Assembly (NCBI GenBank): GCA_039028155.1
Contig: JBCCIS010000004.1
Coordinates: 1 to 64,000 of the forward strand
DNA length: 64,000 bases
Source: Pseudomonadota bacterium
GTDB lineage: Bacteria; Pseudomonadota; Alphaproteobacteria; SP197
Direction: 5' to 3'
The position numbers and the translations under genes were made by a program. The stretch's first letter is position 1; each line of letters begins with the position of its first letter. A model generated the notes under the pieces. It made no database searches. It had not been told where the DNA came from and worked only from the letters and a program-made list of their open reading frames with translations. Positions 1 through 64,000 of the stretch are shown here, piece after piece.

Positions 1-150
1 CCCCCCCCCCGCCCCCCCCCCGCCCGCCGCCCCCTCTCGTTCCGGCCCCTCCCGCTGGGGCGCCCCCTCACGTTTCCCCCCCGCCCGCTCGGCGGGCGGG
101 GGCCCCCCCGCGGGGCCCGCGGCCCCCCCACGACCCGATCATCTGCCGTC
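1..150. repeat. C/G low-complexity contig edge
   Basis: The stretch is almost entirely C with runs of G and very few A or T. It opens with ten C in a row and has several later runs of six or more. It contains no open frame that resembles a protein, and composition changes abruptly to normal coding DNA at the stop codon of the next gene. The simplest reading is a low-quality or artefactual contig end; a real GC-rich repeat is less likely. Confidence 0.7.
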
Positions 151-1587
151 CTAGGCGGCTTCGTCGCCCATAACGGCCTTGATCTCGACAAAGTCGTCGA
201 AGCCGAACGAGCCGAACTCGCGGCCGTTACCCGATTGTTTGTAGCCACCGAAAGGTGCTGCAAGGTCCTCCGGTGCGCCGTTAATGTGCACCATGCCGGT
301 GCGCAGACGACGCGCGACCCGACCGGCACGCTCCGCGTTGCCCGATGAGACATAGCTTGACAGACCGTATGGTGTGTCGTTCGCGATGCGAATGGCATCG
401 TCTTCGTCTTTGTAGCCGATGATAGCCAACACGGGTCCGAAGACTTCCTCGCGCGCGATGGTCATGTCATTGGTGACATTGCCGAACACCGTCGGCGAGA
501 CGAAGTAACCCCGGTTGAGATGCGCTGGCCGGTCGGGCCCGCCGCATACCAAGGTAGCGCCTTCGTCGATGCCTTCTTGGATCAGCTTCATCACCTTGCC
601 GTACTGCGTGTCGTACGCGATGGGACCAAGGTTTGTGCTCTCGGCCGTGGGGTCGCCCACCACCTGTGTCGCGGCAGCATCGCCCGCGACTTTCATCGCC
701 TCGTCCATTTTATCTTGCGGCACCAGCATGCGGGTCGGCGCGTTGCAGGATTGACCGGTGTTATAGAAACAGGCCAGCGCGCCTTCGTTCACGGCCGCCG
801 GGAAGTCCGCATCATCCAGGATGATGTTGGGCGACTTGCCACCGAGTTCCTGTGTTACGCGTTTGACCGATGGCGCGGCATTGCGAGCGACGTCGACGCC
901 CGCACGCGTGGATCCAGTGAACGAGATCATGTCGATATCGGGATGGGATGCCATATAGGCGCCGACGGTCGGGCCGTCACCATCGATGAGATTGTAGACG
1001 CCCTTGGGGACGCCTGCTTCCTCGAGAATCTCCGCCAGAATGTGGGACGACAACGGCGCGATCTCCGACGGTTTGTGGACGACCGTGCATCCGACCGCGA
1101 GCGCGGGACCCAACTTGGCGGCAATCTGATTGATCGGCCAGTTCCACGGCGTGATGAAGCCGCACACGCCGATCGGTTCCTTATAGACAACGGTCGCATT
1201 ATTGACCGCCTCCTCGAACGCATAGGACCGAAGCGTCGCCAATGTCTGCTCAAAGTGCCCGACGCCCGAAGGAGTTTGGGCTTCCTGCGACACGCTGTGA
1301 GGCGCACCCATCTCTGCCGTGATCGCCTTTGCCACGTCGTCAAACCGGCGCTTGTAGATATCGACAATGCGCTCCAGCAAGCCGGTTCGCTCCTCCAACG
1401 TGGACTGCGAGAATGTCTCAAAGGCAGCCCTCGCCGCGGCGACGGCCTGGTCCACGTCTTTGTCGCTGCCGAGCGATATCTGACCGACGCTCTCTTCGGT
1501 TGCCGGGTTGATCACGTCAAGCGCCCCGGCACCACCGACTGGATCGACCCACGCGCCGTTCACGTAGAACTTTCTGAAATCGTACAT
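151..1587 (-). CDS. NAD(P)-dependent aldehyde dehydrogenase
   Basis: This 478-residue protein belongs to the aldehyde dehydrogenase superfamily, which oxidises aldehydes to acids with NAD(P)+ in the cytoplasm. The oxyanion-hole motif TPWNWP has Asn149, Lys172 lies in HKPSE, the general base Glu247 is in QELGGK, and the nucleophile Cys281 is in NTGQSCNAPTR. The length is normal for the family. The ATG start is supported by a strong GAGGAGG ribosome site a few bases upstream. The gene stands alone and is divergent from the pseudoazurin/iodate-reductase block. A Fur-like motif lies about 190 bases upstream. The substrate cannot be read from sequence; sequences of this type are often labelled betaine-aldehyde or generic aldehyde dehydrogenases. 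Confidence 0.9.
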   Translation of the reverse strand: MYDFRKFYVNGAWVDPVGGAGALDVINPATEESVGQISLGSDKDVDQAVAAARAAFETFSQSTLEERTGLLERIVDIYKRRFDDVAKAITAEMGAPHSVSQEAQTPSGVGHFEQTLATLRSYAFEEAVNNATVVYKEPIGVCGFITPWNWPINQIAAKLGPALAVGCTVVHKPSEIAPLSSHILAEILEEAGVPKGVYNLIDGDGPTVGAYMASHPDIDMISFTGSTRAGVDVARNAAPSVKRVTQELGGKSPNIILDDADFPAAVNEGALACFYNTGQSCNAPTRMLVPQDKMDEAMKVAGDAAATQVVGDPTAESTNLGPIAYDTQYGKVMKLIQEGIDEGATLVCGGPDRPAHLNRGYFVSPTVFGNVTNDMTIAREEVFGPVLAIIGYKDEDDAIRIANDTPYGLSSYVSSGNAERAGRVARRLRTGMVHINGAPEDLAAPFGGYKQSGNGREFGSFGFDDFVEIKAVMGDEAA

Positions 1588-2271
1588 AGATCCTCCTCAA
1601 GTGACGTCCCATGACAGAGGACGTTGCCCCTTGTTTGGTGCGGCCGTGACGGCCTGGCTGACCTGCCAGCACGAAGACTGATCTTGGCCGTCAACACATC
1701 GGGGGCGAGCGAGTGTCTGGCCATACGATGTCCCGCCAACGGCTCTCGATCACCGCCAGCAAGACTCGAGTGATATTGCAACTCATTCGCATTCTTGACT
1801 AGACTTTTCGTAGCCGATTTGAGCTGGCCGGTCAGGGACGACTTGTCGCTCGTCGACGCGCGAAGAGATCGCGTGGTCGCAATGCGCCAAGAAATCGCCG
1901 TGCCGCAGGTCCACGACCCCCAACGCTGTCCCGGTGACCTTCGGTCTCGTGGGCGCACGCGCGGTGGTCCGCACCAACGCGTTCACGCTTATCTGGTGAA
2001 CACCTCTCGGGCGGCCCTCTAGTCACCGGTTGCGGTTCGACATCGACCAGTCTGGCGATAGCCTTCCCCGGTCCGATGGCTGCACCAATCAACGCCGGAC
2101 TGATTCCACGGTCTTCGTTGCCACCTATTGCCGGGGCGCCACAAGCTTGCGCACATCATCGTTTGATACTTGAGGCGGGGTCACGATTGATCTGGATCAT
2201 GATGCGGCGGAAGTACCGGCGCTACCGTCTTGGATGAACGTGAAGATCGCGATGACAGCATCGAGGACGGC
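1588..2271. other. Intergenic region, divergent promoters
   Basis: About 680 bases separate the aldehyde dehydrogenase from the pseudoazurin gene. Short open frames occur on both strands (for example 1795-2022 plus and 1783-1986 minus), but none has a convincing ribosome site or recognisable family. One Fur-like motif is present near 1776. The stretch could contain a decayed gene, but I cannot identify one. Confidence 0.4.
1776..1797. promoter_or_regulatory. Fur-like iron-box half-palindrome
   Basis: The sequence contains TTGCAA followed by CTCATTCGCATTC. The TTCGCATT core matches the right half of the much better operators at 13895-13917 and 21034-21060. The left arm is imperfect. It could control the divergent aldehyde dehydrogenase, or an unannotated small gene. 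Confidence 0.35.
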
Positions 2272-2742
2272 ATGCGCATCACCCTTACATTGGCTGTTCT
2301 TTTAGCGGTGTCTGTCTTGGCCCCGGCAAGAGCAGACACCGTCGTCGACGTGGTGGTCGAACAGACCACCGATGTCATGGCGCTTTCGGCGCATGAGATG
2401 TTCCGGTTCGAGCCCCAGCTGGTCCGCATCAAGCCGGGCGACAGTGTGACGTTTCGTAACTCGATGGCCGACCACACCGTGCACAGCATCCCTGAGATCT
2501 GGCCGGAGGATGCCGAAGAAGTGCACATCAGCCATCAGCCAGAGGTGCAGGTCACGCTCGATCAAGCGGGTGTCTACGGCATCACCTGTGCACGTCACGG
2601 CCAGTACGGCATGGTCATGTTGATCCTGGTGGGCGAACCCGACCTGGAACCGGCCGAGGCGCGCATTGACGAGACCAGGCTGACGCCAGACGCCAAGAAA
2701 GAGATGCAGTCCCTGTTCGACGCTGCGCGTGCCGCCGACTAA
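2272..2742 (+). CDS. Pseudoazurin-like periplasmic cupredoxin
   Basis: This is a type-1 copper electron carrier. From the ATG at 2272 the protein has 156 residues and begins with a clear Sec signal peptide (hydrophobic residues 3-18, cleavage after about APARA). An upstream TTG at 2230 would add a charged leader in front of the signal and is rejected. Copper ligands fit pseudoazurin: His68 in DHTVHSIP, then Cys106, His109 and Met114 in TCARHGQYGM. The tail after residue 125 is a charged helix extension. The gene sits 88 bases upstream of the di-heme peroxidase pair on the same strand. It is a good candidate for the soluble electron shuttle between the cytochrome chain and the peroxidases or oxidoreductase of this locus, which is an inference from position. 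Confidence 0.88.
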   Translation: MRITLTLAVLLAVSVLAPARADTVVDVVVEQTTDVMALSAHEMFRFEPQLVRIKPGDSVTFRNSMADHTVHSIPEIWPEDAEEVHISHQPEVQVTLDQAGVYGITCARHGQYGMVMLILVGEPDLEPAEARIDETRLTPDAKKEMQSLFDAARAAD

Positions 2743-2830
2743 GACCAATCATTGCTCTGTTTGATCTGCCTCAACGCAGGGCTTGGGGCGTCGACCTAGG
2801 CTTGACTCGTTCCTGTCTCGGGAGACCTGG

Positions 2831-3916
2831 ATGCGCCTGAGCCTGCTCTTGGTCATAGCGACCCTTACTGGCATGTCCGTGGTGCTGGCGACAGCGGCGG
2901 ATGAGGGTTTTGCGCCGCTGCCCGAGGCCCTGGAAGTCGACCAGGCGAAGGCGGAACTTGGCAGCTACCTGTTCTTCGATCCGCGCCTGTCCGGCGATGT
3001 CGGCAAGTCCTGCGCCAGTTGTCACGATCCCGCGCAAGGGTGGGGTGACGGCTTGGCGATGTCCGAGGGTTACACCGGCACGCGTCACTTCCGGAACGCG
3101 CCGTCGCTGTTCAACGTGGCATGGAAGACGGCCTTGATGTGGGACGGCCGGCTGGACGGCGACGACCTGGCGACCGCGACGCGCGACATGATGACCGAGT
3201 CCCATACCATGAACATGGATAGCCGGCTGGCCCAGGAACGGCTGAAGCAAACGCCGGCCTATGTCGCCATGTTCGATGAGGCCTATGGCGACGCTCCCTA
3301 TGGCGGGCGCATCTATGGCGCCATCGGCGAGTTCCTGAAGACCATCCGAACCGAGAACGCGCCGTTCGATCTCTACCTGCGTGGGGATGACGCGTCGCTG
3401 TCCGCCGCCGCACTCAGAGGCATGGATCTTTTTGCTGGCAAGGCCGGCTGTATCGCATGTCATACCGGTCCGCTTCTCTCCGACGGACAATGGCATGTCA
3501 CCGGCGCGCCGGATCATCCGGAGCTGCAGTCTGAGCCGTTGCGTCAGATCACGATGCTGCGGCACTTCGCGATCCTGGGGACGCCGGGCTACATGAACCT
3601 CAGGCGCGACGCCGGCGGTTTTGCGGTGTCGAAGGTGGAAGACGACCGCCACGCCTTCGCAACGCCCTCGCTATGGGATGTCGGCCAGACCGCGCCTTAC
3701 ATGCACGCAGGCGTGTTCGACACACTGGATGCCGTGGTCGACTTCTATGACACGGGCGGCGGTGCCGATCAGCGCGCCGGCCTTGCGCCACTGGGGCTCT
3801 CGGATGCGGAGAAGGCTGACCTGGTCGCCTTTCTGGAAAGCCTGACTGGCGACGCGCCGGCTATAACGGCACCGGAACTACCGCGCTACGACATCATTCC
3901 CGTGGCGCAGGACTAG
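2831..3916 (+). CDS. idrP1/idrP2: Di-heme cytochrome c peroxidase, iodate-reductase associated
   Basis: This 361-residue periplasmic protein belongs to the bacterial cytochrome c peroxidase/MauG family. The ATG at 2831 starts a signal peptide (MRLSLLLVIATLTG, cleavage near residue 22); the longer TTG frame at 2783 is rejected. Two c-type heme sites are visible: CASCH at residues 61-65 and CIACH at 207-211. Conserved peroxidase elements such as MWDGR, RGMDLF and TPSLWDVGQTAPYMH are also present. Together with the next gene it forms the pair of di-heme peroxidases that accompanies IdrA and IdrB. In described iodate reducers they are proposed to remove H2O2 or hypoiodous intermediates. I cannot tell which of the pair is P1 and which P2. 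Confidence 0.88.
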   Translation: MRLSLLLVIATLTGMSVVLATAADEGFAPLPEALEVDQAKAELGSYLFFDPRLSGDVGKSCASCHDPAQGWGDGLAMSEGYTGTRHFRNAPSLFNVAWKTALMWDGRLDGDDLATATRDMMTESHTMNMDSRLAQERLKQTPAYVAMFDEAYGDAPYGGRIYGAIGEFLKTIRTENAPFDLYLRGDDASLSAAALRGMDLFAGKAGCIACHTGPLLSDGQWHVTGAPDHPELQSEPLRQITMLRHFAILGTPGYMNLRRDAGGFAVSKVEDDRHAFATPSLWDVGQTAPYMHAGVFDTLDAVVDFYDTGGGADQRAGLAPLGLSDAEKADLVAFLESLTGDAPAITAPELPRYDIIPVAQD

Positions 3917-3925
3917 GGGGTGGCG

Positions 3926-5035
3926 ATGAAAGTCCTCGCGATCGTCCTGGTTCTCGCGCTGGCGGCGACTGGCCTTGCCGTCGCCGAGAACTATCCGCCA
4001 ATCGAGACGCTGCCGCCGCCGCCGGAACCGGCGGACAATCCGTCGACGCCGGCAAAGGTTGCGCTCGGCGAGAAGCTGTTCTGGGACGGCCGGCTCTCCG
4101 GCAACGGCTTCATGCCCTGCGCCGGCTGCCACATCCCAGAACTTGGATGGGGCGGCGGCACGCCCATCTCGATCGGCTATCCCGGCACGACACACTGGCG
4201 CAACAGCCAGACCGTCATCAATTCAGCCTATTACAACAAGTTCTTCTGGGAGGGCTCGGCGAGCTCTTTGGAGACCCAGGCCAAGGATGCCGCCAGCGGC
4301 GCCGTCGCCGGCAACGGCGACGGGTCGATGATGGAGATGCGCCTGCGTTTCGTGCCGGAATACGTCAGCGCGTTCCGCGACGTCTTCGGTACCGACTGGC
4401 CCCATATTGGGCAGGCCTGGATGGCGGTCGCCGCGTTCTCGCGCACCATCGTGACCGACGCCACGAAAGTGCCCTACGACCGCTATCTGGCCGGCGACGA
4501 AAGCGCGATGAGCGAGAGCGCCCTGCGCGGCATGGACCTCTTTCATGGCAAGGCCGGCTGCATTTCCTGCCACAACGGCGCGCTGGCCTCCGACCAGGGT
4601 TTCTACAACACGGGCGTGCCGACGCCAGCGGAGTTCTCCAGCCACCCGCTTTACCAGATCACCTTGCGCTGGGAGATCTACCAAAAGGGCGTGCCCGAGG
4701 AGGTCTATCACGCCGCCGAGGATGATCTGGGGCTTTACCACCGTACGAAGCGGCCCGAGGACATCGGCAAATTCCGCACACCCTCGCTGCGCGAACTGCT
4801 GTGGACCGGGCCCTACATGCATAACGGCGCGTTTTCCACGCTGGCGGAGGTCGTCGACTTTTATGACGCCGGTGGCGGTGATGGCCAGACGGCGGACTTG
4901 GTGCCGCTGGGTCTGGCGGCCGAGGACAAAGCTGATCTCGTCGTGTTCTTGGAGGCGCTTTCCATGGACGAACCGCTGGTCCTGCCCGAGCCCGACGTGC
5001 CGGAGACCGAAGGTTGGGAGGCGTTCGCACCATGA
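3926..5035 (+). CDS. idrP1/idrP2: Second di-heme cytochrome c peroxidase, iodate-reductase associated
   Basis: This 369-residue member of the same family starts 9 bases after the previous stop; a GTG two codons upstream at 3920 is an alternative start. The signal peptide is MKVLAIVLVLALAATGLAVA. Heme sites are CAGCH (residues 65-69) and CISCH (212-216), and the carboxyl part carries FRTPSLRELLWTGPYMHNG. It is similar to its upstream neighbour over the whole length, so the pair probably arose by duplication. Its stop codon overlaps the start of the Rieske gene (ATGA), which implies translational coupling with the oxidoreductase subunits. Function beyond peroxide or oxidised-iodine handling is inferred from the known idr loci. 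Confidence 0.88.
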   Translation: MKVLAIVLVLALAATGLAVAENYPPIETLPPPPEPADNPSTPAKVALGEKLFWDGRLSGNGFMPCAGCHIPELGWGGGTPISIGYPGTTHWRNSQTVINSAYYNKFFWEGSASSLETQAKDAASGAVAGNGDGSMMEMRLRFVPEYVSAFRDVFGTDWPHIGQAWMAVAAFSRTIVTDATKVPYDRYLAGDESAMSESALRGMDLFHGKAGCISCHNGALASDQGFYNTGVPTPAEFSSHPLYQITLRWEIYQKGVPEEVYHAAEDDLGLYHRTKRPEDIGKFRTPSLRELLWTGPYMHNGAFSTLAEVVDFYDAGGGDGQTADLVPLGLAAEDKADLVVFLEALSMDEPLVLPEPDVPETEGWEAFAP

Positions 5036-5550
5036 CATCGCAAGGACCCTGCGTGAGCCGCCGCGAGGCATTGATCCTGGGTGGCAGCGCGGTCGCCGTG
5101 CTGGCCTTCCTTGGTCACGGCGCCAGCGCCCAGGAACTCGTCAAGTCCGACTACCCGCGCAAGGTCATCGCGCGGCTGTCCGATCTGGTGCCCGGCGAGG
5201 CGCTGAGCTTCACCTATCCGACCGACGACAACGAGAACCTGCTGGTCAGGTTGGGCGAGGAAGCCGGCGGCGGCATCGGCGCGGACCGCAACATCGTCGC
5301 GTTCAACACGATCTGTCCGCACATGGGCGGCTACATGGACGCCACCACCTACAAACCCGCGCACGCCGCGCTCGGCCCCTGCCCGCTGCACCTGACGACG
5401 TTCGATCTCTCGCGCCACGGCATGGTGATCTCCGGCCACGCCACCGCGAGCCTGCCGCAAATCGTGCTGGAACTGGACGGCGACAAGATTGTCGCGACCG
5501 GCGTCATGGGCTTGTTCTACGGCTACAGCCGCAACCCGACGGAGGCCTGA
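5032..5550 (+). CDS. idrB: Rieske iron-sulfur small subunit, twin-arginine exported
   Basis: This 172-residue protein is the small subunit of an AioBA/IdrAB-type enzyme. The ATG at 5032 overlaps the preceding stop; the frame opens earlier at 5014. A twin-arginine signal, SRREALILGG, is followed by a hydrophobic stretch to about residue 33. The Rieske [2Fe-2S] ligands are Cys95 and His97 in CPHMGGY and Cys117 and His120 in CPLHLTTF. The first motif is CxH-MGG as in the arsenite oxidase small subunit family. It should be exported folded and pass electrons between the periplasmic carriers and the large subunit, which has no signal of its own. Three bases separate its stop from the large-subunit start. 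Alternative: AioB of a true arsenite oxidase. Confidence 0.9.
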   Translation: MTSQGPCVSRREALILGGSAVAVLAFLGHGASAQELVKSDYPRKVIARLSDLVPGEALSFTYPTDDNENLLVRLGEEAGGGIGADRNIVAFNTICPHMGGYMDATTYKPAHAALGPCPLHLTTFDLSRHGMVISGHATASLPQIVLELDGDKIVATGVMGLFYGYSRNPTEA

Positions 5551-5553
5551 GCC

Positions 5554-8208
5554 ATGCGCCAGCTTGCCGACCATGTGCCCCTGCCGCCGGCCCATGCCGA
5601 GGTCCTGACGACGGCATGCAGCTACTGCATTGTCGCCTGCGGCTACAAGATCTACCGCTGGCCGGTCGGCCAGGAGGGCGGGCCGGAAGCCGCCAACAAC
5701 GTCTTCAATGTCGACTTCCCGACGTTCGGCGTGCCGTGGGTGTCGCCCAGCCAGCACAAGATCGGGTTTCATCAGGGCCGGCCCCATCACTTCGTCGTGC
5801 TGCCCGATCAAGACGCCGAGGTCGTCAACCCCGGCGGCAACCATTCGATCCGCGGCGGCACCCTGGCGCAGAAGATCTTCCATCCCGACAGCCCGACCGG
5901 CGACCGGCTGCAGCAGCCGACGATCCGGGTCAACAGCGAGCTCCAGCCGGTCAGCTGGGATCTGGCAATCGACGTGATGGCCCAGGTCTCCCGGCATGTC
6001 CTGCGCCAGCACGGCGAACACGCCTGGGGCATGAAGACCTATTCCTACGAGTTCTTCGAGAACACCTACGCGATCCGCAAGCTGGTCGACCGCGCGGTCG
6101 CCACGCCCGTCTATGCGCCCCACGACAAGCCGCAGAACGCCGAAGACGCCGCCGGCCTGGACGATGCCGGCGTCAATTCCTTCTCGGCCAGCTTCGAGGA
6201 TTGGGGCGCCTGCGACGTCGCCTTCATGTCCGGCGTCGACCCATACGAAACCAAGACGGTGCTGTTCACCGAATGGATGATGTGGGGCGAAAACCCGGAC
6301 AAGAGAATGATCTTCGTCACCCCACACCGCACCATGGGCGTCGAATGGGGTCTCCAGAACGGTGGCCTGTGGCTGCCGATTATTCCCGGCACCGACACGG
6401 TGCTGCACCTGGCGCTGGCCAAGATCGTCATCGACAACGGCTGGCAGGATCAGGACTTCCTCGACAACTGGGTGAACTCCCGCTTCGAGATCGAAAGCGG
6501 TTACGGCCGCGGCACGCGCAACACCCGCTGGCAATGGCGCACCACCTGGGGGCGCTGGCAATCGGACTGGGAGGACTATCAGGACTTCATCGCCGGCGAA
6601 CCAGCGGCCGAGCTCAATGCCGCCGCCGAGATCACCGGGATCGAGGCCGACCTGATCGTCAGGACCGCCGAGCTGCTCGCCAAGCCGCGCGACGACGGAT
6701 CGCGGCCCAAGACCAGCTTCATGCTGGAGAAAGGCAACTACTGGTCCAACAACTATATGAACACCGCGTCCCTGGCCGCGCTCGGCCTGATCTGCGGCGC
6801 CGGCAACCGCAAGGGTCGCGTCATCAGCCGCGGCGGCGGCCACCAGCGCGGCGGCATGTCGCCGGGCGGCGGCAAGGGCTGGCTGAGCCCCGAAAAACAC
6901 CCGGGCCGGCGCAAGAAGGCGCTGAACGTCGACCGCTGGGTGATGGACGGCCACGTGCGCTTCATGTGGGTCATCGGCAGCACCTGGTTTCCGGCCATGT
7001 TGGCGAGCCATCATCTGGCCAGCCGTGTCGAGGAGCTGACCGCCGGCAATCCGCACCAGCCCGAAAACCTGGATCGCGACCACCTGATCGAGACATACAA
7101 GGCGCGTGCCGAAAGCGGCGGCATGGTGCTGGTCAACAGCGACATTTATCCCGTCGACCCGCTCAACACGGATTACGCCGATATCGTTCTGCCGGCCTCA
7201 TGCTGGGGCGAGGATGACACCACCCGCTGCAACGCCGAGCGGCGGTTGAGGCTTTATTCCAAGTTCAACGATGCGCCGGGCGAGGCCAAGCCCGACTGGT
7301 GGGCGATCGGTCAGTTCGCGCAGAAGATGGGTTTCGCCGGCTTCGATTGGCCCGACAGCAACGCTATCTTCGAGGAGGCGTCGCGGTTCTCGCGCGGCGG
7401 CGTCTTGAGCTATCACGTGCTCGCCGAAGCCGCCCGTGCCGAGGGTCGGCGCGGCCACGACAAGCTGCGCGATTACGGCACCACCGGTATCCAGACGCCC
7501 GTGCGCCTGCGCGACGGCGAGCTCGTCGGCACCAAGCGTCTGCACGATCCCGATAACGACTGGGGCGAAGTAGAGGGCGCGACCTTTGACCAGAAGTGGC
7601 TCTATGGCTTCGGCACCCACACCGGCAAGGCCAACCTGTTGAAGACGCCGTGGAACAACAACGGCTGGACCGACTTTTACGAGGCCATCAAGCCGCGTCC
7701 CGAGAAGGGCGAGATCTGGGTCACCAATGGCCGGGTCAACGAGCAGTGGCAGTCCGGCTTCGACGACGTGCGCAAACCCCTGCTGCGAGACCGCTGGCCC
7801 CACCCGCCGATCTTCATCCACCCCGACGACGCGGCACCGGAGGGCATCGAGTCCGGCGATTTCGTCGACGTCGTCAACGATGCGGTCTACGTGCAGGAGG
7901 GTTCACCGATCGGGGTGGAGCCCGACGATCTCAGTTTCACCAGTCTTCTGGAGCGCGGCCATATCCGGGTGACCGAGGCGCGGTTCCAGGCCGTCGCCAT
8001 CGTGTCGGACGAGATGCGCCCGGGCGTCGCCAAGTCGACGTTTGCGAGCCCCCAGGCGATGGCGAACGCCGTCTGTCACGCCGTCCCGGATCCGGTCAGC
8101 GGCAACTACCGCTACAAGCTCGGGCGCGGCGCGCTCAAGCGGATTGGCCCGAGCCCCTACAAGTCCGGGTTCGCGCAGATGTCCCTCAAACCCCGCCCGA
8201 TCGTCTGA
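5554..8208 (+). CDS. idrA: Molybdopterin oxidoreductase, probable iodate reductase catalytic subunit
   Basis: This 884-residue protein of the DMSO-reductase superfamily, AioA/IdrA branch, should reduce iodate in the periplasm with a bis-MGD molybdenum centre. Cys22, Cys25 and Cys29 in CSYCIVACGYKIY form the C-x2-C-x3-C [3Fe-4S] motif typical of AioA-like proteins. Further family landmarks are WGLQNGGLWLPIIPGTDTVLHLAL, EKGNYWSNNYMNTAS, RGGGHQRGG and DIVLPASCWGEDD. Arsenite oxidase is the main alternative. The paired di-heme peroxidases immediately upstream are characteristic of iodate reductase loci in Pseudomonas sp. SCT and Denitromonas. No arsenic genes are nearby, and the length is above the usual 820-845 residues of AioA. 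It lacks an export signal and probably rides with the Rieske partner. Confidence 0.85.
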   Translation: MRQLADHVPLPPAHAEVLTTACSYCIVACGYKIYRWPVGQEGGPEAANNVFNVDFPTFGVPWVSPSQHKIGFHQGRPHHFVVLPDQDAEVVNPGGNHSIRGGTLAQKIFHPDSPTGDRLQQPTIRVNSELQPVSWDLAIDVMAQVSRHVLRQHGEHAWGMKTYSYEFFENTYAIRKLVDRAVATPVYAPHDKPQNAEDAAGLDDAGVNSFSASFEDWGACDVAFMSGVDPYETKTVLFTEWMMWGENPDKRMIFVTPHRTMGVEWGLQNGGLWLPIIPGTDTVLHLALAKIVIDNGWQDQDFLDNWVNSRFEIESGYGRGTRNTRWQWRTTWGRWQSDWEDYQDFIAGEPAAELNAAAEITGIEADLIVRTAELLAKPRDDGSRPKTSFMLEKGNYWSNNYMNTASLAALGLICGAGNRKGRVISRGGGHQRGGMSPGGGKGWLSPEKHPGRRKKALNVDRWVMDGHVRFMWVIGSTWFPAMLASHHLASRVEELTAGNPHQPENLDRDHLIETYKARAESGGMVLVNSDIYPVDPLNTDYADIVLPASCWGEDDTTRCNAERRLRLYSKFNDAPGEAKPDWWAIGQFAQKMGFAGFDWPDSNAIFEEASRFSRGGVLSYHVLAEAARAEGRRGHDKLRDYGTTGIQTPVRLRDGELVGTKRLHDPDNDWGEVEGATFDQKWLYGFGTHTGKANLLKTPWNNNGWTDFYEAIKPRPEKGEIWVTNGRVNEQWQSGFDDVRKPLLRDRWPHPPIFIHPDDAAPEGIESGDFVDVVNDAVYVQEGSPIGVEPDDLSFTSLLERGHIRVTEARFQAVAIVSDEMRPGVAKSTFASPQAMANAVCHAVPDPVSGNYRYKLGRGALKRIGPSPYKSGFAQMSLKPRPIV

Positions 8209-8283
8209 ACACGCTGCCGGATACATCTTAGTTGGACGAACCGTGGGCGCTGGACACGACGCGGTCGGCGGGGCGGAACTGGT

Positions 8284-8556
8284 CTAGCGCCAGAACTCCA
8301 CATAGAAACTGACCGGTCCTTCCGGCGCGATGTGATGGGGCACCTCCGGCTCGACGATACCGTCGAGGTCGGTGCTCAGCACGACCTCCTCGTGGCGGGA
8401 CGGGATGACGTAGCGCAAGCGTCCGGACGTCACATGAACGACTCCCCAGACGCCAGCGGCCGTCTTGTGATCGCGCAGCAGACCCGCAGGTACCGTCGCT
8501 TCGGTGAAGGTCGACGTCCGTTTGTAGGCGGTGAGACCATCCGGTAGCGATTTCAT
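8284..8556 (-). CDS. DUF1971 (YeaR/TehB-like) small cupin protein
   Basis: This is a 90-residue cytoplasmic protein. The pattern LPDGLTAYKRTSTF, then LRDHKTAAGVWGVVHVTSGRLRY, and finally PEVPHHIAP and SFYVEFWR matches the DUF1971 family, a single-domain beta-barrel like E. coli YeaR. A TTG one codon upstream is an alternative start. It lies 15 bases downstream of the pentapeptide-repeat gene on the same strand, so the two are probably co-transcribed, and it is convergent with the iodate reductase operon. The biochemical role of the family is not established; E. coli YeaR is induced by nitrate. The association with an oxyanion reductase here may be coincidental. Confidence 0.75.
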   Translation of the reverse strand: MKSLPDGLTAYKRTSTFTEATVPAGLLRDHKTAAGVWGVVHVTSGRLRYVIPSRHEEVVLSTDLDGIVEPEVPHHIAPEGPVSFYVEFWR

Positions 8557-8571
8557 CAAAGCAAGGCCCCT

Positions 8572-8874
8572 CTAGGCGCCGGACTGCGCGCGATAGGCCG
8601 ACAGCAGTTCGGCGACGTTGATGCCATCGATGGTCATGCCGTCAAGGTGGCAGTCCTTTATCGCGGCGCCGGAGAGATTGGCATTCTGGATCACTGCGCC
8701 CGACAGATTGACGTCGTTGACCTGCCAGCCCGACATGTTGCTGTCGTTGAAGCGGGCGCCGGAGAAGTTGATCTGGTTGAAGTTCGTGCTTGAGAGGTTG
8801 GCGTCGTTGAAACGCGATTTCGATAGGTCGGCGTCGTTCACATCCAGTGTTTCTGTCACGCGATGGAGCTGCAT
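8572..8874 (-). CDS. Pentapeptide-repeat protein
   Basis: This 100-residue protein consists of about ten consecutive pentapeptide repeats of the A(D/N)LSx type, running from DVNDADLSKSRFNDANLS to GAAIKDCHLDGMTIDGINV. It should therefore fold as a short right-handed quadrilateral beta-helix. I chose the ATG at 8874, which has a GGAAAGG ribosome site. The frame extends upstream to 8988, but that extension is not repeat-like. Asn-Asp-Ala-Asn and Asn-Leu-Ser cores recur with unusually many Asn residues. It has no signal peptide. Function is unknown; pentapeptide proteins range from gyrase protection to scaffolds. Its partner downstream is the DUF1971 gene. Confidence 0.75.
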   Translation of the reverse strand: MQLHRVTETLDVNDADLSKSRFNDANLSSTNFNQINFSGARFNDSNMSGWQVNDVNLSGAVIQNANLSGAAIKDCHLDGMTIDGINVAELLSAYRAQSGA

Positions 8875-9154
8875 GCGGCATCCCTTTCCAGGCTTGTTGG
8901 TCGCGGCCCCGTTCGACGGACGCCCATCCGCGTCCGTTATTAACAAGATGGTATCGCAGACGGCAGCGGACCAGGGGAATGTCATCACCAGACGACCTTG
9001 CCCCCGTTACGCCGGCGGCATCGACACCGTGATTCGACACCTCAACGGTTCGCGACGTCGCTGTCCAATCTCGATCGCACAGACGATCGATACGCGATGG
9101 CAATCGATGCCACGCGCGCCGCGAGGACAGACCATGGACCTGACACCGGCGCTG

Positions 9155-10057
9155 TCAGCCCTTCCAGGCAACAGCCGTAGCCTTTGCCATGTCGACGAAT
9201 TGCCCGACGGCGGGCAGCGTGTCGTCGCGCCAAGCGATCGCGGTCTGGAAAGGCGGCGGCGTCGGCGTAATTGCACGATAGACGACGCCCGTGCGCCGCA
9301 GGTTGCGCATGCAGGCCGGTACGATCGCCAGGCCAAGACCGGCCGAGACCAAGCTGATGATGGTCTGCATCTGCACGGCCGTCTGGACGATACGCAGCCT
9401 TAAGCCTGAGGCACGCGCGAATGCCATGACCAGATCAAAATAGCCCGGCGCGCTCTCGCGCTTGAAGAAGACGAACGGCAACGCTTCCAAACGCGCGACA
9501 TCGATCGCGTCGGCTTCCTCGGCCAACGGGTGCGATTCCGGGATGGCGAGAACAAGATCCTCGTTGAGCAGCGAGGCGCTTTTGAGATTTCCCAGAGGCG
9601 ATGTCGGCACCAGAAGGCCGATGTCGAGTTCGCCACGAGCGAACGCCTCGATCTGCGTATCGGTGGTCATTTCCAGGAGGATCAACTCGATGCGCGGATA
9701 GGTCTCACGAAACCGGCGCAGCAGCACCGGCAGCAGACTGTAGTCGGCGGTGCTGACAAAGCCGATTCGCAGCCGCCCGGCCTGCCCCATGCCGGTCAGG
9801 CGCGTGATCTCAGCGGCGCGCTCGAGATCGGAGAGAATACGTTTGGCCTCATCGAGCAGAACCGCGCCGGCCGGCGTCAACGTCACGCGCCGGCTGGTGC
9901 GAACGAAGAGCTGCGTCTCCAACTCCTCCTCAAGGCGCTTGATCTGCGCCGTTAGTGGCGGCTGGGTCATGCCCAGGCGTTCAGCGGCCTGACCGAAATG
10001 CAGGGTCTCGGCGACGGCCACAAAGAACCTCAGGCGTCTGCTGTCCAGGGGTCGCAT
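9155..10057 (-). CDS. LysR-family transcriptional regulator
   Basis: This 300-residue regulator has the usual LysR layout. Residues 1-65 form the winged helix-turn-helix (RRLRFFVAVAETLHFGQAAERLGMTQPPLTAQIKRLEEEL), and a periplasmic-binding-like effector domain from about residue 90 begins with GRLRIGFVSTADYSLLP. It is transcribed divergently from the IlvD/Edd dehydratase gene across about 210 bases that contain a perfect AT-rich inverted repeat at 10133-10151. That arrangement suggests it controls the dehydratase and itself. The effector is unknown; a sugar acid or branched hydroxy acid would fit the neighbour. Confidence 0.9.
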   Translation of the reverse strand: MRPLDSRRLRFFVAVAETLHFGQAAERLGMTQPPLTAQIKRLEEELETQLFVRTSRRVTLTPAGAVLLDEAKRILSDLERAAEITRLTGMGQAGRLRIGFVSTADYSLLPVLLRRFRETYPRIELILLEMTTDTQIEAFARGELDIGLLVPTSPLGNLKSASLLNEDLVLAIPESHPLAEEADAIDVARLEALPFVFFKRESAPGYFDLVMAFARASGLRLRIVQTAVQMQTIISLVSAGLGLAIVPACMRNLRRTGVVYRAITPTPPPFQTAIAWRDDTLPAVGQFVDMAKATAVAWKG

Positions 10058-10132
10058 TGTTCTTGTGCCTGCTATGTCATCTCGGTGGCCGCGATCGTTG
10101 AAGGACCGCAGAGTAAACTCAAAGACGGATCA

Positions 10133-10151
10133 ATATTAACCCTATTAATAT
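10133..10151. promoter_or_regulatory. AT-rich inverted repeat, likely LysR operator
   Basis: ATATTAA and TTAATAT form a perfect 7-base inverted repeat with a 5-base CCCTA spacer. It lies in the only strongly AT-rich segment between the divergent LysR and dehydratase genes, 76 bases from the LysR start. The size and position fit a LysR binding site overlapping a promoter. Confidence 0.5.
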
Positions 10152-10270
10152 GCTAATCGTATTGATTGGTCTTTCCATCGGGATTGGACCGTCTGTCTGG
10201 CGATCGTTATGCAGGCGTCAAGTTGCGGCGGCGAACCGCCGTACCCCATGAACTGTTGAGGCTGCCCGAC

Positions 10271-11995
10271 GTGACCAGTAACGCATTTCCAAAGTCATCG
10301 CTGCCCAGCCGGCACGTTACCGAAGGACCGCACCGCGCACCCAACCGCGCCTATCTGCACGCGATCGGCCTGACCGACGAGGATCTTGCCAAGCCGATCG
10401 TTGCCGTGGCGACAACGTGGAACGACGCCGCGCCTTGCAACATCCGCCTGGTCGCCCAAGCCCAGGTCGTCAAGAAAGGCGTCCTGCTGGGCGGCGGCAC
10501 GCCGCGCGAGTTCACGGCAGCGTCGGTAACCGATGGCATCGCCATGGGCACGCCCGGCATGCGCGCCTCGTTGCCCAGTCGCGACAGCATCGCCGACAGC
10601 GTCGAGCTCGCCATGCGCGGCCACTGTTACGACGCACTGGTGGGCCTGGCCGGCTGCGACAAGACGCTGCCCGGCATGATGATGGCGATGCTGCGCCTCA
10701 ACGTGCCGTCCGTCTTTCTTTACGGTGGTTCTATCCTCCCCGGCCGGTTCGAGGACCGTGACGTCACGATCGTCGACGTGTTCGAGGCAGTCGGCCGCTA
10801 CGACGCCGGCACACTGGACGACGACCGGCTGGCGCGCCTGACTCACGTTGCGTGCCCTAACGCGGGCGCGTGCGGCGGCCAATTCACCGCCAACACCATG
10901 GCCTGCGTCGCGGAGGCCATCGGCCTAGCGGTCGGCGGTTCGTCTGGCCCGCCGGCCGCTTTTGACAGCCGCGAAGCCTTTGCGCAGCGGGCTGGCCAGG
11001 TTGTCATGGACATGATTCACGACGGTTTGCGCCCACGCGACATTTGCACCCGCGCCGCTTTCGAGAACGCCGCGACGGTGGTCGCCGCCACCGGCGGCTC
11101 GACCAATGCCGGCCTGCATCTGCCGGCGATGGCGCACGAGGCCGGCATCGCGTTCGATCTTGACGACGTCTGCCGCATTTTCAGGCGCACGCCCTATATC
11201 GCCGACCTGAAGCCCGGCGGCCGCTATGTGGCGAGGGATCTGTTCGACATCGGCGGCGTGCCCGTGGTGATGCGCACGCTGTTAGACGCCGGCTATCTGG
11301 ACGGTGACTGCCTGACCGTGACCGGGCACACCATCGCGGAGACTCTGGAAGGCGTGGTTTTCCCAGACGGCCAGGATGTGGTCCGCCCGGCCGCTGATCC
11401 GATCACGCCAACAGGCGGGGTGGTCGGCCTGAAAGGCAACCTGGCGCCCGACGGTGCCATCGTGAAGGTGGCCGGCTTGAAGAACACCAGCCACCGCGGC
11501 CCAGCGCGCGTCTTCGACCGCGAAGAGGATTGTTTCGAAGCGGTGAGACAACGCCGTTACGAGATCGGCGACGTCCTGGTGATCCGCTATGAGGGCCCAA
11601 GGGGCGGCCCCGGCATGCGCGAAATGCTGGCGACGACAGCCGCGCTTTACGGGCAGGGCGCCGGCGAGACGGTCGCGCTGATCACCGACGGCCGTTTCTC
11701 AGGCGCGACCAGAGGCTTTTGCATTGGCCATGTCGGTCCCGAAGCAGCCGTCGGCGGACCGATCGCCTTGGTCGAAGACGGCGACATCATCACGATCGAC
11801 GCCAAAGCTGGCGTTCTCCACCTGGAGGTGGGCGAGACCGAGTTGGAGCGCCGCCGCCGCTCGTGGACCGCAAAGTCTCCACCAGCACCGAGCGGCGCGA
11901 TCTGGAAGTACGCCCAAGAAGTCGGTCCGGCCCATCTGGGCGCGGTCACGCATCCAGGTGCCGCCGCCGAGCAGATTGCCTATGCCGATGAGTAA
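10271..11995 (+). CDS. IlvD/Edd-family dehydratase
   Basis: This is an iron-sulfur dehydratase that removes water from 2,3-dihydroxy acids or sugar acids. The three family cysteines are visible in [22 protein letters not shown] and [15 protein letters not shown], consistent with a [2Fe-2S] dihydroxy-acid-dehydratase-type cluster. The C-terminal part has [23 protein letters not shown], which is typical. I place the start at GTG 10271, giving 574 residues, the usual family length; the frame is open further upstream. It is divergent from a LysR gene and has no other valine or isoleucine synthesis gene nearby. A catabolic sugar-acid dehydratase is therefore as likely as a housekeeping IlvD. Confidence 0.85.
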
Positions 11996-12013
11996 GCGCG
12001 CGGTATTGCGCGC
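11996..12013. terminator. Stem-loop between convergent genes
   Basis: GCGCGC, a 6-base loop GGTATT, then GCGCGC form a perfect hairpin directly after the dehydratase stop and before the convergent bacterioferritin stop. There is no T-run, so it is only a possible bidirectional terminator. Confidence 0.35.
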
Positions 12014-12025
12014 GCGATCGTCGCG

Positions 12026-12496
12026 TCAGCCGGCTTGCGACTGGGTGTAATTCTTCAGCCCGATCTTCTCGATCAGTCCAAGTTGGATCTCAAGCCAGTA
12101 GGCGTGATCTTCTTCGGTGTCCTTGAGGAGTTCCAACAGGATCTGGCGGCTGACAAAGTCGCTCTGGGATTCGCAGATGGCGATGGCCGACTTTAGCTCG
12201 CCCTGGACCATAATTTCGTACTCCAGGTCGCTCTTGAGCATCGACACGACATCATCGCCGATTTTGAGCGGCGCGCGCGAGGCGACATCGGGCATTCCTT
12301 CTAGCATGAGGATACGTTCGACCAGCCGCGAGGCATGCTCGAGTTCCTCCTCCTGCTCATGTTTCATTCGCTCATAGAGAGCATCCAGCCCCCAATCATG
12401 AAACATGCGGGAGTGAATGAAGTACTGATCCGCCGCGCTCATTTCGTGGGTCAACAGGCGATTGAGCACATCGAGTACCTTCTTATTGCCTTTCAT
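12026..12496 (-). CDS. bfr: Bacterioferritin subunit lacking the heme methionine
   Basis: This 156-residue four-helix iron-storage protein begins MKGNKKVLDVLNRLL. The di-iron ferroxidase residues are present: Glu18, Glu51, His54, Glu94, Glu128 and His131, the last two shifted by one from E. coli numbering. Position 52, the axial Met ligand of the intersubunit heme in classical Bfr, is Leu here (residues 50-55 read EELEHA). The subunit probably cannot bind heme by itself. It may form mixed shells with a heme-binding partner, as in bacteria with two Bfr types, or be a heme-free ferritin-like shell. It is monocistronic, with palindromes resembling iron boxes about 115-140 bases upstream. Confidence 0.9.
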   Translation of the reverse strand: MKGNKKVLDVLNRLLTHEMSAADQYFIHSRMFHDWGLDALYERMKHEQEEELEHASRLVERILMLEGMPDVASRAPLKIGDDVVSMLKSDLEYEIMVQGELKSAIAICESQSDFVSRQILLELLKDTEEDHAYWLEIQLGLIEKIGLKNYTQSQAG

Positions 12497-12951
12497 GGAC
12501 CGACTGGCCTCCTACACCTCTGGGAATTCGTTCGACTTGTCTCATGGCAAGTTTGTCGGTCGTGAACGTAAGTGGCGGAAACCAAGAAATCAAGAAAAAG
12601 TTCAATAAAATCAACTAGTTGACAATGAAACTCATTCTTAGATTCCCGGTGAAACCTGGGCTTGGATCGCTGTCGCCCTTGCCAACGCCGTGGTGACCTG
12701 GTTTTCGCGGAACCCACGGCATCCATTGGCATGTCATCGGCTGCGAAACGGGGTCGTCCGACCGCCGACGTACCGCAGAAAGCCGGTGCCGGGTTGACTT
12801 CGGTGGCGATTCCACAAGGTAAAATGATATGTCATAAACACGGTCGGAGTCGGCCGGATGACTCACAGGCAAACGGGCAGTGTCGGCGAGGGATCAGGTG
12901 ACACAGCAGATTAGCCAGCAGAAGCTAAAAACCGAGGGCATCGAGGATACG
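12497..12951. other. Intergenic region between bacterioferritin and aspartyl-hydroxylase genes
   Basis: This holds the divergent promoters of two genes. The half nearest the bacterioferritin is AT-rich and carries two palindromes (12611-12636). The frame of the plus-strand gene is open back to 12880 but lacks a good start there. I see no further gene. Confidence 0.5.
12611..12636. promoter_or_regulatory. Two palindromes upstream of bacterioferritin, probable iron-response operator
   Basis: TCAACTAGTTGA at 12611-12622 is a perfect 12-base palindrome. Two bases later, AATGA-AAC-TCATT (12624-12636) is a perfect 5-base inverted repeat resembling a Fur/Irr half-site pair. Both lie 115-140 bases before the bacterioferritin start in AT-rich DNA. 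Confidence 0.45.
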
Positions 12952-13692
12952 ATGTCCAGCCCCAGCTTTATGGCCCGGACCGTGCAGCGGTTGGTGGGCG
13001 CGGCCGAGCATCTCAATCTCCGGTACTCAACCGTCGGCAACCCGCCGGTCTATGACAAGCGGACATTCCCCTGGGCAGAGGAGATAGAAGCCGAGTGGGA
13101 CCTGATCCAGTCGGAGCTGAACCAGGTGCTGGTGCGCAAGGGCGAGCTGCCGGCCTTCCACGAAGTCGCCTCGGCGGTGCGTTCTATTTCCTCCGACAAC
13201 AACTGGAAGACCTTCTTGTTGTGTGGTTATGGCATCCATTCCGAGGCGGCGGCCCAACAGTGTCCGGAGACATGGCGCATCCTTCAAAAGATCCCCGGTC
13301 TGCAGTCCGCCATGTTCTCGATATTCGAGCCCGGCAAACATCTGCCGGCCCATCGCGGTCCCTATAACGGGGTGCTGCGCTTCCATCTGGGACTGATCGT
13401 GCCCGACGAACCCGAAAAGATCGGCATCCGGGTCGATGATCAGATCTGCCACTGGAAGGAAGGCGAGGCTCTGATCTTCGATGACGCCTATGAGCATGAG
13501 GCCTGGAACCACTCCGACGAGGTGCGGGTCGTCCTGTTCGTCGACTTCGTCAAGCCGACACGGTTCCCCGCCAGCCTGTTAAACAAAGCGGTCCTGAAAC
13601 TGTCATTCTTCACACCGTTCATCCAGGAGGGCTACAAGGCCCACAAGGCCTGGGAGAAGATGTTCTACGGCGAGGGTCAGCACCATCGCTGA
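12952..13692 (+). CDS. Aspartyl/asparaginyl beta-hydroxylase (LpxO-like) family protein
   Basis: This Fe(II)/2-oxoglutarate-dependent dioxygenase has the aspartyl beta-hydroxylase fold and 246 residues from the ATG at 12952, where GAGG gives a plausible ribosome site; a GTG at 12880 is possible. The core FEPGKHLPAHRGPYNGVLRFHLGLIVP holds the first iron His, followed by the RxHLGL-type motif. WKEGEALIFDDAYEHEAWNHSDEVRVVLFVD contains the second His and the conserved Arg expected for 2-oxoglutarate. The family hydroxylates protein Asp/Asn residues or, as LpxO, lipid A acyl chains. The C-terminal 40 residues (SLLNKAVLKLSFFTPFIQEG) are moderately hydrophobic, which would suit a membrane-lipid substrate. 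No partner genes are adjacent. Confidence 0.82.
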   Translation: MSSPSFMARTVQRLVGAAEHLNLRYSTVGNPPVYDKRTFPWAEEIEAEWDLIQSELNQVLVRKGELPAFHEVASAVRSISSDNNWKTFLLCGYGIHSEAAAQQCPETWRILQKIPGLQSAMFSIFEPGKHLPAHRGPYNGVLRFHLGLIVPDEPEKIGIRVDDQICHWKEGEALIFDDAYEHEAWNHSDEVRVVLFVDFVKPTRFPASLLNKAVLKLSFFTPFIQEGYKAHKAWEKMFYGEGQHHR

Positions 13693-13703
13693 GGGCCAGG
13701 TCT

Positions 13704-13721
13704 GACCGCCGCTGCGCGGTC
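13704..13721 (+). terminator. Hairpin downstream of the hydroxylase gene
   Basis: GACCGC, a 6-base loop CGCTGC and GCGGTC form a perfect 6-base stem 12 bases after the stop codon. No T-run follows, so confidence as an intrinsic terminator is low. Confidence 0.3.
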
Positions 13722-13894
13722 CCTGCCGCCGAGTGGCGGTCCGCCGCTCAGATCGCCAATCCGGCCATCGAAAACCGAATCGAACCGCAAAGGGAGCATA
13801 GCGCTGCCGGCGAACATGGCGCGGCAGCCGGCTTCATCGGCTGTTTACGGGCACTTGCGGCGAGCTATTGATGCGCGCGCGATTAGGGATTAAC

Positions 13895-13917
13895 AATGAT
13901 AATCATTCGCATTTGCA
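13895..13917. promoter_or_regulatory. Fur box
   Basis: AATGATAATCATT at 13895-13907 is a perfect palindrome around a central A and equals the core of the classical 19-base Fur consensus. It overlaps by one base with TCGCATTTGCA (13907-13917). The same 11-mer forms the right arm of the operator at 21050-21060. It lies 28-50 bases upstream of the GAF-Fis regulator start. Confidence 0.6.
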
Positions 13918-13944
13918 GCAGCAACGGACCTGGAATATCGGGAG

Positions 13945-14898
13945 ATGGGTGCCCACGCGGAGCATGTTCGAGGTATCGCCCTTTCGCGTTCAGCGTCGGG
14001 TCGATGTTTGCTGGCTGCCTCATGGGCACGCTCCCTGAAACACTACGGCCTGACGCCCGACGCATCCCAGGAAACCGCCCGGCTTGACACACCGGCGCTT
14101 GATCGAAGCCGAGACGCGTTCGGCGCCATGCTGGGCGTGTCGACACCGGTAATGAACCGACTTCACGCCTGCCTCGGCTTGGCCGGATGCGGTGTGTTGC
14201 TGAGCGACGCCAACGGCGTCGTCTTGGAGCAGCGAACGCCGGCCGGTGACGGCCAGACTTTCGAATCCGCTGGCCTTTGCAGCGGAGCCGTCTGGTCGGA
14301 AGCGTGCGAAGGCACCAATGGGATCGGCACATCGATCGCCGAGGAGCGTGCGGTGACCGTGTTCCGGGACCAACACTTTCGCGACCGCAACACGATCATG
14401 AGCTGCATGGGTGCGCCGGTGTTCGACGAATGCGGACGCCTTGCCGCCATCCTCGACGTGTCATCGTGCCGCGCCGATATGAACCACGCCTTGGCCACCA
14501 TTATCGCACAGATGGTCGCCGAGGCAGCCCGGCAGATCGAGGCCGATCACTTCCAGAGCGTCTTTTCCCAGCAACGTATCTTGCGCGGCGTGGGCGACGG
14601 GCAGAACGGCGCCGTCCTGCTTGCTGTCGATGCCGATGATCTCGTGGTGGGCGCTACGCGCGGCGCCCGAAAGGCTTACGGCCTGAAGGACATCGCCCTG
14701 GACTCGCCGCGTCCGACCGACGAGATCCTCGGCGATGCGCAGCGCCGCGGTGTCGGCCTGGATAGCGCGGAACGGCGCGAGTTGAGGCGCGCGATTGCCC
14801 GGTCCAACGGCAACATGTCGGCCGCCGCCCGGATGCTCGGCATCAGCCGCGCCACCCTTTACCGCCGTGCCGATCGCCTGGGTGTGACCAGGTCCTAA
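13945..14898 (+). CDS. GAF-domain Fis-type regulator without AAA+ domain (AcoR-like)
   Basis: This 317-residue protein resembles the ends of AcoR-type activators. The N-terminal AASWARSLKHYGLTPD segment and a GAF sensor (about residues 60-190, with SEACEGTNGIGTSIAEERAVTVFRDQHF) are followed by a short linker domain. A C-terminal Fis helix-turn-helix (ERRELRRAIARSNGNMSAAARMLGISRATLYRRADRLG) ends the protein. The sigma-54-interacting AAA+ ATPase domain is absent; no Walker motifs or GAFTGA are present, so it cannot act as a classical sigma-54 activator. It is 160 bases upstream of the aldehyde dehydrogenase on the same strand, and similar pairs regulate acetaldehyde or ethanol oxidation. A Fur box sits at its promoter. 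The ATG is very close to its GGAG, so the start is not certain. Confidence 0.82.
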   Translation: MGAHAEHVRGIALSRSASGRCLLAASWARSLKHYGLTPDASQETARLDTPALDRSRDAFGAMLGVSTPVMNRLHACLGLAGCGVLLSDANGVVLEQRTPAGDGQTFESAGLCSGAVWSEACEGTNGIGTSIAEERAVTVFRDQHFRDRNTIMSCMGAPVFDECGRLAAILDVSSCRADMNHALATIIAQMVAEAARQIEADHFQSVFSQQRILRGVGDGQNGAVLLAVDADDLVVGATRGARKAYGLKDIALDSPRPTDEILGDAQRRGVGLDSAERRELRRAIARSNGNMSAAARMLGISRATLYRRADRLGVTRS

Positions 14899-15059
14899 GC
14901 AATCACCGCGGCACCCGCGATCAAAAAAGCTGCGGTTCTGTCTCAGCCGCGAGACAAGTCCACGCATATCGTTGTCCGCCCGGCTTTGCCGCGACCTTGC
15001 CGGAAGCCACCCTGCCCCAAACGTCTCAGCAATCGAGATGACAACCAGGAGGGCATGGG

Positions 15060-16583
15060 ATGCCAGACACGATTCCGCTTACCACCCAGTTGAGTGCGTC
15101 ACCGTTCAAGGAAAGCTACGACAACTTCATCGGCGGCAAGTTCGTCGCGCCGGTGAACGGACGCTATTTCGACAACACATCGCCGGTAAACGGCAAAGTC
15201 CTGTGCAAGATCGCGCGCTCCGACGACAAGGATATCGAGGTGGCGCTCGATGCCGCCCATGCCGCCGCCGATGCCTGGGGCCGCACCTCACCGGCCGAGC
15301 GTGCGTTGATCCTGAATCGCATCGCCGACCGGATCGAGGACAACCTGGAGCTCTTGGCGACCTGCGAGACCTGGGACAACGGCAAGCCGATCCGCGAATC
15401 CATGGCGGCCGATCTACCGCTGGCGGTCGATCACTTCCGTTACTTCGCCGCCTGCATCCGCACCCAGGAAGGCACCATCAGCGAAATCGACGAAGACACC
15501 GTCGCCTACCACTTCGACGAACCGCTGGGCGTTGTCGGCCAGATTATTCCGTGGAACTTCCCGCTTTTGATGGCGGTCTGGAAGCTTGCGCCGGCGCTCG
15601 CCGCGGGCAATTGCGTCGTCATCAAACCGGCCGAGCAGACGCCGGCCACCATCATGGTGTTCGCGGAGCTGATAAGCGACCTGCTCCCCGAGGGCGTGGT
15701 CAACATCGTCAACGGCTTCGGCCTTGAGGCCGGCAAGCCGTTGGCGTCGAGCCCGCGGATCGCCAAGATCGCCTTTACCGGTGAGACCACGACCGGGCGC
15801 ATGATCATGCAGTACGCGTCGGAAAACCTGATTCCGGTGACGCTGGAGCTGGGCGGCAAGTCGCCGAACATCTTCTTCGAAGACGTCATGCGCGAGGACG
15901 ACGATTTCCTGGATAAGGCGATCGAGGGTTTCGTCATGTTCGCGCTGAACCAGGGCGAAGTCTGCACCTGCCCGTCGCGCGCCCTGATCCACGAGAACAT
16001 CTATGACGCCTTCATGGCGCGCGCCATGAAGCGCGTCGATGCAATCAAACTGGGCAATCCCCTGGATCCCCAGACCATGGTCGGCGCCCAGGCCTCCTCG
16101 GAGCAGCAGGAAAAGATCCTGTCCTACTTCGATATTGGCCGACAGGAAGGTGCTGAGTTCCTGGTCGGTGGCCAGGCGGCCGATCCCGGCGGCGAACTCT
16201 CCGATGGCTACTACATCGAGCCGACAGTCATGAAAGGCCATAACAAGATGCGGGTCTTTCAGGAGGAGATCTTCGGCCCTGTCGTCTCCGTCACCACCTT
16301 CAAGGATGACGCCGACGCGCTGCATATCGCCAACGACACGCTCTATGGCCTGGGTGCGGGCGTGTGGAGCCGCGACGCCAACACCTGCTACCGCTTCGGC
16401 CGCGCCATCAAGGCCGGTCGCGTGTGGACCAACTGCTATCACGCCTACCCCGCCCACGCGGCGTTCGGCGGTTACAAGCAGTCGGGTGTCGGACGCGAGA
16501 ACCACTCGATGATGCTGTCGCACTACCAGCACACCAAGAACATGCTGGTCAGCTACGCGCCCCAGAAGCTCGGTTTCTTCTAA
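15060..16583 (+). CDS. Aldehyde dehydrogenase, ExaC/AcoD (acetaldehyde) type
   Basis: This 507-residue NAD+-dependent aldehyde dehydrogenase has the oxyanion motif IIPWNFP at 162-168, Glu263 in LELGGKSP and the nucleophile Cys302 in [11 protein letters not shown]. The double-Cys CTC variant is typical of the AldB/ExaC group that oxidises acetaldehyde and similar short aldehydes. The preceding AGGAGGGC gives a strong ribosome site. Its neighbours support this group: the AcoR-like regulator upstream and a DUF779 gene downstream are the usual companions of ExaC-like enzymes. It works in the cytoplasm, and formate or acetate produced nearby could feed the formate dehydrogenase encoded 600 bases downstream on the other strand. 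Confidence 0.9.
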
Positions 16584-16609
16584 ACCGCGCTTCTCGGCAT
16601 CGCCCAAAG

Positions 16610-16640
16610 CCCCGGCGTGGTCGTCAAGGCCGCGCCGGGG
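16610..16640 (+). terminator. Hairpin between aldehyde dehydrogenase and DUF779 genes
   Basis: CCCCGGCG and CGCCGGGG form a perfect 8-base stem with a 15-base loop. It lies in the 116-base gap between two genes expected to be co-expressed, so it may attenuate rather than end transcription, or stabilise the upstream message. No T-run follows. Confidence 0.35.
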
Positions 16641-16699
16641 TATGTCTTGAGGACGGAAGATCGATCCAACAGCGCCATGCTGAACGGGAACCACAAGTC

Positions 16700-17092
16700 A
16701 TGACCGAAGCAACCATGGATACGGCCCGGGTCCGGGCGACGCCGGCGGCCCTGGAACTCATCGCGGAGATCCGCGAGGACCATCCCGACATCCTGTTTCA
16801 CCAATCCGGCGGCTGCTGCGACGGATCAAGCCCGATGTGCTATCCGACCAGTGACTTCAAGGTCGGCGAACGCGACGTCAAGCTGGGCGAGATCGACGGC
16901 GTGCCCGTCTTCATCTCCGCCAGCCAGTTCGAGGCGTGGAAGCACACCCAGCTCATTCTCGACGTTGTGCCGGGACGCGGCGGCATGTTCTCCTTGGACA
17001 ATGGCCGGGAAAAGCGCTTCCTGACGCGCTCGCGGCTGTTCGAGCCGGAGGAACTGGCGACGTTGAACGACGAGACGAAAGCGTCGGCCTGA
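16700..17092 (+). CDS. DUF779 family protein
   Basis: This 130-residue protein is recognised by QSGGCCDGSSPMCYP and the following FKVGERDVKLGEIDGVPVFI and FEAWKHTQLILDVVPGRGGMFSLDNGREKRFL, all diagnostic of DUF779. The CC...C cluster suggests metal or thiol chemistry. The ATG at 16700 begins MTEATMDTARVRATP; the frame is open far upstream but that part is non-coding shadow. DUF779 genes are commonly found next to ExaC-type aldehyde dehydrogenases, as here. The family's function is not established; an accessory role in aldehyde oxidation is inferred from that linkage. Confidence 0.85.
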   Translation: MTEATMDTARVRATPAALELIAEIREDHPDILFHQSGGCCDGSSPMCYPTSDFKVGERDVKLGEIDGVPVFISASQFEAWKHTQLILDVVPGRGGMFSLDNGREKRFLTRSRLFEPEELATLNDETKASA

Positions 17093-17204
17093 TCGCGCGC
17101 CGAAAGACCGGCCGCCCACCGGCCTGGTCCCCCCTCGAAAGCTCATTTGGTTCGTGGCTGGCGGCGCGCGCCGCGGTGCCCCGCCAGCCAGAACCCAATC
17201 TAGG

Positions 17205-18407
17205 TCACGCGGCGGAGTACTCGACCGCCGCCTCGGAGCCGCCGGTCGCGTTGCCCTCGCTATAGGACTTCGCGCCGACGCCCGCCAGCTTGCCACCGTC
17301 GACGATCAGATACTCGTCGCGGATCGGCCGACCTTCGAACCAGCACTCCAGGATCTCACGCACGCCCGAGGCATAGCGCGCCTGCGCCGAGAGCGACGTG
17401 CCGGAGATATGCGGGGTCATGCCGTGGTGGGGCATGGTGCGCCAGGGATGGCCGCGCTCCGCCGGCTGCGGGAACCAGACATCGCCGGCATAGCCCGCGA
17501 TCTGGCCACTCTCCAAGGCATCGACGATGGCCTGGCGGTCGCAGATCTTGCCGCGCGCGGTGTTCACGATATAGCTGCCGCGCTTCATCTTCGACAGCAT
17601 GTCGGCATCGAACAGATGCTCGGTCTCGGGATGCAGCGGGCAGTTGATGGTGACGACGTCGCACAGCTTGACCATGTCCTCGACTGTGTCATGCCAGGTC
17701 AGGTTCAACTCCTGCTCGACCTCCTTGGGCAGCCGATGCCGGTCGACGTAATGCAGGTGGACGTCGAACGGCTTCAGGCGCCGCAGCACGGCCAGACCGA
17801 TGCGCCCGGCGGCCACGGTGCCGACATGCATGCCTTCCAGGTCATAGGACCGCGCAACGCAATCGGCGATGTTCCAGCCGCCCTTGGTGACCCACTGGTA
17901 GGACGGGATGTAGTTTCGGACCAGGCTTAGGATCTGCATCACGACGTGTTCGGAGACGCTGATCGAGTTGGAGAACGTCACCTCGGCGACAGTGACGTCA
18001 TTCTTGATCGCGGCATCCAGGTCGACATGGTCCGACCCGATCCCGGCCGTGATGGCGAGCTTCAGATTGGGCGCCTTGGCGATCCGTTCTGCAGTCAGAT
18101 AGGCGGGCCAGAACGGCTGCGATATGACGATGTCGGCATCGACGATCTCTTTGTCGAGCACCGAGTCAGCGCCGTCCTTGCTAGTCGTGACGACCATGGT
18201 GTGGCCGTTCGATTCCAGATAGTTGCGCAGGCCGAGCTCGCCGCTGACGCTGCCCAGCAGCTCGCCGGGCGTGAAGTCTATGGCGCTGGGTGTTGGCGCG
18301 GTCTGCCCATCCGGATAACTCATGATTTCCGGCACGGAGTCGCGCGCATAGCTGGTTGGATAGCCGTCTTCGGGATCGTCGTAGAGAACGCAAACCACTT
18401 TCGCCAT
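17205..18407 (-). CDS. fdh: NAD-dependent formate dehydrogenase
   Basis: This 400-residue enzyme of the D-2-hydroxyacid dehydrogenase superfamily converts formate and NAD+ to CO2 and NADH. It is metal-free and soluble, like the Pseudomonas sp. 101 enzyme. It has the formate-dehydrogenase N-terminus AKVVCVLYDDPEDGYPTSYARDSVP, FSNSISVSEHVVM, the GTVAAGRIGLAVLRRL Rossmann loop, the substrate Arg in NTARGK, Gln in WFPQPA and the catalytic His in MTPHISGTSLSAQ. These residues distinguish it from ordinary 2-hydroxyacid dehydrogenases. A LysR gene lies 130 bases upstream on the same strand. In this window it would complete one-carbon oxidation downstream of amine demethylation. Confidence 0.95.
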   Translation of the reverse strand: MAKVVCVLYDDPEDGYPTSYARDSVPEIMSYPDGQTAPTPSAIDFTPGELLGSVSGELGLRNYLESNGHTMVVTTSKDGADSVLDKEIVDADIVISQPFWPAYLTAERIAKAPNLKLAITAGIGSDHVDLDAAIKNDVTVAEVTFSNSISVSEHVVMQILSLVRNYIPSYQWVTKGGWNIADCVARSYDLEGMHVGTVAAGRIGLAVLRRLKPFDVHLHYVDRHRLPKEVEQELNLTWHDTVEDMVKLCDVVTINCPLHPETEHLFDADMLSKMKRGSYIVNTARGKICDRQAIVDALESGQIAGYAGDVWFPQPAERGHPWRTMPHHGMTPHISGTSLSAQARYASGVREILECWFEGRPIRDEYLIVDGGKLAGVGAKSYSEGNATGGSEAAVEYSAA

Positions 18408-18536
18408 GATATCTCACTCCGCGTGCTTGAGGGACCATCCGGCGCTCCTGTCGCGAGCGGCCGGACGAACCTGCGCACTTCGTCACAAGCCCGGAGTTGC
18501 GTCCAATCGGAAGCGTTTAGCCTTCGATAAACGACT

Positions 18537-19454
18537 TCAATCAAGCGTCGCGGAGCCACGGAAGAACGCGCCGGCCATGTTTGATTTCAGGACCGCGGAG
18601 AACAGCGCGTGGGTCATGCGGGCCATCGGCTGGCGGTCGGGGACGACCAGGCCGATCGCCTGCGACGTCGTCTCGTCGGCGATCTCATGCCGTTCGAACT
18701 GGCTGTCCAGGCCATAAAGTTCCGGCAGCGTGGTCGGCACGATGCTGACCCATCCGCCGCGCAGCAGATGGGCGAACAACGTCAGGTAAGAGTTCGCCGT
18801 AACCTGCGGGTTCAGCGTTGCGCCGTGTCGTTGGGCGGCCTCGTCGAGGATCCGGCGGTTCTGCATCTCTGGACCCAACAGGCACAGCGGCTCCGCCTCC
18901 AGGCGCTGCCACGAAACCGGCGCGTTGTCGCGGAAGTGGCCGCGCCTGGAGATGACGATGTAGCGTTCTCTATAGAGCGGAACGCGGTTGACCCGCTCCA
19001 GCGGTTCGTTCTCCAGGTAGGTCAGGCCGCCATGCAGGTCCAAGCTGTCGAGGCCGGCCTGAATCTGGCGCGATGTCATCGAGCGTATGTCGATATGGGC
19101 GGCCGGATGGACCTTCAGGAAGTGTTCCGTGAAATAGCCGGTGATCGGCATCGCCGCCGGAATAACGCCAAGTCTGACCGTGCCTTTCAGATCCTCCGCC
19201 CGGCTCGACAGGTCGTCCTTCAGGCTCTCGAAGTCCGATAGGATCTGCTGCGCCCAGGCCAGCACCCGTTCGCCTTCCGGCGTCAGGCCGACGAAGTGGT
19301 GGTCGCGCTCGACCAGGCGCACGCCGAAGTCGTCCTCCAGCTTGCGCAGCGCCGACGAGAGTGTTGGCTGGGTGATGTTGCAGACGTCGGCGGCTTTGGC
19401 GAAGTGGCCTTCGCGCGAAAGCGTGATGAAGTAGTAGAGGTGACGGATCAGCAT
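18537..19454 (-). CDS. LysR-family regulator next to formate dehydrogenase
   Basis: This 305-residue regulator counts from the ATG at 19454 (MLIRHLYYFITLSREGHFAKAADVCNITQPTLSSALRKLEDDFG is the helix-turn-helix). The frame is open to 19511, but the extra residues are not LysR-like. The effector domain starts with GTVRLGVIPAAMPITGYF. It resembles the LysR genes that accompany formate dehydrogenase operons. It precedes the formate dehydrogenase on the same strand, so control of that gene is likely. Its upstream neighbour on the same strand is the OprB porin, 30 bases away from its frame. Confidence 0.88.
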   Translation of the reverse strand: MLIRHLYYFITLSREGHFAKAADVCNITQPTLSSALRKLEDDFGVRLVERDHHFVGLTPEGERVLAWAQQILSDFESLKDDLSSRAEDLKGTVRLGVIPAAMPITGYFTEHFLKVHPAAHIDIRSMTSRQIQAGLDSLDLHGGLTYLENEPLERVNRVPLYRERYIVISRRGHFRDNAPVSWQRLEAEPLCLLGPEMQNRRILDEAAQRHGATLNPQVTANSYLTLFAHLLRGGWVSIVPTTLPELYGLDSQFERHEIADETTSQAIGLVVPDRQPMARMTHALFSAVLKSNMAGAFFRGSATLD

Positions 19455-19541
19455 GGCGATCCTCTGCAGCATACCCGCTGCCGGACGGCTCGCACCAGAG
19501 CGGCCGATCACATACGGTTAGCGTCGCCACTCCAACGGCGG

Positions 19542-20807
19542 CTAGAAGTCGACGGAGACCTCGAAGCCGACGACGGCCGCGTCGGGAATGCCACCGCCAT
19601 TGGGATTAAAGATGTACTGGAAGTCCGGCGTTACATAGAGCCACGGCGCGAGCTGGAAGCGGTGATTCACTTCGGCGACAAGCTCGTAGCTTTGGCCAGG
19701 CAGATCGTCGCTGAACGAGCCGTAGAAAAGGCCAAAGGCGGTGATGTCCTGATCGCGACCGGGAAACAGTCCCTGGTAGTACACCCCACCGAAGGCGCCG
19801 AACGGCAGTGTGTTGACGCTCTGGTCCGGCCCGCCTGTCAGAGCCGCCCACGCCGTCAATCCCTGGTCGCTGCCGGCACCACCTTCGCGATAGACCATCT
19901 GTTCGCCGATGGCATAGAAACCGTAATTGCGGTCTTTCGTGATGGCCGAGTTGTCGAGACGCGCGTAGTCGCTGCTGTCGTAGTACGCGCCTATGGCGTA
20001 GTTGCCGGGCAGACCGGGTTCCTTGTCGCCTTGATTTATGCCGGTTCCGACTTCGGCCAGGTAGAGGACACCTTCATCGGGATTGAGCCGGAAATCGACG
20101 CCATTCTTGGTATCCTCCTGGACCGTCGGATCGGCGTTGTATGCGCCACCGGAGATATAGATGTTGGAACCAACTTGGCCAGTCGCGCGCACGCCCCACT
20201 GCGCGAACGGCGCCGCGGTGAACGATGGGGCATTGACCGGTATGCTTCCGGGGTTGCCGTTGATGCCGCCACTGACATAGTTGCCGAAACTGTCCAAGGC
20301 CGCGAAGTCATCGCCTGTCGACAATCGCCCGACCGCGACACTGACGACGTCGTTCCAGAGGGATTGCTCGAGATAGACCTGATTGAGCCGGACGACGTCA
20401 CCATTGAACGCTTCGGCGACCGGATAGATGTTGCCGATGTAGTCGCCGGATAGATCCCTGCCCTGCTGCCATGAGCCTGCCACGAACAGACTGAGCCCGT
20501 TGGCGCCGATCAGCTTCTCCATGTCGAACGTTACCGAACCGGTGAGACCGGCGGCATAAGCTTCGCCCTGTCGCATACCGCCATCGGGATTGGCCATGAA
20601 GTCGGCGAGATAGTTCAGTTCGGGCGTGACCCCCTTGTTTGCGAGATCGGTGCGCGCGCCACCCCAGTCGCCGGTCGCGTAGTCCTGTTTGAACCAATCG
20701 GTGCTGGCACTGGCGTCATCGGCGATTGCCGTCGCTGTGTTGATCGACAGGCTAAAGGCCGCAGCCGCAACCCCGGAAAACAAGGACAGGTAACCGTGTT
20801 GTTTCAT
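19542..20807 (-). CDS. OprB-family outer-membrane porin
   Basis: This 421-residue protein has a signal peptide (MKQHGYLSLFSGVAAAAFSLSINTATA) and then the OprB start DWFKQDYATGDWGGARTDLANKGVTPELNYLADFM. Alternating beta-strand patterns run to the end, and the C-terminus VVGFEVSVDF ends in Phe as outer-membrane barrels require. OprB proteins form 16-stranded channels, classically for sugars. Upstream lies a near-perfect long inverted repeat resembling an iron operator (21034-21060). Control by iron would point to a porin for metal or chelate entry rather than sugar. The adjacent NDH-2 and SitABCD genes support a metal-linked locus, though direct evidence is lacking. Confidence 0.88.
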   Translation of the reverse strand: MKQHGYLSLFSGVAAAAFSLSINTATAIADDASASTDWFKQDYATGDWGGARTDLANKGVTPELNYLADFMANPDGGMRQGEAYAAGLTGSVTFDMEKLIGANGLSLFVAGSWQQGRDLSGDYIGNIYPVAEAFNGDVVRLNQVYLEQSLWNDVVSVAVGRLSTGDDFAALDSFGNYVSGGINGNPGSIPVNAPSFTAAPFAQWGVRATGQVGSNIYISGGAYNADPTVQEDTKNGVDFRLNPDEGVLYLAEVGTGINQGDKEPGLPGNYAIGAYYDSSDYARLDNSAITKDRNYGFYAIGEQMVYREGGAGSDQGLTAWAALTGGPDQSVNTLPFGAFGGVYYQGLFPGRDQDITAFGLFYGSFSDDLPGQSYELVAEVNHRFQLAPWLYVTPDFQYIFNPNGGGIPDAAVVGFEVSVDF

Positions 20808-21269
20808 CTTTTAGATCCCCAACTGGTTCGGCGCGGGGATGATGTCGAGACCACCAATCACGAAAAAGGCGCTCGGGCTCACCTTCGTGCACCAAGAGAA
20901 ACGCCTCGACATGAGTTTGCTGTTCACTGGCTCATTGAGCATGGCGAGAGGCTTGGTTCGCGACTGGAAGAGTACTGCTCAATGGCTGCGTAACCCCGCA
21001 TAGCTCCTGGAATACTGGATATCGACGCTAAGTTGCAAGTGCGAATTACTCGCATTTGCAGTTACGATGCCCTGTTCAAGCGTTTTGAGGGATCAAGTTT
21101 GGGAATGCTTGACCAATCGCGAGGCCTGAGATCGTGTTTGCTCCTAGCGCGGACGCGCGCGATGCCGCACATTCGGTGCGCTCAGTGATCTACTGTCTGT
21201 GCCGCGCTACAACCGGTCAGTCCGGCTGGCACATCTGCTTGCTACGTTTGTGATGGCGGAGCGTGTTTG
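20808..21269. other. Intergenic region between porin and NDH-2 genes
   Basis: These 460 bases carry the divergent promoters of the porin and of the NADH dehydrogenase. The only clear element is the inverted repeat at 21034-21060. A 65-codon plus-strand frame (20796-20993) overlaps the porin start and looks like chance. Confidence 0.5.
21034..21060. promoter_or_regulatory. Long inverted repeat, probable Fur/Irr-type operator
   Basis: TGCAAGTGCGA (21034-21044) and TCGCATTTGCA (21050-21060) are inverted copies with one mismatch in 11, separated by ATTAC. The right arm is identical to 13907-13917. The site is about 230 bases from both the porin and NDH-2 starts and is the best operator in the window. 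Confidence 0.6.
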
Positions 21270-22562
21270 ATGGCTCAAGAACACCATGTGATCGTGGTCG
21301 GCGGCGGTTTTGGCGGGGTCGCCTGTGTCAAGGGATTGCGCCACGACAAGGCCAGGATCACGCTGATCGACCAGCGCAATCACCACCTGTTCCAGCCCCT
21401 GCTCTATCAGGTCGCGACGACCATTCTGCCGCCTTCCGAGATCGCGTGGCCACTACGCCGCCTGTTCAAGTATCGGCCGGAGGTCACCACCTTGATGGCG
21501 ACGGTAACGGGGGTCGATCGTGAGAACAAACAGGTCATGTTGGCCGACGGCTCGCGGATGAACTTCGACACCCTGGTGCTCGCCACCGGAACCCACCTTT
21601 TCTATTTCGGGCACGACGACTGGCGACCCCACGCGCCCGGCCTGAAGACGATCGAAGACGCGACCAGGATCCGCCGGCGTATCCTGGCGGCCTTCGAAGC
21701 GGCGGAGCGCTGTGATGATCCCGACCAACGCACGGCGTTGATGAACTTCGCTATCATCGGCGGCGGTCCCACCGGGGTGGAGCTTGCCGGCATCATCACC
21801 GAGCTGGCCCAGCGCGTTCTGCCGGCGGAGTTCAGGCACATCGATACACGAAAGGCGCGCGTGCTGCTGATCGAAGCCGGTCCACGTGTGCTGTCCGAGT
21901 TCCCGGAAAAGCTGTCTGGCTATGCCGAACGCGCCCTCACCCGCATGGCCGTGGAGGTCAGGACCGGCGAGCCGGTCACCGGCTGTGACGCGAATGGCGT
22001 TATCGTCGGCGATCATCGAATAGACGCCAAGACCGTGATCTGGGCGGCCGGCGTAACCGCGTCAAACGCCGCCGAATGGCTCGACGTCGAGGCGGACCGG
22101 GCGGGCCGGGCGATTGTCCAATCCGACCTGACGGTGCCGGGCTATCCCGACATCTTCGTCATCGGCGATACCGCATCGGTGAAAGACCAAAGGGGCCGGC
22201 CGGTGCCAGAAGTCGCGCCCGCCGCCAAGCAACAGGGATCTTACGTCGCCCGGGTGATCAGGGCACGGCTTGACGGCCGTGACCATCGCCGGGTGTTCCG
22301 CTACCGTCATCCCGGTACATTGGCCACCATCGGCCCCAGCGCAGCGGTCGTCGATTTCGGCTGGATCCGGCTGACAGGCGCCATCGGCTGGTGGGTCTGG
22401 GGCATTGCCCACATCTTTTTCCTGATCAGCACGCGAAGCCGCATCGCCGTCGCGTATAGTTGGTTTTGGTCCTATATCACGGGCCAGAAAAGCGCCCGCC
22501 TCATTACCGGACGAACCAAAGCAGCCGAGCCGGCGAATGAAGAAGGCGCCCAATCAAAGTAG
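21270..22562 (+). CDS. ndh: Type II NADH dehydrogenase (NDH-2)
   Basis: This 430-residue FAD flavoprotein transfers electrons from NADH to quinone without pumping protons. The FAD-binding site is HVIVVGGGFGGVACVKGL near residue 6, the NADH-binding GxGxxG is FAIIGGGPTGVELAG near 160, and the second FAD motif is GYPDIFVIGDTAS. The C-terminal tail IGWWVWGIAHIFFLISTRSRIAVAYSWFWSYIT is the usual amphipathic membrane anchor. The start is the ATG at 21270, with a TTG one codon before it. It lies between the iron-type operator and the SitABCD operon on the same strand. It could be part of a metal-limitation response that spares iron-rich complex I, which is inference. Confidence 0.9.
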   Translation: MAQEHHVIVVGGGFGGVACVKGLRHDKARITLIDQRNHHLFQPLLYQVATTILPPSEIAWPLRRLFKYRPEVTTLMATVTGVDRENKQVMLADGSRMNFDTLVLATGTHLFYFGHDDWRPHAPGLKTIEDATRIRRRILAAFEAAERCDDPDQRTALMNFAIIGGGPTGVELAGIITELAQRVLPAEFRHIDTRKARVLLIEAGPRVLSEFPEKLSGYAERALTRMAVEVRTGEPVTGCDANGVIVGDHRIDAKTVIWAAGVTASNAAEWLDVEADRAGRAIVQSDLTVPGYPDIFVIGDTASVKDQRGRPVPEVAPAAKQQGSYVARVIRARLDGRDHRRVFRYRHPGTLATIGPSAAVVDFGWIRLTGAIGWWVWGIAHIFFLISTRSRIAVAYSWFWSYITGQKSARLITGRTKAAEPANEEGAQSK

Positions 22563-22657
22563 AACGGCGGTTCAGGCGCGCCGAAAAGCCGGTGCAAGAG
22601 GCCCGGTAATGGACTCGCGATGGCCCCCGTTAACCCGACGCCCTCGCGCAAACGCCC

Positions 22658-22687
22658 TTGACTTGTCATGCAACTAATTATTAGTAT
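22658..22687 (+). promoter_or_regulatory. sit operon promoter with palindromic operator
   Basis: A -35 element TTGACT (22658-22663) and a -10-like TAGTAT (22682-22687) are separated by 18 bases. Between and overlapping them lies CTAATTATTAG (22674-22684), a perfect palindrome around a central T. Repression by a Fur-family (Mur/Fur) or MntR-type protein would fit. It is 40 bases before the sitA start. Confidence 0.5.
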
Positions 22688-22727
22688 CATTCTAAGCAAG
22701 AACATTCTTTCCCTTAGAAGGACACCC

Positions 22728-23630
22728 GTGCGTTCAAGAATTGCGATGTTTGTGGCGGCAGCGCTGGTTGCGACAATGTTGCCGTTCGGCGTCTCCGCCG
22801 CCGACAAGATGAAGGTCGTCACCACGTTCACAGTCATCGCGGACATGGCGTCCAATGTCGCGGGCGACACCGCCCTGGTGGTCTCCATCACAAAGCCGGG
22901 CGCCGAAATCCATGGCTATCAGCCGACCCCGCAAGATCTGGTTCGCGCCTCCGACGCCGATCTTATCCTTTGGAACGGCATGAACCTGGAACTGTGGTTC
23001 GAGCAGTTCATCGCCAATTTGGGCAACCCGCCATCGGTGACGCTGACAGAGGGAATCGATCCCATCCCGATCACGTCGGGATCGTATGAAGGCCAGCCCA
23101 ACCCCCACGCATGGATGGGTCTGGACAACGCGCTGGTCTATATCGACAACATTACCGCCGCGTTCGCCGAGCACGATCCGAAGAACGCGGCGGTCTATGC
23201 CGAGAACGCCCGTCTCTACAAGGAACGCCTTCGCGCCACGATTGAACCCTTGCGCCAGGCCATCGCATCGATCCCCGAAGACAAGCGTTGGCTGGTCACC
23301 TGTGAGGGCGCCTTCAGCTACCTCGCCCGCGACTTCGGGATGAAGGAACTCTACCTTTGGCCGATGAACACCGACGAGGTCGGCACACCCCAGCAGGTGC
23401 GCGCCGTCATCGATGGCGTGGTCGCAAACCAGATACCTGTCGTATTCTGCGAGAGCACGGTGAACACCGCGCCGGCGCAACAGGTCGCGCGTGAGACAGG
23501 CGCCAGCTACGGCGGCGTGCTCTACGTCGATTCGTTGAGCGACGCCGACGGTAGCGTGCCGACGTATCTGGATTTATTGGAAGTCACGTCAAGGACGATC
23601 GCCGATGGGCTTCAGGCCACAACAGACTGA
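22728..23630 (+). CDS. sitA: Manganese/iron ABC transporter substrate-binding protein
   Basis: This 300-residue cluster A-I binding protein has the signal peptide VRSRIAMFVAAALVATMLPFGVSA. The GTG at 22728 follows AGAAGGAC; the upstream ATG at 22668 would translate the promoter and is rejected. Metal ligands fit the Mn/Fe group: His62 in EIHGYQPT, His127 in NPHAWM, Glu193 in CEGAF and Asp268 in YVDSLS. There is no His-rich loop of the kind found in ZnuA. It delivers Mn(II) or Fe(II) to the SitC/SitD permeases. It is the first gene of a four-gene operon. Confidence 0.9.
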   Translation: MRSRIAMFVAAALVATMLPFGVSAADKMKVVTTFTVIADMASNVAGDTALVVSITKPGAEIHGYQPTPQDLVRASDADLILWNGMNLELWFEQFIANLGNPPSVTLTEGIDPIPITSGSYEGQPNPHAWMGLDNALVYIDNITAAFAEHDPKNAAVYAENARLYKERLRATIEPLRQAIASIPEDKRWLVTCEGAFSYLARDFGMKELYLWPMNTDEVGTPQQVRAVIDGVVANQIPVVFCESTVNTAPAQQVARETGASYGGVLYVDSLSDADGSVPTYLDLLEVTSRTIADGLQATTD

Positions 23631-23726
23631 CGGCGGTATGAGTGCGAGCGGCACGCGCCAGGCGGTTCGAGGCGCATCATCGTGGTATCCAAACTGGTCC
23701 AATCGCTAGGGCCCAAGGAGGAGCGG

Positions 23727-24626
23727 ATGCACAAAGCCATTGAGGCAGTGGACGATATCGAGGCCTTCGGCCCGTTCGGCGATGGCATCGCAGCGAGTGG
23801 CGTAACGGTGACGTACCGCAATGGGCACACGGCACTTTGGGATGCCAGCTTCGAGGCGCCCCGCAGCACGATCACGGCGCTGGTCGGCGTGAATGGTGCC
23901 GGCAAGTCGACGCTCTTTAAGGCCATCATGGGTTTGGTGCCCGCGGTCTGCGGTGAAATCCGCGTCCTCAACCTGAGCGTCGCCGAAGCCCTGAAGCGGA
24001 ACCTGGTGGCCTACGTTCCCCAGTCCGAAGAAGTGGACTGGGATTTTCCGATCCTTGTCGAAGACCTAGTGATGATGGGTCGCTACGGACACATGGGATT
24101 TTTGCGTCGGCCACGATCGATTGACCACGAAGCCGTCGAACTGGCGCTGCAGCGCGTCGGCATGCGGGATTATCGGGCATCACAGATCGGCGAGTTGTCC
24201 GGCGGACAGCGCAAGCGCGTTTTTCTGGCCCGCGCGCTCGCCCAAGACGGTCAGGTGATCTTGCTTGATGAGCCCTTCAACGGCGTGGACGCCAAGACGG
24301 AAGAGCAGATAACCGCGCTCTTGCGTGAACTCAGGGACGAAGGTCGGGTCATCCTTGTGTCGACCCACAATCTTGGGACAGTGCCGGAGTTCTGCGATCG
24401 TGCCGTCCTGGTCAAGGGTACGGTGCTCGGATACGGGCCCACGGAAACGACGTTTACCCGCGAAAATCTGGAACGCGCGTTCGGCGGCGTTCTCCGTCAC
24501 TTCACGATCACGGCGCAGACTCTTCACACCGATGGCGATCATCGCAAAATCACGATCATCAGCGATGACGAAAGGCCCTTCGTTCAGTATGGCGACAAGG
24601 TTCAAACGAACGAGGACTCGTCATGA
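23727..24626 (+). CDS. sitB: Manganese/iron ABC transporter ATP-binding protein
   Basis: This 299-residue ATPase begins at the ATG after AAGGAGGAGCGG. Walker A is GVNGAGKST (54-62), the signature LSGGQ is at 157-161, Walker B is ILLDEP (178-183) and the switch His is in STHNLG. The segment VPQSEEVDWDFPILVEDLVMMGRYGHMG is a hallmark of SitB/MntB-like proteins rather than ZnuC. The C-terminal 40 residues after about residue 255 (TITAQTLHTDGDHRKITIISDDERPF) form a polar extension. The stop overlaps the start of the first permease. Confidence 0.92.
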   Translation: MHKAIEAVDDIEAFGPFGDGIAASGVTVTYRNGHTALWDASFEAPRSTITALVGVNGAGKSTLFKAIMGLVPAVCGEIRVLNLSVAEALKRNLVAYVPQSEEVDWDFPILVEDLVMMGRYGHMGFLRRPRSIDHEAVELALQRVGMRDYRASQIGELSGGQRKRVFLARALAQDGQVILLDEPFNGVDAKTEEQITALLRELRDEGRVILVSTHNLGTVPEFCDRAVLVKGTVLGYGPTETTFTRENLERAFGGVLRHFTITAQTLHTDGDHRKITIISDDERPFVQYGDKVQTNEDSS

Positions 24627-25525
24627 TCGAGACGCTTCTCGAGCCGTTTACCTACGGTTACATGGCGAATGCTATGTGGGTTTCCTCTCTGGTAGGGGCC
24701 TTGTGTGCCTTCCTCTCGGCTTACTTGATGCTGAAGGGGTGGTCGCTGATCGGGGACGCGCTCTCCCACTCGGTCGTTCCCGGCGTGGTCGGCGCCTACC
24801 TCATCGGCCTGCCGTTTTCGCTGGGCGCCTTTTTGTCCGGCGGACTTGCGGCAGCCGCCATGCTGTTCCTGTCGGAACGCTCCGGCCTCAAGGTTGATGT
24901 GCTTATCGGCATGACGTTCATCTCTTTCTTCGGCCTTGGCCTTTTCCTTATCTCCGTCAATCCCGTCGGTGTCGATGTGCAGACGATTACCATGGGGAAC
25001 GTCCTGGCCATCACGCCAGAGGACACCTTGCAGTTGGCCATCATCGGGTTCGTCTCCCTCGCGATCCTGCTGCTGAAATGGAAAGACCTGATGGTGACGT
25101 TCTTCGACGAGAACCACGCGAAGACCATCGGGTTGCGGCCCCGTTTGCTGAAGGCGATGTTCTTCGTTCTGTTGTCGGCGTCCGTGGTGGCGGCGATGCA
25201 AACGGTCGGCGCGTTCCTCGTCATTGCCTTGGTCGTGACACCTGGCGCCACGGCCTATCTGCTCTGCGACGGCTTTCCCCGGTTGATCGCAGTTTCCGTC
25301 GTCATTGGCGCCGTCACGAGCTTCGTCGGCGCCTACGTGAGCTTTTTTCTGGACGGCGCCACTGGTGGCATCATCGTGACCCTGCAGACGCTTGTCTTCT
25401 TGACCGTGTTCATCTTCGCCTCGAAGTACGGTCTCTTCGCGGCTCGTCTCAAGGCCAAGCGGGCCCGGCAGCTGGCGGTAGACCGCAACGCCAAACGGGC
25501 CAGCGGCGGTAAAGAGTTCGCGTGA
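24623..25525 (+). CDS. sitC: Manganese/iron ABC transporter permease
   Basis: This 300-residue ABC-3 family inner-membrane permease has eight or nine predicted hydrophobic helices. Typical motifs are GWSLIGDALSHSVVPGVVGAYLIGLPFSLGAF near the N-terminus and GAFLVIALVVTPGATAYLLC near residue 195. The ATG overlaps the ATPase stop (ATGA). It pairs with the next permease to form the heterodimeric channel. The C-terminus is cytoplasmic and basic (RLKAKRARQLAVDRNAKR). Confidence 0.92.
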   Translation: MIETLLEPFTYGYMANAMWVSSLVGALCAFLSAYLMLKGWSLIGDALSHSVVPGVVGAYLIGLPFSLGAFLSGGLAAAAMLFLSERSGLKVDVLIGMTFISFFGLGLFLISVNPVGVDVQTITMGNVLAITPEDTLQLAIIGFVSLAILLLKWKDLMVTFFDENHAKTIGLRPRLLKAMFFVLLSASVVAAMQTVGAFLVIALVVTPGATAYLLCDGFPRLIAVSVVIGAVTSFVGAYVSFFLDGATGGIIVTLQTLVFLTVFIFASKYGLFAARLKAKRARQLAVDRNAKRASGGKEFA

Positions 25526-26412
25526 TGGATATCGACACGCTGCTGCTGCCGCTTCAGTTCGCCTTCATGCAGAAGGCGTTCGTGATAGCGATGATCGTGT
25601 CGGTGCCGACGGCGCTTCTGTCGTGCTTTCTGGTCGTCAAGGGATGGGCCCTGATGGGCGATGCCGTCAGCCATGCCGTTCTTCCGGGCATCGTCGTGAC
25701 GTACATACTGGGCCTGCCACTGATCGTCGGCGCTTTCGCGGCCGGCATGATCTGCGCAATCGCCACGGGCTACCTGTCAGCCAACAGCCGCATCAAACAG
25801 GACACCATTATGGGCGTCGTGTTCTCGGGCATGTTTGGCCTGGGCATCGTGCTCTACGTCTCCGTCGAGACGAACGTTCATCTTGATCACATCCTGTTCG
25901 GCAACATTCTGGGTGTCCAACTGGACGATCTTTGGATGACGGGTGTGATCGCGATGATCGTCAGTGCGGCTGTTGCGCTCAAATGGAAGGACCTGCTTCT
26001 GTTTAGCTTCGACCAGGCGCAGGCACGGGCCTCCGGCCTTCGGGTGCACTGGCTGCATTACGCCTTTCTTTCGGCCCTGTCACTGACCGTGGTGGCGACG
26101 CTGTCGGCTGTCGGGCTGATCCTTGCGATCGGACTTCTGATCGCACCCGGCGCCATCGCCTTCCTTCTCGTGCGCAAGTTCCAGACCATGCTCTGGGTCT
26201 CCGTCGTCGTCTGCATGGTATCGATGCTTGCCGGTACCTATGCCAGTTTCTTTCTCGACAGTGCGCCGGCGCCAACGATCGTGCTGGCTCTGACGGCAGG
26301 GTTTGTCGCTGCGTTCATTCGCAGACAGTTCCTGGCCTACAGGACCTCACCACGGCGTGTCGACGCGCCCGGCGCACCCCGGACTGATCGGCCGACATCG
26401 ACGACCCTCTAG
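25525..26412 (+). CDS. sitD: Manganese/iron ABC transporter second permease
   Basis: This 295-residue ABC-3 permease is homologous to the preceding gene, with GWALMGDAVSHAVLPGIVVTYILGLPLIVGAF and GLILAIGLLIAPGAIAFLLV at matching positions. The ATG overlaps the sitC stop by one base, with a GTG one codon earlier. It is the last gene of the operon; the C-terminal tail is polar and proline-rich (RTSPRRVDAPGAPRTDRPTS). The downstream region is gene-poor and holds an insertion-sequence relic, so the operon probably ends here. Confidence 0.92.
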   Translation: MDIDTLLLPLQFAFMQKAFVIAMIVSVPTALLSCFLVVKGWALMGDAVSHAVLPGIVVTYILGLPLIVGAFAAGMICAIATGYLSANSRIKQDTIMGVVFSGMFGLGIVLYVSVETNVHLDHILFGNILGVQLDDLWMTGVIAMIVSAAVALKWKDLLLFSFDQAQARASGLRVHWLHYAFLSALSLTVVATLSAVGLILAIGLLIAPGAIAFLLVRKFQTMLWVSVVVCMVSMLAGTYASFFLDSAPAPTIVLALTAGFVAAFIRRQFLAYRTSPRRVDAPGAPRTDRPTSTTL

Positions 26413-26852
26413 AGGCATCGTGCGGTCACCGACCCACGAACCCCTGCCCCGGACACCTCCGCTGAGACCGGCAGAGACGTCTTGGCACTGAACTCCCGCG
26501 CTCGAACGCCATAAACCGCGTTGTGAAAAGTGGTGGTGCGGACAGTCCGCCGCATGTCTTGGCGAACGGCGGCTCAACTATGGCAATCCGCCGGCACAAT
26601 ACGGTAGGGAACGTCTCGAAGCTGCGGCAGGTTAACGAACTCATAGCGCGGCCACCCCCAGATTGACGAGATCTGTCAGGTGCAGGTTGCCAAGCAGACG
26701 TTCTGGCGCTGGCGCAAGCATTGCGGCGTCATGGGGTTGGATCAACTCAATGCGCTTAAGCGACTACAGAAAGAAAACGAGTGGCATCGTGAGTCCGATC
26801 AAACAATGGATCGGCGTCCATCGCAAGTGCGGTTAGGCAGTCGACAAGGCCG
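26413..26852. other. Gene-poor stretch with IS relic
   Basis: This 440-base gap after sitD contains an IS3 orfA fragment (26668-26790) and otherwise no coding signal that I can recognise. Several stop codons occur in all frames. Confidence 0.5.
26668..26790 (+). mobile_element. Remnant of IS3-family transposase OrfA
   Basis: In one frame the bases from 26668 read EICQVQVAKQTFWRWRKHCG, then VMGLDQLNALKRLQKENEWHR. This is the end of the helix-turn-helix and the start of the leucine-zipper segment of IS3-group OrfA proteins, whose usual form is close to VSEQTYYRWRKEYGG followed by LKELEKENARL. Nothing upstream resembles the OrfA N-terminus, and no OrfB follows, so only about 40 codons survive. 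No terminal inverted repeats were found by eye. Confidence 0.6.
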
Positions 26853-27476
26853 CTAATCAAGAGCGGCCACGATCTCAGGGTCGTTGAGCATTTCTTCAAT
26901 CTTCTGTCGCACCGCGTTCTCAACATCAATTCGTGCGTCAGCCGGCACGGCTGCCGCCCCAAGATTGTCCCTGCCGCTGAGTGTTTTCTCCGCCAGCGGT
27001 ACACCCGTAGGACCTAACACCTCAAGCGTCGCGTTGTAGATGAATGCGGTGTTGATGTAGGTGTCGCTCTTCCACTCCTGAAGAACGAGAAGCACGTAAC
27101 GGTCCGCATCGGTGATCAAAAGTTCTTGGCGAGCGGCTGCATTGTCCGACGAATGCGGCACGACGACAGCAACAGCATCGATATCCTTCTGCTTCATTGA
27201 GTCGACAATCGATGTCGTCATGTCTTGGGCCAGCGGCCGTTCGCTACCCGTCGTCACATCCCAGGGATTGCCGAATGCTGCGCGCATCAGACCAACAAAA
27301 CTCGGATCCTTGTCGCCGTCTACGATGTATGGCCTGTGATCAACCACGCTCACAGCAACTGTGTGTTCGGTCTCGAGGTCCAAGCTTGCATCGCCAAGAT
27401 CGTGACGCTGCGTGTTCCCGATCGCGCAGCCCCCAACCCAAATGGCGAATGACAGAACCAACAGAACCTTTCGCAT
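26853..27476 (-). CDS. Putative lipoprotein of unknown function
   Basis: This 207-residue protein counts from the ATG at 27476, which opens a lipoprotein signal: MRKVLLVLSFAIWVGGCAIG with the lipobox Cys at residue 17. The frame is open to 27524, but the extra N-terminal residues would disrupt the signal. The mature part is globular and acidic, with SVVDHRPYIVDGDKDPSFVGLMRAAFGNPWDV and ADRYVLLVLQEWKSDTYINTAFIYNATLEVLG. This pattern, like the DUF4823 lipoprotein at 31598, suggests a short nucleotide-free alpha/beta domain. I do not recognise a characterised family. It is flanked by gene-poor DNA on both sides. Confidence 0.75.
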   Translation of the reverse strand: MRKVLLVLSFAIWVGGCAIGNTQRHDLGDASLDLETEHTVAVSVVDHRPYIVDGDKDPSFVGLMRAAFGNPWDVTTGSERPLAQDMTTSIVDSMKQKDIDAVAVVVPHSSDNAAARQELLITDADRYVLLVLQEWKSDTYINTAFIYNATLEVLGPTGVPLAEKTLSGRDNLGAAAVPADARIDVENAVRQKIEEMLNDPEIVAALD

Positions 27477-28100
27477 GACCCACACGCTCTCCCGCATTGA
27501 TAGATGAACTACCGCATTACGCATTCTTTACGCACGCCAAACTATAACTACAACTATTTTTGCGGCTTCATAGAAACAATAATTCTCGCGTAAGGACTAT
27601 TCAGTCGGTTTGGTCAAGCACCCAAACTCTGTTCTGTCATCCCGCGAACCAATCACTTACTTATGGTTGATGGTTGACAACAAACTCAACTAGATATGCA
27701 ATTTGATCGGGCGGATCTGTGCCGCCTGACATTTTTGCGGCGGTGCCGACTTTACCGGCTCGCACATGCTCAAGTACTGCAGTGGAGAAGTACGTCAGTT
27801 ATCAGAGACTGTTTGTTGTCGAGATCATGGCGCTTTCGATCGCCTGCCGCGCTTAGGGTAGGACAGCGACAGTTCTCAAAGACTAAGCTAACGCAATCAG
27901 CACAGAATCGAGTTTTCTTGTCGCAATCGAAGGAAACTGTGGTTACGAGTTCAAGACCTTCCCAGAACGCGGCGTCATCGAGCTTGATCAGTAGACCACC
28001 CACATCGGCCCGCGCCAACATGACCTAAGCATCGAACTACGTGTCAGGCGCCAATCCGCATTAAGTCGCGCTGAGTTTTTCCGACAGAGGTAGATGGAGC
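27477..28100. other. AT-richer non-coding stretch
   Basis: These 620 bases are markedly richer in A and T than the rest of the window. Frames at 27696-28028 (plus) and 27770-28021 (minus) lack recognisable domains or good ribosome sites. The stretch presumably contains the promoters of the lipoprotein and of the radical SAM gene, and may be horizontally acquired or decayed DNA. Confidence 0.45.
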
Positions 28101-29198
28101 ATGTGGAAACAGCAGCAGTTTGATTACACCGAGCCTGATGTCAGTTTTGGATCATCAGACGATGTGATCGAACACGACGACAAAGCCGGCAACGAGCAGT
28201 ATCTGCCGCCTGAGAGGCGAACCGGCTCAGCCATCTCGGACATGCTAGACCTTCGTGGCAAGGCGCAGGAGCGATTGCTGAGGGAAGCTTCGGAGGTTCG
28301 CGATCGTTTCTTCGGCCGCGCCGCCGTCGTTCGTGGCGTGATCGAAGTGACCAATGCCTGTGTGCGGTCCTGCGACTACTGTCCGATGCGTATCGAAAAC
28401 CCAATCGACCGGTACTTCCGGCGCCCGGAGGAGATTCTGGCTTCGGTCGAAGCGGTACGATCCGCAGGCATTGGTGTGGTGTCCTTCCAAGGTGGCGAGG
28501 TATCGGCCACGACGCGCGTTCTCGAACAGGTCATTCCCACAGTCAGGAAACTGTTTGACGACAAGGTCGAGGTTTTGCTCTGCCTTGGTGATAAGCCACG
28601 CGAGGATCTTGAAAGACTGAAGGCGAGCGGCGCGGACAGCTACATCCTGAAGCAGGAGACGTTGGACCCTGTCCTGCATAAGCGGATGCGCTATCTCGCG
28701 TTGACTGAGCGCCTTGCATGTCTCGATTCGCTCCTCAGTTGCGGCTACCGGGTGGGGGTCGGCACGATTGTCGGTCTTCCAGGCCAGACCCGCGGATCCT
28801 TGGTTGACGACGCGCTCTTTCTGGGCCGTGTCGGGGCCCACATGATCAGCGCCTCGCCTTTCATACCGGCAGCGGGGACACCACTGTTTGGCATGGCGGA
28901 GGGCGACATGGACCTGACCCTCAATCTGATGGCTGTGATGCGGCTCTTGTACCCGACCGCGCTCATCCCCACGGTCAGTGCTCTGGAAAGCCGGTCTGAC
29001 GGCGGACAGAGACGTGGTCTGGATGCGGGCGCAAACGTCATCACGGTGAACTATACGCCTGAACAGGACCGCAAGAATTATCAGATCTATGGATCCGACC
29101 GGTTTGTTGTTCGTCATGAATACGCAATGGATGTGTTGGACCAAGCAGGTCTATCCCCGCTGCTAGGCCAGAGCGCCTACAGTTTCTGGTCGACTTGA
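28101..29198 (+). CDS. Radical SAM protein, HydE/PylB/BioB-like
   Basis: This 365-residue radical SAM enzyme binds its [4Fe-4S] cluster through Cys87, Cys91 and Cys94 (CVRSCDYC). The surrounding RGVIEVTNACVRSCDYCPMRIENPIDRYFRRPEEIL and the later SFQGGEVS, RMRYLALTERLACLDSLLSCGYRVGVGTIVGLPGQT and TALIPTVSALESR match the HydE/PylB group and biotin synthase. A BATS-like C-terminal domain is present. No [FeFe]-hydrogenase genes, pyrrolysine genes or biotin genes are in the window, so its substrate is unknown. The first 40 residues are acidic and lack family similarity. It appears monocistronic in a gene-poor region next to an IS relic. Confidence 0.85.
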   Translation: MWKQQQFDYTEPDVSFGSSDDVIEHDDKAGNEQYLPPERRTGSAISDMLDLRGKAQERLLREASEVRDRFFGRAAVVRGVIEVTNACVRSCDYCPMRIENPIDRYFRRPEEILASVEAVRSAGIGVVSFQGGEVSATTRVLEQVIPTVRKLFDDKVEVLLCLGDKPREDLERLKASGADSYILKQETLDPVLHKRMRYLALTERLACLDSLLSCGYRVGVGTIVGLPGQTRGSLVDDALFLGRVGAHMISASPFIPAAGTPLFGMAEGDMDLTLNLMAVMRLLYPTALIPTVSALESRSDGGQRRGLDAGANVITVNYTPEQDRKNYQIYGSDRFVVRHEYAMDVLDQAGLSPLLGQSAYSFWST

Positions 29199-29479
29199 CG
29201 TGCTCCGTCCCATCGCACGACATGATCACACAAGAGATATCAGACGCCTGTGATTTCGCCAGCCCTTACCGGCTTGATACCGACAACGCATATCCATCGG
29301 CGGGGCGGTAAAATCGACCCAGCTCGACAAAGCCAAGTCAGCATAGATCCGTTGGCTTCGGATTAACGCGAGGTCGCCACGCTGCTGCTCATAGGTCTAG
29401 TATCTCAGCCGATTGGCCCAAGCCAAGTGAGCCTGACGACGCCCAGGCCGTCACGTCGCCCGTGTGGAGAGTTCCAGCC

Positions 29480-31210
29480 ATGACCACGACTTACGGTTCG
29501 CATCGGCCACCCGTCATGGGTACGCACCATGTCATCAGTTCAGGGCATCCGCTTTCGGCGGCGGCGGGTTACCGGTTGCTGGAGCAAGGCGGAAACGCGG
29601 TCGATGCCGGTGTCGCCTCCGGTGTCGTGATCAACGTGGTGCTCGCCGACAACACGAACTTCGGCGGTGTTGCGCCGATCATGATCTACCTCGCCGAACG
29701 TCGCGCCGTAACGACCATCAGTGGGCTCGGCCGCTGGCCGAAGGCGGCGAGTATCGAGTTCTTCAAGAACAACTGTGATGGCGAGCTGCCCGCGGATATC
29801 CGCCGGGCGGTCGTGCCGGCAGCGCCCGATGCGTGGCTCACAGCGCTGCAACACTACGGCACGATGACCTTGGAAGAGGTCCTGACGCCGGCGTTGGAAA
29901 TCGCGCGTGACGGCTACCCCCTCTCACCGGTCGTGCGCAACCAGTTCCTGGGTGAAGTGGATGCGATCGCCCGCTGGCCAGCCAACCGGGAGATCTTTTT
30001 GCGCGGCGGTGAGGTTCCTCCCGCAGGAACGCTCATCGTCCAGCCGGCGCTTGCGCGCACCTTCGAGCGGTTGATCGATGTTGAGCGCAAACACGCGGCG
30101 CAAGGCCGCGAGACGGCGATACGGGCCGCTCGGGATGAGTTCTATCGCGGCGACATCGCCCGCGAGATGGCGCGTTACAGCGAAGAACAAGGCGGTTTGC
30201 TGAGACTCGAAGATTTCCACGACTTCTCGGTCAAGGAAGAACCTCATGTCCGCGGCACCTTCAGAGACTATGAGATTCTGGCCTGTGGACCGTGGTGTCA
30301 GGGACCAGTGGTGCCGCAGACCCTACAGATGCTCGAGCGCGACGACCTCGCCTCGCTCGGTCACAACAGCGCCGACTACATTCACTTGCTTGCCGAAGTG
30401 CTCAATCTGAGCTTCTCCGATCGTGACTACTACTTTGGCGATCCGGATTTGGTCGACGTACCGATGGACGCTCTGATGGCACAGGAGTACACGCGCAACC
30501 GGCGTGAACGCGTAGACATGCGCCAAGCGTTCGGAGAAATGCCGTCGCCCGGCCTGATCAACGACTCGACGCCCTGGGGCAGACCGGAACCGCGATCCGG
30601 GCAGAGTTTTCGCGAGCGCGAGACCGATACCAGTTACACATGTGTCGTCGATCAGTGGGGCAACGCCTTCTCCGCCACACCGAGTGATGCCAACGCGCGC
30701 GCGCCCATTGCACCGGATCTAGGCTTCAGCCTATCCGGCAGAGGCACGCAGAGCTGGCTCGATGAGAACCATGCCTCGAAGCTTGAGCCCTGGAAACGGC
30801 CTCGGCTTACACCGAATCCCGCGATAGCATTTCGCGACGGGAAGCTGTTCATGCCGTTTGGTTGCCCGGGCGGCGATGCGCAATGCCAAGCGATGGTCCA
30901 GACCTTCCTGAACATCGCTGTGTTCGGCATGGACGCGCAGACCGCCATTGAGGCGCCACGCTTCACGACCTGGAGTTTCCCCGACTCATTCTGGCCGCAC
31001 GACTATCTGCCGGGTCGTCTGCACGTCGAAAGTCGGGTCGAGACAGCGGTAACCGATGAGCTCTCGGATAGAGGCCACGATGTTCGCCGGGTCGAAGACT
31101 GGGAACCCATGGACATGGGCGTCATGTCCGCCATCACGGTCGATCCAGAGACCAGTCTGTTGACCGGCGGCGCCGATCCACGACGGGACGCTTACGCCAT
31201 CGGTCGATAG
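29480..31210 (+). CDS. Gamma-glutamyltransferase family protein
   Basis: This 576-residue N-terminal-nucleophile hydrolase begins at the ATG at 29480. The N-terminal MGTHHVISSGHPLSAAAGYRLLEQGGNAVDAGVASGVVINVVLADNTNFGG is the classical GGT start. The autoprocessing site is in ETDTSYTCVVDQWGNAFSAT, where one of the Thr residues becomes the nucleophile. The downstream FMPFGCPGGDAQCQAMVQTFLNIAVFGMDAQTAIEAPRF is also characteristic. There is no signal peptide, unlike periplasmic GGT, so it is probably a cytoplasmic acylase-like member acting on glutathione, gamma-glutamyl compounds or related amides. A 280-base gap without visible genes precedes it. Confidence 0.9.
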   Translation: MTTTYGSHRPPVMGTHHVISSGHPLSAAAGYRLLEQGGNAVDAGVASGVVINVVLADNTNFGGVAPIMIYLAERRAVTTISGLGRWPKAASIEFFKNNCDGELPADIRRAVVPAAPDAWLTALQHYGTMTLEEVLTPALEIARDGYPLSPVVRNQFLGEVDAIARWPANREIFLRGGEVPPAGTLIVQPALARTFERLIDVERKHAAQGRETAIRAARDEFYRGDIAREMARYSEEQGGLLRLEDFHDFSVKEEPHVRGTFRDYEILACGPWCQGPVVPQTLQMLERDDLASLGHNSADYIHLLAEVLNLSFSDRDYYFGDPDLVDVPMDALMAQEYTRNRRERVDMRQAFGEMPSPGLINDSTPWGRPEPRSGQSFRERETDTSYTCVVDQWGNAFSATPSDANARAPIAPDLGFSLSGRGTQSWLDENHASKLEPWKRPRLTPNPAIAFRDGKLFMPFGCPGGDAQCQAMVQTFLNIAVFGMDAQTAIEAPRFTTWSFPDSFWPHDYLPGRLHVESRVETAVTDELSDRGHDVRRVEDWEPMDMGVMSAITVDPETSLLTGGADPRRDAYAIGR

Positions 31211-31597
31211 CCGGTGTGCCATCGACGCTCGGCGGCACACGCCGGGCCCGTCGTCAGCACGCCCTGCTGTGCGTATACGATCGGCGCTCCATGCTGAGTT
31301 TCACCTGATCTCAAGTATGGATGTTCTTCTGGTCGAACTCAGGCGGTGCGGCTTGCAAATTGCCCAACCTGATCGACAGGTCGCGTCGACATCCACTGAA
31401 CGATCAATCGCTTTGCGGGAATGGCCGCTTGGTCATCTATAACTTGCGGTTGTGGCATTGTCGCAACCGGACTAACCTGAGCGCAACGACGCCGAAGCCG
31501 CCAAGGATAGGTTCATATGGCTGAGGCGGTGGTGACACAGAGCTGTTCAACTTCAATGCGGCAGATAGTTCCCGGGCGCAGCAAGGAGAAAGAGAGC
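31211..31597. other. Intergenic region without visible gene
   Basis: I see no coding signal or obvious repeat in these 390 bases. A frame opens at 31517 and runs into the lipoprotein gene, but it lacks a signal sequence until the GTG at 31598. Confidence 0.45.
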
Positions 31598-32152
31598 GTG
31601 ATTACACTCTTGAGATCGGCCGTCTTCTTGGTCGGCATCTTCGTTGTTGTCGGCTGTACGGGAAGTCAGACGACCACGTCCCTTGTCGACAACCAAACAG
31701 GCGTCATCAGCGAGCAATCAAGCTTTGTCGTCGCGGTCGAGGCCGACGGCGCCTACATCGACAAACCGCATCCTGAGAGCGGTCGGATGGCGCGCGATGC
31801 CATGGTCGCCGCGTTATCGCCTTACGCAGGCGACGTCACCGAGATACGGAGCTACATTCCACAAGATACCGCTACCATGGACGCGGTCGAACAGGGCGCG
31901 GACTATCTTGTGTACCTTAAGCTGCACCATTGGGAAGAACGGGCGACGGAATGGTCAGGTCTGCCCGACCGTGTCAGAGTCGAGGTTCGGCTTATTGACG
32001 GACAAAGTGGCGAGGTCGTCGAAGCGAGGATGATCGAGGCGGAGAGCAAATTTGCGACGCTCGGCGGCGACCATCCAGAGGACCTGCTCGTCGTGCCCTT
32101 CGACACGTTCTCGCGAGACTTGTTTGGCCTGTCACCGGCGGCCGACAGTTAG
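31598..32152 (+). CDS. DUF4823-type lipoprotein
   Basis: This 184-residue protein begins at GTG 31598 after AAGGAGAAAGAGA. A lipoprotein signal (VITLLRSAVFLVGIFVVVGC) ends at the lipobox Cys at residue 20. The mature part FVVAVEADGAYIDKPHPESGRMARDAMVAALSPYAGDVTEI and DYLVYLKLHHWEERATEWSGLPDRVRVEVRLIDGQSGEVV fits DUF4823. Its stop codon overlaps by 4 bases with the stop of the convergent acyltransferase. Function is unknown. It is adjacent to, but transcribed towards, the polyene cluster. Confidence 0.75.
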   Translation: MITLLRSAVFLVGIFVVVGCTGSQTTTSLVDNQTGVISEQSSFVVAVEADGAYIDKPHPESGRMARDAMVAALSPYAGDVTEIRSYIPQDTATMDAVEQGADYLVYLKLHHWEERATEWSGLPDRVRVEVRLIDGQSGEVVEARMIEAESKFATLGGDHPEDLLVVPFDTFSRDLFGLSPAADS

Positions 32153-32976
32153 ACGCGCATTGTCCTGCGCCGCTGGCTCTCTTCCAGCAGCCTGTCTTTT
32201 TCTTCGTTCAACAGCCGCTCTGTCTTCCGCGCAAAGATGGCCGGGTCCAATCCAGCTGAGATCGGCGGCAGGAACCGAAGTGTCACGACGCCCGGACGCT
32301 TCGGGGTAAAGCCGACCGGCCAGTGGAGTCCTGCATCGGTGACAAAGGGAACAACCGGGGCGTCACACGCGCTATACAGGGTTTCGAAACCGCGCGAGAA
32401 CTTTCGGTGTTTACCCGGCGTCACGCGCCGGCCTTCCGGGAAAATCAGCATGCTGCGCCCTTCGGCCATGCACGTCCGGCCGTCGCGCACCATACGTCGG
32501 ATGTTCTGGCCGGGTGCATCCCGGTCGATCGGCGTCATCGGAGCGTAACGCAAGCCCCAGCCGAACACCGGTATCGCCATCGCCTGACGTTTGGTGACGA
32601 CGTTGATGTGGGGAATGATCGCGGTCATGGCGATCGACTCCCAGTAAGACTGATGGTTGCCAACGAAGAGCACAGGTTGCGCTGGAATGTTCTCCAGGCC
32701 CTCGATGCGATACCCGACACCCATGACGTACCGAGCGCCGTAGATAAAGGCCTGCGACCAGATCCGCAGGAACGTTCGAACCTGTCGCGGCTCTCGTGTC
32801 CACCGCAGATAGACAAGGACAACAGCGCCAATGGCGAGACTGACGACGAAGACATAGAGCTCAAAAAGGCGGGTTCGCGTTGCACTGACAACCAGGGCCA
32901 GGCGGCCGATCCGATCCTCTGATCCAGCGGCGGCAATCGCGTCGGCGACCAGCAGATCGTCTTGTTTCGCGTCCAT
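32149..32976 (-). CDS. 1-acyl-glycerol-3-phosphate acyltransferase-like (PlsC family)
   Basis: This 275-residue membrane acyltransferase starts at the ATG at 32976. A hydrophobic helix (LFELYVFVVSLAIGAVVLVYL) anchors the N-terminus. The catalytic motif reads NHQSYWE, so the usual HX4D has Glu in place of Asp. The second block FPEGRRVTPG binds the phosphate, and PVVPFVTDAG is the fourth block. It transfers acyl groups to a lipid acceptor at the inner membrane. It is divergent from the methyltransferase that begins the plus-strand polyene cluster, and such acyltransferases are regular members of aryl-polyene loci. Confidence 0.85.
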   Translation of the reverse strand: MDAKQDDLLVADAIAAAGSEDRIGRLALVVSATRTRLFELYVFVVSLAIGAVVLVYLRWTREPRQVRTFLRIWSQAFIYGARYVMGVGYRIEGLENIPAQPVLFVGNHQSYWESIAMTAIIPHINVVTKRQAMAIPVFGWGLRYAPMTPIDRDAPGQNIRRMVRDGRTCMAEGRSMLIFPEGRRVTPGKHRKFSRGFETLYSACDAPVVPFVTDAGLHWPVGFTPKRPGVVTLRFLPPISAGLDPAIFARKTERLLNEEKDRLLEESQRRRTMRV

Positions 32977-33170
32977 GTCGTCTCGCGGCCTCCGACGTTC
33001 CGTCCCCGGCGGCGCCGGGAAGACGCGCCCTACGGTTTTGCTTGCAAACAAGGCGTCTGTTGCCGGTCATCCACCGAAAGGTGGAGCCGACAGGCCACCA
33101 AACCTCAGCAAACAGTTTCTTTTTGCTTGCAACAGTGCATGAATATACACGCATAACCCCTGGCTTTGAA

Positions 33171-33905
33171 ATGACCACCAGAAGAAAGCCCTTTGTCGTC
33201 GGCAGCTACTACGCAAGTCCGGCGGAAAAGCAGCAGTTCCTGCGCAAGATCTTCGACAGGACGGCGTCCCACTATGAGGGGGTGGCGCGTTGGGGCTGGT
33301 TCTGCTCGGGCGAAATCTACCGGCTTGGCGCACTTCGACGCGCCGGCGTGAGACCGGATATGAGGGTGATTGACGTCGCCTCGGGAACCGGATCGGTGGC
33401 GCGCGCGTTCATGAAGATCCTGAACAGCCCAGATCAGATTGTCTGCGTCGAACCGTCGGCGGGCATGATTGCCGAATCGCGAAAGACCGTGCCAGCCACC
33501 CATCATCAGTCAACCGCAGAATCGCTGCCCGTCCCCGATGAGGCGTTCGACTTCCTGTCCATGGGTTTCGCACTGCGTCACGTCGATGACCTCGAAGAGA
33601 CGTTCCGTGAGTTCCGCCGTGTTCTGAAAGACGGCGGCAAGGTTCTCATCATGGACGTCACGACACCGGACAGCAGGATCGGTCGGGTTTTGTTTAAGGC
33701 CTACTTCAAGCATTTGCTGCCGCTGTTCACGCTGATCATCAGTCGTGACCGCGAAGCCTACCGTCTTATGAAGTACTACTGGGACACGATGGATCAGATG
33801 GTCGATCGCGAGGAGATCGTCGAAATCCTGCGTGAGAGCGGTTTTCGGACGGCCGACCACAAGGTCCTGCTGGGTTGCTTCTCAGAATACGTGGCAGAGC
33901 GCTGA
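33171..33905 (+). CDS. SAM-dependent class I methyltransferase (UbiE-like)
   Basis: This 244-residue methyltransferase begins at ATG 33171 (MTTRRKPFVVGSYYASPAEKQQFLRKIFDRTASHYE). The SAM site is RVIDVASGTGSVARAF at about residue 67, followed by IVCVEPSAGMIAESRK and the UbiE-type LPVPDEAFDFLSMGFALRHVDDLEETFREFRRVLKDGGKVLIMDVT. It probably methylates an aromatic or quinone-like ring. In an aryl-polyene setting it would act on the aryl head group, which often carries a methyl. It is the first gene of the plus-strand cluster and is followed by the glycosyltransferase after 105 bases. Confidence 0.85.
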   Translation: MTTRRKPFVVGSYYASPAEKQQFLRKIFDRTASHYEGVARWGWFCSGEIYRLGALRRAGVRPDMRVIDVASGTGSVARAFMKILNSPDQIVCVEPSAGMIAESRKTVPATHHQSTAESLPVPDEAFDFLSMGFALRHVDDLEETFREFRRVLKDGGKVLIMDVTTPDSRIGRVLFKAYFKHLLPLFTLIISRDREAYRLMKYYWDTMDQMVDREEIVEILRESGFRTADHKVLLGCFSEYVAER

Positions 33906-34010
33906 AATCATGAACAGGCCGCCCGGAAAAGGCGTGGCAAACGCGATAACCACGTCGACGACATTTCACCTCAATGCAGCGCACACTCTGTCACTCTTTT
34001 TGGATGAGCC

Positions 34011-34787
34011 ATGGTGCACACGGTCGCGGTGATACCGGCCCATAACGAGGCCCCGACGATTCGCGACATCGTCGTCGCGACGCGTCGCCTGGTCGACGCC
34101 GTGATTGTGATCGATGATGGATCAGGCGACGGCACCTCCGACGCGCTGTCGGATCTCGACACGCACATCATTCGCCACGACCGGAACGAAGGCAAAGGCC
34201 GGTGTCTGGTGGAGGGTCTGGACGCTGCTTTCGCCAAGGGGGCGGATCAGGTCGTCACGCTCGACGCAGATGGCCAGCACGACCCCATGGACATTCCGGC
34301 GTTTCTGGCGCGCGCCAGAGCCTTTCCGGACGCGATTGTCCTCGGCGACCGGTCTGATGATTTCAGGAACATGCCGGCCACGCGCGTCCTGGGTAACGGC
34401 CTGGGAAGCTTCTTTGTCGGTTGGGCTTGCGCACGAAAGCTCCGGGACGCCCAGTGCGGCATGCGGCTTTATCCGCGCCAGGCGTGGCGCGCCGTCGACG
34501 TTCCGCCACGGGACGTCAGCGGTTTCCTCTTCGAAACCGCCGTGTTGCTGCATGCCGCGGAGGCGGATATCGCCTTTGCCACGCTCTCTATTGCAGCGCG
34601 ATACGACGGCTATGTGCACAGGCCAAGTCACTTTCGTCCGGTCGGCGACCTCCTGAAGATCGCCGGGATGGTGACCCGGTTCCTTTTCAGCCGCCGCCTG
34701 CAGCCACGCGGACTTTTTGTAGCACTTGGACTAACGATGGATTCGCGTACGCAAAACCAGGAGAAAGTCGAGACATGTCAAAACTGA
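34011..34787 (+). CDS. Family 2 glycosyltransferase
   Basis: This 258-residue GT-A fold enzyme has HTVAVIPAHNEAPTIRDIV at the N-terminus, the nucleotide-binding VIVIDDGSGDGT, and the metal-binding VVTLDADGQHDPMDI. It resembles dolichyl-phosphate-mannose-synthase-like bacterial enzymes. There is no C-terminal membrane domain. Aryl-polyene clusters often contain a GT2 domain, sometimes fused to an acyltransferase; here the two functions are encoded by separate genes. The last 13 bases overlap the lipoprotein gene. Confidence 0.85.
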   Translation: MVHTVAVIPAHNEAPTIRDIVVATRRLVDAVIVIDDGSGDGTSDALSDLDTHIIRHDRNEGKGRCLVEGLDAAFAKGADQVVTLDADGQHDPMDIPAFLARARAFPDAIVLGDRSDDFRNMPATRVLGNGLGSFFVGWACARKLRDAQCGMRLYPRQAWRAVDVPPRDVSGFLFETAVLLHAAEADIAFATLSIAARYDGYVHRPSHFRPVGDLLKIAGMVTRFLFSRRLQPRGLFVALGLTMDSRTQNQEKVETCQN

Positions 34788-35209
34788 AAATTGCTCTTCC
34801 CTTAGCCCTCCTCGTCGTCGTCACCCTGGCAGGTTGCCGCGGGACCGTGCCCATTCAGAATATCAACGACGCGTCATACGGCACCGCCGGCTACTCAACG
34901 ACAACACCACTCACATTGGATCAGTACGAACAGGCGATCATTCGTGCCGGCAGCACGCGCAATTGGGTGTTCCAGCGTGTCGCTCCTGGTCATCTCGTTG
35001 GCACCAATGTCGTGCGCGGCAAACACACGGCGGTCGTCGACGTATTCTTCAACACCGAAACGTTTTCGATCACGTACAAGGATTCGAACAATCTGAAGTA
35101 CGATGCGGCAAAACAGGAGATCCACCCGAACTACAATTCCTGGGTCGATCTGCTGAAGGTCGACATTCAGACCGAGCTTCAAAAAGCGGACCCGGCAGAG
35201 CTTGGCTGA
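34775..35209 (+). CDS. Small lipoprotein of the polyene cluster
   Basis: This 144-residue protein has a lipoprotein signal peptide (MSKLKIALPLALLVVVTLAGC, Cys at residue 21) and a ribosome site AGGAG inside the end of the glycosyltransferase gene. The mature part, with LTLDQYEQAIIRAGSTRNWVFQRVAPGHLVGTNVVRGKHTAVVDVFFNTETFSITYKDSNNLKYD, looks like a compact beta-rich domain. Similar small lipoproteins occur in aryl-polyene gene clusters. It may help to place the product in the outer membrane; this role is inferred. Confidence 0.78.
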   Translation: MSKLKIALPLALLVVVTLAGCRGTVPIQNINDASYGTAGYSTTTPLTLDQYEQAIIRAGSTRNWVFQRVAPGHLVGTNVVRGKHTAVVDVFFNTETFSITYKDSNNLKYDAAKQEIHPNYNSWVDLLKVDIQTELQKADPAELG

Positions 35210-35522
35210 CGACGCCATTGCGACCTGGCGTCGACAAGTAGCAGGCGGCGTTCCCCTGGACGCCGCCTGCGTCGATGGCCATTTCCCGGGAGAACCCGTC
35301 GTACCGGGAGCGGTCCTGCTGGGTTACGCTGCCGGACTGCTAAGCGAACACGGTTACGATCTGGCCAGGGTAAGGCGCCTGAAGTTTCTTCAAACCCTGG
35401 CGCCCGGCTGCTCATTTACCGTGCAAATCAAGACCGGAGCATCTGTCACCGAGATCGTCTGGTGCGCCGGCGAGACGGTGATCGCGCAGGCCAGTGTCGA
35501 CCTATGCGCCCATGACAACTAG
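35202..35522 (+). CDS. 3-hydroxyacyl-ACP dehydratase-like hotdog protein (ApeI type)
   Basis: This 106-residue hotdog protein carries DGHFPGEPVVPGAVLLGYAA, the FabZ/FabA helix with the catalytic His in GHFPG. It would dehydrate 3-hydroxyacyl-ACP during polyene elongation. The only upstream start in frame is TTG at 35202, which overlaps the lipoprotein stop by 8 bases. The protein is shorter than FabZ and belongs to the small dehydratase type found in aryl-polyene clusters. A second hotdog protein is encoded at 41158. Confidence 0.8.
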   Translation: MADDAIATWRRQVAGGVPLDAACVDGHFPGEPVVPGAVLLGYAAGLLSEHGYDLARVRRLKFLQTLAPGCSFTVQIKTGASVTEIVWCAGETVIAQASVDLCAHDN

Positions 35523-36426
35523 TGGCGTATCGCAATGGTCGAAGTCCCGGGAGACAGGCTCACCGCGGCAACTGTGGCTCATGCGGTGGCTGGCCCTGCA
35601 CGCACATGCGGTCGTCATGGAGCCGTTGCTGTGGTCGATCGCGCTGGTCTATGCGTCGCAATCACAACGCCTGACAACACGTGCATCGGCCATCTATCTC
35701 GAACGCATTCTCGGCCGACGGCCCGGCTTATGGGACCTTCATCGCCACACGAACATGTTCGCCCACGTCTTCGTCGACCGTGTCAAGCTGCTGTCCGGTG
35801 GACTGGATCGGTTCAATCTCCAGGTACGTGGCCAAGACCTGATCAGGCGGCAGCATGCCAGTGGGTGTGGCGGGGTTCTTGTTGGCGCGCATTTCGGCAG
35901 CTTCGAGGCGTTGCGCGCGTTTGACCGGATGTTGCCGGGACTGCAGGTCCACTATCTGATGTACCCGGAACACGCGACAATCTCGACCGGGTTGCTGAAC
36001 CAGCTCAACCCATCCGTCGCCGAACGGATCATCCCGCTGCAAGACGGCCAAACGGCGATGCTTCAAGTGTTCGAGGCGCTGAATAACGGAGACTTCGTCG
36101 CGTTTCTGGGTGACCGCCTCGTCGATACTTCGATCCGCGGTCAGATCCAGGTACCATTTCTCGGCGACACCATAAAAGTGCCGACCTCGCCTTACATTGC
36201 CGCGATGGCCGCACGCGTTCCGCTGTTCTTCTGCACGGCGCCGCGGCTGGGAAAGGACCACTATGCGATCGAGTTTTCGATGCTCTACGACGGCAGTCCA
36301 GTCGATCGGGCCGAGCGCGACGACAGGATTGCCGCTCTGGCTGAGAGCTACACGGCGAAGTTGGACGATATGTGCCGCCGCTATCCTTATAACTGGTTCA
36401 ACTTCTTCGATATCTGGAGCGAGTGA
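35512..36426 (+). CDS. LpxL-like lysophospholipid acyltransferase
   Basis: This 304-residue membrane-associated acyltransferase has the HX4E catalytic motif at His127-Glu132 (GAHFGSFEALRAF). Further LpxL-family features are FVAFLGDRLVD and the C-terminal CRRYPYNWFNFFDIWSE, whose YP-WFNFFDFW pattern is highly conserved. It probably transfers the finished polyene acyl chain from ACP to a lipid or glycolipid acceptor. The ATG at 35512 overlaps the dehydratase gene by 11 bases. The far end overlaps the putative signal peptide of the next gene. Confidence 0.85.
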   Translation: MTTSGVSQWSKSRETGSPRQLWLMRWLALHAHAVVMEPLLWSIALVYASQSQRLTTRASAIYLERILGRRPGLWDLHRHTNMFAHVFVDRVKLLSGGLDRFNLQVRGQDLIRRQHASGCGGVLVGAHFGSFEALRAFDRMLPGLQVHYLMYPEHATISTGLLNQLNPSVAERIIPLQDGQTAMLQVFEALNNGDFVAFLGDRLVDTSIRGQIQVPFLGDTIKVPTSPYIAAMAARVPLFFCTAPRLGKDHYAIEFSMLYDGSPVDRAERDDRIAALAESYTAKLDDMCRRYPYNWFNFFDIWSE

Positions 36427-36955
36427 ATTCCACTGCGCCGCACCGCCGGTCACAGACATCGAAGCCGCGCTCACGGCACGCCCCGCCGCATTCGATAGCA
36501 CGGTCAGCTATCGTGAAGAGATCTATCATCCGGCCATAACAACACCAGTGGTCGCACACGGTTGGTTCGAATATTCCGACGACGGCGCATTGATACGCCA
36601 CCAAACGGAGCCGCAGGCTGAAACCGTGACCATCGGAGCAGATCACATTCACCGCCGGCGCGAAGCAAGCGGCTTCACCACCACCGTCTCCATTCCGTCC
36701 CAGTTGGCGCCGTTTTTTGCACTGCTGCGGGCGTTGGTTTCCGGCAACCATGAAGTTCTTGTCTCGCTGTTGGACGGTCACGCCGCCGACATGGACAACA
36801 GTGCTACCGGTTGGATCCTGACGCTTAGAACCGACGGTACGACGGATGCCGCCATCACGATGATTCTGAGCGGTTGCGATGATGTGCTGCAGGCCGTCGA
36901 AGTCCACCTGCCCGACGATACCCGTCGGCGCTATGTGTTTGAAGAACCGGCATGA
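36329..36955 (+). CDS. LolA-like outer-membrane lipoprotein carrier (start uncertain)
   Basis: The frame encodes a protein with a LolA-like pattern: AALTARPAAFDSTVSYREEIYHPAITTPVVAHGWFEYSDDGALIRHQTEP then TVTIGADHIHRRR. This matches the LolA-related carriers of aryl-polyene clusters. No ATG, GTG or TTG exists between the previous stop (36426) and the conserved region. The nearest in-frame start is TTG at 36329. From there the frame gives a good signal peptide (basic RATRR, hydrophobic TICAAAILITG, then SISGAS), although this requires 98 bases of out-of-frame overlap with the acyltransferase. The alternatives are an unusual start or a sequencing error. The stop overlaps the exporter start. Confidence 0.65.
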   Translation: MPLWLRATRRSWTICAAAILITGSTSSISGASEFHCAAPPVTDIEAALTARPAAFDSTVSYREEIYHPAITTPVVAHGWFEYSDDGALIRHQTEPQAETVTIGADHIHRRREASGFTTTVSIPSQLAPFFALLRALVSGNHEVLVSLLDGHAADMDNSATGWILTLRTDGTTDAAITMILSGCDDVLQAVEVHLPDDTRRRYVFEEPA

Positions 36956-39180
36956 AACGGGTTTGGACCGCGGTCGCCGCGCTTGGAATCCTCATGGTCT
37001 TGGCCATCACCACCGTTGACGTCAGGACGGATGCCGATGCCGTCTTTGCGCCGGACACGTTGGACCTGAACCCTCTCGATACGTCCGTCGGCCGCGAGCT
37101 GATTGTGGCGCTGGTGTCCGCCGATCAGGCAGAACGAACCGACCTGGCGCGCGACATCGCTGCCATGCTCGAACGTGATCCCAAGGTCGCGATGGTGAAT
37201 GCCGGCCCCGGCAGTTTTTCAGATGCCTTTCTGGAATGGGTCTGGAACCGTCGCTTTCGCCTTGCTCTGCCCGAACCCGCCGATCTATCCGTCGCTGGGC
37301 TCTCCGAACATCTTGCCGAGGCGCGGCAAAGCCTGACCAGCGCCGAGGGGATGATGTTCGGCGACCGGCTGCTGCGCGACCCGACAGGCAGCTTCGCACG
37401 CCTCCTCAACCGCTTCGCCGACGGCGTACCGGAACTCGCCCAATATGATGGCGTCTGGCAATCGCGCGATGGTGAAGCGGCTTTGTTGTTCGTCACACTC
37501 GCCGACCGTGACTTCGAAACCGGTGAGATCGCAGCCCTGACCCAGGCTGTTCGTGAACGCGCTGCCATTGCCGACACAGCGGTCTATCTGCTTGGCCCAC
37601 GCGTCATCGCTGCGGAGATCAGTGCTGAAACGTCGCGTGAATCGACGCGCGCCGCCCTCATAGCCATCGGCCTGCTGCTGGCCTGGCTGATATGGGTCCT
37701 GCGCTCCGCGCGTGCGCTTGTCCTGGCCATTCTGCCGATGGCATGTGGTTTTCTGGCCGGCTGCCTGGCGACCCAGGTCTTGTTCGGCTCGGTTCATGTC
37801 ATTGCGCTCGGTTTTGGCGGTGTGCTGACCGGGCTGGCACTCGACTACGCGCTGCACGTTCTGGGGCATCCCGGGTCATCCCGATCCAACGCGCAGCGAC
37901 TGGTCTTGCTGGGCGCGGTGACAACGGCGGTCGGCTTCCTCGCCATGCTGGGATCCGGAGTACCGGCCTTGATGCAGACCGGTGTATTCGTGGCCACCGG
38001 CCTTCCCGTTGCAGCCGTCTTCAGCCGCACGATCCCGTCAGATCCGGATCATGTTCTCCATGCGCCGCCGTTTGAGCGGCTGGCGTGGCCGATGCCCTTC
38101 CGCCCCTGGATCGAGATCGGGTTTCTGATCGCCGGCATCGCGGTTATTGCCGGCTACTCGACCAACACGTCGTCGACGCTCTTTGACCCTCCTGACATCG
38201 TGGCCGAAACGATCGACCGATTTGAAACCATGGTTGACCTGCCCTCTGGCCGTCATGCCGTGATGATGGAAGCCTCGACCCTGAGCGAACTACTCGCGCG
38301 GCAGACTGAACTGGCGGGTGTCCTGATCTCCGCGGTCAGCGACGGTGCGCTCGATCGCTACGCCATGACCTCGGCGTTTCTACCTGCGACGGCAACATTG
38401 CCGACACTGGCTGATCGTTTGCCCGACGTTGTGGTCTTCGAGGAGCGTGCAGCGCAGGCACTAAGCGCCAACGGCATGGAGCCGGAATTCGCGGCAGAAC
38501 AGGGCGTGGCTTACAGCGATGCGCTTCATGCGCCTGTCATCACTTACGCAGAATTAGAAGCCTTTCCCGAAACCCGCCCTCTAGCCGCGCGCCTTGACAC
38601 GACGGCGACCGGCTTGCGCGAAATCGTGCGGCTGTATGGTTTGATTGATGCCGAAGCCGTGGCTGGCGCTGTTGCCGAGAGCGAGATCCCCGGGGTACAT
38701 ATGCTGGATCTGGCTGGCCCGATTGACGATGCCATGGTCGCACTGCGCCATAAGGTTTTGCTATGGCTGGGCATCGGTTCGATTGTCGCGTTCGCCGTCC
38801 TGCTGATCGGCCATCGAGAGAAACGGCGGGCCGTCGTGATCGCGCGCACGACCGGTGCCGCCGTCGGCCTGACGGCCCTGTTGATGGCGGGCATCGGCGG
38901 TCCGCTGGGCATTTTCGAGATCGTGGCGCTGACGCTCGTCTTCGGCATCGGGATCGACTACGGCCTCTTCCTTGACCGCAAATCGGACTCCGACCAGCGC
39001 GTCGCCGATTTCCGTTCGGTCGGCCTCTGCGCGGTGTCGACCATGATCGCGTTCTCGATCATGGCTTTCTCGCCGGTGAAGTTGCTTCACGATATCGGCT
39101 TGACGGTATTCTTGGGCGTCTTGGTCACGCTGGTGCTACATTCGTCAAAGACACACCGGTTCCGAGAACGGACTACATGA
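36952..39180 (+). CDS. MMPL/RND-family exporter
   Basis: This 742-residue inner-membrane transporter has two repeated halves. Each has a large periplasmic loop after the first helix and a bundle of about five helices (IGLLLAWLIWVLRSARALVLAILPMACGFLAG, then VIALGFGGVLTGLALDYALHV in the first half; LWLGIGSIVAFAVLLIG and LVFGIGIDYGLF in the second). The GxxxDY motifs in the fourth helices are typical of MMPL proteins that move lipids. Such exporters are core members of aryl-polyene clusters and probably move the lipid-linked polyene out of the inner membrane. The ATG and following TGA overlap those of its neighbours on both sides. Confidence 0.9.
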   Translation: MKRVWTAVAALGILMVLAITTVDVRTDADAVFAPDTLDLNPLDTSVGRELIVALVSADQAERTDLARDIAAMLERDPKVAMVNAGPGSFSDAFLEWVWNRRFRLALPEPADLSVAGLSEHLAEARQSLTSAEGMMFGDRLLRDPTGSFARLLNRFADGVPELAQYDGVWQSRDGEAALLFVTLADRDFETGEIAALTQAVRERAAIADTAVYLLGPRVIAAEISAETSRESTRAALIAIGLLLAWLIWVLRSARALVLAILPMACGFLAGCLATQVLFGSVHVIALGFGGVLTGLALDYALHVLGHPGSSRSNAQRLVLLGAVTTAVGFLAMLGSGVPALMQTGVFVATGLPVAAVFSRTIPSDPDHVLHAPPFERLAWPMPFRPWIEIGFLIAGIAVIAGYSTNTSSTLFDPPDIVAETIDRFETMVDLPSGRHAVMMEASTLSELLARQTELAGVLISAVSDGALDRYAMTSAFLPATATLPTLADRLPDVVVFEERAAQALSANGMEPEFAAEQGVAYSDALHAPVITYAELEAFPETRPLAARLDTTATGLREIVRLYGLIDAEAVAGAVAESEIPGVHMLDLAGPIDDAMVALRHKVLLWLGIGSIVAFAVLLIGHREKRRAVVIARTTGAAVGLTALLMAGIGGPLGIFEIVALTLVFGIGIDYGLFLDRKSDSDQRVADFRSVGLCAVSTMIAFSIMAFSPVKLLHDIGLTVFLGVLVTLVLHSSKTHRFRERTT

Positions 39181-40376
39181 CAGGAGCTTCTCTTCGGGAA
39201 AGCGCTGCACCGATCAAGATCACGGGCCACTCGCTGGTGACCTGCCTTGGTCACGGGCGCGCCGTCCACCTTGATGCGATGATCGAGGGACGCTCAGGTC
39301 TCGCGCCCAGTGACGTACCAGACCTGCCCTTCGGCTGCTTCATCGGCCGCGTGCCTGATATCGAAGGTCTGGACTTTCCAAAGGATGTCGCGGATTTCGA
39401 CAACCGCGCCAATCGGCTGGCTTTGGCCGCGCTCAACGCGGATGGTTTCAAAGATCGGATCGAGAAGGCGATCGCGCATTGGGGTGTGGCCCGTTTGGGC
39501 GTCATCATCGGCACCTCAACGTCGGGCATTGAAAAGCTGGAAACGGTGTACCGCGACCGCGAGGCCAACGCGCCTCTGCCTGAAAGTTACGTGATGCGCC
39601 ACCACGACAACCATCAGGCGGTCGCCGCGTTCCTACAAGAACACTTCGCCCTGACCGGACCGAGCTACTCGATCTCAACGGCCTGTTCCTCCTCTGCCAA
39701 GGCGTTGGTCGATGCCGTTCAACTGATCGAGGCCGGCCTGTGCGACGCGGTGCTGACCGGCGGCGTCGACAGCCTCTGCCTGACCACGCTGAACGGTTTC
39801 GAAGCCATGCAGTTGGTATCCCGCCAACCTTGTCGCCCGTGCGACGCCAACCGGGACGGCCTATCGATCGGTGAAGGTGCGGCCTTGATGCTTGTCGAGC
39901 GGTCGACATCACCGGGCGTGCGCCTGAGCGGGTACGGCGAGAGTTCCGACGGGGTCAGCATGTCGACACCGCCGGAGGATGGGTCAGGTGCCCATGCCGC
40001 GATCGAGGCGGCGCTTGAAAGGGCCCGACTGACACCGGATCAGGTCGGCTTTATCAATCTGCATGGCACGGCGACGCCAACAAACGACACAGCGGAGTGC
40101 CGGGCGGTTGCCAACGTGTTTGGCACCTCGACCCCTGCATCGTCGTTCAAGGGAGCGGTCGGCCATACCCTGGGCGCCGCCGGCGCGGTCGAGGCTGTCA
40201 TGTGTCTCATCGCCCAGGAGGCCGGCCTTGTGCCGGGTAATGTCGGGCTGGAGGACCTTGATCCGACGATAGCGTGCGACATCGTGCCGCAGAGCCGCCA
40301 TGGCGACCTCACGAACGTCATCACCAATGCTTTCGGATTTGGCGGCAGCAACTGCGTGCTTGTCCTGAGCGCATGA
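39177..40376 (+). CDS. 3-oxoacyl-ACP synthase (KAS II-like)
   Basis: This 399-residue condensing enzyme has the catalytic triad Cys170 (STACSSSAKAL), His296 (NLHGTATPTNDTAE) and His330 (GAVGHTLGAAGAVEA). It elongates ACP-bound chains with malonyl-ACP. In aryl-polyene systems such a ketosynthase works with the chain-length-factor-like partner encoded immediately downstream, whose start overlaps its stop (ATGA). It is the only complete ketosynthase in the window, whereas described aryl-polyene loci usually carry more than one. Confidence 0.92.
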   Translation: MTGASLRESAAPIKITGHSLVTCLGHGRAVHLDAMIEGRSGLAPSDVPDLPFGCFIGRVPDIEGLDFPKDVADFDNRANRLALAALNADGFKDRIEKAIAHWGVARLGVIIGTSTSGIEKLETVYRDREANAPLPESYVMRHHDNHQAVAAFLQEHFALTGPSYSISTACSSSAKALVDAVQLIEAGLCDAVLTGGVDSLCLTTLNGFEAMQLVSRQPCRPCDANRDGLSIGEGAALMLVERSTSPGVRLSGYGESSDGVSMSTPPEDGSGAHAAIEAALERARLTPDQVGFINLHGTATPTNDTAECRAVANVFGTSTPASSFKGAVGHTLGAAGAVEAVMCLIAQEAGLVPGNVGLEDLDPTIACDIVPQSRHGDLTNVITNAFGFGGSNCVLVLSA

Positions 40377-41161
40377 CGGCGATCCGGGTCTATTTGGACG
40401 GTGTGTCGTTCTGGACGCCCGGCATTGAGAGCTGGGAAGCGTTGTGCCGCGCACTGGACGCTGCCGGCAACACGTTGCCCGATACCGGAGAGGTTATGCC
40501 GGACAGTCTATCGCCGCGGGCCGCGCGGCGCGTCAGTCCCCAAATTCGTCTGGCCGTCGCGATGGCTGAAAAGCTCGCACCATCATTGAGTCACGAGGCT
40601 GCCTGGGTCTTTGCGTCCTCGGTCGGCGAAGGCGAGACATTGCAGGTCATGCTCGAGGCGTTGCGCAGGCCCGACATGATGATCCAGCCGATCCGGTTCC
40701 AGAACGCCGTTCATAATGCCGCCTCCGGTCAGTGGAGCATCGCCGCGGGCATTAAGCAGCCGATGACCAGCATCGCCGCCCACGACGAAACCGTGGGCGC
40801 GGGCTTCCTTAAGGCGGGCATGCAGATCATCAGAGAAGACCGCCCTGTTGGTCTGGTGTTCTTTGATGTACCGATGCCCGAACCGATAAACGCGAAGCGA
40901 CCTCTTGGCGTACCGCTGGGCACCGCTTTCGCGCTGTCGCCGGTTCCCGGCCCGACAACGATGGCGGTTATCGACATGAACCTCTCCAGTGCGCCGGCGA
41001 CCGCACCGCAAAGCGAAGTTTCTTTGGCGCTGGCCGCCACCGGCAATCCAATTGCCGACGTTCTGCCCTTGATTGAGCGGATCGTCGACGAGACGGCGGG
41101 GGAGGTCATTGTCCGACTCCATGGTGGCGGCGCACTTCGCCTTCGTGTGTCTGCACCATGA
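40373..41161 (+). CDS. Beta-ketoacyl synthase chain-length-factor-like protein
   Basis: This 262-residue protein resembles the N-terminal half of a ketosynthase (family Ketoacyl-synt_2), with RRVSPQIRLAVAMAEKL, WVFASSVGEGETLQVMLEAL and FQNAVHNAASGQWSIAAGIKQPMTSIAAHDETVGAGFLKA. The position of the catalytic Cys is occupied by Ala/His (AAHDETVG), so it is not itself a condensing enzyme. By analogy to type II polyketide synthases, it would pair with the upstream ketosynthase and set chain length. Proteins of this kind are diagnostic of aryl-polyene clusters. Confidence 0.85.
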   Translation: MTAIRVYLDGVSFWTPGIESWEALCRALDAAGNTLPDTGEVMPDSLSPRAARRVSPQIRLAVAMAEKLAPSLSHEAAWVFASSVGEGETLQVMLEALRRPDMMIQPIRFQNAVHNAASGQWSIAAGIKQPMTSIAAHDETVGAGFLKAGMQIIREDRPVGLVFFDVPMPEPINAKRPLGVPLGTAFALSPVPGPTTMAVIDMNLSSAPATAPQSEVSLALAATGNPIADVLPLIERIVDETAGEVIVRLHGGGALRLRVSAP

Positions 41162-41583
41162 ACGTCCAGCATGCCCTCGACATGATGCCCCAGAAAGGCA
41201 CGATGCGCCTGCTTGAGCGGATTGATGACGCCGATGCGACGGCCATAACGTGTCGGGCACGCGACCACCGCGACCCCGACTACCCTCTGCGCCTTGACGG
41301 AAAGCTGATGGGGGTCACGCTTGTTGAACTCGGCGCTCAGGCTGCGGCAGCGCACGCCTCGTTGCACGGCGTCGGCGGACATCATACTGGTCTGCTTGTC
41401 ACGCTCCAGGATGTGACGGTCGATCGCCCGGATGGCGATGCGGCTATCGGTTGTTTCGTCGCCCACGCCGAACAGCTCTTTTTCGACGAGGGTGTTGCAC
41501 GCTATCGTTTCGCGGTCCGCGACGAACGCGGCGATTATGTGCGTGGAGAGGCCATGTTGAAGATGCGGGCGATCAAGAGATGA
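41158..41583 (+). CDS. 3-hydroxyacyl-ACP dehydratase-like hotdog protein (ApeP type)
   Basis: This 141-residue protein starts MNVQHALDMMPQKGTMRLLERIDD and continues with HRDPDYPLRLDGKLMGVTLVELGAQAAAAHASLHG, the pattern of the ApeP-like branch of FabZ/FabA hotdog dehydratases. It and the protein from 35202 probably form a heterodimeric dehydratase for polyene synthesis, as in described aryl-polyene systems. Both ends overlap neighbours by four bases. Confidence 0.85.
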   Translation: MNVQHALDMMPQKGTMRLLERIDDADATAITCRARDHRDPDYPLRLDGKLMGVTLVELGAQAAAAHASLHGVGGHHTGLLVTLQDVTVDRPDGDAAIGCFVAHAEQLFFDEGVARYRFAVRDERGDYVRGEAMLKMRAIKR

Positions 41584-42296
41584 TGCGGGCCTTGGTAACA
41601 GGTGGATCAAGCCCCATCGGCACCGCCGTAGCCGAAGAACTAGCCGGTTCCGACGTTCATGTCATCGTCCATGCCAATCACAACACGGCCGCTGCGAACG
41701 AGACCGTCGAACGCATCGTTCAGGGCGGCGGCAGCGCGGAGGCGCTGACACTCGATCTTCTCGACCCGAGTTCGGCCAACGTGCTGTCCGCCATGGCAGA
41801 CGACGCGGCGATCCAGATCTTCGTCCACTGCGTGGGTCGGTCTCGTGACATGCCGTTTGCCGCCATGTCGCATGAGGACTGGCATGAGATTGTCGATTTG
41901 AACCTGAACACCTTGTTCACGGCACTCAGGCCAATCATCCTTCCTATGATGCGCCAACGCTGGGGCCGCATCATCGCCGTGTCGTCGCTTACCGCGGTGA
42001 TCGGCAACCGCGGCCAGACCAATTACGCCGCCGCCAAGGGCGGCATGCTGGCGCTCGTCAAATCCTTGACCCGCGAATATGGCGCGCGTGGCCTGACAGC
42101 CAATGTCGTGGCGCCCGGACTGATCGAAACCGCCGATACCGAAGCGCTCAGCAACTTCGATGAGTTGATCAAGCACTGCCCGGCCAAGCGTGCCGGCAAA
42201 CCCGCCGAAGTCGCGGCATTGGTCGGCTTTCTGGCCTCCGAGCAGGCCAGCTACATTTCAGGGCAGCTGATCGCCATTGATGGCGGCACATCGTGA
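41580..42296 (+). CDS. 3-oxoacyl-ACP reductase (FabG-like)
   Basis: This is a 238-residue short-chain dehydrogenase. The cofactor site TGGSSPIGTAVAEEL lies near residue 8, with HCVGRSRDMP in the NNAG position, catalytic Ser in IIAVSSLTAVIG and Tyr/Lys in TNYAAAKGG. The C-terminus EQASYISGQLIAIDGG is typical of FabG. It reduces 3-oxoacyl-ACP with NADPH before the dehydratases act. The ATG (second ATG at 41583) overlaps the dehydratase stop. Confidence 0.92.
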   Translation: MMRALVTGGSSPIGTAVAEELAGSDVHVIVHANHNTAAANETVERIVQGGGSAEALTLDLLDPSSANVLSAMADDAAIQIFVHCVGRSRDMPFAAMSHEDWHEIVDLNLNTLFTALRPIILPMMRQRWGRIIAVSSLTAVIGNRGQTNYAAAKGGMLALVKSLTREYGARGLTANVVAPGLIETADTEALSNFDELIKHCPAKRAGKPAEVAALVGFLASEQASYISGQLIAIDGGTS

Positions 42297-43609
42297 CCCC
42301 CGCCACAGATGAAGCGGACGTGACGGCGACACCGGTCGACAATTGTGATGTCTTCGTTGTCGGCGGAGGTCCGGCTGGCGCCGCGGTTGCCATCTTGCTT
42401 GCCGAAGGCGGCCTTGACGTGGTCATGGCCGAGAGGGAGCGGCATCCGCGGTTCCATGTCGGTGAGTCGCTGTTGCCACACTCTCTGCCCATCCTCGAGA
42501 GATTCGGCGTCATCGACCAGGTTCGCGAGATCGGCCAGCTCAAACCCGGCGCCGAATTCGTCAGCCAGGACGGCGCGACCAATCCGGTTTTCTGGTTCGA
42601 TAACGCGCTGACGGACGGCCCCGATCACGCCTATCAGGTGCGCCGAGCCGACTTCGACAAAATCCTGTTTGACCGCGCCCGCGACCTCGGCGTTCGCTGC
42701 TATGAGGGAACCACCGCGACCGTGAAAGTCTGCGACGACACCGCCGTCACGATCGCGACCGAAACGGATGATGGCGGCAAAGCGCGATACGATGCCGGGC
42801 TTCTGGTCGATGCATCAGGGCGCTCTACCATCACGGCCAGGATGTGGAACGACCGCCACGTCGACCGCCGTCACAATGTCGCGGCGATATTCGGTCACTT
42901 TTCAGGCGTCCCGCGCCTTGGCGGTCGTCGCGCCGGCAACATACGGATCCACCTGACCAACCCCGGCTGGATGTGGCAGATCCCGCTGACCGATGGCGTC
43001 ACATCGGTCGGCATGGTGACGTCTGGTGAGAGGATTGCCGGACGAAAGGGATCCATCGAGTCGTTCTTTCACCAGCATGTTGCCGGCAACCCAGAGGTCG
43101 CGCGCTTGTTGTCGGACGCCGAGCCAATCGGTCAGATGCGCACAACTGGCAACTTCTCCTACAGCGCCTCACGTGTCGTCGGGCCGGGCTTTGTCCGCGT
43201 CGGCGATGCCTATGGGTTCATTGACCCCATCTTTTCGACCGGCGTCCATCTGGCCTTTCTGGCTGCTGAAGAAGCCGCCCATGCCATTCTGACGGCTCGC
43301 CGTGAACCGAAACGACGCAATCAACTGTTTGCCGCTTACGAACGGTCCGTGCAACGCAGAGCTCGTTACATATCTTGGTTTATCTACAGTTTTGACGACC
43401 CTGCATTTCGCGAGCTACTTTTGAATCCCCGCAACGTGCTGGGCGTTGAACGAGCCATCATCTCCCTGCTTGCGGGAGACTTTCGGCAGGACCTGCGCCT
43501 TACCTCTCGAATCCAACTCTTCAAGGCAATTCGATGGCTCATGCAACGAAAAGAACGTGGAAGTCTTAGGAGGGTACCGGCGTGGCCAACAACATCCAAT
43601 CGGACGTAG
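42293..43609 (+). CDS. Flavin-dependent halogenase-like oxidoreductase
   Basis: This 438-residue FAD protein starts with GTG overlapping the reductase stop. The FAD-binding motif is VGGGPAGAAVAILLAE (24-38), followed by HPRFHVGESLLP (51-62). Two signatures of flavin-dependent halogenases are seen: a Lys at residue 84 in LKPGAEF, where the catalytic Lys of these enzymes lies, and WMWQIP at 226-231 (WxWxIP). It should use FADH2, halide and oxygen, and would need a separate flavin reductase, which I do not see in this window. Halogenated aryl polyenes such as xanthomonadin are known, so an aryl head group is a likely target. A non-halogenating monooxygenase or saturase role cannot be excluded. 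Confidence 0.8.
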   Translation: MTPATDEADVTATPVDNCDVFVVGGGPAGAAVAILLAEGGLDVVMAERERHPRFHVGESLLPHSLPILERFGVIDQVREIGQLKPGAEFVSQDGATNPVFWFDNALTDGPDHAYQVRRADFDKILFDRARDLGVRCYEGTTATVKVCDDTAVTIATETDDGGKARYDAGLLVDASGRSTITARMWNDRHVDRRHNVAAIFGHFSGVPRLGGRRAGNIRIHLTNPGWMWQIPLTDGVTSVGMVTSGERIAGRKGSIESFFHQHVAGNPEVARLLSDAEPIGQMRTTGNFSYSASRVVGPGFVRVGDAYGFIDPIFSTGVHLAFLAAEEAAHAILTARREPKRRNQLFAAYERSVQRRARYISWFIYSFDDPAFRELLLNPRNVLGVERAIISLLAGDFRQDLRLTSRIQLFKAIRWLMQRKERGSLRRVPAWPTTSNRT

Positions 43610-43869
43610 ATGGTGAGCTTCGTGACGAGGTGGCCGCGCTGATCGTCGAATCTCTCGTACTGGTCGATGTCACGTGGGATCAGATCAAACCCGCCGAACC
43701 CCTGTTCGGCGACGGACTGGGACTCGATTCCATCGACGCACTGGAACTGGCCTATGCCATTGCCGAAAAGTACGGCTTCAAGTTGCGCTCTGACGATGAG
43801 CGAAATGCGGAAATCTTTGCGTCGCTTAACTCGCTGACGCGCCATATCCAGGAGAACCGCGTGCGGTGA
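43582..43869 (+). CDS. Acyl carrier protein
   Basis: This is a 95-residue carrier protein with the phosphopantetheine site Ser50 in FGDGLGLDSIDALELAYAI. The GTG start has a strong AGGAGGG site and lies inside the 3' end of the halogenase gene. It holds the growing polyene chain. Only one ACP gene is seen, while many aryl-polyene loci have two, and no phosphopantetheinyl transferase is present in the window. Confidence 0.92.
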   Translation: MANNIQSDVDGELRDEVAALIVESLVLVDVTWDQIKPAEPLFGDGLGLDSIDALELAYAIAEKYGFKLRSDDERNAEIFASLNSLTRHIQENRVR

Positions 43870-44507
43870 CCGGGATGATGGCCCTTCTGGGAACAACATC
43901 CCTGGCAATCTTGGTCGTGGCGATCACGCTGGAGGTCTCCAACATCATATCCAGCCCGCAGTTCGACCTCTTGTTTGCGATCGCGTGCGGTGGCACGCTT
44001 GCGGCTTTCTTGATCAGAATCGGCATCGGAAAGATACGAGCCATTGTCACCGCCGCGCTGCTGGCATGCTGTGCTCTTGCTGCGCAAACTTGGGTTTCAG
44101 GTCTCGCCATGACGCCTTATCTCGCGATCGTGTTCATCAATGGCGTGGTCGCCTACATCTTCATGCGCAGTCTGATGCCGGGACGCGAACCCGTTCTGTT
44201 GCAGATCGTGACACTGATGGGTATCGAGCCACATGGTTCCCCGGCGTTTCGACGATTCATGATCGGGCAATGCCGCCTTTGGGCTGGTCTTAGCCTCCTG
44301 ACCGCACTTTGCGCTCTGGTCGCCATGGCACTACCGGCGGATCGTGACCTGGCCGGCATCGCTGCCGCTGCGCTGATCGCAACCCAAGTCGCCTGGTTCA
44401 TCCTGTCGCACGAGTATGCCAACCGCCGGTATGGCCGACCCGAGACCTGGCGGGACACCCTGCGCACCATGGCGCGCCCCACCGTCTGGTCCGACCTCGA
44501 AATCTGA
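43866..44507 (+). CDS. Polytopic membrane protein of the polyene cluster
   Basis: This 213-residue protein has about six hydrophobic helices, including LGTTSLAILVVAITLEV, LLFAIACGGTLAAFLI, IVTAALLACCALAAQTW and LSLLTALCALVAMAL. The motif YIFMRSLMPGREPVLLQIVTLMGIEPHGSPAFRRFMIGQCRLW resembles the conserved membrane protein found beside the AMP-ligase in aryl-polyene and xanthomonadin clusters. The role is unknown. GTG start overlaps the ACP stop. Confidence 0.78.
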   Translation: MTGMMALLGTTSLAILVVAITLEVSNIISSPQFDLLFAIACGGTLAAFLIRIGIGKIRAIVTAALLACCALAAQTWVSGLAMTPYLAIVFINGVVAYIFMRSLMPGREPVLLQIVTLMGIEPHGSPAFRRFMIGQCRLWAGLSLLTALCALVAMALPADRDLAGIAAAALIATQVAWFILSHEYANRRYGRPETWRDTLRTMARPTVWSDLEI

Positions 44508-44509
44508 CG

Positions 44510-45868
44510 ATGCGCGCGCAAGCCGACATTCTTTGCTTCTCTGACGATCGCGTTCACACCTGGGGCAGCTTTTCGGCCGATGTCGAGTTGTTCCGTCAGG
44601 ACATCGCCAGCGCCACCCACGTGTGCAACATGTTGGCCGGGCGTTACGATTTCATGGTGGGTTTTGCAGCCGCGATGCTCAACGATCAGGTGACGGTGCT
44701 GCCGTCGGCCGCAGCGAGCCAGGCAGTCGCTGCAGCACAGGCGGGTGCCGAGAGGCCACTCCTGCTCGGTGATGCACCGCCGGATCTCGACAACTGCGAG
44801 CGTATCGCGGCTGTGCCGCGCAGCGGCTGTGTTGGCGACCCCATCGCACTGGCGTCAGCACTCGATGGTTCCGTCACCGAGGTTCATGTCTTCACGTCAG
44901 GCTCGACCAAGGACCCCGTGCGACACTTCAAGGACTGGGCCGCTCTAGCGGGCGGTGCCGGACTGACCGAAAAGATCTTGCGCGACCTTGGCTGCGATCC
45001 CGGCTCTTGCGCGATACTGGGCACCACGCCGCACCAGCATATGTACGGGCTTGAGGCGACCATTCTCACAGGCCTGGCCTACGGTCATTCGATCTATGAC
45101 AGAACGATCTTCTATCCAGCGGACCTTGAACGTGCGGCGGAGATCGCGCGAAAGGTCGGCTTCAAGCGTCTGGTTCTCATCACAAGCCCGTCGCACCTGA
45201 GATTTCTCGAGCCGACCATTCTTGCCACGCCGGAGATCTGCGGTGTCGTGTCGGCGACAGCGCCCCTATCACCGGCCCAGGCCGGCCGGTTGGAAGCGCG
45301 CGGTGACCTGCCGGTTATGGAAATCTACGGCACGACCGAAACCGGGTCCCTGGCAGAGCGCCGTACGGTGCGTTCGGACGAATGGCGACCTCTCGACGGT
45401 TTCGTCCTGGAGGACCAGCCACAGGGATGCATGGCAAGCGCTCCTTACCTTCGGGCACCTGTGCGGCTGGGGGATGCCATTGAACAGACATCCCAAGGCC
45501 AGTTCCGACTGCTCGGCCGACCGGACGATATGGTGAACGTCGCCGGCAAACGAACAAATCTCGCGGCGCTCAACGCCATTCTATCGGAAACTAGAGAGAT
45601 CCAGGACGGTGTTGTCCTGCGCTATCCATCCGATGACGGCGATATCATCGCGGTAATCGCCGTCCTTGATCGAGCGTCCAACACGAGCGAAGCCGAAGCA
45701 AAATCCGCCATACGCCGTCAGTTCCGCAAGTATGTCGATCCAATATTCTCGCCCAAGCGAATTGGGTTCACCGACCAACTTCCGCGCTCAAAGACTGGCA
45801 AAATTCCAGAACGTGACATGCGCTCGTTGATGCGGATCGTCGGGATCGTCGGTCGAGACGGCGCGTAG
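44510..45868 (+). CDS. Acyl-CoA synthetase/AMP-ligase, aryl starter activation
   Basis: This 452-residue protein of the adenylate-forming family has the P-loop-like VHVFTSGSTKDPVRHFKDW near residue 125, then TPHQHMYGLEATI, GVVSATAPLSPAQ, EIYGTTETGSLAERR and FRLLGRPDDMVNVAGKRTNLAALN. It ends RSKTGKIPERDMRSLM with the conserved Lys. In aryl-polyene clusters such proteins load the aromatic starter onto ACP. The source of an aryl acid is not encoded in the window, as neither an ammonia-lyase nor a chorismate lyase is seen. It is the last gene of the plus-strand operon. Confidence 0.88.
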   Translation: MRAQADILCFSDDRVHTWGSFSADVELFRQDIASATHVCNMLAGRYDFMVGFAAAMLNDQVTVLPSAAASQAVAAAQAGAERPLLLGDAPPDLDNCERIAAVPRSGCVGDPIALASALDGSVTEVHVFTSGSTKDPVRHFKDWAALAGGAGLTEKILRDLGCDPGSCAILGTTPHQHMYGLEATILTGLAYGHSIYDRTIFYPADLERAAEIARKVGFKRLVLITSPSHLRFLEPTILATPEICGVVSATAPLSPAQAGRLEARGDLPVMEIYGTTETGSLAERRTVRSDEWRPLDGFVLEDQPQGCMASAPYLRAPVRLGDAIEQTSQGQFRLLGRPDDMVNVAGKRTNLAALNAILSETREIQDGVVLRYPSDDGDIIAVIAVLDRASNTSEAEAKSAIRRQFRKYVDPIFSPKRIGFTDQLPRSKTGKIPERDMRSLMRIVGIVGRDGA

Positions 45869-45892
45869 CGCAGTTCGTTCGATTGAGTGACA

Positions 45893-46408
45893 TCAAGGGT
45901 TGCCTGCAAAATCGACGCAAGCCTCGTTCAGCATTCTCCGCGCCTCGGACTCTATCTTCGGCTGAATAAGGGGGTTCCACGCGGCCTGAACGACAGAGGC
46001 ATAGGTACCGCCGAACGTCGTCGGCGTGATGGTGAAGGTTGAAATCGAGCAATCTGACAGACTCATGCGCACGGTGGCATCGACGGCAACAGAGGCATTA
46101 CCGGGAAACAGCGCGGTATCGGACGTCTTGCACGAAAGACCACCTTTGAACGAAAGCGTAACCTGATCGTCGGTCATATCGAGTTGCGCACGCGACAAGG
46201 TGACGCTCTCCAGCACGTCGATGGCTAAGGCAGCGCCGAACGCTTCCTGTCGCAATCCGCTGCACGGCTCGAGTGCGGCGAGCCGCCTTTCAACGATGGT
46301 GTCAGCACTGCTTGAAGACGACAAGGTCAAGCCAACAACGAAGGTGCCAATACAGGTTGACCGGACAATCTGTCGACGTCGTGTACCCACTTTCAGAAAT
46401 CTCCCCAT
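45893..46408 (-). CDS. Exported protein of unknown function
   Basis: This 171-residue protein from the ATG at 46408 has a signal peptide: basic GRFLKVGTRRRQIVRS, then TCIGTFVVGLTLSSSSSA. Two further upstream ATGs (to 46471) are possible. The mature part contains four Cys residues (in EPCSG, LSCKT, SDCSIS and EACVDF), likely two disulfides, and a beta-rich pattern such as QVTLSFKGGLSCKTSD and FTITPTTFGGTY. I do not recognise a family. It converges on the AMP-ligase gene of the polyene cluster with a 24-base gap and may or may not belong to it. Confidence 0.65.
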   Translation of the reverse strand: MGRFLKVGTRRRQIVRSTCIGTFVVGLTLSSSSSADTIVERRLAALEPCSGLRQEAFGAALAIDVLESVTLSRAQLDMTDDQVTLSFKGGLSCKTSDTALFPGNASVAVDATVRMSLSDCSISTFTITPTTFGGTYASVVQAAWNPLIQPKIESEARRMLNEACVDFAGNP

Positions 46409-46691
46409 GTCTTGTCGCCAAACCGGCTCTAAGGTGCCGAACGATGCCATGTCAACTCCAATAAGCGGCACGACTGGCAGATGATCGACACCAACAGTCC
46501 GGGATCAGCCAGGAGCCAGGGGCAAAGTGTCTTGCTCGTCTCTCTGGAGTGATCCTTCGAATCAAACTCCGGCCGCCGGACGATCCGCAACCCGCTTCAT
46601 GGAAGGGGGATGGCGCGGAGCAGGGAACTCACTGGGCCATCAGGGATCGTCTTCCGTGCTGATCGTCGGGCCGTAAACCGTGCAGTGCGTG

Positions 46692-47609
46692 TTAGGCAAT
46701 CTGATCAACGAAGGCCGGGCCCAGGTCATGTGCCAGGGATCGACCGGCTGCTTCATCCATCGCCTCAAGAGGTGGTCGCACATTGGCCCATCGCCGGTCA
46801 CCCGTCGCAACAGCGAGTAACCGCTTCTGTGCTGGTATGGGCGCGTAATGTTGAAACGTCATGCGGACGTTCCGAACCTGCTCGAACGGCGCCTTGGCGG
46901 TTTCCATTTCGCCATGCGCGATAAGGCTGATCACCTCCGCGATGGCCGCGCCATTAAGATTGGCCGTCGCCGATATACAGCCCGGCGCGCCTCGCGCCAT
47001 CGCTTCGAACAGCGGCAACTCTGAGCCGGGATAAACGATCAGCCCGTCGATATCGAGCAGCGCCTTTGTGTTCTCCCAGTCGCCGGAGCTGTCCTTGATA
47101 CCGACAATCTCGTTCGGGAAATCGCGGCGCAAGCGGGCAGCGACGGCGGGCGGAATACCAACGCCGGCGACCTGGGGGATGTGATAGAGGAAGATACGAC
47201 ATGACGCGCGGTCGATACGCGCAATCAGCTCCGCGAAGTATGTGTAAAGGCCATTATCCGAGACGCCTTTAAAATAGAAGGGCGGCAACGTCATGACCGC
47301 CGCGCATCCCATGTCCAGGCAGGCTTGCGACAACCGCACGGTCTCCGGCAGGTTGGTGAGGCCCGTACCCGGCACCAGCCGCTTCGGGTCGGCGCCGGCA
47401 TCGATCAGCGACTCGATCACCGCGATGCGCTCGTCGGAGGCGACCGACAGCGCCTCGCCTGTCGTCCCAAACGGCGCCAGGGCGACGCAGGGCCCGTCCA
47501 AAAGGGCCTTGCCATGGGCGACATAGAGATCCATCGCAACGCTGAGGTCGTCGTTAAAGGGGGTCAGGTTCGGCGCGATCACGCCGCGCAAGGGTTCGAA
47601 CGCCGTCAT
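46692..47609 (-). CDS. Dihydrodipicolinate synthase family lyase
   Basis: This 305-residue class I aldolase fold (DapA/NanA family) has the pyruvate-binding PFGTTGEALS, the catalytic Tyr142 in LYHIPQ and the Schiff-base Lys172 in VGIKDSSGD. The DapA Arg that binds the second carboxylate is not obvious, and it is translationally coupled (ATGA) to an aminotransferase upstream. It is therefore probably a catabolic aldolase or dehydratase rather than lysine biosynthesis. Confidence 0.88.
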   Translation of the reverse strand: MTAFEPLRGVIAPNLTPFNDDLSVAMDLYVAHGKALLDGPCVALAPFGTTGEALSVASDERIAVIESLIDAGADPKRLVPGTGLTNLPETVRLSQACLDMGCAAVMTLPPFYFKGVSDNGLYTYFAELIARIDRASCRIFLYHIPQVAGVGIPPAVAARLRRDFPNEIVGIKDSSGDWENTKALLDIDGLIVYPGSELPLFEAMARGAPGCISATANLNGAAIAEVISLIAHGEMETAKAPFEQVRNVRMTFQHYAPIPAQKRLLAVATGDRRWANVRPPLEAMDEAAGRSLAHDLGPAFVDQIA

Positions 47610-48949
47610 GCCATCTCCTTGAGCCCGTCCGCGGCTGCACCGATCGCCTCTACCGTATGCGTGACATCGTCGGCGTCATGAGCCAGCGAGATATAGAACT
47701 TGCTGTCGCCCTTCAGGATGCCGCGTTCGCGCAGCACATTGTTGAATGACCGCAAGGACGTGGCGTCAGCGCCGAGCACATCGCGGTAGTCCTTGACCGG
47801 GCGCTCGGTAAAGACAACGTCGAAGAGAACGGGATCGCCGACAATCCGGTGTGGCGCGCCGACGCGGGTCAGGTGATCGCCCAGTGCGGTCATGATTGTC
47901 TGGCCAGTCTCACGCATCTGCTGATAGCTGCCGGGGCGGCGCAGGATCTCCAGTGTCTTGAGACCGGCAACGGCGGCGACCGGGTTGCCGCTGAGCGTGC
48001 CGACCTGAAAGGTGAAGCTTTCCGCGCCGACCTTCGCCTTGTCGAAGTGCGCCATGAGATCGGCACGCCCGGCAATCGCGGCTAGCGGAAAACCACCGCC
48101 GATGACCTTGCCGAGGGTGCAGATATCCGGCGTGACGCCATAACGTTCCTGACCGCCGCCGTACGCGAGGCGAAAGCCGGTGACGACTTCGTCAAAGACC
48201 AGGACGATGCCGTGTTTTGTCGCCTCCGCGCGCAGTGTTTCCAGAAAGCCGGGCGCTGGCGGGATGAGCCGCTGCAGTGGTTCGACGATGATACCGGCAA
48301 GTTCGCCGGCGTGTTCCTCGATGAGCTGCCGGGCAAAATCGGCATCGTTGAACGGCGCAACGATGACGCCGTCGCGCACGGTTTCGGGGATGCCGGCGGA
48401 ATCGGGTACCGGTTGTGGAAAGTTCTCCAGGCGCTGCGGTGCCAGGCTCATCAGTGCCTCACCGGACATGCCGTGATAACCGCCCTCGAACTTCAGGATC
48501 TTGTCGCGGCCGGTATGGGCGCGGGCCAGCCGCATGGCGTACATATCGGCCTCCGACCCGGTGCTGACATATCGCAGCTGTTCGGCACACGCGACGGCGT
48601 CGCAGATCACCTCGGCCAACTCGATGCCAGCAGCGTTGGACGCGAAGAAGGTGACGCCGCGGCGTAACTGTTGCTCGACGGCATCGTTCACTTCGGGATG
48701 ACCGTGGCCGACAAGCATAGGACCGGAACCGAGCAGAAAGTCGACATACTCGTTGCCGCTCTCATCCCAGACTCGGCCGCCGCGGCCTTCGCGAATGACG
48801 ATGGACGGGTCGAAGTTGCCGAACCCGCCGGCAGGCAGAACCCGCGCGGCCCGCTCGATCAGGTCCCGCTCGGCATCGCCCTTGTTCCCATGTGCCATGG
48901 CAGCGTCCTGGTTCGCGATTTTGACGGCAAGAGATGGTGATGTGGCCAC
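47606..48949 (-). CDS. Class III aminotransferase (glutamate-1-semialdehyde mutase-like)
   Basis: This 447-residue PLP enzyme of fold type I has Asp253 in LVFDEVVTGFR and the PLP Lys281 in CTLGKVIGGGFP. The N-terminal region with PAGGFGNFDPSIVIREGRGGRVWDESGNEYVDFLLGSGPMLVGHGHPEV resembles the HemL group, but many relatives are catabolic aminotransferases or amino mutases. An ATG at 48898 is an alternative start. It is the first gene of a two-gene operon with the DapA-like lyase and divergent from a LysR gene, its likely regulator. Confidence 0.88.
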   Translation of the reverse strand: MATSPSLAVKIANQDAAMAHGNKGDAERDLIERAARVLPAGGFGNFDPSIVIREGRGGRVWDESGNEYVDFLLGSGPMLVGHGHPEVNDAVEQQLRRGVTFFASNAAGIELAEVICDAVACAEQLRYVSTGSEADMYAMRLARAHTGRDKILKFEGGYHGMSGEALMSLAPQRLENFPQPVPDSAGIPETVRDGVIVAPFNDADFARQLIEEHAGELAGIIVEPLQRLIPPAPGFLETLRAEATKHGIVLVFDEVVTGFRLAYGGGQERYGVTPDICTLGKVIGGGFPLAAIAGRADLMAHFDKAKVGAESFTFQVGTLSGNPVAAVAGLKTLEILRRPGSYQQMRETGQTIMTALGDHLTRVGAPHRIVGDPVLFDVVFTERPVKDYRDVLGADATSLRSFNNVLRERGILKGDSKFYISLAHDADDVTHTVEAIGAAADGLKEMA

Positions 48950-49054
48950 GGACTTTAACTCCCAACAACGGTCGATTCTGCAGTTTTCGATATGTTTGAC
49001 TGACCCGCAATAACAAGATTAGGCTAATTAGGTGAATGATTTTCAGTCAACGCC

Positions 49055-49972
49055 ATGCCCGAGCCACTTCTCGACCTGCGCCACCTCCAGATGATCCGGG
49101 CAATCGGCCGGACCGGCCGCGTGACCGATGCGGCCGACGAACTTGGCCTGACGCCATCGGCCCTGTCGCACCGCATCAAGGAGGCGGAGCGTCGGCTCGG
49201 CGTACGTCTGTTCGAGCGGCTGCACAAACGGCTCCGGATGACAGCGGCGGCTGAGTATCTCGCCGACGCCAGCGACCGCTGGCTGGTTGAGATGGAGCGT
49301 GTCGAGGCCGATGTCCGGCGCATGAACAACGGCATGGATCATATCGTCCGCATAGCCGTCGAGGCCTACAGCTCCTATCACTGGCTGCCGGGTTTCTTGA
49401 GCTACTTTCACGACAAGACGAGCGGCATCGACATTCAGGTCATGGCCGCGGCCGGACGCGATCCGATGCAGGCGTTGTCCAACCGACAGGTGGATCTGGT
49501 CGTGATGTCCGGCGAGTCGTCGATGCGCGATGCGCGGAGCTGGCCGCTGTTCGACGATCCCCTGCTCTTTATCACACCGCCGGACCACCGGCTTGCCGGC
49601 AAGGCGTTCATCGGCGGCCCCGACATCGAAGGCGAGACGTTCATCACCTATACAAAGGTGCCGGAACCCGATCGCGAATTCGCCCGTCTGTTCCGGGCCG
49701 AAGGCTACTATCCGCGCTGGGGCGCCACGGTCGAACTGCCGGAAGCCATCGTCGAACTGGTCGCGGCCGGCCAGGGGACAAGCGTGCTCGCCGGCTGGGC
49801 CATGCAGCCCCACGTCGCGAGCGGCCGCATCGCCGCCATGCCGGTCGGCGCCAACGGCATCTTGATCTCGTGGCAAGCGCTTGCGCGCGGCGATGAACCG
49901 GACGACGGACCGGTCGTCGCGACGGCACAGCACCTGGTCGACTGGTGTGCGACTAAGGAAGGCGGCTTCTAG
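49055..49972 (+). CDS. LysR-family transcriptional regulator
   Basis: This 305-residue regulator has its helix-turn-helix at residues 5-65: LLDLRHLQMIRAIGRTGRVTDAADELGLTPSALSHRIKEAERRLG. The effector domain begins MDHIVRIAVEAYSSYHWLPGFLSYF. It is similar to MetR-like LysR proteins. It is divergent from the aminotransferase/DapA operon with a 105-base gap and converges on the DMGDH-like gene 12 bases away. The aminotransferase operon is the most likely target. Confidence 0.9.
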   Translation: MPEPLLDLRHLQMIRAIGRTGRVTDAADELGLTPSALSHRIKEAERRLGVRLFERLHKRLRMTAAAEYLADASDRWLVEMERVEADVRRMNNGMDHIVRIAVEAYSSYHWLPGFLSYFHDKTSGIDIQVMAAAGRDPMQALSNRQVDLVVMSGESSMRDARSWPLFDDPLLFITPPDHRLAGKAFIGGPDIEGETFITYTKVPEPDREFARLFRAEGYYPRWGATVELPEAIVELVAAGQGTSVLAGWAMQPHVASGRIAAMPVGANGILISWQALARGDEPDDGPVVATAQHLVDWCATKEGGF

Positions 49973-49984
49973 AGTGAGCCGAGC

Positions 49985-52405
49985 CTAGGCGCGGAGCCGA
50001 TCGTTGTCGGGGTCGTAGACGTGGGGTGCGTGGCGAACGGCCGCCCGTTCCTCGCCGAAGATCGATACCGCACAACGCTCGCCCATGGCCAAGCTGTCTG
50101 ATCGCACATAACCGAGCACAAGATGCTTGTCCGTGCGGAACCCCATGCTGCATGAGGTCACATAGCCGATCCATTCACCGTCCTTGAGTATGGGGTCGCT
50201 GGCGAGTGCGTCGGGGCCCGGATCCAGGAGTTCCAGACCGATGAAGGTCCAGTCCGGCATCGATAGCGATTGCGCGACGACCCCATCGCGCCCGATGAAG
50301 TCGTCTTTGTTGAGATTGGCGAAGCGTTCGAGCCCGGCATCGAACAAGGTGTATTCGACACCAAAGTCCGTGCCCCAACCGTGATAGCCCTTCTCGATGC
50401 GCATGGCGTTCAGCGCATAGGAACCGAAGTCGCACAGGCCGTGGGCTGCACCGGTCTCCTTGATGGCGTCGTAGATCCTCTTCAATTCGGACGAGGCGAG
50501 GTGCAGTTCCCAACCGAGCTCGCCAACATAGGAAACACGCATCGCCGTTACCGGAACACCGGCCAGGTCGATCTCCGCAACACTCATCCAGGGTGCCGCC
50601 GCCGCACTCAGAGCGGCGTTTGTCAGCGTCGCCAGAACATCACGCGATTTTGGTCCCATGACCATCAGTGCTGCGTCATGGTCGGCGCCGCGCCTCAGCG
50701 TCACGCTGCCATCGCCGGGCAGGTGCGCCAATAGCCAGTCGAAATCCCTGAGATCGGCCAGCGTCGGCCCGCACAACAGGAAGCGGTCGTCGGCAAGCCG
50801 GGCGATCGTCGCTTCCGACCAGATGCGGCCCTTGGGCGTCAGCATGTAACTCAAGCGGACACGACCCGGCTTCGGCATGCCGCCGCAGAAGACGCGCGAC
50901 AGATAGGCTTCGGCGCCGGGGCCCTCGACCGTGTATTTGGTGAAGCCGCCGTGATCCATGACACCCACGCCGTCACGAACGGTCTCACACTCCGCCCTGA
51001 CGGCGTCATGCCAGGGTTCGTCGCCAAAGCTCAACGCGCCGGTGTCCGTCGCGCCGTCGCGTTCGAACCAGAAAGCGCGCTCCCAACCGGCGATCTGGCC
51101 CATCACTGCGCCGCGCTTCACCAACGTATCGTAGAGCGGCGTCGCCTGGACCGGGCGCACAGACTGCAGGATTCGGTGGGGATAGGGGATGGCGTACTGG
51201 AGTTCATAGAGCTCTGAGGCGCGCCGCGACGCATAGTCATGGCTTGCCCAACCGTCGAAGCGGCGGGGATCCCAGGCGGCGAGATCCCACTCCGTCTCGC
51301 CCTCGGTAATCCACTCGGCCATCGCCTTGCCGATCGCGGCGGAATGCGTGATGCCGATCTGAACGCCGGTCGCGTGGTAGATGTTTCTGAGATCGGCCGC
51401 CGGCCCGACAAGTGGCAGGGCGTCAGGCGCATAAGCGATTGGGCCGTTTACGAACCGCTGCGCGCCCGCCTCGCCCAGGATCGGCACGTGGACAAGGGTT
51501 TCCTCAAAAACCTCCAGGATGTCGTCGACACTGTCGGGGAAGAGTTGGTGGGCAAAGTCGTCGGGCGGTCCATCCGGCCAGGCCGAACGGCCGGCATGGC
51601 AGTAGGACCCGAACAGGAAACCATTGCCCTCGCGCCGCAGATAAAATCGAATGTCGGGATCGCGGACGAGCGGAAAGAGGGCCTTGTCGGCTTTAAGCGT
51701 CGCCAGCGGATCGGTGACGAGATACTGGTGCTCCAGTGTCGTGACCGGCAGATGCTGGCCCGCCATGGCGGCGATCCGGGCGCCATAGAAACCCGCCGCG
51801 TTGATGACGATGCCGGCGGTGACCGTCCCCTTCTCGGTCACGACATCCCACTCGCCGCACGGTCGTACTCCAAGACCGGTCACCGGCGTGAAGCGTGCGA
51901 CCTCCGCGCCCAAGTCTCGCGCGCCCTTGGCGAGCGCCTGAGTCAGCTGGCTGGGGTCGATATCGCCTTCATAGGGATCGAAGATGCCGCCCAGGACCGT
52001 GTCATCGGCCTGCCAATAGGGATGCATCGCCTCCATCTCCGCCGGCGACAGGACGCGGAGATCAAAGCCAGCGCTGTGCGACACCCCGGCCAGGTGATGG
52101 AACAGTGCCATGCGCTCCGGCGTGTGGGCAGGCCAGAACGCGCCGGTGTGGCGATAGGTGATCGGGCTGTCGACGGTGTCGCTCAGATCCTTGTAAAGCC
52201 GCCATGCGTAGTTGCCCGCACGCATGCCAAGCCACGAGTTGGCATAGGTCGGGATGTTGCCGGCCGCGTGCCAGGTCGAGCCGGCCGTCAGCTCGTCCTT
52301 TTCCAGAAGCAGCGTGTCGGTAACACCGGCAAGCGCAAGATGGTAGAGGATCGCCGTTCCGACGGCGCCGCCGCCGATGACGACCACATGGGCGTGGGAC
52401 TTCAT
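49985..52405 (-). CDS. Dimethylglycine/sarcosine dehydrogenase-like flavoprotein with GcvT domain
   Basis: This 806-residue two-domain protein has an N-terminal DAO domain with HVVVIGGGAVGTAILYHLALAG and the covalent-FAD His46 in GSTWHAAGN. A C-terminal GcvT-like folate domain from about residue 425 ends with LERFANLNKDDFIGRD and VTSCSMGF. Such proteins oxidise N-methyl amino acids and pass the methyl carbon to tetrahydrofolate as methylene-THF or release formaldehyde. It follows the MttB-like gene after 3 bases and is the last gene of a seven-gene operon. The GcvT part suggests direct coupling to C1-folate. Confidence 0.9.
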   Translation of the reverse strand: MKSHAHVVVIGGGAVGTAILYHLALAGVTDTLLLEKDELTAGSTWHAAGNIPTYANSWLGMRAGNYAWRLYKDLSDTVDSPITYRHTGAFWPAHTPERMALFHHLAGVSHSAGFDLRVLSPAEMEAMHPYWQADDTVLGGIFDPYEGDIDPSQLTQALAKGARDLGAEVARFTPVTGLGVRPCGEWDVVTEKGTVTAGIVINAAGFYGARIAAMAGQHLPVTTLEHQYLVTDPLATLKADKALFPLVRDPDIRFYLRREGNGFLFGSYCHAGRSAWPDGPPDDFAHQLFPDSVDDILEVFEETLVHVPILGEAGAQRFVNGPIAYAPDALPLVGPAADLRNIYHATGVQIGITHSAAIGKAMAEWITEGETEWDLAAWDPRRFDGWASHDYASRRASELYELQYAIPYPHRILQSVRPVQATPLYDTLVKRGAVMGQIAGWERAFWFERDGATDTGALSFGDEPWHDAVRAECETVRDGVGVMDHGGFTKYTVEGPGAEAYLSRVFCGGMPKPGRVRLSYMLTPKGRIWSEATIARLADDRFLLCGPTLADLRDFDWLLAHLPGDGSVTLRRGADHDAALMVMGPKSRDVLATLTNAALSAAAAPWMSVAEIDLAGVPVTAMRVSYVGELGWELHLASSELKRIYDAIKETGAAHGLCDFGSYALNAMRIEKGYHGWGTDFGVEYTLFDAGLERFANLNKDDFIGRDGVVAQSLSMPDWTFIGLELLDPGPDALASDPILKDGEWIGYVTSCSMGFRTDKHLVLGYVRSDSLAMGERCAVSIFGEERAAVRHAPHVYDPDNDRLRA

Positions 52406-52408
52406 ACT

Positions 52409-53932
52409 TTACGTCGCCGGCAGGTGAATAGGGAACGCCACCCTGATCCGTGCTTCACGGTCGGCGGGCAAATGGCTGGGCGGATCGGCCTTGTCGATCT
52501 CGGCGACACGCTGCCTGGCGCGCTGCCAGATCGACTTTGCCCCGTCATCGGTCCAATCGGCGATGCTCTGGCGGTCGCCGAGATCGGGATAGGTGTATTC
52601 GGACTTCATCAGCGCGAGAGTCTGATCTTCGCCAAGATAGTGGCCGGGACCCGTCACCACGCGTTCGATCATGTCTAGATCGATGGCGTCGTGAGGCATC
52701 TCGATGCCGCGGACCGATCGCAGGATCGCACCGCACATGTCGTTGTCGATCACCAGCGCTTCGGGCGACGCCGCCATGATCGAGCCGAGCATACCGACCG
52801 AGAGGTTGATCATGTCCGCACCGGCCTGGGCGGCGAGCGCCACGGTGTACCCCTTCTCATAGCCGGACTGGGCGTCTGCCAGCTTGGCGTCGGTCATGCC
52901 TGCTGAGACGGTCGACGGCAGACCCAGATCCAGCATCAATTGTGCGGCAGCCGCGTTGGCCACCGCCGCCTCGCCACTGCCGCCGGTCATCGCCCCGGTT
53001 CTGAGATCGGAGATGAACGGCATGAAGGCGAAGATGCAGGGGAAGCCGGGCCGGATCAGATCGACAATCATGAGGCCCCCCAGACACTCAGCCAGACCTT
53101 GCGCCAAGGCGCCGGCGAGCGTTACCGGACTGGTCGCACCAGCCTGAGCGGCGGTGCAAATCTGCAACGGCATGCCGGCGGCGATGGCCGCTTCCATGAT
53201 GGCGAGGCCTTCGCTCGCAAAACGCAGCGGCGGCACGACGTGAACGGTGACGGCAAAGCAGAACGGCCGGGCGCGAAATCCGTCGTCCCTTCCCAAAGCC
53301 ATATCGAAGAGCTGTGTCACCGGCACCACGTGCTCCGCCGAGTCAAAACTCACGCCGATCGGTTTCGAGGTCGCCTTCATGCACGCAAAGGCCGTGTTGA
53401 GGTCCAGCTCGAGAGGCGTCGCCATGTCCCGTGCGACAACGGGCCGCACGCCGTAGTGGATGTTGTCACTGACCCCGACGATGCGCATCAGACGGTAGAG
53501 ATCAGCAAGACCGGCATCGCGGAACATCATGGCGTCGGCATCCAGGATCTCGACCGCTGCCCCACCGGTTCCGATATGAACTCGGCCGCCGCCAATCTCC
53601 AGCCCCGTATCGTCCGTGAAGCCCGGCAACGCCACCGTGCGGGCGGTTCGGCGAAGGGCGTCCTCGACCATGGCACGCGGAAACGTCAGGCGGCCATCGG
53701 AACGCAGCCGGGCTCCGTTCATGCAGGCGCGCTCGATCAGGTGTGGCGCACAGTCGGCGAAACCGATTTCGCCAACAATCGCAAACGCCGCATCGATGAC
53801 GGTCTCTGTCTCGGCCGCGGAGAGCGGACGAAGCCGACCGCCCACAGGCGGTGGTGTCCGCGCCGTCTCAACATTGTTTGGGACTTTCCGCCGCCGCCGT
53901 TGCGCCACGCGACCGCTCCGTTCGCTGTTCAT
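52409..53932 (-). CDS. MttB-family (non-pyrrolysine) corrinoid methyltransferase-like protein
   Basis: This is a 507-residue protein of the trimethylamine methyltransferase superfamily, with SAAETETVIDAAFAIVGEIGFADCAPHLIERACMNGA near the N-terminus and GAVEI-like and GGSGEAAVANAAAAQLMLDLGLPSTVSAGMTDAKLADAQSGYEKGY segments. No in-frame UAG is present, so it is of the non-pyrrolysine type, whose characterised member demethylates glycine betaine (MtgB). The partner corrinoid protein and a reactivase are not visible nearby. The combination with the DMGDH-like gene suggests stepwise demethylation of a quaternary or tertiary amine. Confidence 0.87.
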   Translation of the reverse strand: MNSERSGRVAQRRRRKVPNNVETARTPPPVGGRLRPLSAAETETVIDAAFAIVGEIGFADCAPHLIERACMNGARLRSDGRLTFPRAMVEDALRRTARTVALPGFTDDTGLEIGGGRVHIGTGGAAVEILDADAMMFRDAGLADLYRLMRIVGVSDNIHYGVRPVVARDMATPLELDLNTAFACMKATSKPIGVSFDSAEHVVPVTQLFDMALGRDDGFRARPFCFAVTVHVVPPLRFASEGLAIMEAAIAAGMPLQICTAAQAGATSPVTLAGALAQGLAECLGGLMIVDLIRPGFPCIFAFMPFISDLRTGAMTGGSGEAAVANAAAAQLMLDLGLPSTVSAGMTDAKLADAQSGYEKGYTVALAAQAGADMINLSVGMLGSIMAASPEALVIDNDMCGAILRSVRGIEMPHDAIDLDMIERVVTGPGHYLGEDQTLALMKSEYTYPDLGDRQSIADWTDDGAKSIWQRARQRVAEIDKADPPSHLPADREARIRVAFPIHLPAT

Positions 53933-54029
53933 GCCTCGCTCAGTGACGATAGGTGCCGCCGTTGAGGCCGCACAATTCCAAAAGTCGCGGGTTATCAGAG
54001 GAAGATTTCATCCACGTAGACGCGGCCGG

Positions 54030-55046
54030 TCAAAGCACCGGCGCGACGATCGACCGGCACAGTTCGGCAACGGCGATGTGGCTCGCGCGCGCGATACCGT
54101 CGACATTGTCGTCGACAACGCCATGGGTCGAGTTGATGAGCCCGTTCGCCACCATGCAGTCGAGCAGCCGACCCTCGGCTTCGGGCGTATGAAGCAGACG
54201 CGCGTTACCGGTGCGCGCCGCCATCGCGGCCACGATCGCCGTGCAGCCCCAATTCGAGCACGCCGCTGAAACCAGAACGTCGGCACCGGTCACAGCGACG
54301 ATGCCGCCACCGCAGCCACACTGGCAGCGGTCTCCATACGGCACGTGGGCGACAACGGCATCGCGTACCCTAGCCATGCCGATCTCGTTGCCGCCATCGC
54401 CGACGGCGACAACCGGCAGACCGCGCGCGATCGCTTCATCGAACAGCAGGTCGACACGGGCACGCCCCATGCCGTAATCACGCCCGCTCATGTTGTGATA
54501 GACGCCCTTCTCGTTGCGGCCAACCCGCTCGGTCGAGAACAGCAGGTCGGGTTTGATGTGATCGAGCATACCCGGCGCCCGATCAGCACCGGCCTCATCG
54601 TCGGTTGGATAGGCCTGCATGACCACGGTTGCCAAGCTGCCATCGGTGCTGGCCGCACGCGCAGTCTGGAAGTCGACAGAGGTCAGTCCGGCGGCCGTCA
54701 TGACCGCCCCTAGCGGTTGAAGCAGCGCCTCCTCCGCCAGCACCACGCAGGTGACATTGCGCGCCAATACGAGCGCGCGCACGATAGCGGCGGCTCCGGA
54801 CGGCCCGTCGTTCTCACCGACCTCCGGCGTAATCCACGCACGTGATACAGACCCGGTGGTGATGACGACGGTACCGCCTTGCGGCACGGCAAGCAGACGA
54901 TCGGCAGCAGCGCCGACGAGCGACCCGCCCTCAAGCGCACGCGAGGCTTCATAGAGATACTCGACACCCCGGTTGCCGATATCGAGATTGGCGAGACGGT
55001 CAAGACGGTCGTCGAGGCGCGCCAGTTCATCTTGGGATGTTGTCAT
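54030..55046 (-). CDS. DUF4392 D-glutamate cyclase-like protein
   Basis: This 338-residue protein counts from the ATG at 55046 (MTTSQDELARLDDRLDRLANLD). Segments RGVEYLYEASRALEGGSLVGAAADRLLAVPQGGTVVITTGSV, VAVGDGGNEIGMARVRDAVVAHVPYG, CGCGGGIVAVTGADVLVSAACSNWGCTAIVAAMA and GLINSTHGVVDDNVDG are those of DUF4392. The human member converts D-glutamate to 5-oxo-D-proline. It starts 4 bases before the end of the SelA-like gene (ATGA). Substrate in this operon is unknown. Confidence 0.82.
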   Translation of the reverse strand: MTTSQDELARLDDRLDRLANLDIGNRGVEYLYEASRALEGGSLVGAAADRLLAVPQGGTVVITTGSVSRAWITPEVGENDGPSGAAAIVRALVLARNVTCVVLAEEALLQPLGAVMTAAGLTSVDFQTARAASTDGSLATVVMQAYPTDDEAGADRAPGMLDHIKPDLLFSTERVGRNEKGVYHNMSGRDYGMGRARVDLLFDEAIARGLPVVAVGDGGNEIGMARVRDAVVAHVPYGDRCQCGCGGGIVAVTGADVLVSAACSNWGCTAIVAAMAARTGNARLLHTPEAEGRLLDCMVANGLINSTHGVVDDNVDGIARASHIAVAELCRSIVAPVL

Positions 55047-56308
55047 GCGTCGTCCCCAAACATCAGCCTTGCGAACCATCCGGGATCGCCGATCTTTTCC
55101 GCGACGACATCGATGGCGCTGCTTACCGCATCGCCCAACACGGCGGCGCCACCGACGCGTGCGACCGCGCCGGGCGTCGGCTTCAGCCTGAGCGATACGC
55201 GCCCGCCCGGCTGGCCGTGCGAGTTGGTGGTCAGGACACCGTGGTCACGCAACAGCAACATGCCCAGGGCCGCCGTCATCTCCGCCGGTACAATGGCGGT
55301 GCGCTCGATATCGGCACGCGCCATCACGATCGCATGGACATCCTCTTCATCGATCATGGGTCCAAGGTCCGACCGTTGCACGACATCCTCTCCGAACATG
55401 CCGGCCAAGACGTCGGCAATGGCGCGGCCGTCGCGCGCCTCGTCCAGCAGCATCGTGGGGTCGAAGGACTCGAGCGAACGCATGGCGCCTGCGGCGACTG
55501 GTGCGCGGGCTTCCATGCCAAGCTCTGCCGCCTGCGCAACGACCGGTATCAGGGCGTCCGTCGATCCAGCCATGACACCGGCCCGCGGTCCGGCGAGCCC
55601 GGCCTTGTCCGCGTTGGTGATGGAGAGATCGGCGCCCAGGGAAAGACCAGGCGCCCCGTCATGCAGTACCGGGCGCAGCCTTGCGCCGTAGGCTTCATCC
55701 AGCAAGGTGACGGCGCCACCCTCGTTGGCTGCCGCCACCGCAGACTCGCTACGCGCATCGTCAAGTCGGTTCAGCGCGCTCGTTACCGTGGTCACGACGA
55801 CAAGGCCCGGCCGATGTTTATCAATGGCATCGGCACAATCCGACGATCCCTCGACCTCCACCAACGGCACCCCGGCCAGGCGGCAACCGCGCATGACCGA
55901 GGCATGTGAACGATCACCGTCCGGCACGACCGATACAACAGGCCGCTTATCTGAAAGCGCCAAGACGGAGGCCACAAGACCGGCACTGGTCCGATTGAAG
56001 ACGGCAGCATCATCGTCACCACCACCGCCAAGATGCGCGACTGCCACGTCGCGCAGCCGGTCCTTGAAGAGACCAGGGCCGATCCACTCTTCGCACAGCA
56101 CCGAGACGTCATCACCAACCAGCGGGAATGCGCGGGAGTTACCGGTGAAGATGCCGATACTGTCGGCGCCTTGATCCATTACCCGCGCGCCGGCGAGCGA
56201 CTGTCCATGGCGCAGTCGCCTGACCTCATCGGCGCTGGATCGGATCAGCGCGCCTCGCGCGTAACCGACGCTCGGATCAATCCGGTTGCCGAAGCGGTCT
56301 GCGGTCAT
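55043..56308 (-). CDS. SelA-like PLP-dependent enzyme
   Basis: This 421-residue protein counts from the ATG at 56308. It resembles SelA/DgaE-type fold-I PLP enzymes, with Asp204 in VTLLDEAYGARL, the likely PLP Lys235 in SITNADKAGLAGPRAGVMAG and VSVVPDGDRSHASVMRGCRLAG near residue 127. The mutual arrangement LDEAYGA...NADKAGLAGPRAG is like that of SelA-type proteins, in which the Lys lies before a GGPQAG loop. It is not a selenocysteine synthase: no selenium genes are nearby. Members of this group act on D-amino-acid-like substrates as lyases or racemases. Tight coupling to the DUF4392 gene implies a shared substrate. Confidence 0.75.
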   Translation of the reverse strand: MTADRFGNRIDPSVGYARGALIRSSADEVRRLRHGQSLAGARVMDQGADSIGIFTGNSRAFPLVGDDVSVLCEEWIGPGLFKDRLRDVAVAHLGGGGDDDAAVFNRTSAGLVASVLALSDKRPVVSVVPDGDRSHASVMRGCRLAGVPLVEVEGSSDCADAIDKHRPGLVVVTTVTSALNRLDDARSESAVAAANEGGAVTLLDEAYGARLRPVLHDGAPGLSLGADLSITNADKAGLAGPRAGVMAGSTDALIPVVAQAAELGMEARAPVAAGAMRSLESFDPTMLLDEARDGRAIADVLAGMFGEDVVQRSDLGPMIDEEDVHAIVMARADIERTAIVPAEMTAALGMLLLRDHGVLTTNSHGQPGGRVSLRLKPTPGAVARVGGAAVLGDAVSSAIDVVAEKIGDPGWFARLMFGDDA

Positions 56309-57822
56309 CAGGGATCGACCGCGATGGTCACGCACTTGCGGAAGGTGTAGGCCTCCAGCGCGCCTTCGATTGAGTACTCGCTTCCGATACCGGATTGTTT
56401 GGTACCGCCATAGGACATGCCAGGGATTTGACCGCCCCCCTGGTTGACCTGCACCCATCCGGCGTCGATGGCGCGGCTCATGCGGATGATCGTCGCGGCA
56501 TCGCGGGTGAAGATAAACGCGGCGAGACCGTAGTGGGTGTCGTTCGCCATGGCGACCACCTCGGCTTCGTCATCCCAGGGGATGGCGACCAGGACCGGGC
56601 CGAATACCTCCTCGCGAGCGATGCGCCAAGTGTTGTCGAGCCCCGTGATCACGGTCGGGATCGGCTGGTAACCCGGCGGATCGTCTGGCGGCGTTGCGCC
56701 GGTCAGAAAGGCCGCACCACTGGCCTCGGCTTCAGCAACATAGGCGCGAATGGCGCCATAACGTTCGCCGTTGATGACCGCGCCGATGTCCGCGTCGGGG
56801 TCAAGCGCATCGCCGACCTTCATCGCCGCCGCCGCTTCAGCGACCCGGGGCATGATCGTATCCCAGACCGACCTGTGCACGAACAGGCGCGACCCCGCCG
56901 TGCACGATTGACCCTGCCGGGCGAAGCGCATCGCGTTGATGATGCCTGAGACGGTCTGGTCGAGGTGCGGTTCCTCCGCCGCGTCGGGGAATACAATGCA
57001 CGGGCTCTTGCCGCCCAGTTCCAGCGTGACATTGGCGATGCGGTCAGCGGCGGCGTGAGCGATAAGCTTGCCGACTTCCGAGGACCCGGTAAACGAGACC
57101 TTGGCAACGCCGGGATGACGCGCCAGCGCCGCGCCGGCTTCTTCACCCAGACCGGTCACCACATTGAAGACCCCGGGCGGAAAGATATCGGCGGCCATCT
57201 CGACCAGACGCAGGACCGCGAGCGGCGCGTCTTCGGCCGGTTTCAAGACCAACGTGTTACCGGTGGCAAGCGCCATCGAAATCTTGACTGCGCCCAGTTG
57301 CAGCGGCGAGTTCCAGGGTATGATCGAGCCGACCACACCGTGAGGTTCGCGCGTCGAATAGCTGAAGATGCCTGGCCCCAGCGGCAGCGTCTCGCCCTTC
57401 TGCTCGACACTGACGCCGCCGTAGTACTTCAACACGCCGGCCGCGCCCATCACCTCACCGCGCGACTGGGTCTTGATGGCATTGCCGGTCTCGGCCGCCA
57501 GAAGTCGCGCCACCTCCTCCGCATCGGCGATCAAGCGCTCGCCGAGTTCGGTCAACATGCGGCCGCGCTCGCTTGCCGCCAGCGCCCGCCATGCAGGGAA
57601 GGCCGCGGTCGCCGCGTCGACGGCAAGATCGACCTCGCGCGCCGTGCCGCGACCGATTTTCGCCAAGGGCGCGCGGCGCGAGGGATTCTCGACCGTCAGC
57701 GTGTCGCCGCTCTCGGGCCAGTGCCAGCGGCCGTCGATGAAACAGGCGGCAACACCGTCCGCCGGCAATCGGGCTTCCAGCAAGGTCGCGGCTGATGTGA
57801 TGTCAGCGATGTTCTCCGCCAT
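56308..57822 (-). CDS. Aldehyde dehydrogenase
   Basis: This 504-residue aldehyde dehydrogenase has the motif IIPWNSPLQ (168-176), Glu268 in LELGGKSP and the catalytic Cys307 in RQGQSCTAGSR. Gln306-Ser-Cys-Thr-Ala-Gly is common in betaine-aldehyde, gamma-aminobutyraldehyde and related enzymes. Its stop overlaps the start of the SelA-like gene by one base, and it starts immediately after the HIBADH-like stop. It is in the middle of the operon and should oxidise an intermediate aldehyde. Confidence 0.9.
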   Translation of the reverse strand: MAENIADITSAATLLEARLPADGVAACFIDGRWHWPESGDTLTVENPSRRAPLAKIGRGTAREVDLAVDAATAAFPAWRALAASERGRMLTELGERLIADAEEVARLLAAETGNAIKTQSRGEVMGAAGVLKYYGGVSVEQKGETLPLGPGIFSYSTREPHGVVGSIIPWNSPLQLGAVKISMALATGNTLVLKPAEDAPLAVLRLVEMAADIFPPGVFNVVTGLGEEAGAALARHPGVAKVSFTGSSEVGKLIAHAAADRIANVTLELGGKSPCIVFPDAAEEPHLDQTVSGIINAMRFARQGQSCTAGSRLFVHRSVWDTIMPRVAEAAAAMKVGDALDPDADIGAVINGERYGAIRAYVAEAEASGAAFLTGATPPDDPPGYQPIPTVITGLDNTWRIAREEVFGPVLVAIPWDDEAEVVAMANDTHYGLAAFIFTRDAATIIRMSRAIDAGWVQVNQGGGQIPGMSYGGTKQSGIGSEYSIEGALEAYTFRKCVTIAVDP

Positions 57823-58707
57823 TTAGCTCTCCGGACGCAAGGTTCGATAGTATGCCGAGAAGTCGAGGTCGCCGTCATCGCCTGCCGCGAAGTCCGTGAA
57901 CCGTTGCGCCGCTTCCGCGCCGAACGGCGTCTCCTGGCCAACGGCCTTGGCCGCCGTCTGAGCCAGGCGCAGATCCTTTGCCATCAGTCGTGCGGCGAAT
58001 CCCGGTTGATAGTCGTTGCTGGATGGCACATTGGCCGCGACGCCAGGGATCGGGCAGCGGTTCTCCAGGGTCCAGCTCTGTGCCGCCGCGCCCTTGCACA
58101 GGGCATGAAACTGCTTGGCGTCGAGTCCCAGAGCTTGGCTCAAGGCATAACCCTCACAGACCGCCATGGCCGTGATGCCGCAGATCATGTTGTGACAGGC
58201 CTTGGCCGCCTGTCCCGCGCCGCTGGCGCCAAAGTGCTGGAGCTTGGTACCCATCTCTTCCAACAGCGGACGGGCGCGGGCCACCGCACCATCATCGCCG
58301 CCAATCATGAAGCTCAGCTGTCCGATCCCGGCTGCCGCATGGCCGCCGGAAACCGGCGCGTCGATCATCGCCAGCCCTTTGGCCGCTGCCTCGGTGGCTA
58401 ACGATCGGGTTGTTTCAACATCGATCGTCGAACAATCGATCAACACCATGTCGGGCGTCGCTAGAGGAAAGACGGTGCTTTCATAGACATCAAGGACATG
58501 AGCACCTTCCGGCAGCATCGTGATCACCGCCTCGCATCCATCAAACGATAACGCCTCCGGCGCCGTGGCACGTCCACCGGCAGCCACCAAGGCGTCGCGG
58601 GACGGCCCGGCGATATCGCAGCCAAGAACATCAAGACCCCTGGCGACGAGGTTCTTCGACATGGGAAGGCCCATGACGCCGAGTCCAATAAACGCAACAG
58701 CCTTCAT
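57823..58707 (-). CDS. 3-hydroxyisobutyrate dehydrogenase-family oxidoreductase
   Basis: This 294-residue beta-hydroxyacid dehydrogenase has the NAD(P) site AFIGLGVMGLPMSKNLVARG, substrate loop IDAPVSGGHAAAGIGQLSFMIGG (about 115-137) and catalytic Lys169 in GASGAGQAAKACHNM. It should oxidise a short beta-hydroxy acid to the corresponding aldehyde acid, which the following aldehyde dehydrogenase could use. The ATG overlaps the sulfatase stop (ATGA). Confidence 0.9.
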   Translation of the reverse strand: MKAVAFIGLGVMGLPMSKNLVARGLDVLGCDIAGPSRDALVAAGGRATAPEALSFDGCEAVITMLPEGAHVLDVYESTVFPLATPDMVLIDCSTIDVETTRSLATEAAAKGLAMIDAPVSGGHAAAGIGQLSFMIGGDDGAVARARPLLEEMGTKLQHFGASGAGQAAKACHNMICGITAMAVCEGYALSQALGLDAKQFHALCKGAAAQSWTLENRCPIPGVAANVPSSNDYQPGFAARLMAKDLRLAQTAAKAVGQETPFGAEAAQRFTDFAAGDDGDLDFSAYYRTLRPES

Positions 58708-60173
58708 GACGAATGTTCCGTATCTAGATTCTTGAAGAGACCAATCTCCTTATCGTCGCTTGCGATCGCAGCCTCAACGAGACCCGATCTCATATGCCGC
58801 AGCGTCTCGATCTGAGCCGGAGAGTCGGCCAGGTTGTTCATTTCGTAGGGATCGGTTTCGAGGTTGTATAGCTCCTGAAAACCATCCTGCTGGGCGACGA
58901 GTTTCCAGTGGTCCTCATAGAATGCCCTCTGCACGACGCGCTCATGGAGCCCATAGTGCTCCGTCAACAGACCTTGGCGCCTGGATGTTGTATCCCCGTT
59001 GGCGATTCCGACCAGGCTTTGACCATCCATATCGGCCCCGCAACTCAGCCCGCAGAACTCCAGAATTGTCGGAGCAATATCCATATTCGACACGAGCGTA
59101 TCGCACACATCTCCCGGCTCAAACCCGAGCCCGCGGATCAACAGTGGCACGCGCATGGTTTCTTCAACCATAAGACCGCCCTTGTTGGCGACGCCACCGT
59201 TTGATGCCACCGCATCACCGTGATCGGCCGTGAAGATGACGATCGTATCGTCGGCCACGCCACTTTCGTCGAGGGCCTCAAGAACGGTTGCCAGCGCGGC
59301 CTCAACCAACGCAGCGTGCGCGAGGGCCGCGGCGCCCATGCACCGCCAACCCTCGCGATGCAAACGCAACATGTTCTGCCAGTAATCGCGATAGGACCGG
59401 TGATGCGCGGGACGTCGCTCAAGGCACATCGTCACGTTGAGCGGCAGGTCCGCTTGGCCATCGATCTGATCGATCGCCGCACAGTAAGGAGGTGCCAGAA
59501 GGTAAGGCGGATGCGGACCCCAAGGGTCGACCCGCAAAAAGAAGGGTTCGTCACCGATTGCGCGAATCCAATCCGATGCCAAGCTCGCAACAAAATAGGC
59601 TTCGTGTGCTTCGGCGGGGCCATCGAGACGAGAAACGCCGGCTTCAAAATCGAACCAGTCGTCCATCTCGACCAAGGCGATCTTGGAACCAATCTGGCGC
59701 CCGGACTCGCCCGGCATCTCAACCCTAGCTACGGGTGTCGTGATCCCGGCGCGGTCCAGGTAGTCCCGGTAAGCCGGCGAGCTATAGGGATATCCATAGC
59801 CTGGAAGGGAAAAGCCCTCGAAACCATACGCTTGCGCCGAGCGCTGCTGATCAAGATGCCACTTGCCGAACCAAGCGCACCGGTATCCGGCTTCTGTCAG
59901 TGGATGGTGAACCAGCCAGGCATCTCGGTCCAGTTCGGCGCGGCCGCCAAAGCGCCCATCGTTTTCGGTCAGGCCGTGGCGGTGTGGGTAAACACCGGTC
60001 AGCATGGGAGCGCGAGCCGGACTGCAAACCGGCAACACCGTGCGCGCCTGCACAAAACGTGTTCCCTCTCGCGCCATCCTGGATTGCACGGCAAATGACA
60101 TAGCTGTGCGGCCGCGATTACCGTGCGGCTGATGATCGCTCACCATCCACACAACGTTCGGTCGGATCGGCAA
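58704..60173 (-). CDS. Type I sulfatase / phosphonate monoester hydrolase-like
   Basis: This 489-residue alkaline-phosphatase-superfamily hydrolase has the formylglycine site CSPAR (Cys50 to Arg54, CxPxR) in LPVCSPARAPMLTGVYPHRHG, metal residues in VWMVSDHQ and FTADHGDAV and the C-terminal EHYGLHERVVQRAFYEDHWKLV. It has no signal peptide, so a cytoplasmic sulfate ester is likely (choline sulfate and similar osmolytes are hydrolysed by relatives). The TTG start at 60173 is the only one that preserves the N-terminal PIRPNVVWMVSDH. It is the first gene of the operon. No anaerobic or FGE-type maturase is nearby. Confidence 0.88.
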   Translation of the reverse strand: MPIRPNVVWMVSDHQPHGNRGRTAMSFAVQSRMAREGTRFVQARTVLPVCSPARAPMLTGVYPHRHGLTENDGRFGGRAELDRDAWLVHHPLTEAGYRCAWFGKWHLDQQRSAQAYGFEGFSLPGYGYPYSSPAYRDYLDRAGITTPVARVEMPGESGRQIGSKIALVEMDDWFDFEAGVSRLDGPAEAHEAYFVASLASDWIRAIGDEPFFLRVDPWGPHPPYLLAPPYCAAIDQIDGQADLPLNVTMCLERRPAHHRSYRDYWQNMLRLHREGWRCMGAAALAHAALVEAALATVLEALDESGVADDTIVIFTADHGDAVASNGGVANKGGLMVEETMRVPLLIRGLGFEPGDVCDTLVSNMDIAPTILEFCGLSCGADMDGQSLVGIANGDTTSRRQGLLTEHYGLHERVVQRAFYEDHWKLVAQQDGFQELYNLETDPYEMNNLADSPAQIETLRHMRSGLVEAAIASDDKEIGLFKNLDTEHSS

Positions 60174-60806
60174 GGCTCTTCTACGCTTAGGAGGAGGACG
60201 CTAAACGGATCCAGATACGTCGACCGGCCCACCGCGAATGGCCGTTGGCTATCGCCGACACATCATCGGAATGACCCCGCGTGGTCACAACGTCCCTCAT
60301 GACTTCATCGCAATCGCGCCATCGTCAATGACGTCTGATCTTGGAGCCTGTGGCATGCACGGCGTCAACTGAGAATTGCGATCCAGGTCTTGAGACAGAT
60401 TCAGTTATGCGTAGCGGTCGCCCGTATCCCGTAACCTGCATGATGGAACGACAGTAATCTGGAACGTGGTCTTTCGCTTGGTTGGGCGGCGTTTTCTATG
60501 GTTGCCATCAGTCTCACAACCGCAGCAAGACTTTCACTGACAGAACGCTCGAACCCAGCATCTGACGATGCCCGAGAGCGCGTTTCATCAGCCCTCACCA
60601 AGCGGATCTTCTGTGTGCAGCGAGAGACAACGCTCCTGCCGTCAATCGAAACGCAAAACCGCTATTTGCAAGCAAAACTCAATGGCATTCACGCGAAGCT
60701 GGTATACTTGGAAATCATGAAGGTAACGCATTGTATGGGCAGATCGGGTCACCGTGCCAACTCGCATTGACATAACAGACAGGGTGCTGGCGAAGGGGTG
60801 CGAACC
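60174..60806. other. Intergenic region between divergent sulfatase and oxidase genes
   Basis: About 630 bases. The part from 60400 to 60780 is somewhat richer in A and T and has a 90-codon plus-strand frame (60498-60770) without a recognised domain; a small protein cannot be excluded. Divergent promoters for the sulfatase operon and the FAD oxidase must lie here, and I found no clear operator. Confidence 0.4.
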
Positions 60807-62105
60807 ATGACGGGAGAATCAAGTCTCTGGCGGCACACCGTCGGATCGCCTTCTCCTGTGCCCAGCCTATCAAGCGACATCGCCGCCGATGTCGTCGTAG
60901 TTGGAGGCGGTTTCACTGGCTGTTCGGCGGCCCTTCATCTGGCTGACGCGGGCGCCAACGTATGTGTCCTTGAAGCGCGGACCGTCGGCTACGGCGGGTC
61001 CGGACGGAATGTTGGTTTGGTCAACGCGGGGCTTTGGCTGCCGCCTGACTCCGTTGAAGAGCAACTTGGCAAGGAAATCGGCTCACGTCTAAACAACGCA
61101 CTCGCCGGCGCCCCGGCGGAGGTGTTCGCCCTGATAGAGCGCTTCGGCATCAGCTGCGAAGCGACGCGTCACGGCACCCTTCACTGCGCCCACAGCAGGC
61201 GCGGCCTGGCGGATCTGCAACGGCGCCATGAGCAGCAGCGCGCCCGCCAGGCGCCCGTCGACCTGCTTGACGCCGACGAGACGGCGAGCCGGACGGGAAC
61301 CACACGGTTTCATGGGGCGCTGTTGGATCGCCGCGCCGGCACGATCCAACCGCTCGGTTATGTCAAAGGCTTGGCCCGTGCGGCAACGGCCGCGGGCGCG
61401 CGCCTGTTCGAAGGTTCACCCGTGACACACGTCCATCACGATGGGGCCAATTGGATTGCGCAGACAGCTGGCGGCCGGGTCACGGCAAAGCATCTCATTC
61501 AAGCGACCAACGCCTACGACACCCGGAACGGCCAGCCCGCGACCTATACACCCGTCCACTACTTTCAGTGCGCAACCGCGCCGCTTGGCGGCGAGCAAGG
61601 CCGACATGTTTTGCCGGGCGGCGAAGGTTGCTGGGACACCGACACCGTCATGTCGTCCTTCCGCCGGGATACCGCGGGACGCCTCATCATTGGCGCGGTT
61701 GGCAATCTCGATAGCTTCGGCGGAGAAGTCCACAAGGATTGGGCGCGCCGCAAGCTAAGGGAACTCTATCCTGAGTTATCGCATATGGACTTTGAGCATG
61801 CGTGGTACGGACGCATCGCGATGACCGCCGACCATCTGCCGCGCGTCTCGCGCCTTGGACCCAACGCCGTGGGCATCTATGGCTACAGTGGCCGCGGCAT
61901 TGGTCCCGGCACAGTGTTTGGCAAGGCAGCGGCAACCTGGGTCTCATCGGGAGACGAGAGCGCCTTTCCGTTACCGATCAAAGACCTCCACCATGAGCGT
62001 TTCTCAACCGTGAAAGCGCTCTACTACGAGAGCGGCGCGACTCTCGTTCATCTTGCCAAGGCCCGGGCTGCTGGCCGCGCCTCAACGCCGACGGGTGATC
62101 GATGA
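60807..62105 (+). CDS. FAD-dependent amine/D-amino-acid oxidase (DAO family)
   Basis: This 432-residue flavoprotein begins MTGESSLWRHTVGSPSPVPSL and has the FAD site ADVVVVGGGFTGCSAALHLADAGANVCVLEA. The next conserved segment is GYGGSGRNVGLVNAGLWLP. The C-terminal motif GYSGRGIGPGTVFGKAAATWVSSG is typical of the OrdL/PuuB branch, which includes gamma-glutamylputrescine oxidase. The GTG at 60798 is an alternative start. It should oxidise an amine to an imine or aldehyde. It converges on an imine-reductase-like gene 17 bases downstream. Confidence 0.88.
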   Translation: MTGESSLWRHTVGSPSPVPSLSSDIAADVVVVGGGFTGCSAALHLADAGANVCVLEARTVGYGGSGRNVGLVNAGLWLPPDSVEEQLGKEIGSRLNNALAGAPAEVFALIERFGISCEATRHGTLHCAHSRRGLADLQRRHEQQRARQAPVDLLDADETASRTGTTRFHGALLDRRAGTIQPLGYVKGLARAATAAGARLFEGSPVTHVHHDGANWIAQTAGGRVTAKHLIQATNAYDTRNGQPATYTPVHYFQCATAPLGGEQGRHVLPGGEGCWDTDTVMSSFRRDTAGRLIIGAVGNLDSFGGEVHKDWARRKLRELYPELSHMDFEHAWYGRIAMTADHLPRVSRLGPNAVGIYGYSGRGIGPGTVFGKAAATWVSSGDESAFPLPIKDLHHERFSTVKALYYESGATLVHLAKARAAGRASTPTGDR

Positions 62106-62121
62106 CCTGCCGCCAGCGGCT

Positions 62122-62985
62122 TCAGGGCTTGCAGAAGACGTCCAGACCGCCAGTGATTTCCTGATCGCCGTAGCCGCGCTTCACGGCCTCACCGAACACC
62201 TCTGCGATCATCGCGGGAAACGCATGGGAGATACCGCTGGCCCGCGCCGTTTCCAACAGGTGCTGCATGGCGGCAAGGTGCACATCGAGTGCCGCCTGGC
62301 TGCCGTGGAAGTCGCCGCGGTCGACGAGTTGCTTGCTGTACGCTGCCTCGGCATCAATCTCGACCAGCCAGGACGGCACCGAACCGAAGACGGCGTCGTC
62401 GGGCAAGCCTTCCGCCCGGGTGAAGGCAAGTCCCTGAAACAGACCAGACATCGAGCCGTAGAGATAGGACAACCAGGCGAGATCGGCGGCGGCGGCGAAA
62501 CCGTCATCGGCGCCAAGCCAGGCGGAGCGACCGCCATAGGCTTCGAGCACTTTGGCACTTCGCTCATAGACCGCCTTGTCGCCGGAGTAGGCGAACCGCG
62601 ACATGGCGTCGCCGACGCGCGCCGGATAGGTGAAGATCTTGCCGTCAAGATAATCGGCACCAAGAGCACGGACCGTCTTGCCGAAGGCGCGCGCCTCCTC
62701 GGGCGTGCCGCTGCACAGTTGGACGACTGTCTTGCCCGCCATATCGCCTTCGATGCCCGACGACCGCAACACACCTTCGGTCGTCTCATAGTCCAGGAGG
62801 ACCCAGACCAGAAGATCCGCCTTGGCGACCAGATCGCCCAGGGAGTCGGCGACCATGGCGCGGCCCTCAAACGCCTGGGCGCGTTCGGACGTTCGGTTCC
62901 AGACCGCTAGATCGTGACCGGCGCGGATCGATGCTTCGGCAATGGCCGCGCCCATGTTGCCGAGACCAATGATACCGACGGACAT
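62122..62985 (-). CDS. NAD(P)-binding 6PGDH-family protein, imine-reductase-like
   Basis: This 287-residue protein has an N-terminal Rossmann fold (SVGIIGLGNMGAAIAEASIRAGHDLAVWNRTSERAQAF, NADP-type Arg) and a long helical C-terminal domain. The catalytic Lys of HIBADH enzymes is absent: its helix reads GFAAAADLAWLSYLYGSMSGLF, with Asp168 at the place where imine reductases carry Asp. The family assignment is therefore IRED-like. Such enzymes reduce cyclic or exocyclic imines with NADPH. It is adjacent (convergent) to an amine oxidase and 65 bases downstream of the binding-protein gene on the same strand. Confidence 0.8.
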   Translation of the reverse strand: MSVGIIGLGNMGAAIAEASIRAGHDLAVWNRTSERAQAFEGRAMVADSLGDLVAKADLLVWVLLDYETTEGVLRSSGIEGDMAGKTVVQLCSGTPEEARAFGKTVRALGADYLDGKIFTYPARVGDAMSRFAYSGDKAVYERSAKVLEAYGGRSAWLGADDGFAAAADLAWLSYLYGSMSGLFQGLAFTRAEGLPDDAVFGSVPSWLVEIDAEAAYSKQLVDRGDFHGSQAALDVHLAAMQHLLETARASGISHAFPAMIAEVFGEAVKRGYGDQEITGGLDVFCKP

Positions 62986-63019
62986 CGTCTCCTCCCCCGT
63001 GTGTTAATTTGAAGGGTGA

Positions 63020-63043
63020 GGCCGGCTGCGGGTCGAGCCGGCC
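63020..63043 (-). terminator. Terminator-like hairpin after the binding-protein gene
   Basis: GGCCGGC, a 10-base loop and GCCGGCC make a perfect 7-base stem just after the binding-protein stop codon (63050). Reading in the gene's direction, the sequence after the stem is CTCACCCTTC then a few A and T, a weak T-tract. Confidence 0.5.
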
Positions 63044-63049
63044 CCTCCG

Positions 63050-64000
63050 TTACATCGTGGCTTGATCGATCCAGGACTTAACCCGGTCCGGATTGTTGTC
63101 AATCCATTCCTGGACCACCTCCATCAGATCACGGCCCTTGTCGTCGATCTCCGACATCATCATGGCCTGTTCGTCATTGCTGATCTGATAAACCTCGATC
63201 GCGCGCCAAGCGCCTGGGTGGGTGTCCTCCAGGCTCTTGTTGACGACCTTGTAGATCTCGACGCCGGACCAGTCGCAGTCGTAGGTCGCATCGGCGTTGA
63301 GCCCGAGCGAGGCGTCGTCGTGACAGCCGTCGTAGTAGTCGGGCAGATAGACCCGTTCCAGATCGATCTGGGCATGAACCCAGTGGGGTTCCCAGAACAT
63401 GACCAGAAGCGGCGCCTCGCGCTCCACAGCGCTCTTGATCTCAGCGATGATGGCGCCCTCGCTGCCCGCGGGAATGGACTGATAGTCCAGGCCCAGCGCC
63501 TCGATACGCCGGGCATTGGTGTCGCCCCAGTCGGCCGGATAGTCGACCAGACGGCCACTCGGCAAGGTGTCAGGCGTCGAGAACAGGTCGGTGCAATCGT
63601 TCAGCGCCTCCCAGGACGGCAGGCCCGGACACTGCTCAACAACGTAGGCCGGCACCCACCAACCCTCCTGCGGCTTCAGTCCGGACTCGCCGAGAATCTG
63701 AACGTTGCCCTAATCCATGGCGTCGTCGAACGCTTCGCCGATATTGGAGCTCCAGATTTCCATGGTGGCGTCGATGTCGCCGTTGGCCAGCGCGGTTAGT
63801 TGCGGATAGTAGCCGGCGGTCACGTATTCGACGTTGTAGCCCATGCCCTTCAGCACCTCGCCGATTACGGTCGTGTTGACGTGCTGGCCCGTCCACTCGT
63901 TCATTGCCAGACGGATGGGGTCGTCGGTTTCCGGAACGGACTGTGCGTTGGCCGATGCGGCGACGCCAAGGAACAGAGCGCCGGCAATCACGGTGCGCGC
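63050..64000 (-). pseudogene. Glycine betaine/proline ABC-transporter binding protein, split by an amber codon, 5' end beyond the window
   Basis: This is a ProX/OpuAC-type periplasmic binding protein. The frame is open to the window edge (signal peptide VIAGALFLGVAASANA, then DDPIRLAMNEWTGQHVNTTVIGEVLKGMGYNVEY). At 63710-63712 a TAG codon follows DDAMD. The same frame then continues GNVQILGESGLKPQEGWWVPAYVVEQ through WDALND-like and MFWEPHWVHAQIDLERVYLP to the stop at 63050. Thus one in-frame codon separates two perfectly conserved halves. Aromatic box residues (WWVPAY, FWEPHW) are intact. Either a recent nonsense mutation, a base error, or (unlikely) suppressed UAG. A quaternary amine ligand would suit the catabolic genes nearby. 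Confidence 0.82.

Follow-up and report, generated by a model that had tools for sequence, protein, structure and literature searches.

The window, by which we mean the whole 64-kb stretch of DNA analysed, carries five genes on its plus strand at positions 2272-8208 (Table 1): a pseudoazurin, two di-haem peroxidases, a Rieske subunit with a twin-arginine translocation (Tat) signal, and a molybdoenzyme resembling the arsenite oxidase subunit AioA. The presence of all five, already named in a preliminary description, was confirmed by Pfam, NCBIfam and motif evidence. Each of the peroxidases has two CXXCH motifs and matches CCP_MauG (E=5e-41 for the first and E=1.5e-37 for the second). The open reading frame of the first peroxidase (2783-3916) opens at a TTG at 2783, with ATG 2831 being the likely start, and with this start the previously reported gap of 88 bases to the upstream pseudoazurin holds. 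For the second peroxidase, the likely start is either GTG 3920 or ATG 3926. The frame of the Rieske subunit (5014-5550) opens at 5014 and has its likely start at ATG 5029, overlapping the stop of the second peroxidase. Inspection of the sequences found a Tat signal on the Rieske subunit, Sec-type signals on the peroxidases and no signal on the molybdoenzyme. Because the reading frames are intact and multi-domain, with cofactor motifs in place, chance can be ruled out. The arrangement suggests that the pseudoazurin and the four genes following it are transcribed as a single unit. Scans for sigma-70 promoters and terminators returned nothing exceeding shuffled expectation, and there is no sigma-70 consensus match in the intergenic region ahead of the pseudoazurin.

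Table 1. Features of the iodate reductase (idr) region of the window and its upstream flank.
Feature	Coordinates	Strand	Characteristics
Intergenic region	1588..2271		between divergent aldehyde dehydrogenase gene and pseudoazurin; presumed promoter region
Pseudoazurin-like cupredoxin	2272..2742	+	156 aa; Sec-type signal; type-1 Cu ligands H68, C106, H109, M114
First di-haem peroxidase-like protein (IdrP)	2831..3916	+	signal peptide; haem motifs CASCH, CIACH
Second di-haem peroxidase-like protein (IdrP)	3920..5035	+	haem motifs CAGCH, CISCH
IdrB, Rieske [2Fe-2S] small subunit	5029..5550	+	SRREAL Tat motif; C-x-H...C-x2-H
IdrA, molybdopterin catalytic subunit	5554..8208	+	[3Fe-4S] motif C-x2-C-x3-C (CSYCIVAC)

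The iodate reductase gene set is used by microbes to convert iodate to iodide. Sequence comparison supports the large subunit at this locus being IdrA, an iodate reductase rather than an arsenite oxidase. The protein is 71-77% identical to that of eight public loci from roseobacters and unnamed Proteobacteria, and up to 78% identical to that of sampled Rhodobacteraceae (74-78% for roseobacter IdrA). Identity is 48-51% to a second group of idr loci and 26-30% to the AioA proteins compared. In a maximum-likelihood tree of 46 proteins, it falls in an 11-row clade with Roseovarius azorensis (SH-aLRT 100), which Azonexus and Thiothrix adjoin and from which eight AioA-type proteins stand apart. As the tree search was quick and the AioA rows have long branches, the IdrA clade is firmer than the position of the root; the IdrA of Pseudomonas sp. 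SCT and Denitromonas sp. IR-12 are absent from this tree. The clustering with IdrA that the preliminary description named as support for its call was recovered, with R. azorensis within the cluster and AioA outside it. R. azorensis reduces iodate, and IdrA is the main protein of its iodate-reducing gel band, at 99.4 kDa (PMC11445184). A mass of 99.5 kDa was computed for the IdrA of locus L039 and, because the masses agree, we take this IdrA to be the R. azorensis band protein, its accession being unmatched.

The residues that bind arsenite in AioA provide a second line of evidence. His195, Arg419 and His423 are kept in all 38 IdrA, and the window protein retains three of the four residues. The fourth, Glu203, is Glu in all eight AioA-type proteins and in 0 of the 38 IdrA, its position being taken by Asp in the window and its clade, by Ser in the second clade, and by Ala in one protein. 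A search of the host genome for the arsenite exporter ACR3 found it absent, and the earlier remark that no arsenic genes lie nearby is upheld, with no ars genes among the window open reading frames read. Tree, identity, Glu203 site, paired peroxidases and missing ACR3 all concur with the original call of an iodate reductase, and the host is predicted to reduce iodate. The NCBIfam subunit names, with TIGR02693 exceeded (398.8 bits, cut-off 359) and TIGR02694 at its cut-off, and the three retained residues would suit an arsenite oxidase with the pseudoazurin as its electron acceptor, yet this reading is scarcely credible for a protein outside the AioA clade with so low an identity to it, with paired peroxidases beside it, in a genome without ACR3 and with an iodate reducer, R. 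azorensis, as a close relative; its tree placement and the replacement of Glu203 led us to reject it. The AioAB systems of Pseudorhizobium NT-26 and Sinorhizobium M14 do have the fold and the Rieske and [3Fe-4S] cofactors in common with the window, as well as the gene for a small redox partner (cytochrome c or azurin) beside the oxidase. Unlike the window, they have no peroxidases, aioSR adjoins aioBA, Glu203 is present, and identity is only 28-29%.

The order of the four core genes, peroxidase-peroxidase-IdrB-IdrA (P-P-B-A), had been suspected of differing from that of described loci. It is in fact canonical, being found in 40 of 40 idr loci with complete context, including those of Azonexus, Thiothrix and Vibrio plasmids. 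The same order is known from Pseudomonas SCT, Denitromonas IR-12 and Ca. Methylomirabilis iodofontis (PMC10989891), and two peroxidases always precede idrAB (PMC8801600). An unusual gene order is accordingly rejected, and the proposed comparison with the Pseudomonas SCT and Denitromonas loci yields, from the literature, an identical order; the designation 'idrABP1P2' is a gene list and not a physical order. R. azorensis shares both P-P-B-A and the IdrA clade with the window, with identities of 74% for IdrA, 58% for the first peroxidase, 75% for the second and 70% for IdrB. In Pseudomonas sp. SCT, Denitromonas sp. IR-12 and Aromatoleum/Azoarcus, the four core genes likewise have the peroxidases ahead of B and A, and a Tat signal is found on IdrB only. 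Their islands are variable in a c551-like cytochrome, a two-component system and moaA, and pseudoazurin is unmentioned in their descriptions (PMC8692401, PMC8801600, PMC10149662, PMC10989891). Azonexus hydrophilus, with an IdrA 64% identical to that of the window, was the nearest proxy compared for these SCT-type islands.

How the host came by these genes is suggested by its relatives. No IdrA-level match was found in 14 genomes of the host family outside the host genus or in one genome of the host genus, and five of these relatives, also idr-negative, have no pseudoazurin. With idr lacking in its family and genus relatives, the operon looks acquired. The GC content of the idr region is 65.1 and that of the window 62.2, a difference that is not decisive as a signal of foreign DNA. 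The contig begins 2.27 kb ahead of the pseudoazurin, but the gene on that flank encodes an unrelated aldehyde dehydrogenase. Each of the ten clade I relatives from the Alphaproteobacteria for which upstream sequence was available encodes a sensor kinase near idr, and these kinases share an N-terminal domain. In R. azorensis, a sensor kinase/response regulator pair is found upstream of idr along with a class I cytochrome c, whereas the window has the pseudoazurin there and no iodate-linked sensor kinase anywhere within its 64 kb. Sensor kinase matches in the host genome start only from residue 186 on, and none spans most of the N-terminal sensor part. As the shared kinase was not found, regulation of idr probably differs in this host.

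The gene that sets this locus apart is that of the cupredoxin. Classical pseudoazurins serve copper nitrite reductase, N2O reductase and cytochrome c peroxidase. They share with the window protein the type-1 copper site, of which all four ligands (Table 1) are present in pseudoazurin spacing, and the best PDB matches of the protein are solved pseudoazurins. It scores 39 bits against Pfam Copper-bind (cut-off 21), but its 74.3-74.5 bits against the NCBIfam pseudoazurin family TIGR02375 stay below the equivalog cut-off of 109.85. From these matches, the protein is predicted to work like a pseudoazurin without being filed as a classical equivalog, and belongs to a divergent subfamily. Members of this subfamily score 141-193 bits in leave-one-out comparisons as opposed to 71-89 bits for classical pseudoazurins, and carry a signature of the Q-x-x-D ... 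M-F-R-F type. Trees place the window protein in a six-member clade (supports 99/95 and 98/96). It is the sole pseudoazurin-level match in the host genome, where the other cupredoxin scores 31 bits.

Members of the subfamily adjoin idr at four other loci, at a distance of 0-2.3 kb. One of these is the megaplasmid of Vibrio sp. THAF190c, which has P-P-B-A like the window and a pseudoazurin of the same subfamily ~70 bases from idrA, downstream of idr on the opposite strand; its IdrA is only 48% identical to that of the window (clade II), and a HEAT-repeat gene lies upstream. The gene is upstream of idr and divergent in G162 and G406, and 2.2 kb downstream in G875. Four unlinked copies occur in other idr-positive genomes, and the subfamily is thus sited away from idr in four of the eight idr-positive genomes that carry it. 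With the window left out, the chance of at least three of seven copies being linked within a 12 kb stretch is ~5e-7. In addition, the best match to the window pseudoazurin among 72,556 plasmids is the idr-linked Vibrio gene.

The distribution of the subfamily across genomes points the same way. All six members of the six-member clade are in idr-positive genomes of the samples searched. Among 397 genomes of a family (f23) whose label as Rhodobacteraceae is inferred, this clade is found in 3 of 21 idr-positive and 0 of 376 idr-negative genomes (p=1.3e-4), and the whole subfamily (>150 bits) in 3 of 21 and 4 of 376, respectively (p=0.004), an enrichment that is partly ascertained in that the subfamily was discovered in idr-positive genomes, from which the six-member clade was also put together and whose members trained the profile. 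The copies in idr-negative genomes form a sister clade and lie beside a large multihaem-type membrane protein. A sample of 289 genomes of the class has the subfamily in three idr-positive genomes and in one without detected idr, the latter being a sister-clade copy. The cleaner result is that the same profile finds no copy of the six-member clade in idr-negative genomes.

Most idr loci have no adjoining pseudoazurin, and the protein is therefore not essential to Idr. This, together with the common service of pseudoazurins to the copper nitrite reductase NirK and the N2O reductase NosZ, could mean that the gene is a chance neighbour of idr which serves another pathway such as denitrification. 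Such an explanation is quite improbable given that the gene recurs in different orientation at four other idr loci, that no idr-negative genome searched has a member of its clade, and that the host has a single pseudoazurin-level match and no NirK. Neither the host nor any of the seven other subfamily genomes has a NirK over the family cut-off, and a role as the NirK partner of the host was rejected on this ground. The recurrence at idr loci and the confinement of the clade to idr-positive genomes in these samples instead support the earlier suggestion that the pseudoazurin would be part of the idr system.

If so, its position offers a hint as to its function. Ahead of the first peroxidase, a Roseovarius MAG (L038) and R. 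azorensis (L039) encode a class I cytochrome c, and no small carrier is evident in this slot in the other close relatives. A homologue of the window pseudoazurin was found at none of the close roseobacter loci, two of which have the cytochrome c instead. As judged from gene position, the pseudoazurin fills the slot of the small c-type cytochrome of R. azorensis and the Roseovarius MAG, upstream of the same peroxidase gene. We consider it likely that the locus is a horizontally acquired idr operon in which the periplasmic carrier is a cupredoxin, not a cytochrome c, feeding IdrAB, the peroxidases or both. Published models of Idr run from quinol and the bc1 complex through a small periplasmic carrier to the IdrB Rieske center, the IdrA [3Fe-4S] cluster and Mo, with iodate reduced to HIO, which then disproportionates, and with the peroxidases removing H2O2 (PMC8692401, PMC10149662). 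Adapted to this host, quinol would be oxidised by a putative cytochrome bc1 complex, which would reduce the pseudoazurin (Cu2+/Cu+) in the periplasm. From the pseudoazurin, electrons would enter IdrB at its Rieske cluster and continue through the [3Fe-4S] cluster of IdrA to the Mo site, where IO3- would be converted to hypoiodous acid, which yields iodide and iodate by disproportionation. H2O2 formed en route would be cleared by the pair of di-haem peroxidases, probably fed by the same small carrier. What the sequence shows is which genes are present and in which order, their cofactor motifs, the clades they belong to and the link between the cupredoxin clade and idr; the path and direction of the electrons and the partner of the pseudoazurin are proposals, as are the single transcript and iodate reduction by this host.

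The identity of that partner invites a further explanation, namely that the operon is indeed one for iodate reduction but the pseudoazurin donates to the peroxidases only, with IdrAB using a c-type cytochrome encoded elsewhere. The gene is directly upstream of the first peroxidase, and any peroxidase activity of IdrP1/P2 would require a small carrier to supply the electrons. There is also a precedent, as Paracoccus pantotrophus pseudoazurin donates to a di-haem cytochrome c peroxidase (Pauleta 2004, as cited in PMC6274584), for which reason the window protein may feed the peroxidases instead of, or as well as, IdrAB. However, nearness to the peroxidase is inconsistent across loci, as in Vibrio, G162, G406 and G875 the gene either has the opposite orientation or lies at the idrA end, and it is the small cytochrome that acts as the IdrAB donor in published models. 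Nothing in the sequence tells the two options apart and one carrier may serve both; donation to the peroxidases exclusively appears somewhat unlikely.

The new point at this locus is the pseudoazurin at idr, membership in Idr itself being ordinary. Among the open-access papers searched that mention iodate, a set without subscription papers such as the original SCT paper, no link to pseudoazurin was found. The one cupredoxin match among them concerns haloarchaeal denitrification. With this locus, the range of Idr also takes in a bacterial family of which 0 of 14 other sampled genomes carry it. In published models, the donor to IdrAB is only assumed to be a c551-like cytochrome, the gene for which is missing from half of the ten islands compared (PMC8801600). 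An idr-linked cupredoxin, from a clade found only in idr-positive genomes, would be a concrete and testable candidate for this donor, and suggests that iodate reducers can feed Idr by copper as well as haem proteins. More tentatively, a distinct pseudoazurin clade may have co-evolved with Idr and, in some of the Alphaproteobacteria, serve as its dedicated donor, related copies being present at a Vibrio and at another proteobacterial idr locus; haem and copper carriers of Idr could then be interchangeable and seawater iodate reduction tied to copper supply. Marine iodate reduction adds iodide to surface waters and hence contributes to ozone loss. If the cupredoxin does act as the donor, this marine process would be influenced by both copper and iron status.

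Nearly all clade II idr loci, whose IdrA is about 50% identical to that of the window, carry a gene for a HEAT-repeat protein directly 3' of idrA. In the Vibrio idr locus this gene lies upstream and is divergently transcribed, and at clade I idr loci none was found. Possibly the HEAT-repeat protein serves as an accessory or assembly factor that is specific to one clade. Upstream of idr, 17 loci encode a hybrid sensor kinase with an N-terminal domain that is conserved among these kinases. It is present in all ten alphaproteobacterial clade I relatives for which upstream sequence is available, and a kinase with this domain is absent from the window. The idr-linked kinase is a candidate iodate sensor.

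In idr-negative Rhodobacteraceae, the pseudoazurin gene of the clade sister to that of the window's pseudoazurin is found directly 3' of a gene for a protein of 1111-1169 aa, which has a membrane N-terminus and weak matches to multihaem cytochromes. Together, the two could constitute a separate copper-fed redox system. Within the window itself, two further gene groups were noted; judged by eye, the first looks like a manganese/zinc importer of the SitABCD/ZnuABC type, and the second, again mostly by eye, resembles an aryl polyene-type biosynthesis cluster.

Features at idr loci, at sister pseudoazurin loci and in the window
Feature	Location	Remarks
HEAT-repeat gene	L085:10700-12874	equivalent position in L083, L086-L089, L096, L100-L111, L114, L115
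HEAT-repeat gene	L046:3004-5037	Vibrio sp. THAF190c coordinates
Hybrid sensor kinase	L039:3332-5533	Roseovarius azorensis; also 16 other idr loci
Large protein with membrane N-terminus, encoded ahead of the sister pseudoazurin	L183:1994-5329	loci L182-L185
Periplasmic metal-binding protein, ABC ATPase, two membrane subunits	window 22668-26412	
Acyltransferase, RND-type exporter, ketoacyl synthase, ketoreductase, tryptophan-halogenase-like flavoprotein, AMP-ligase	window 33000-45900	run of ORFs

A complete P-P-B-A locus was also seen in genome G139 (locus L084), and its IdrA forms a long branch outside both main IdrA clades. Across 38 IdrA sequences, the position of the arsenite-binding Glu203 of AioA is occupied by Asp in clade I, by Ser in clade II and by Ala in one protein. 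Annotation pipelines give IdrA and AioA like names, and the residue at this position provides a simple test for telling the two apart.
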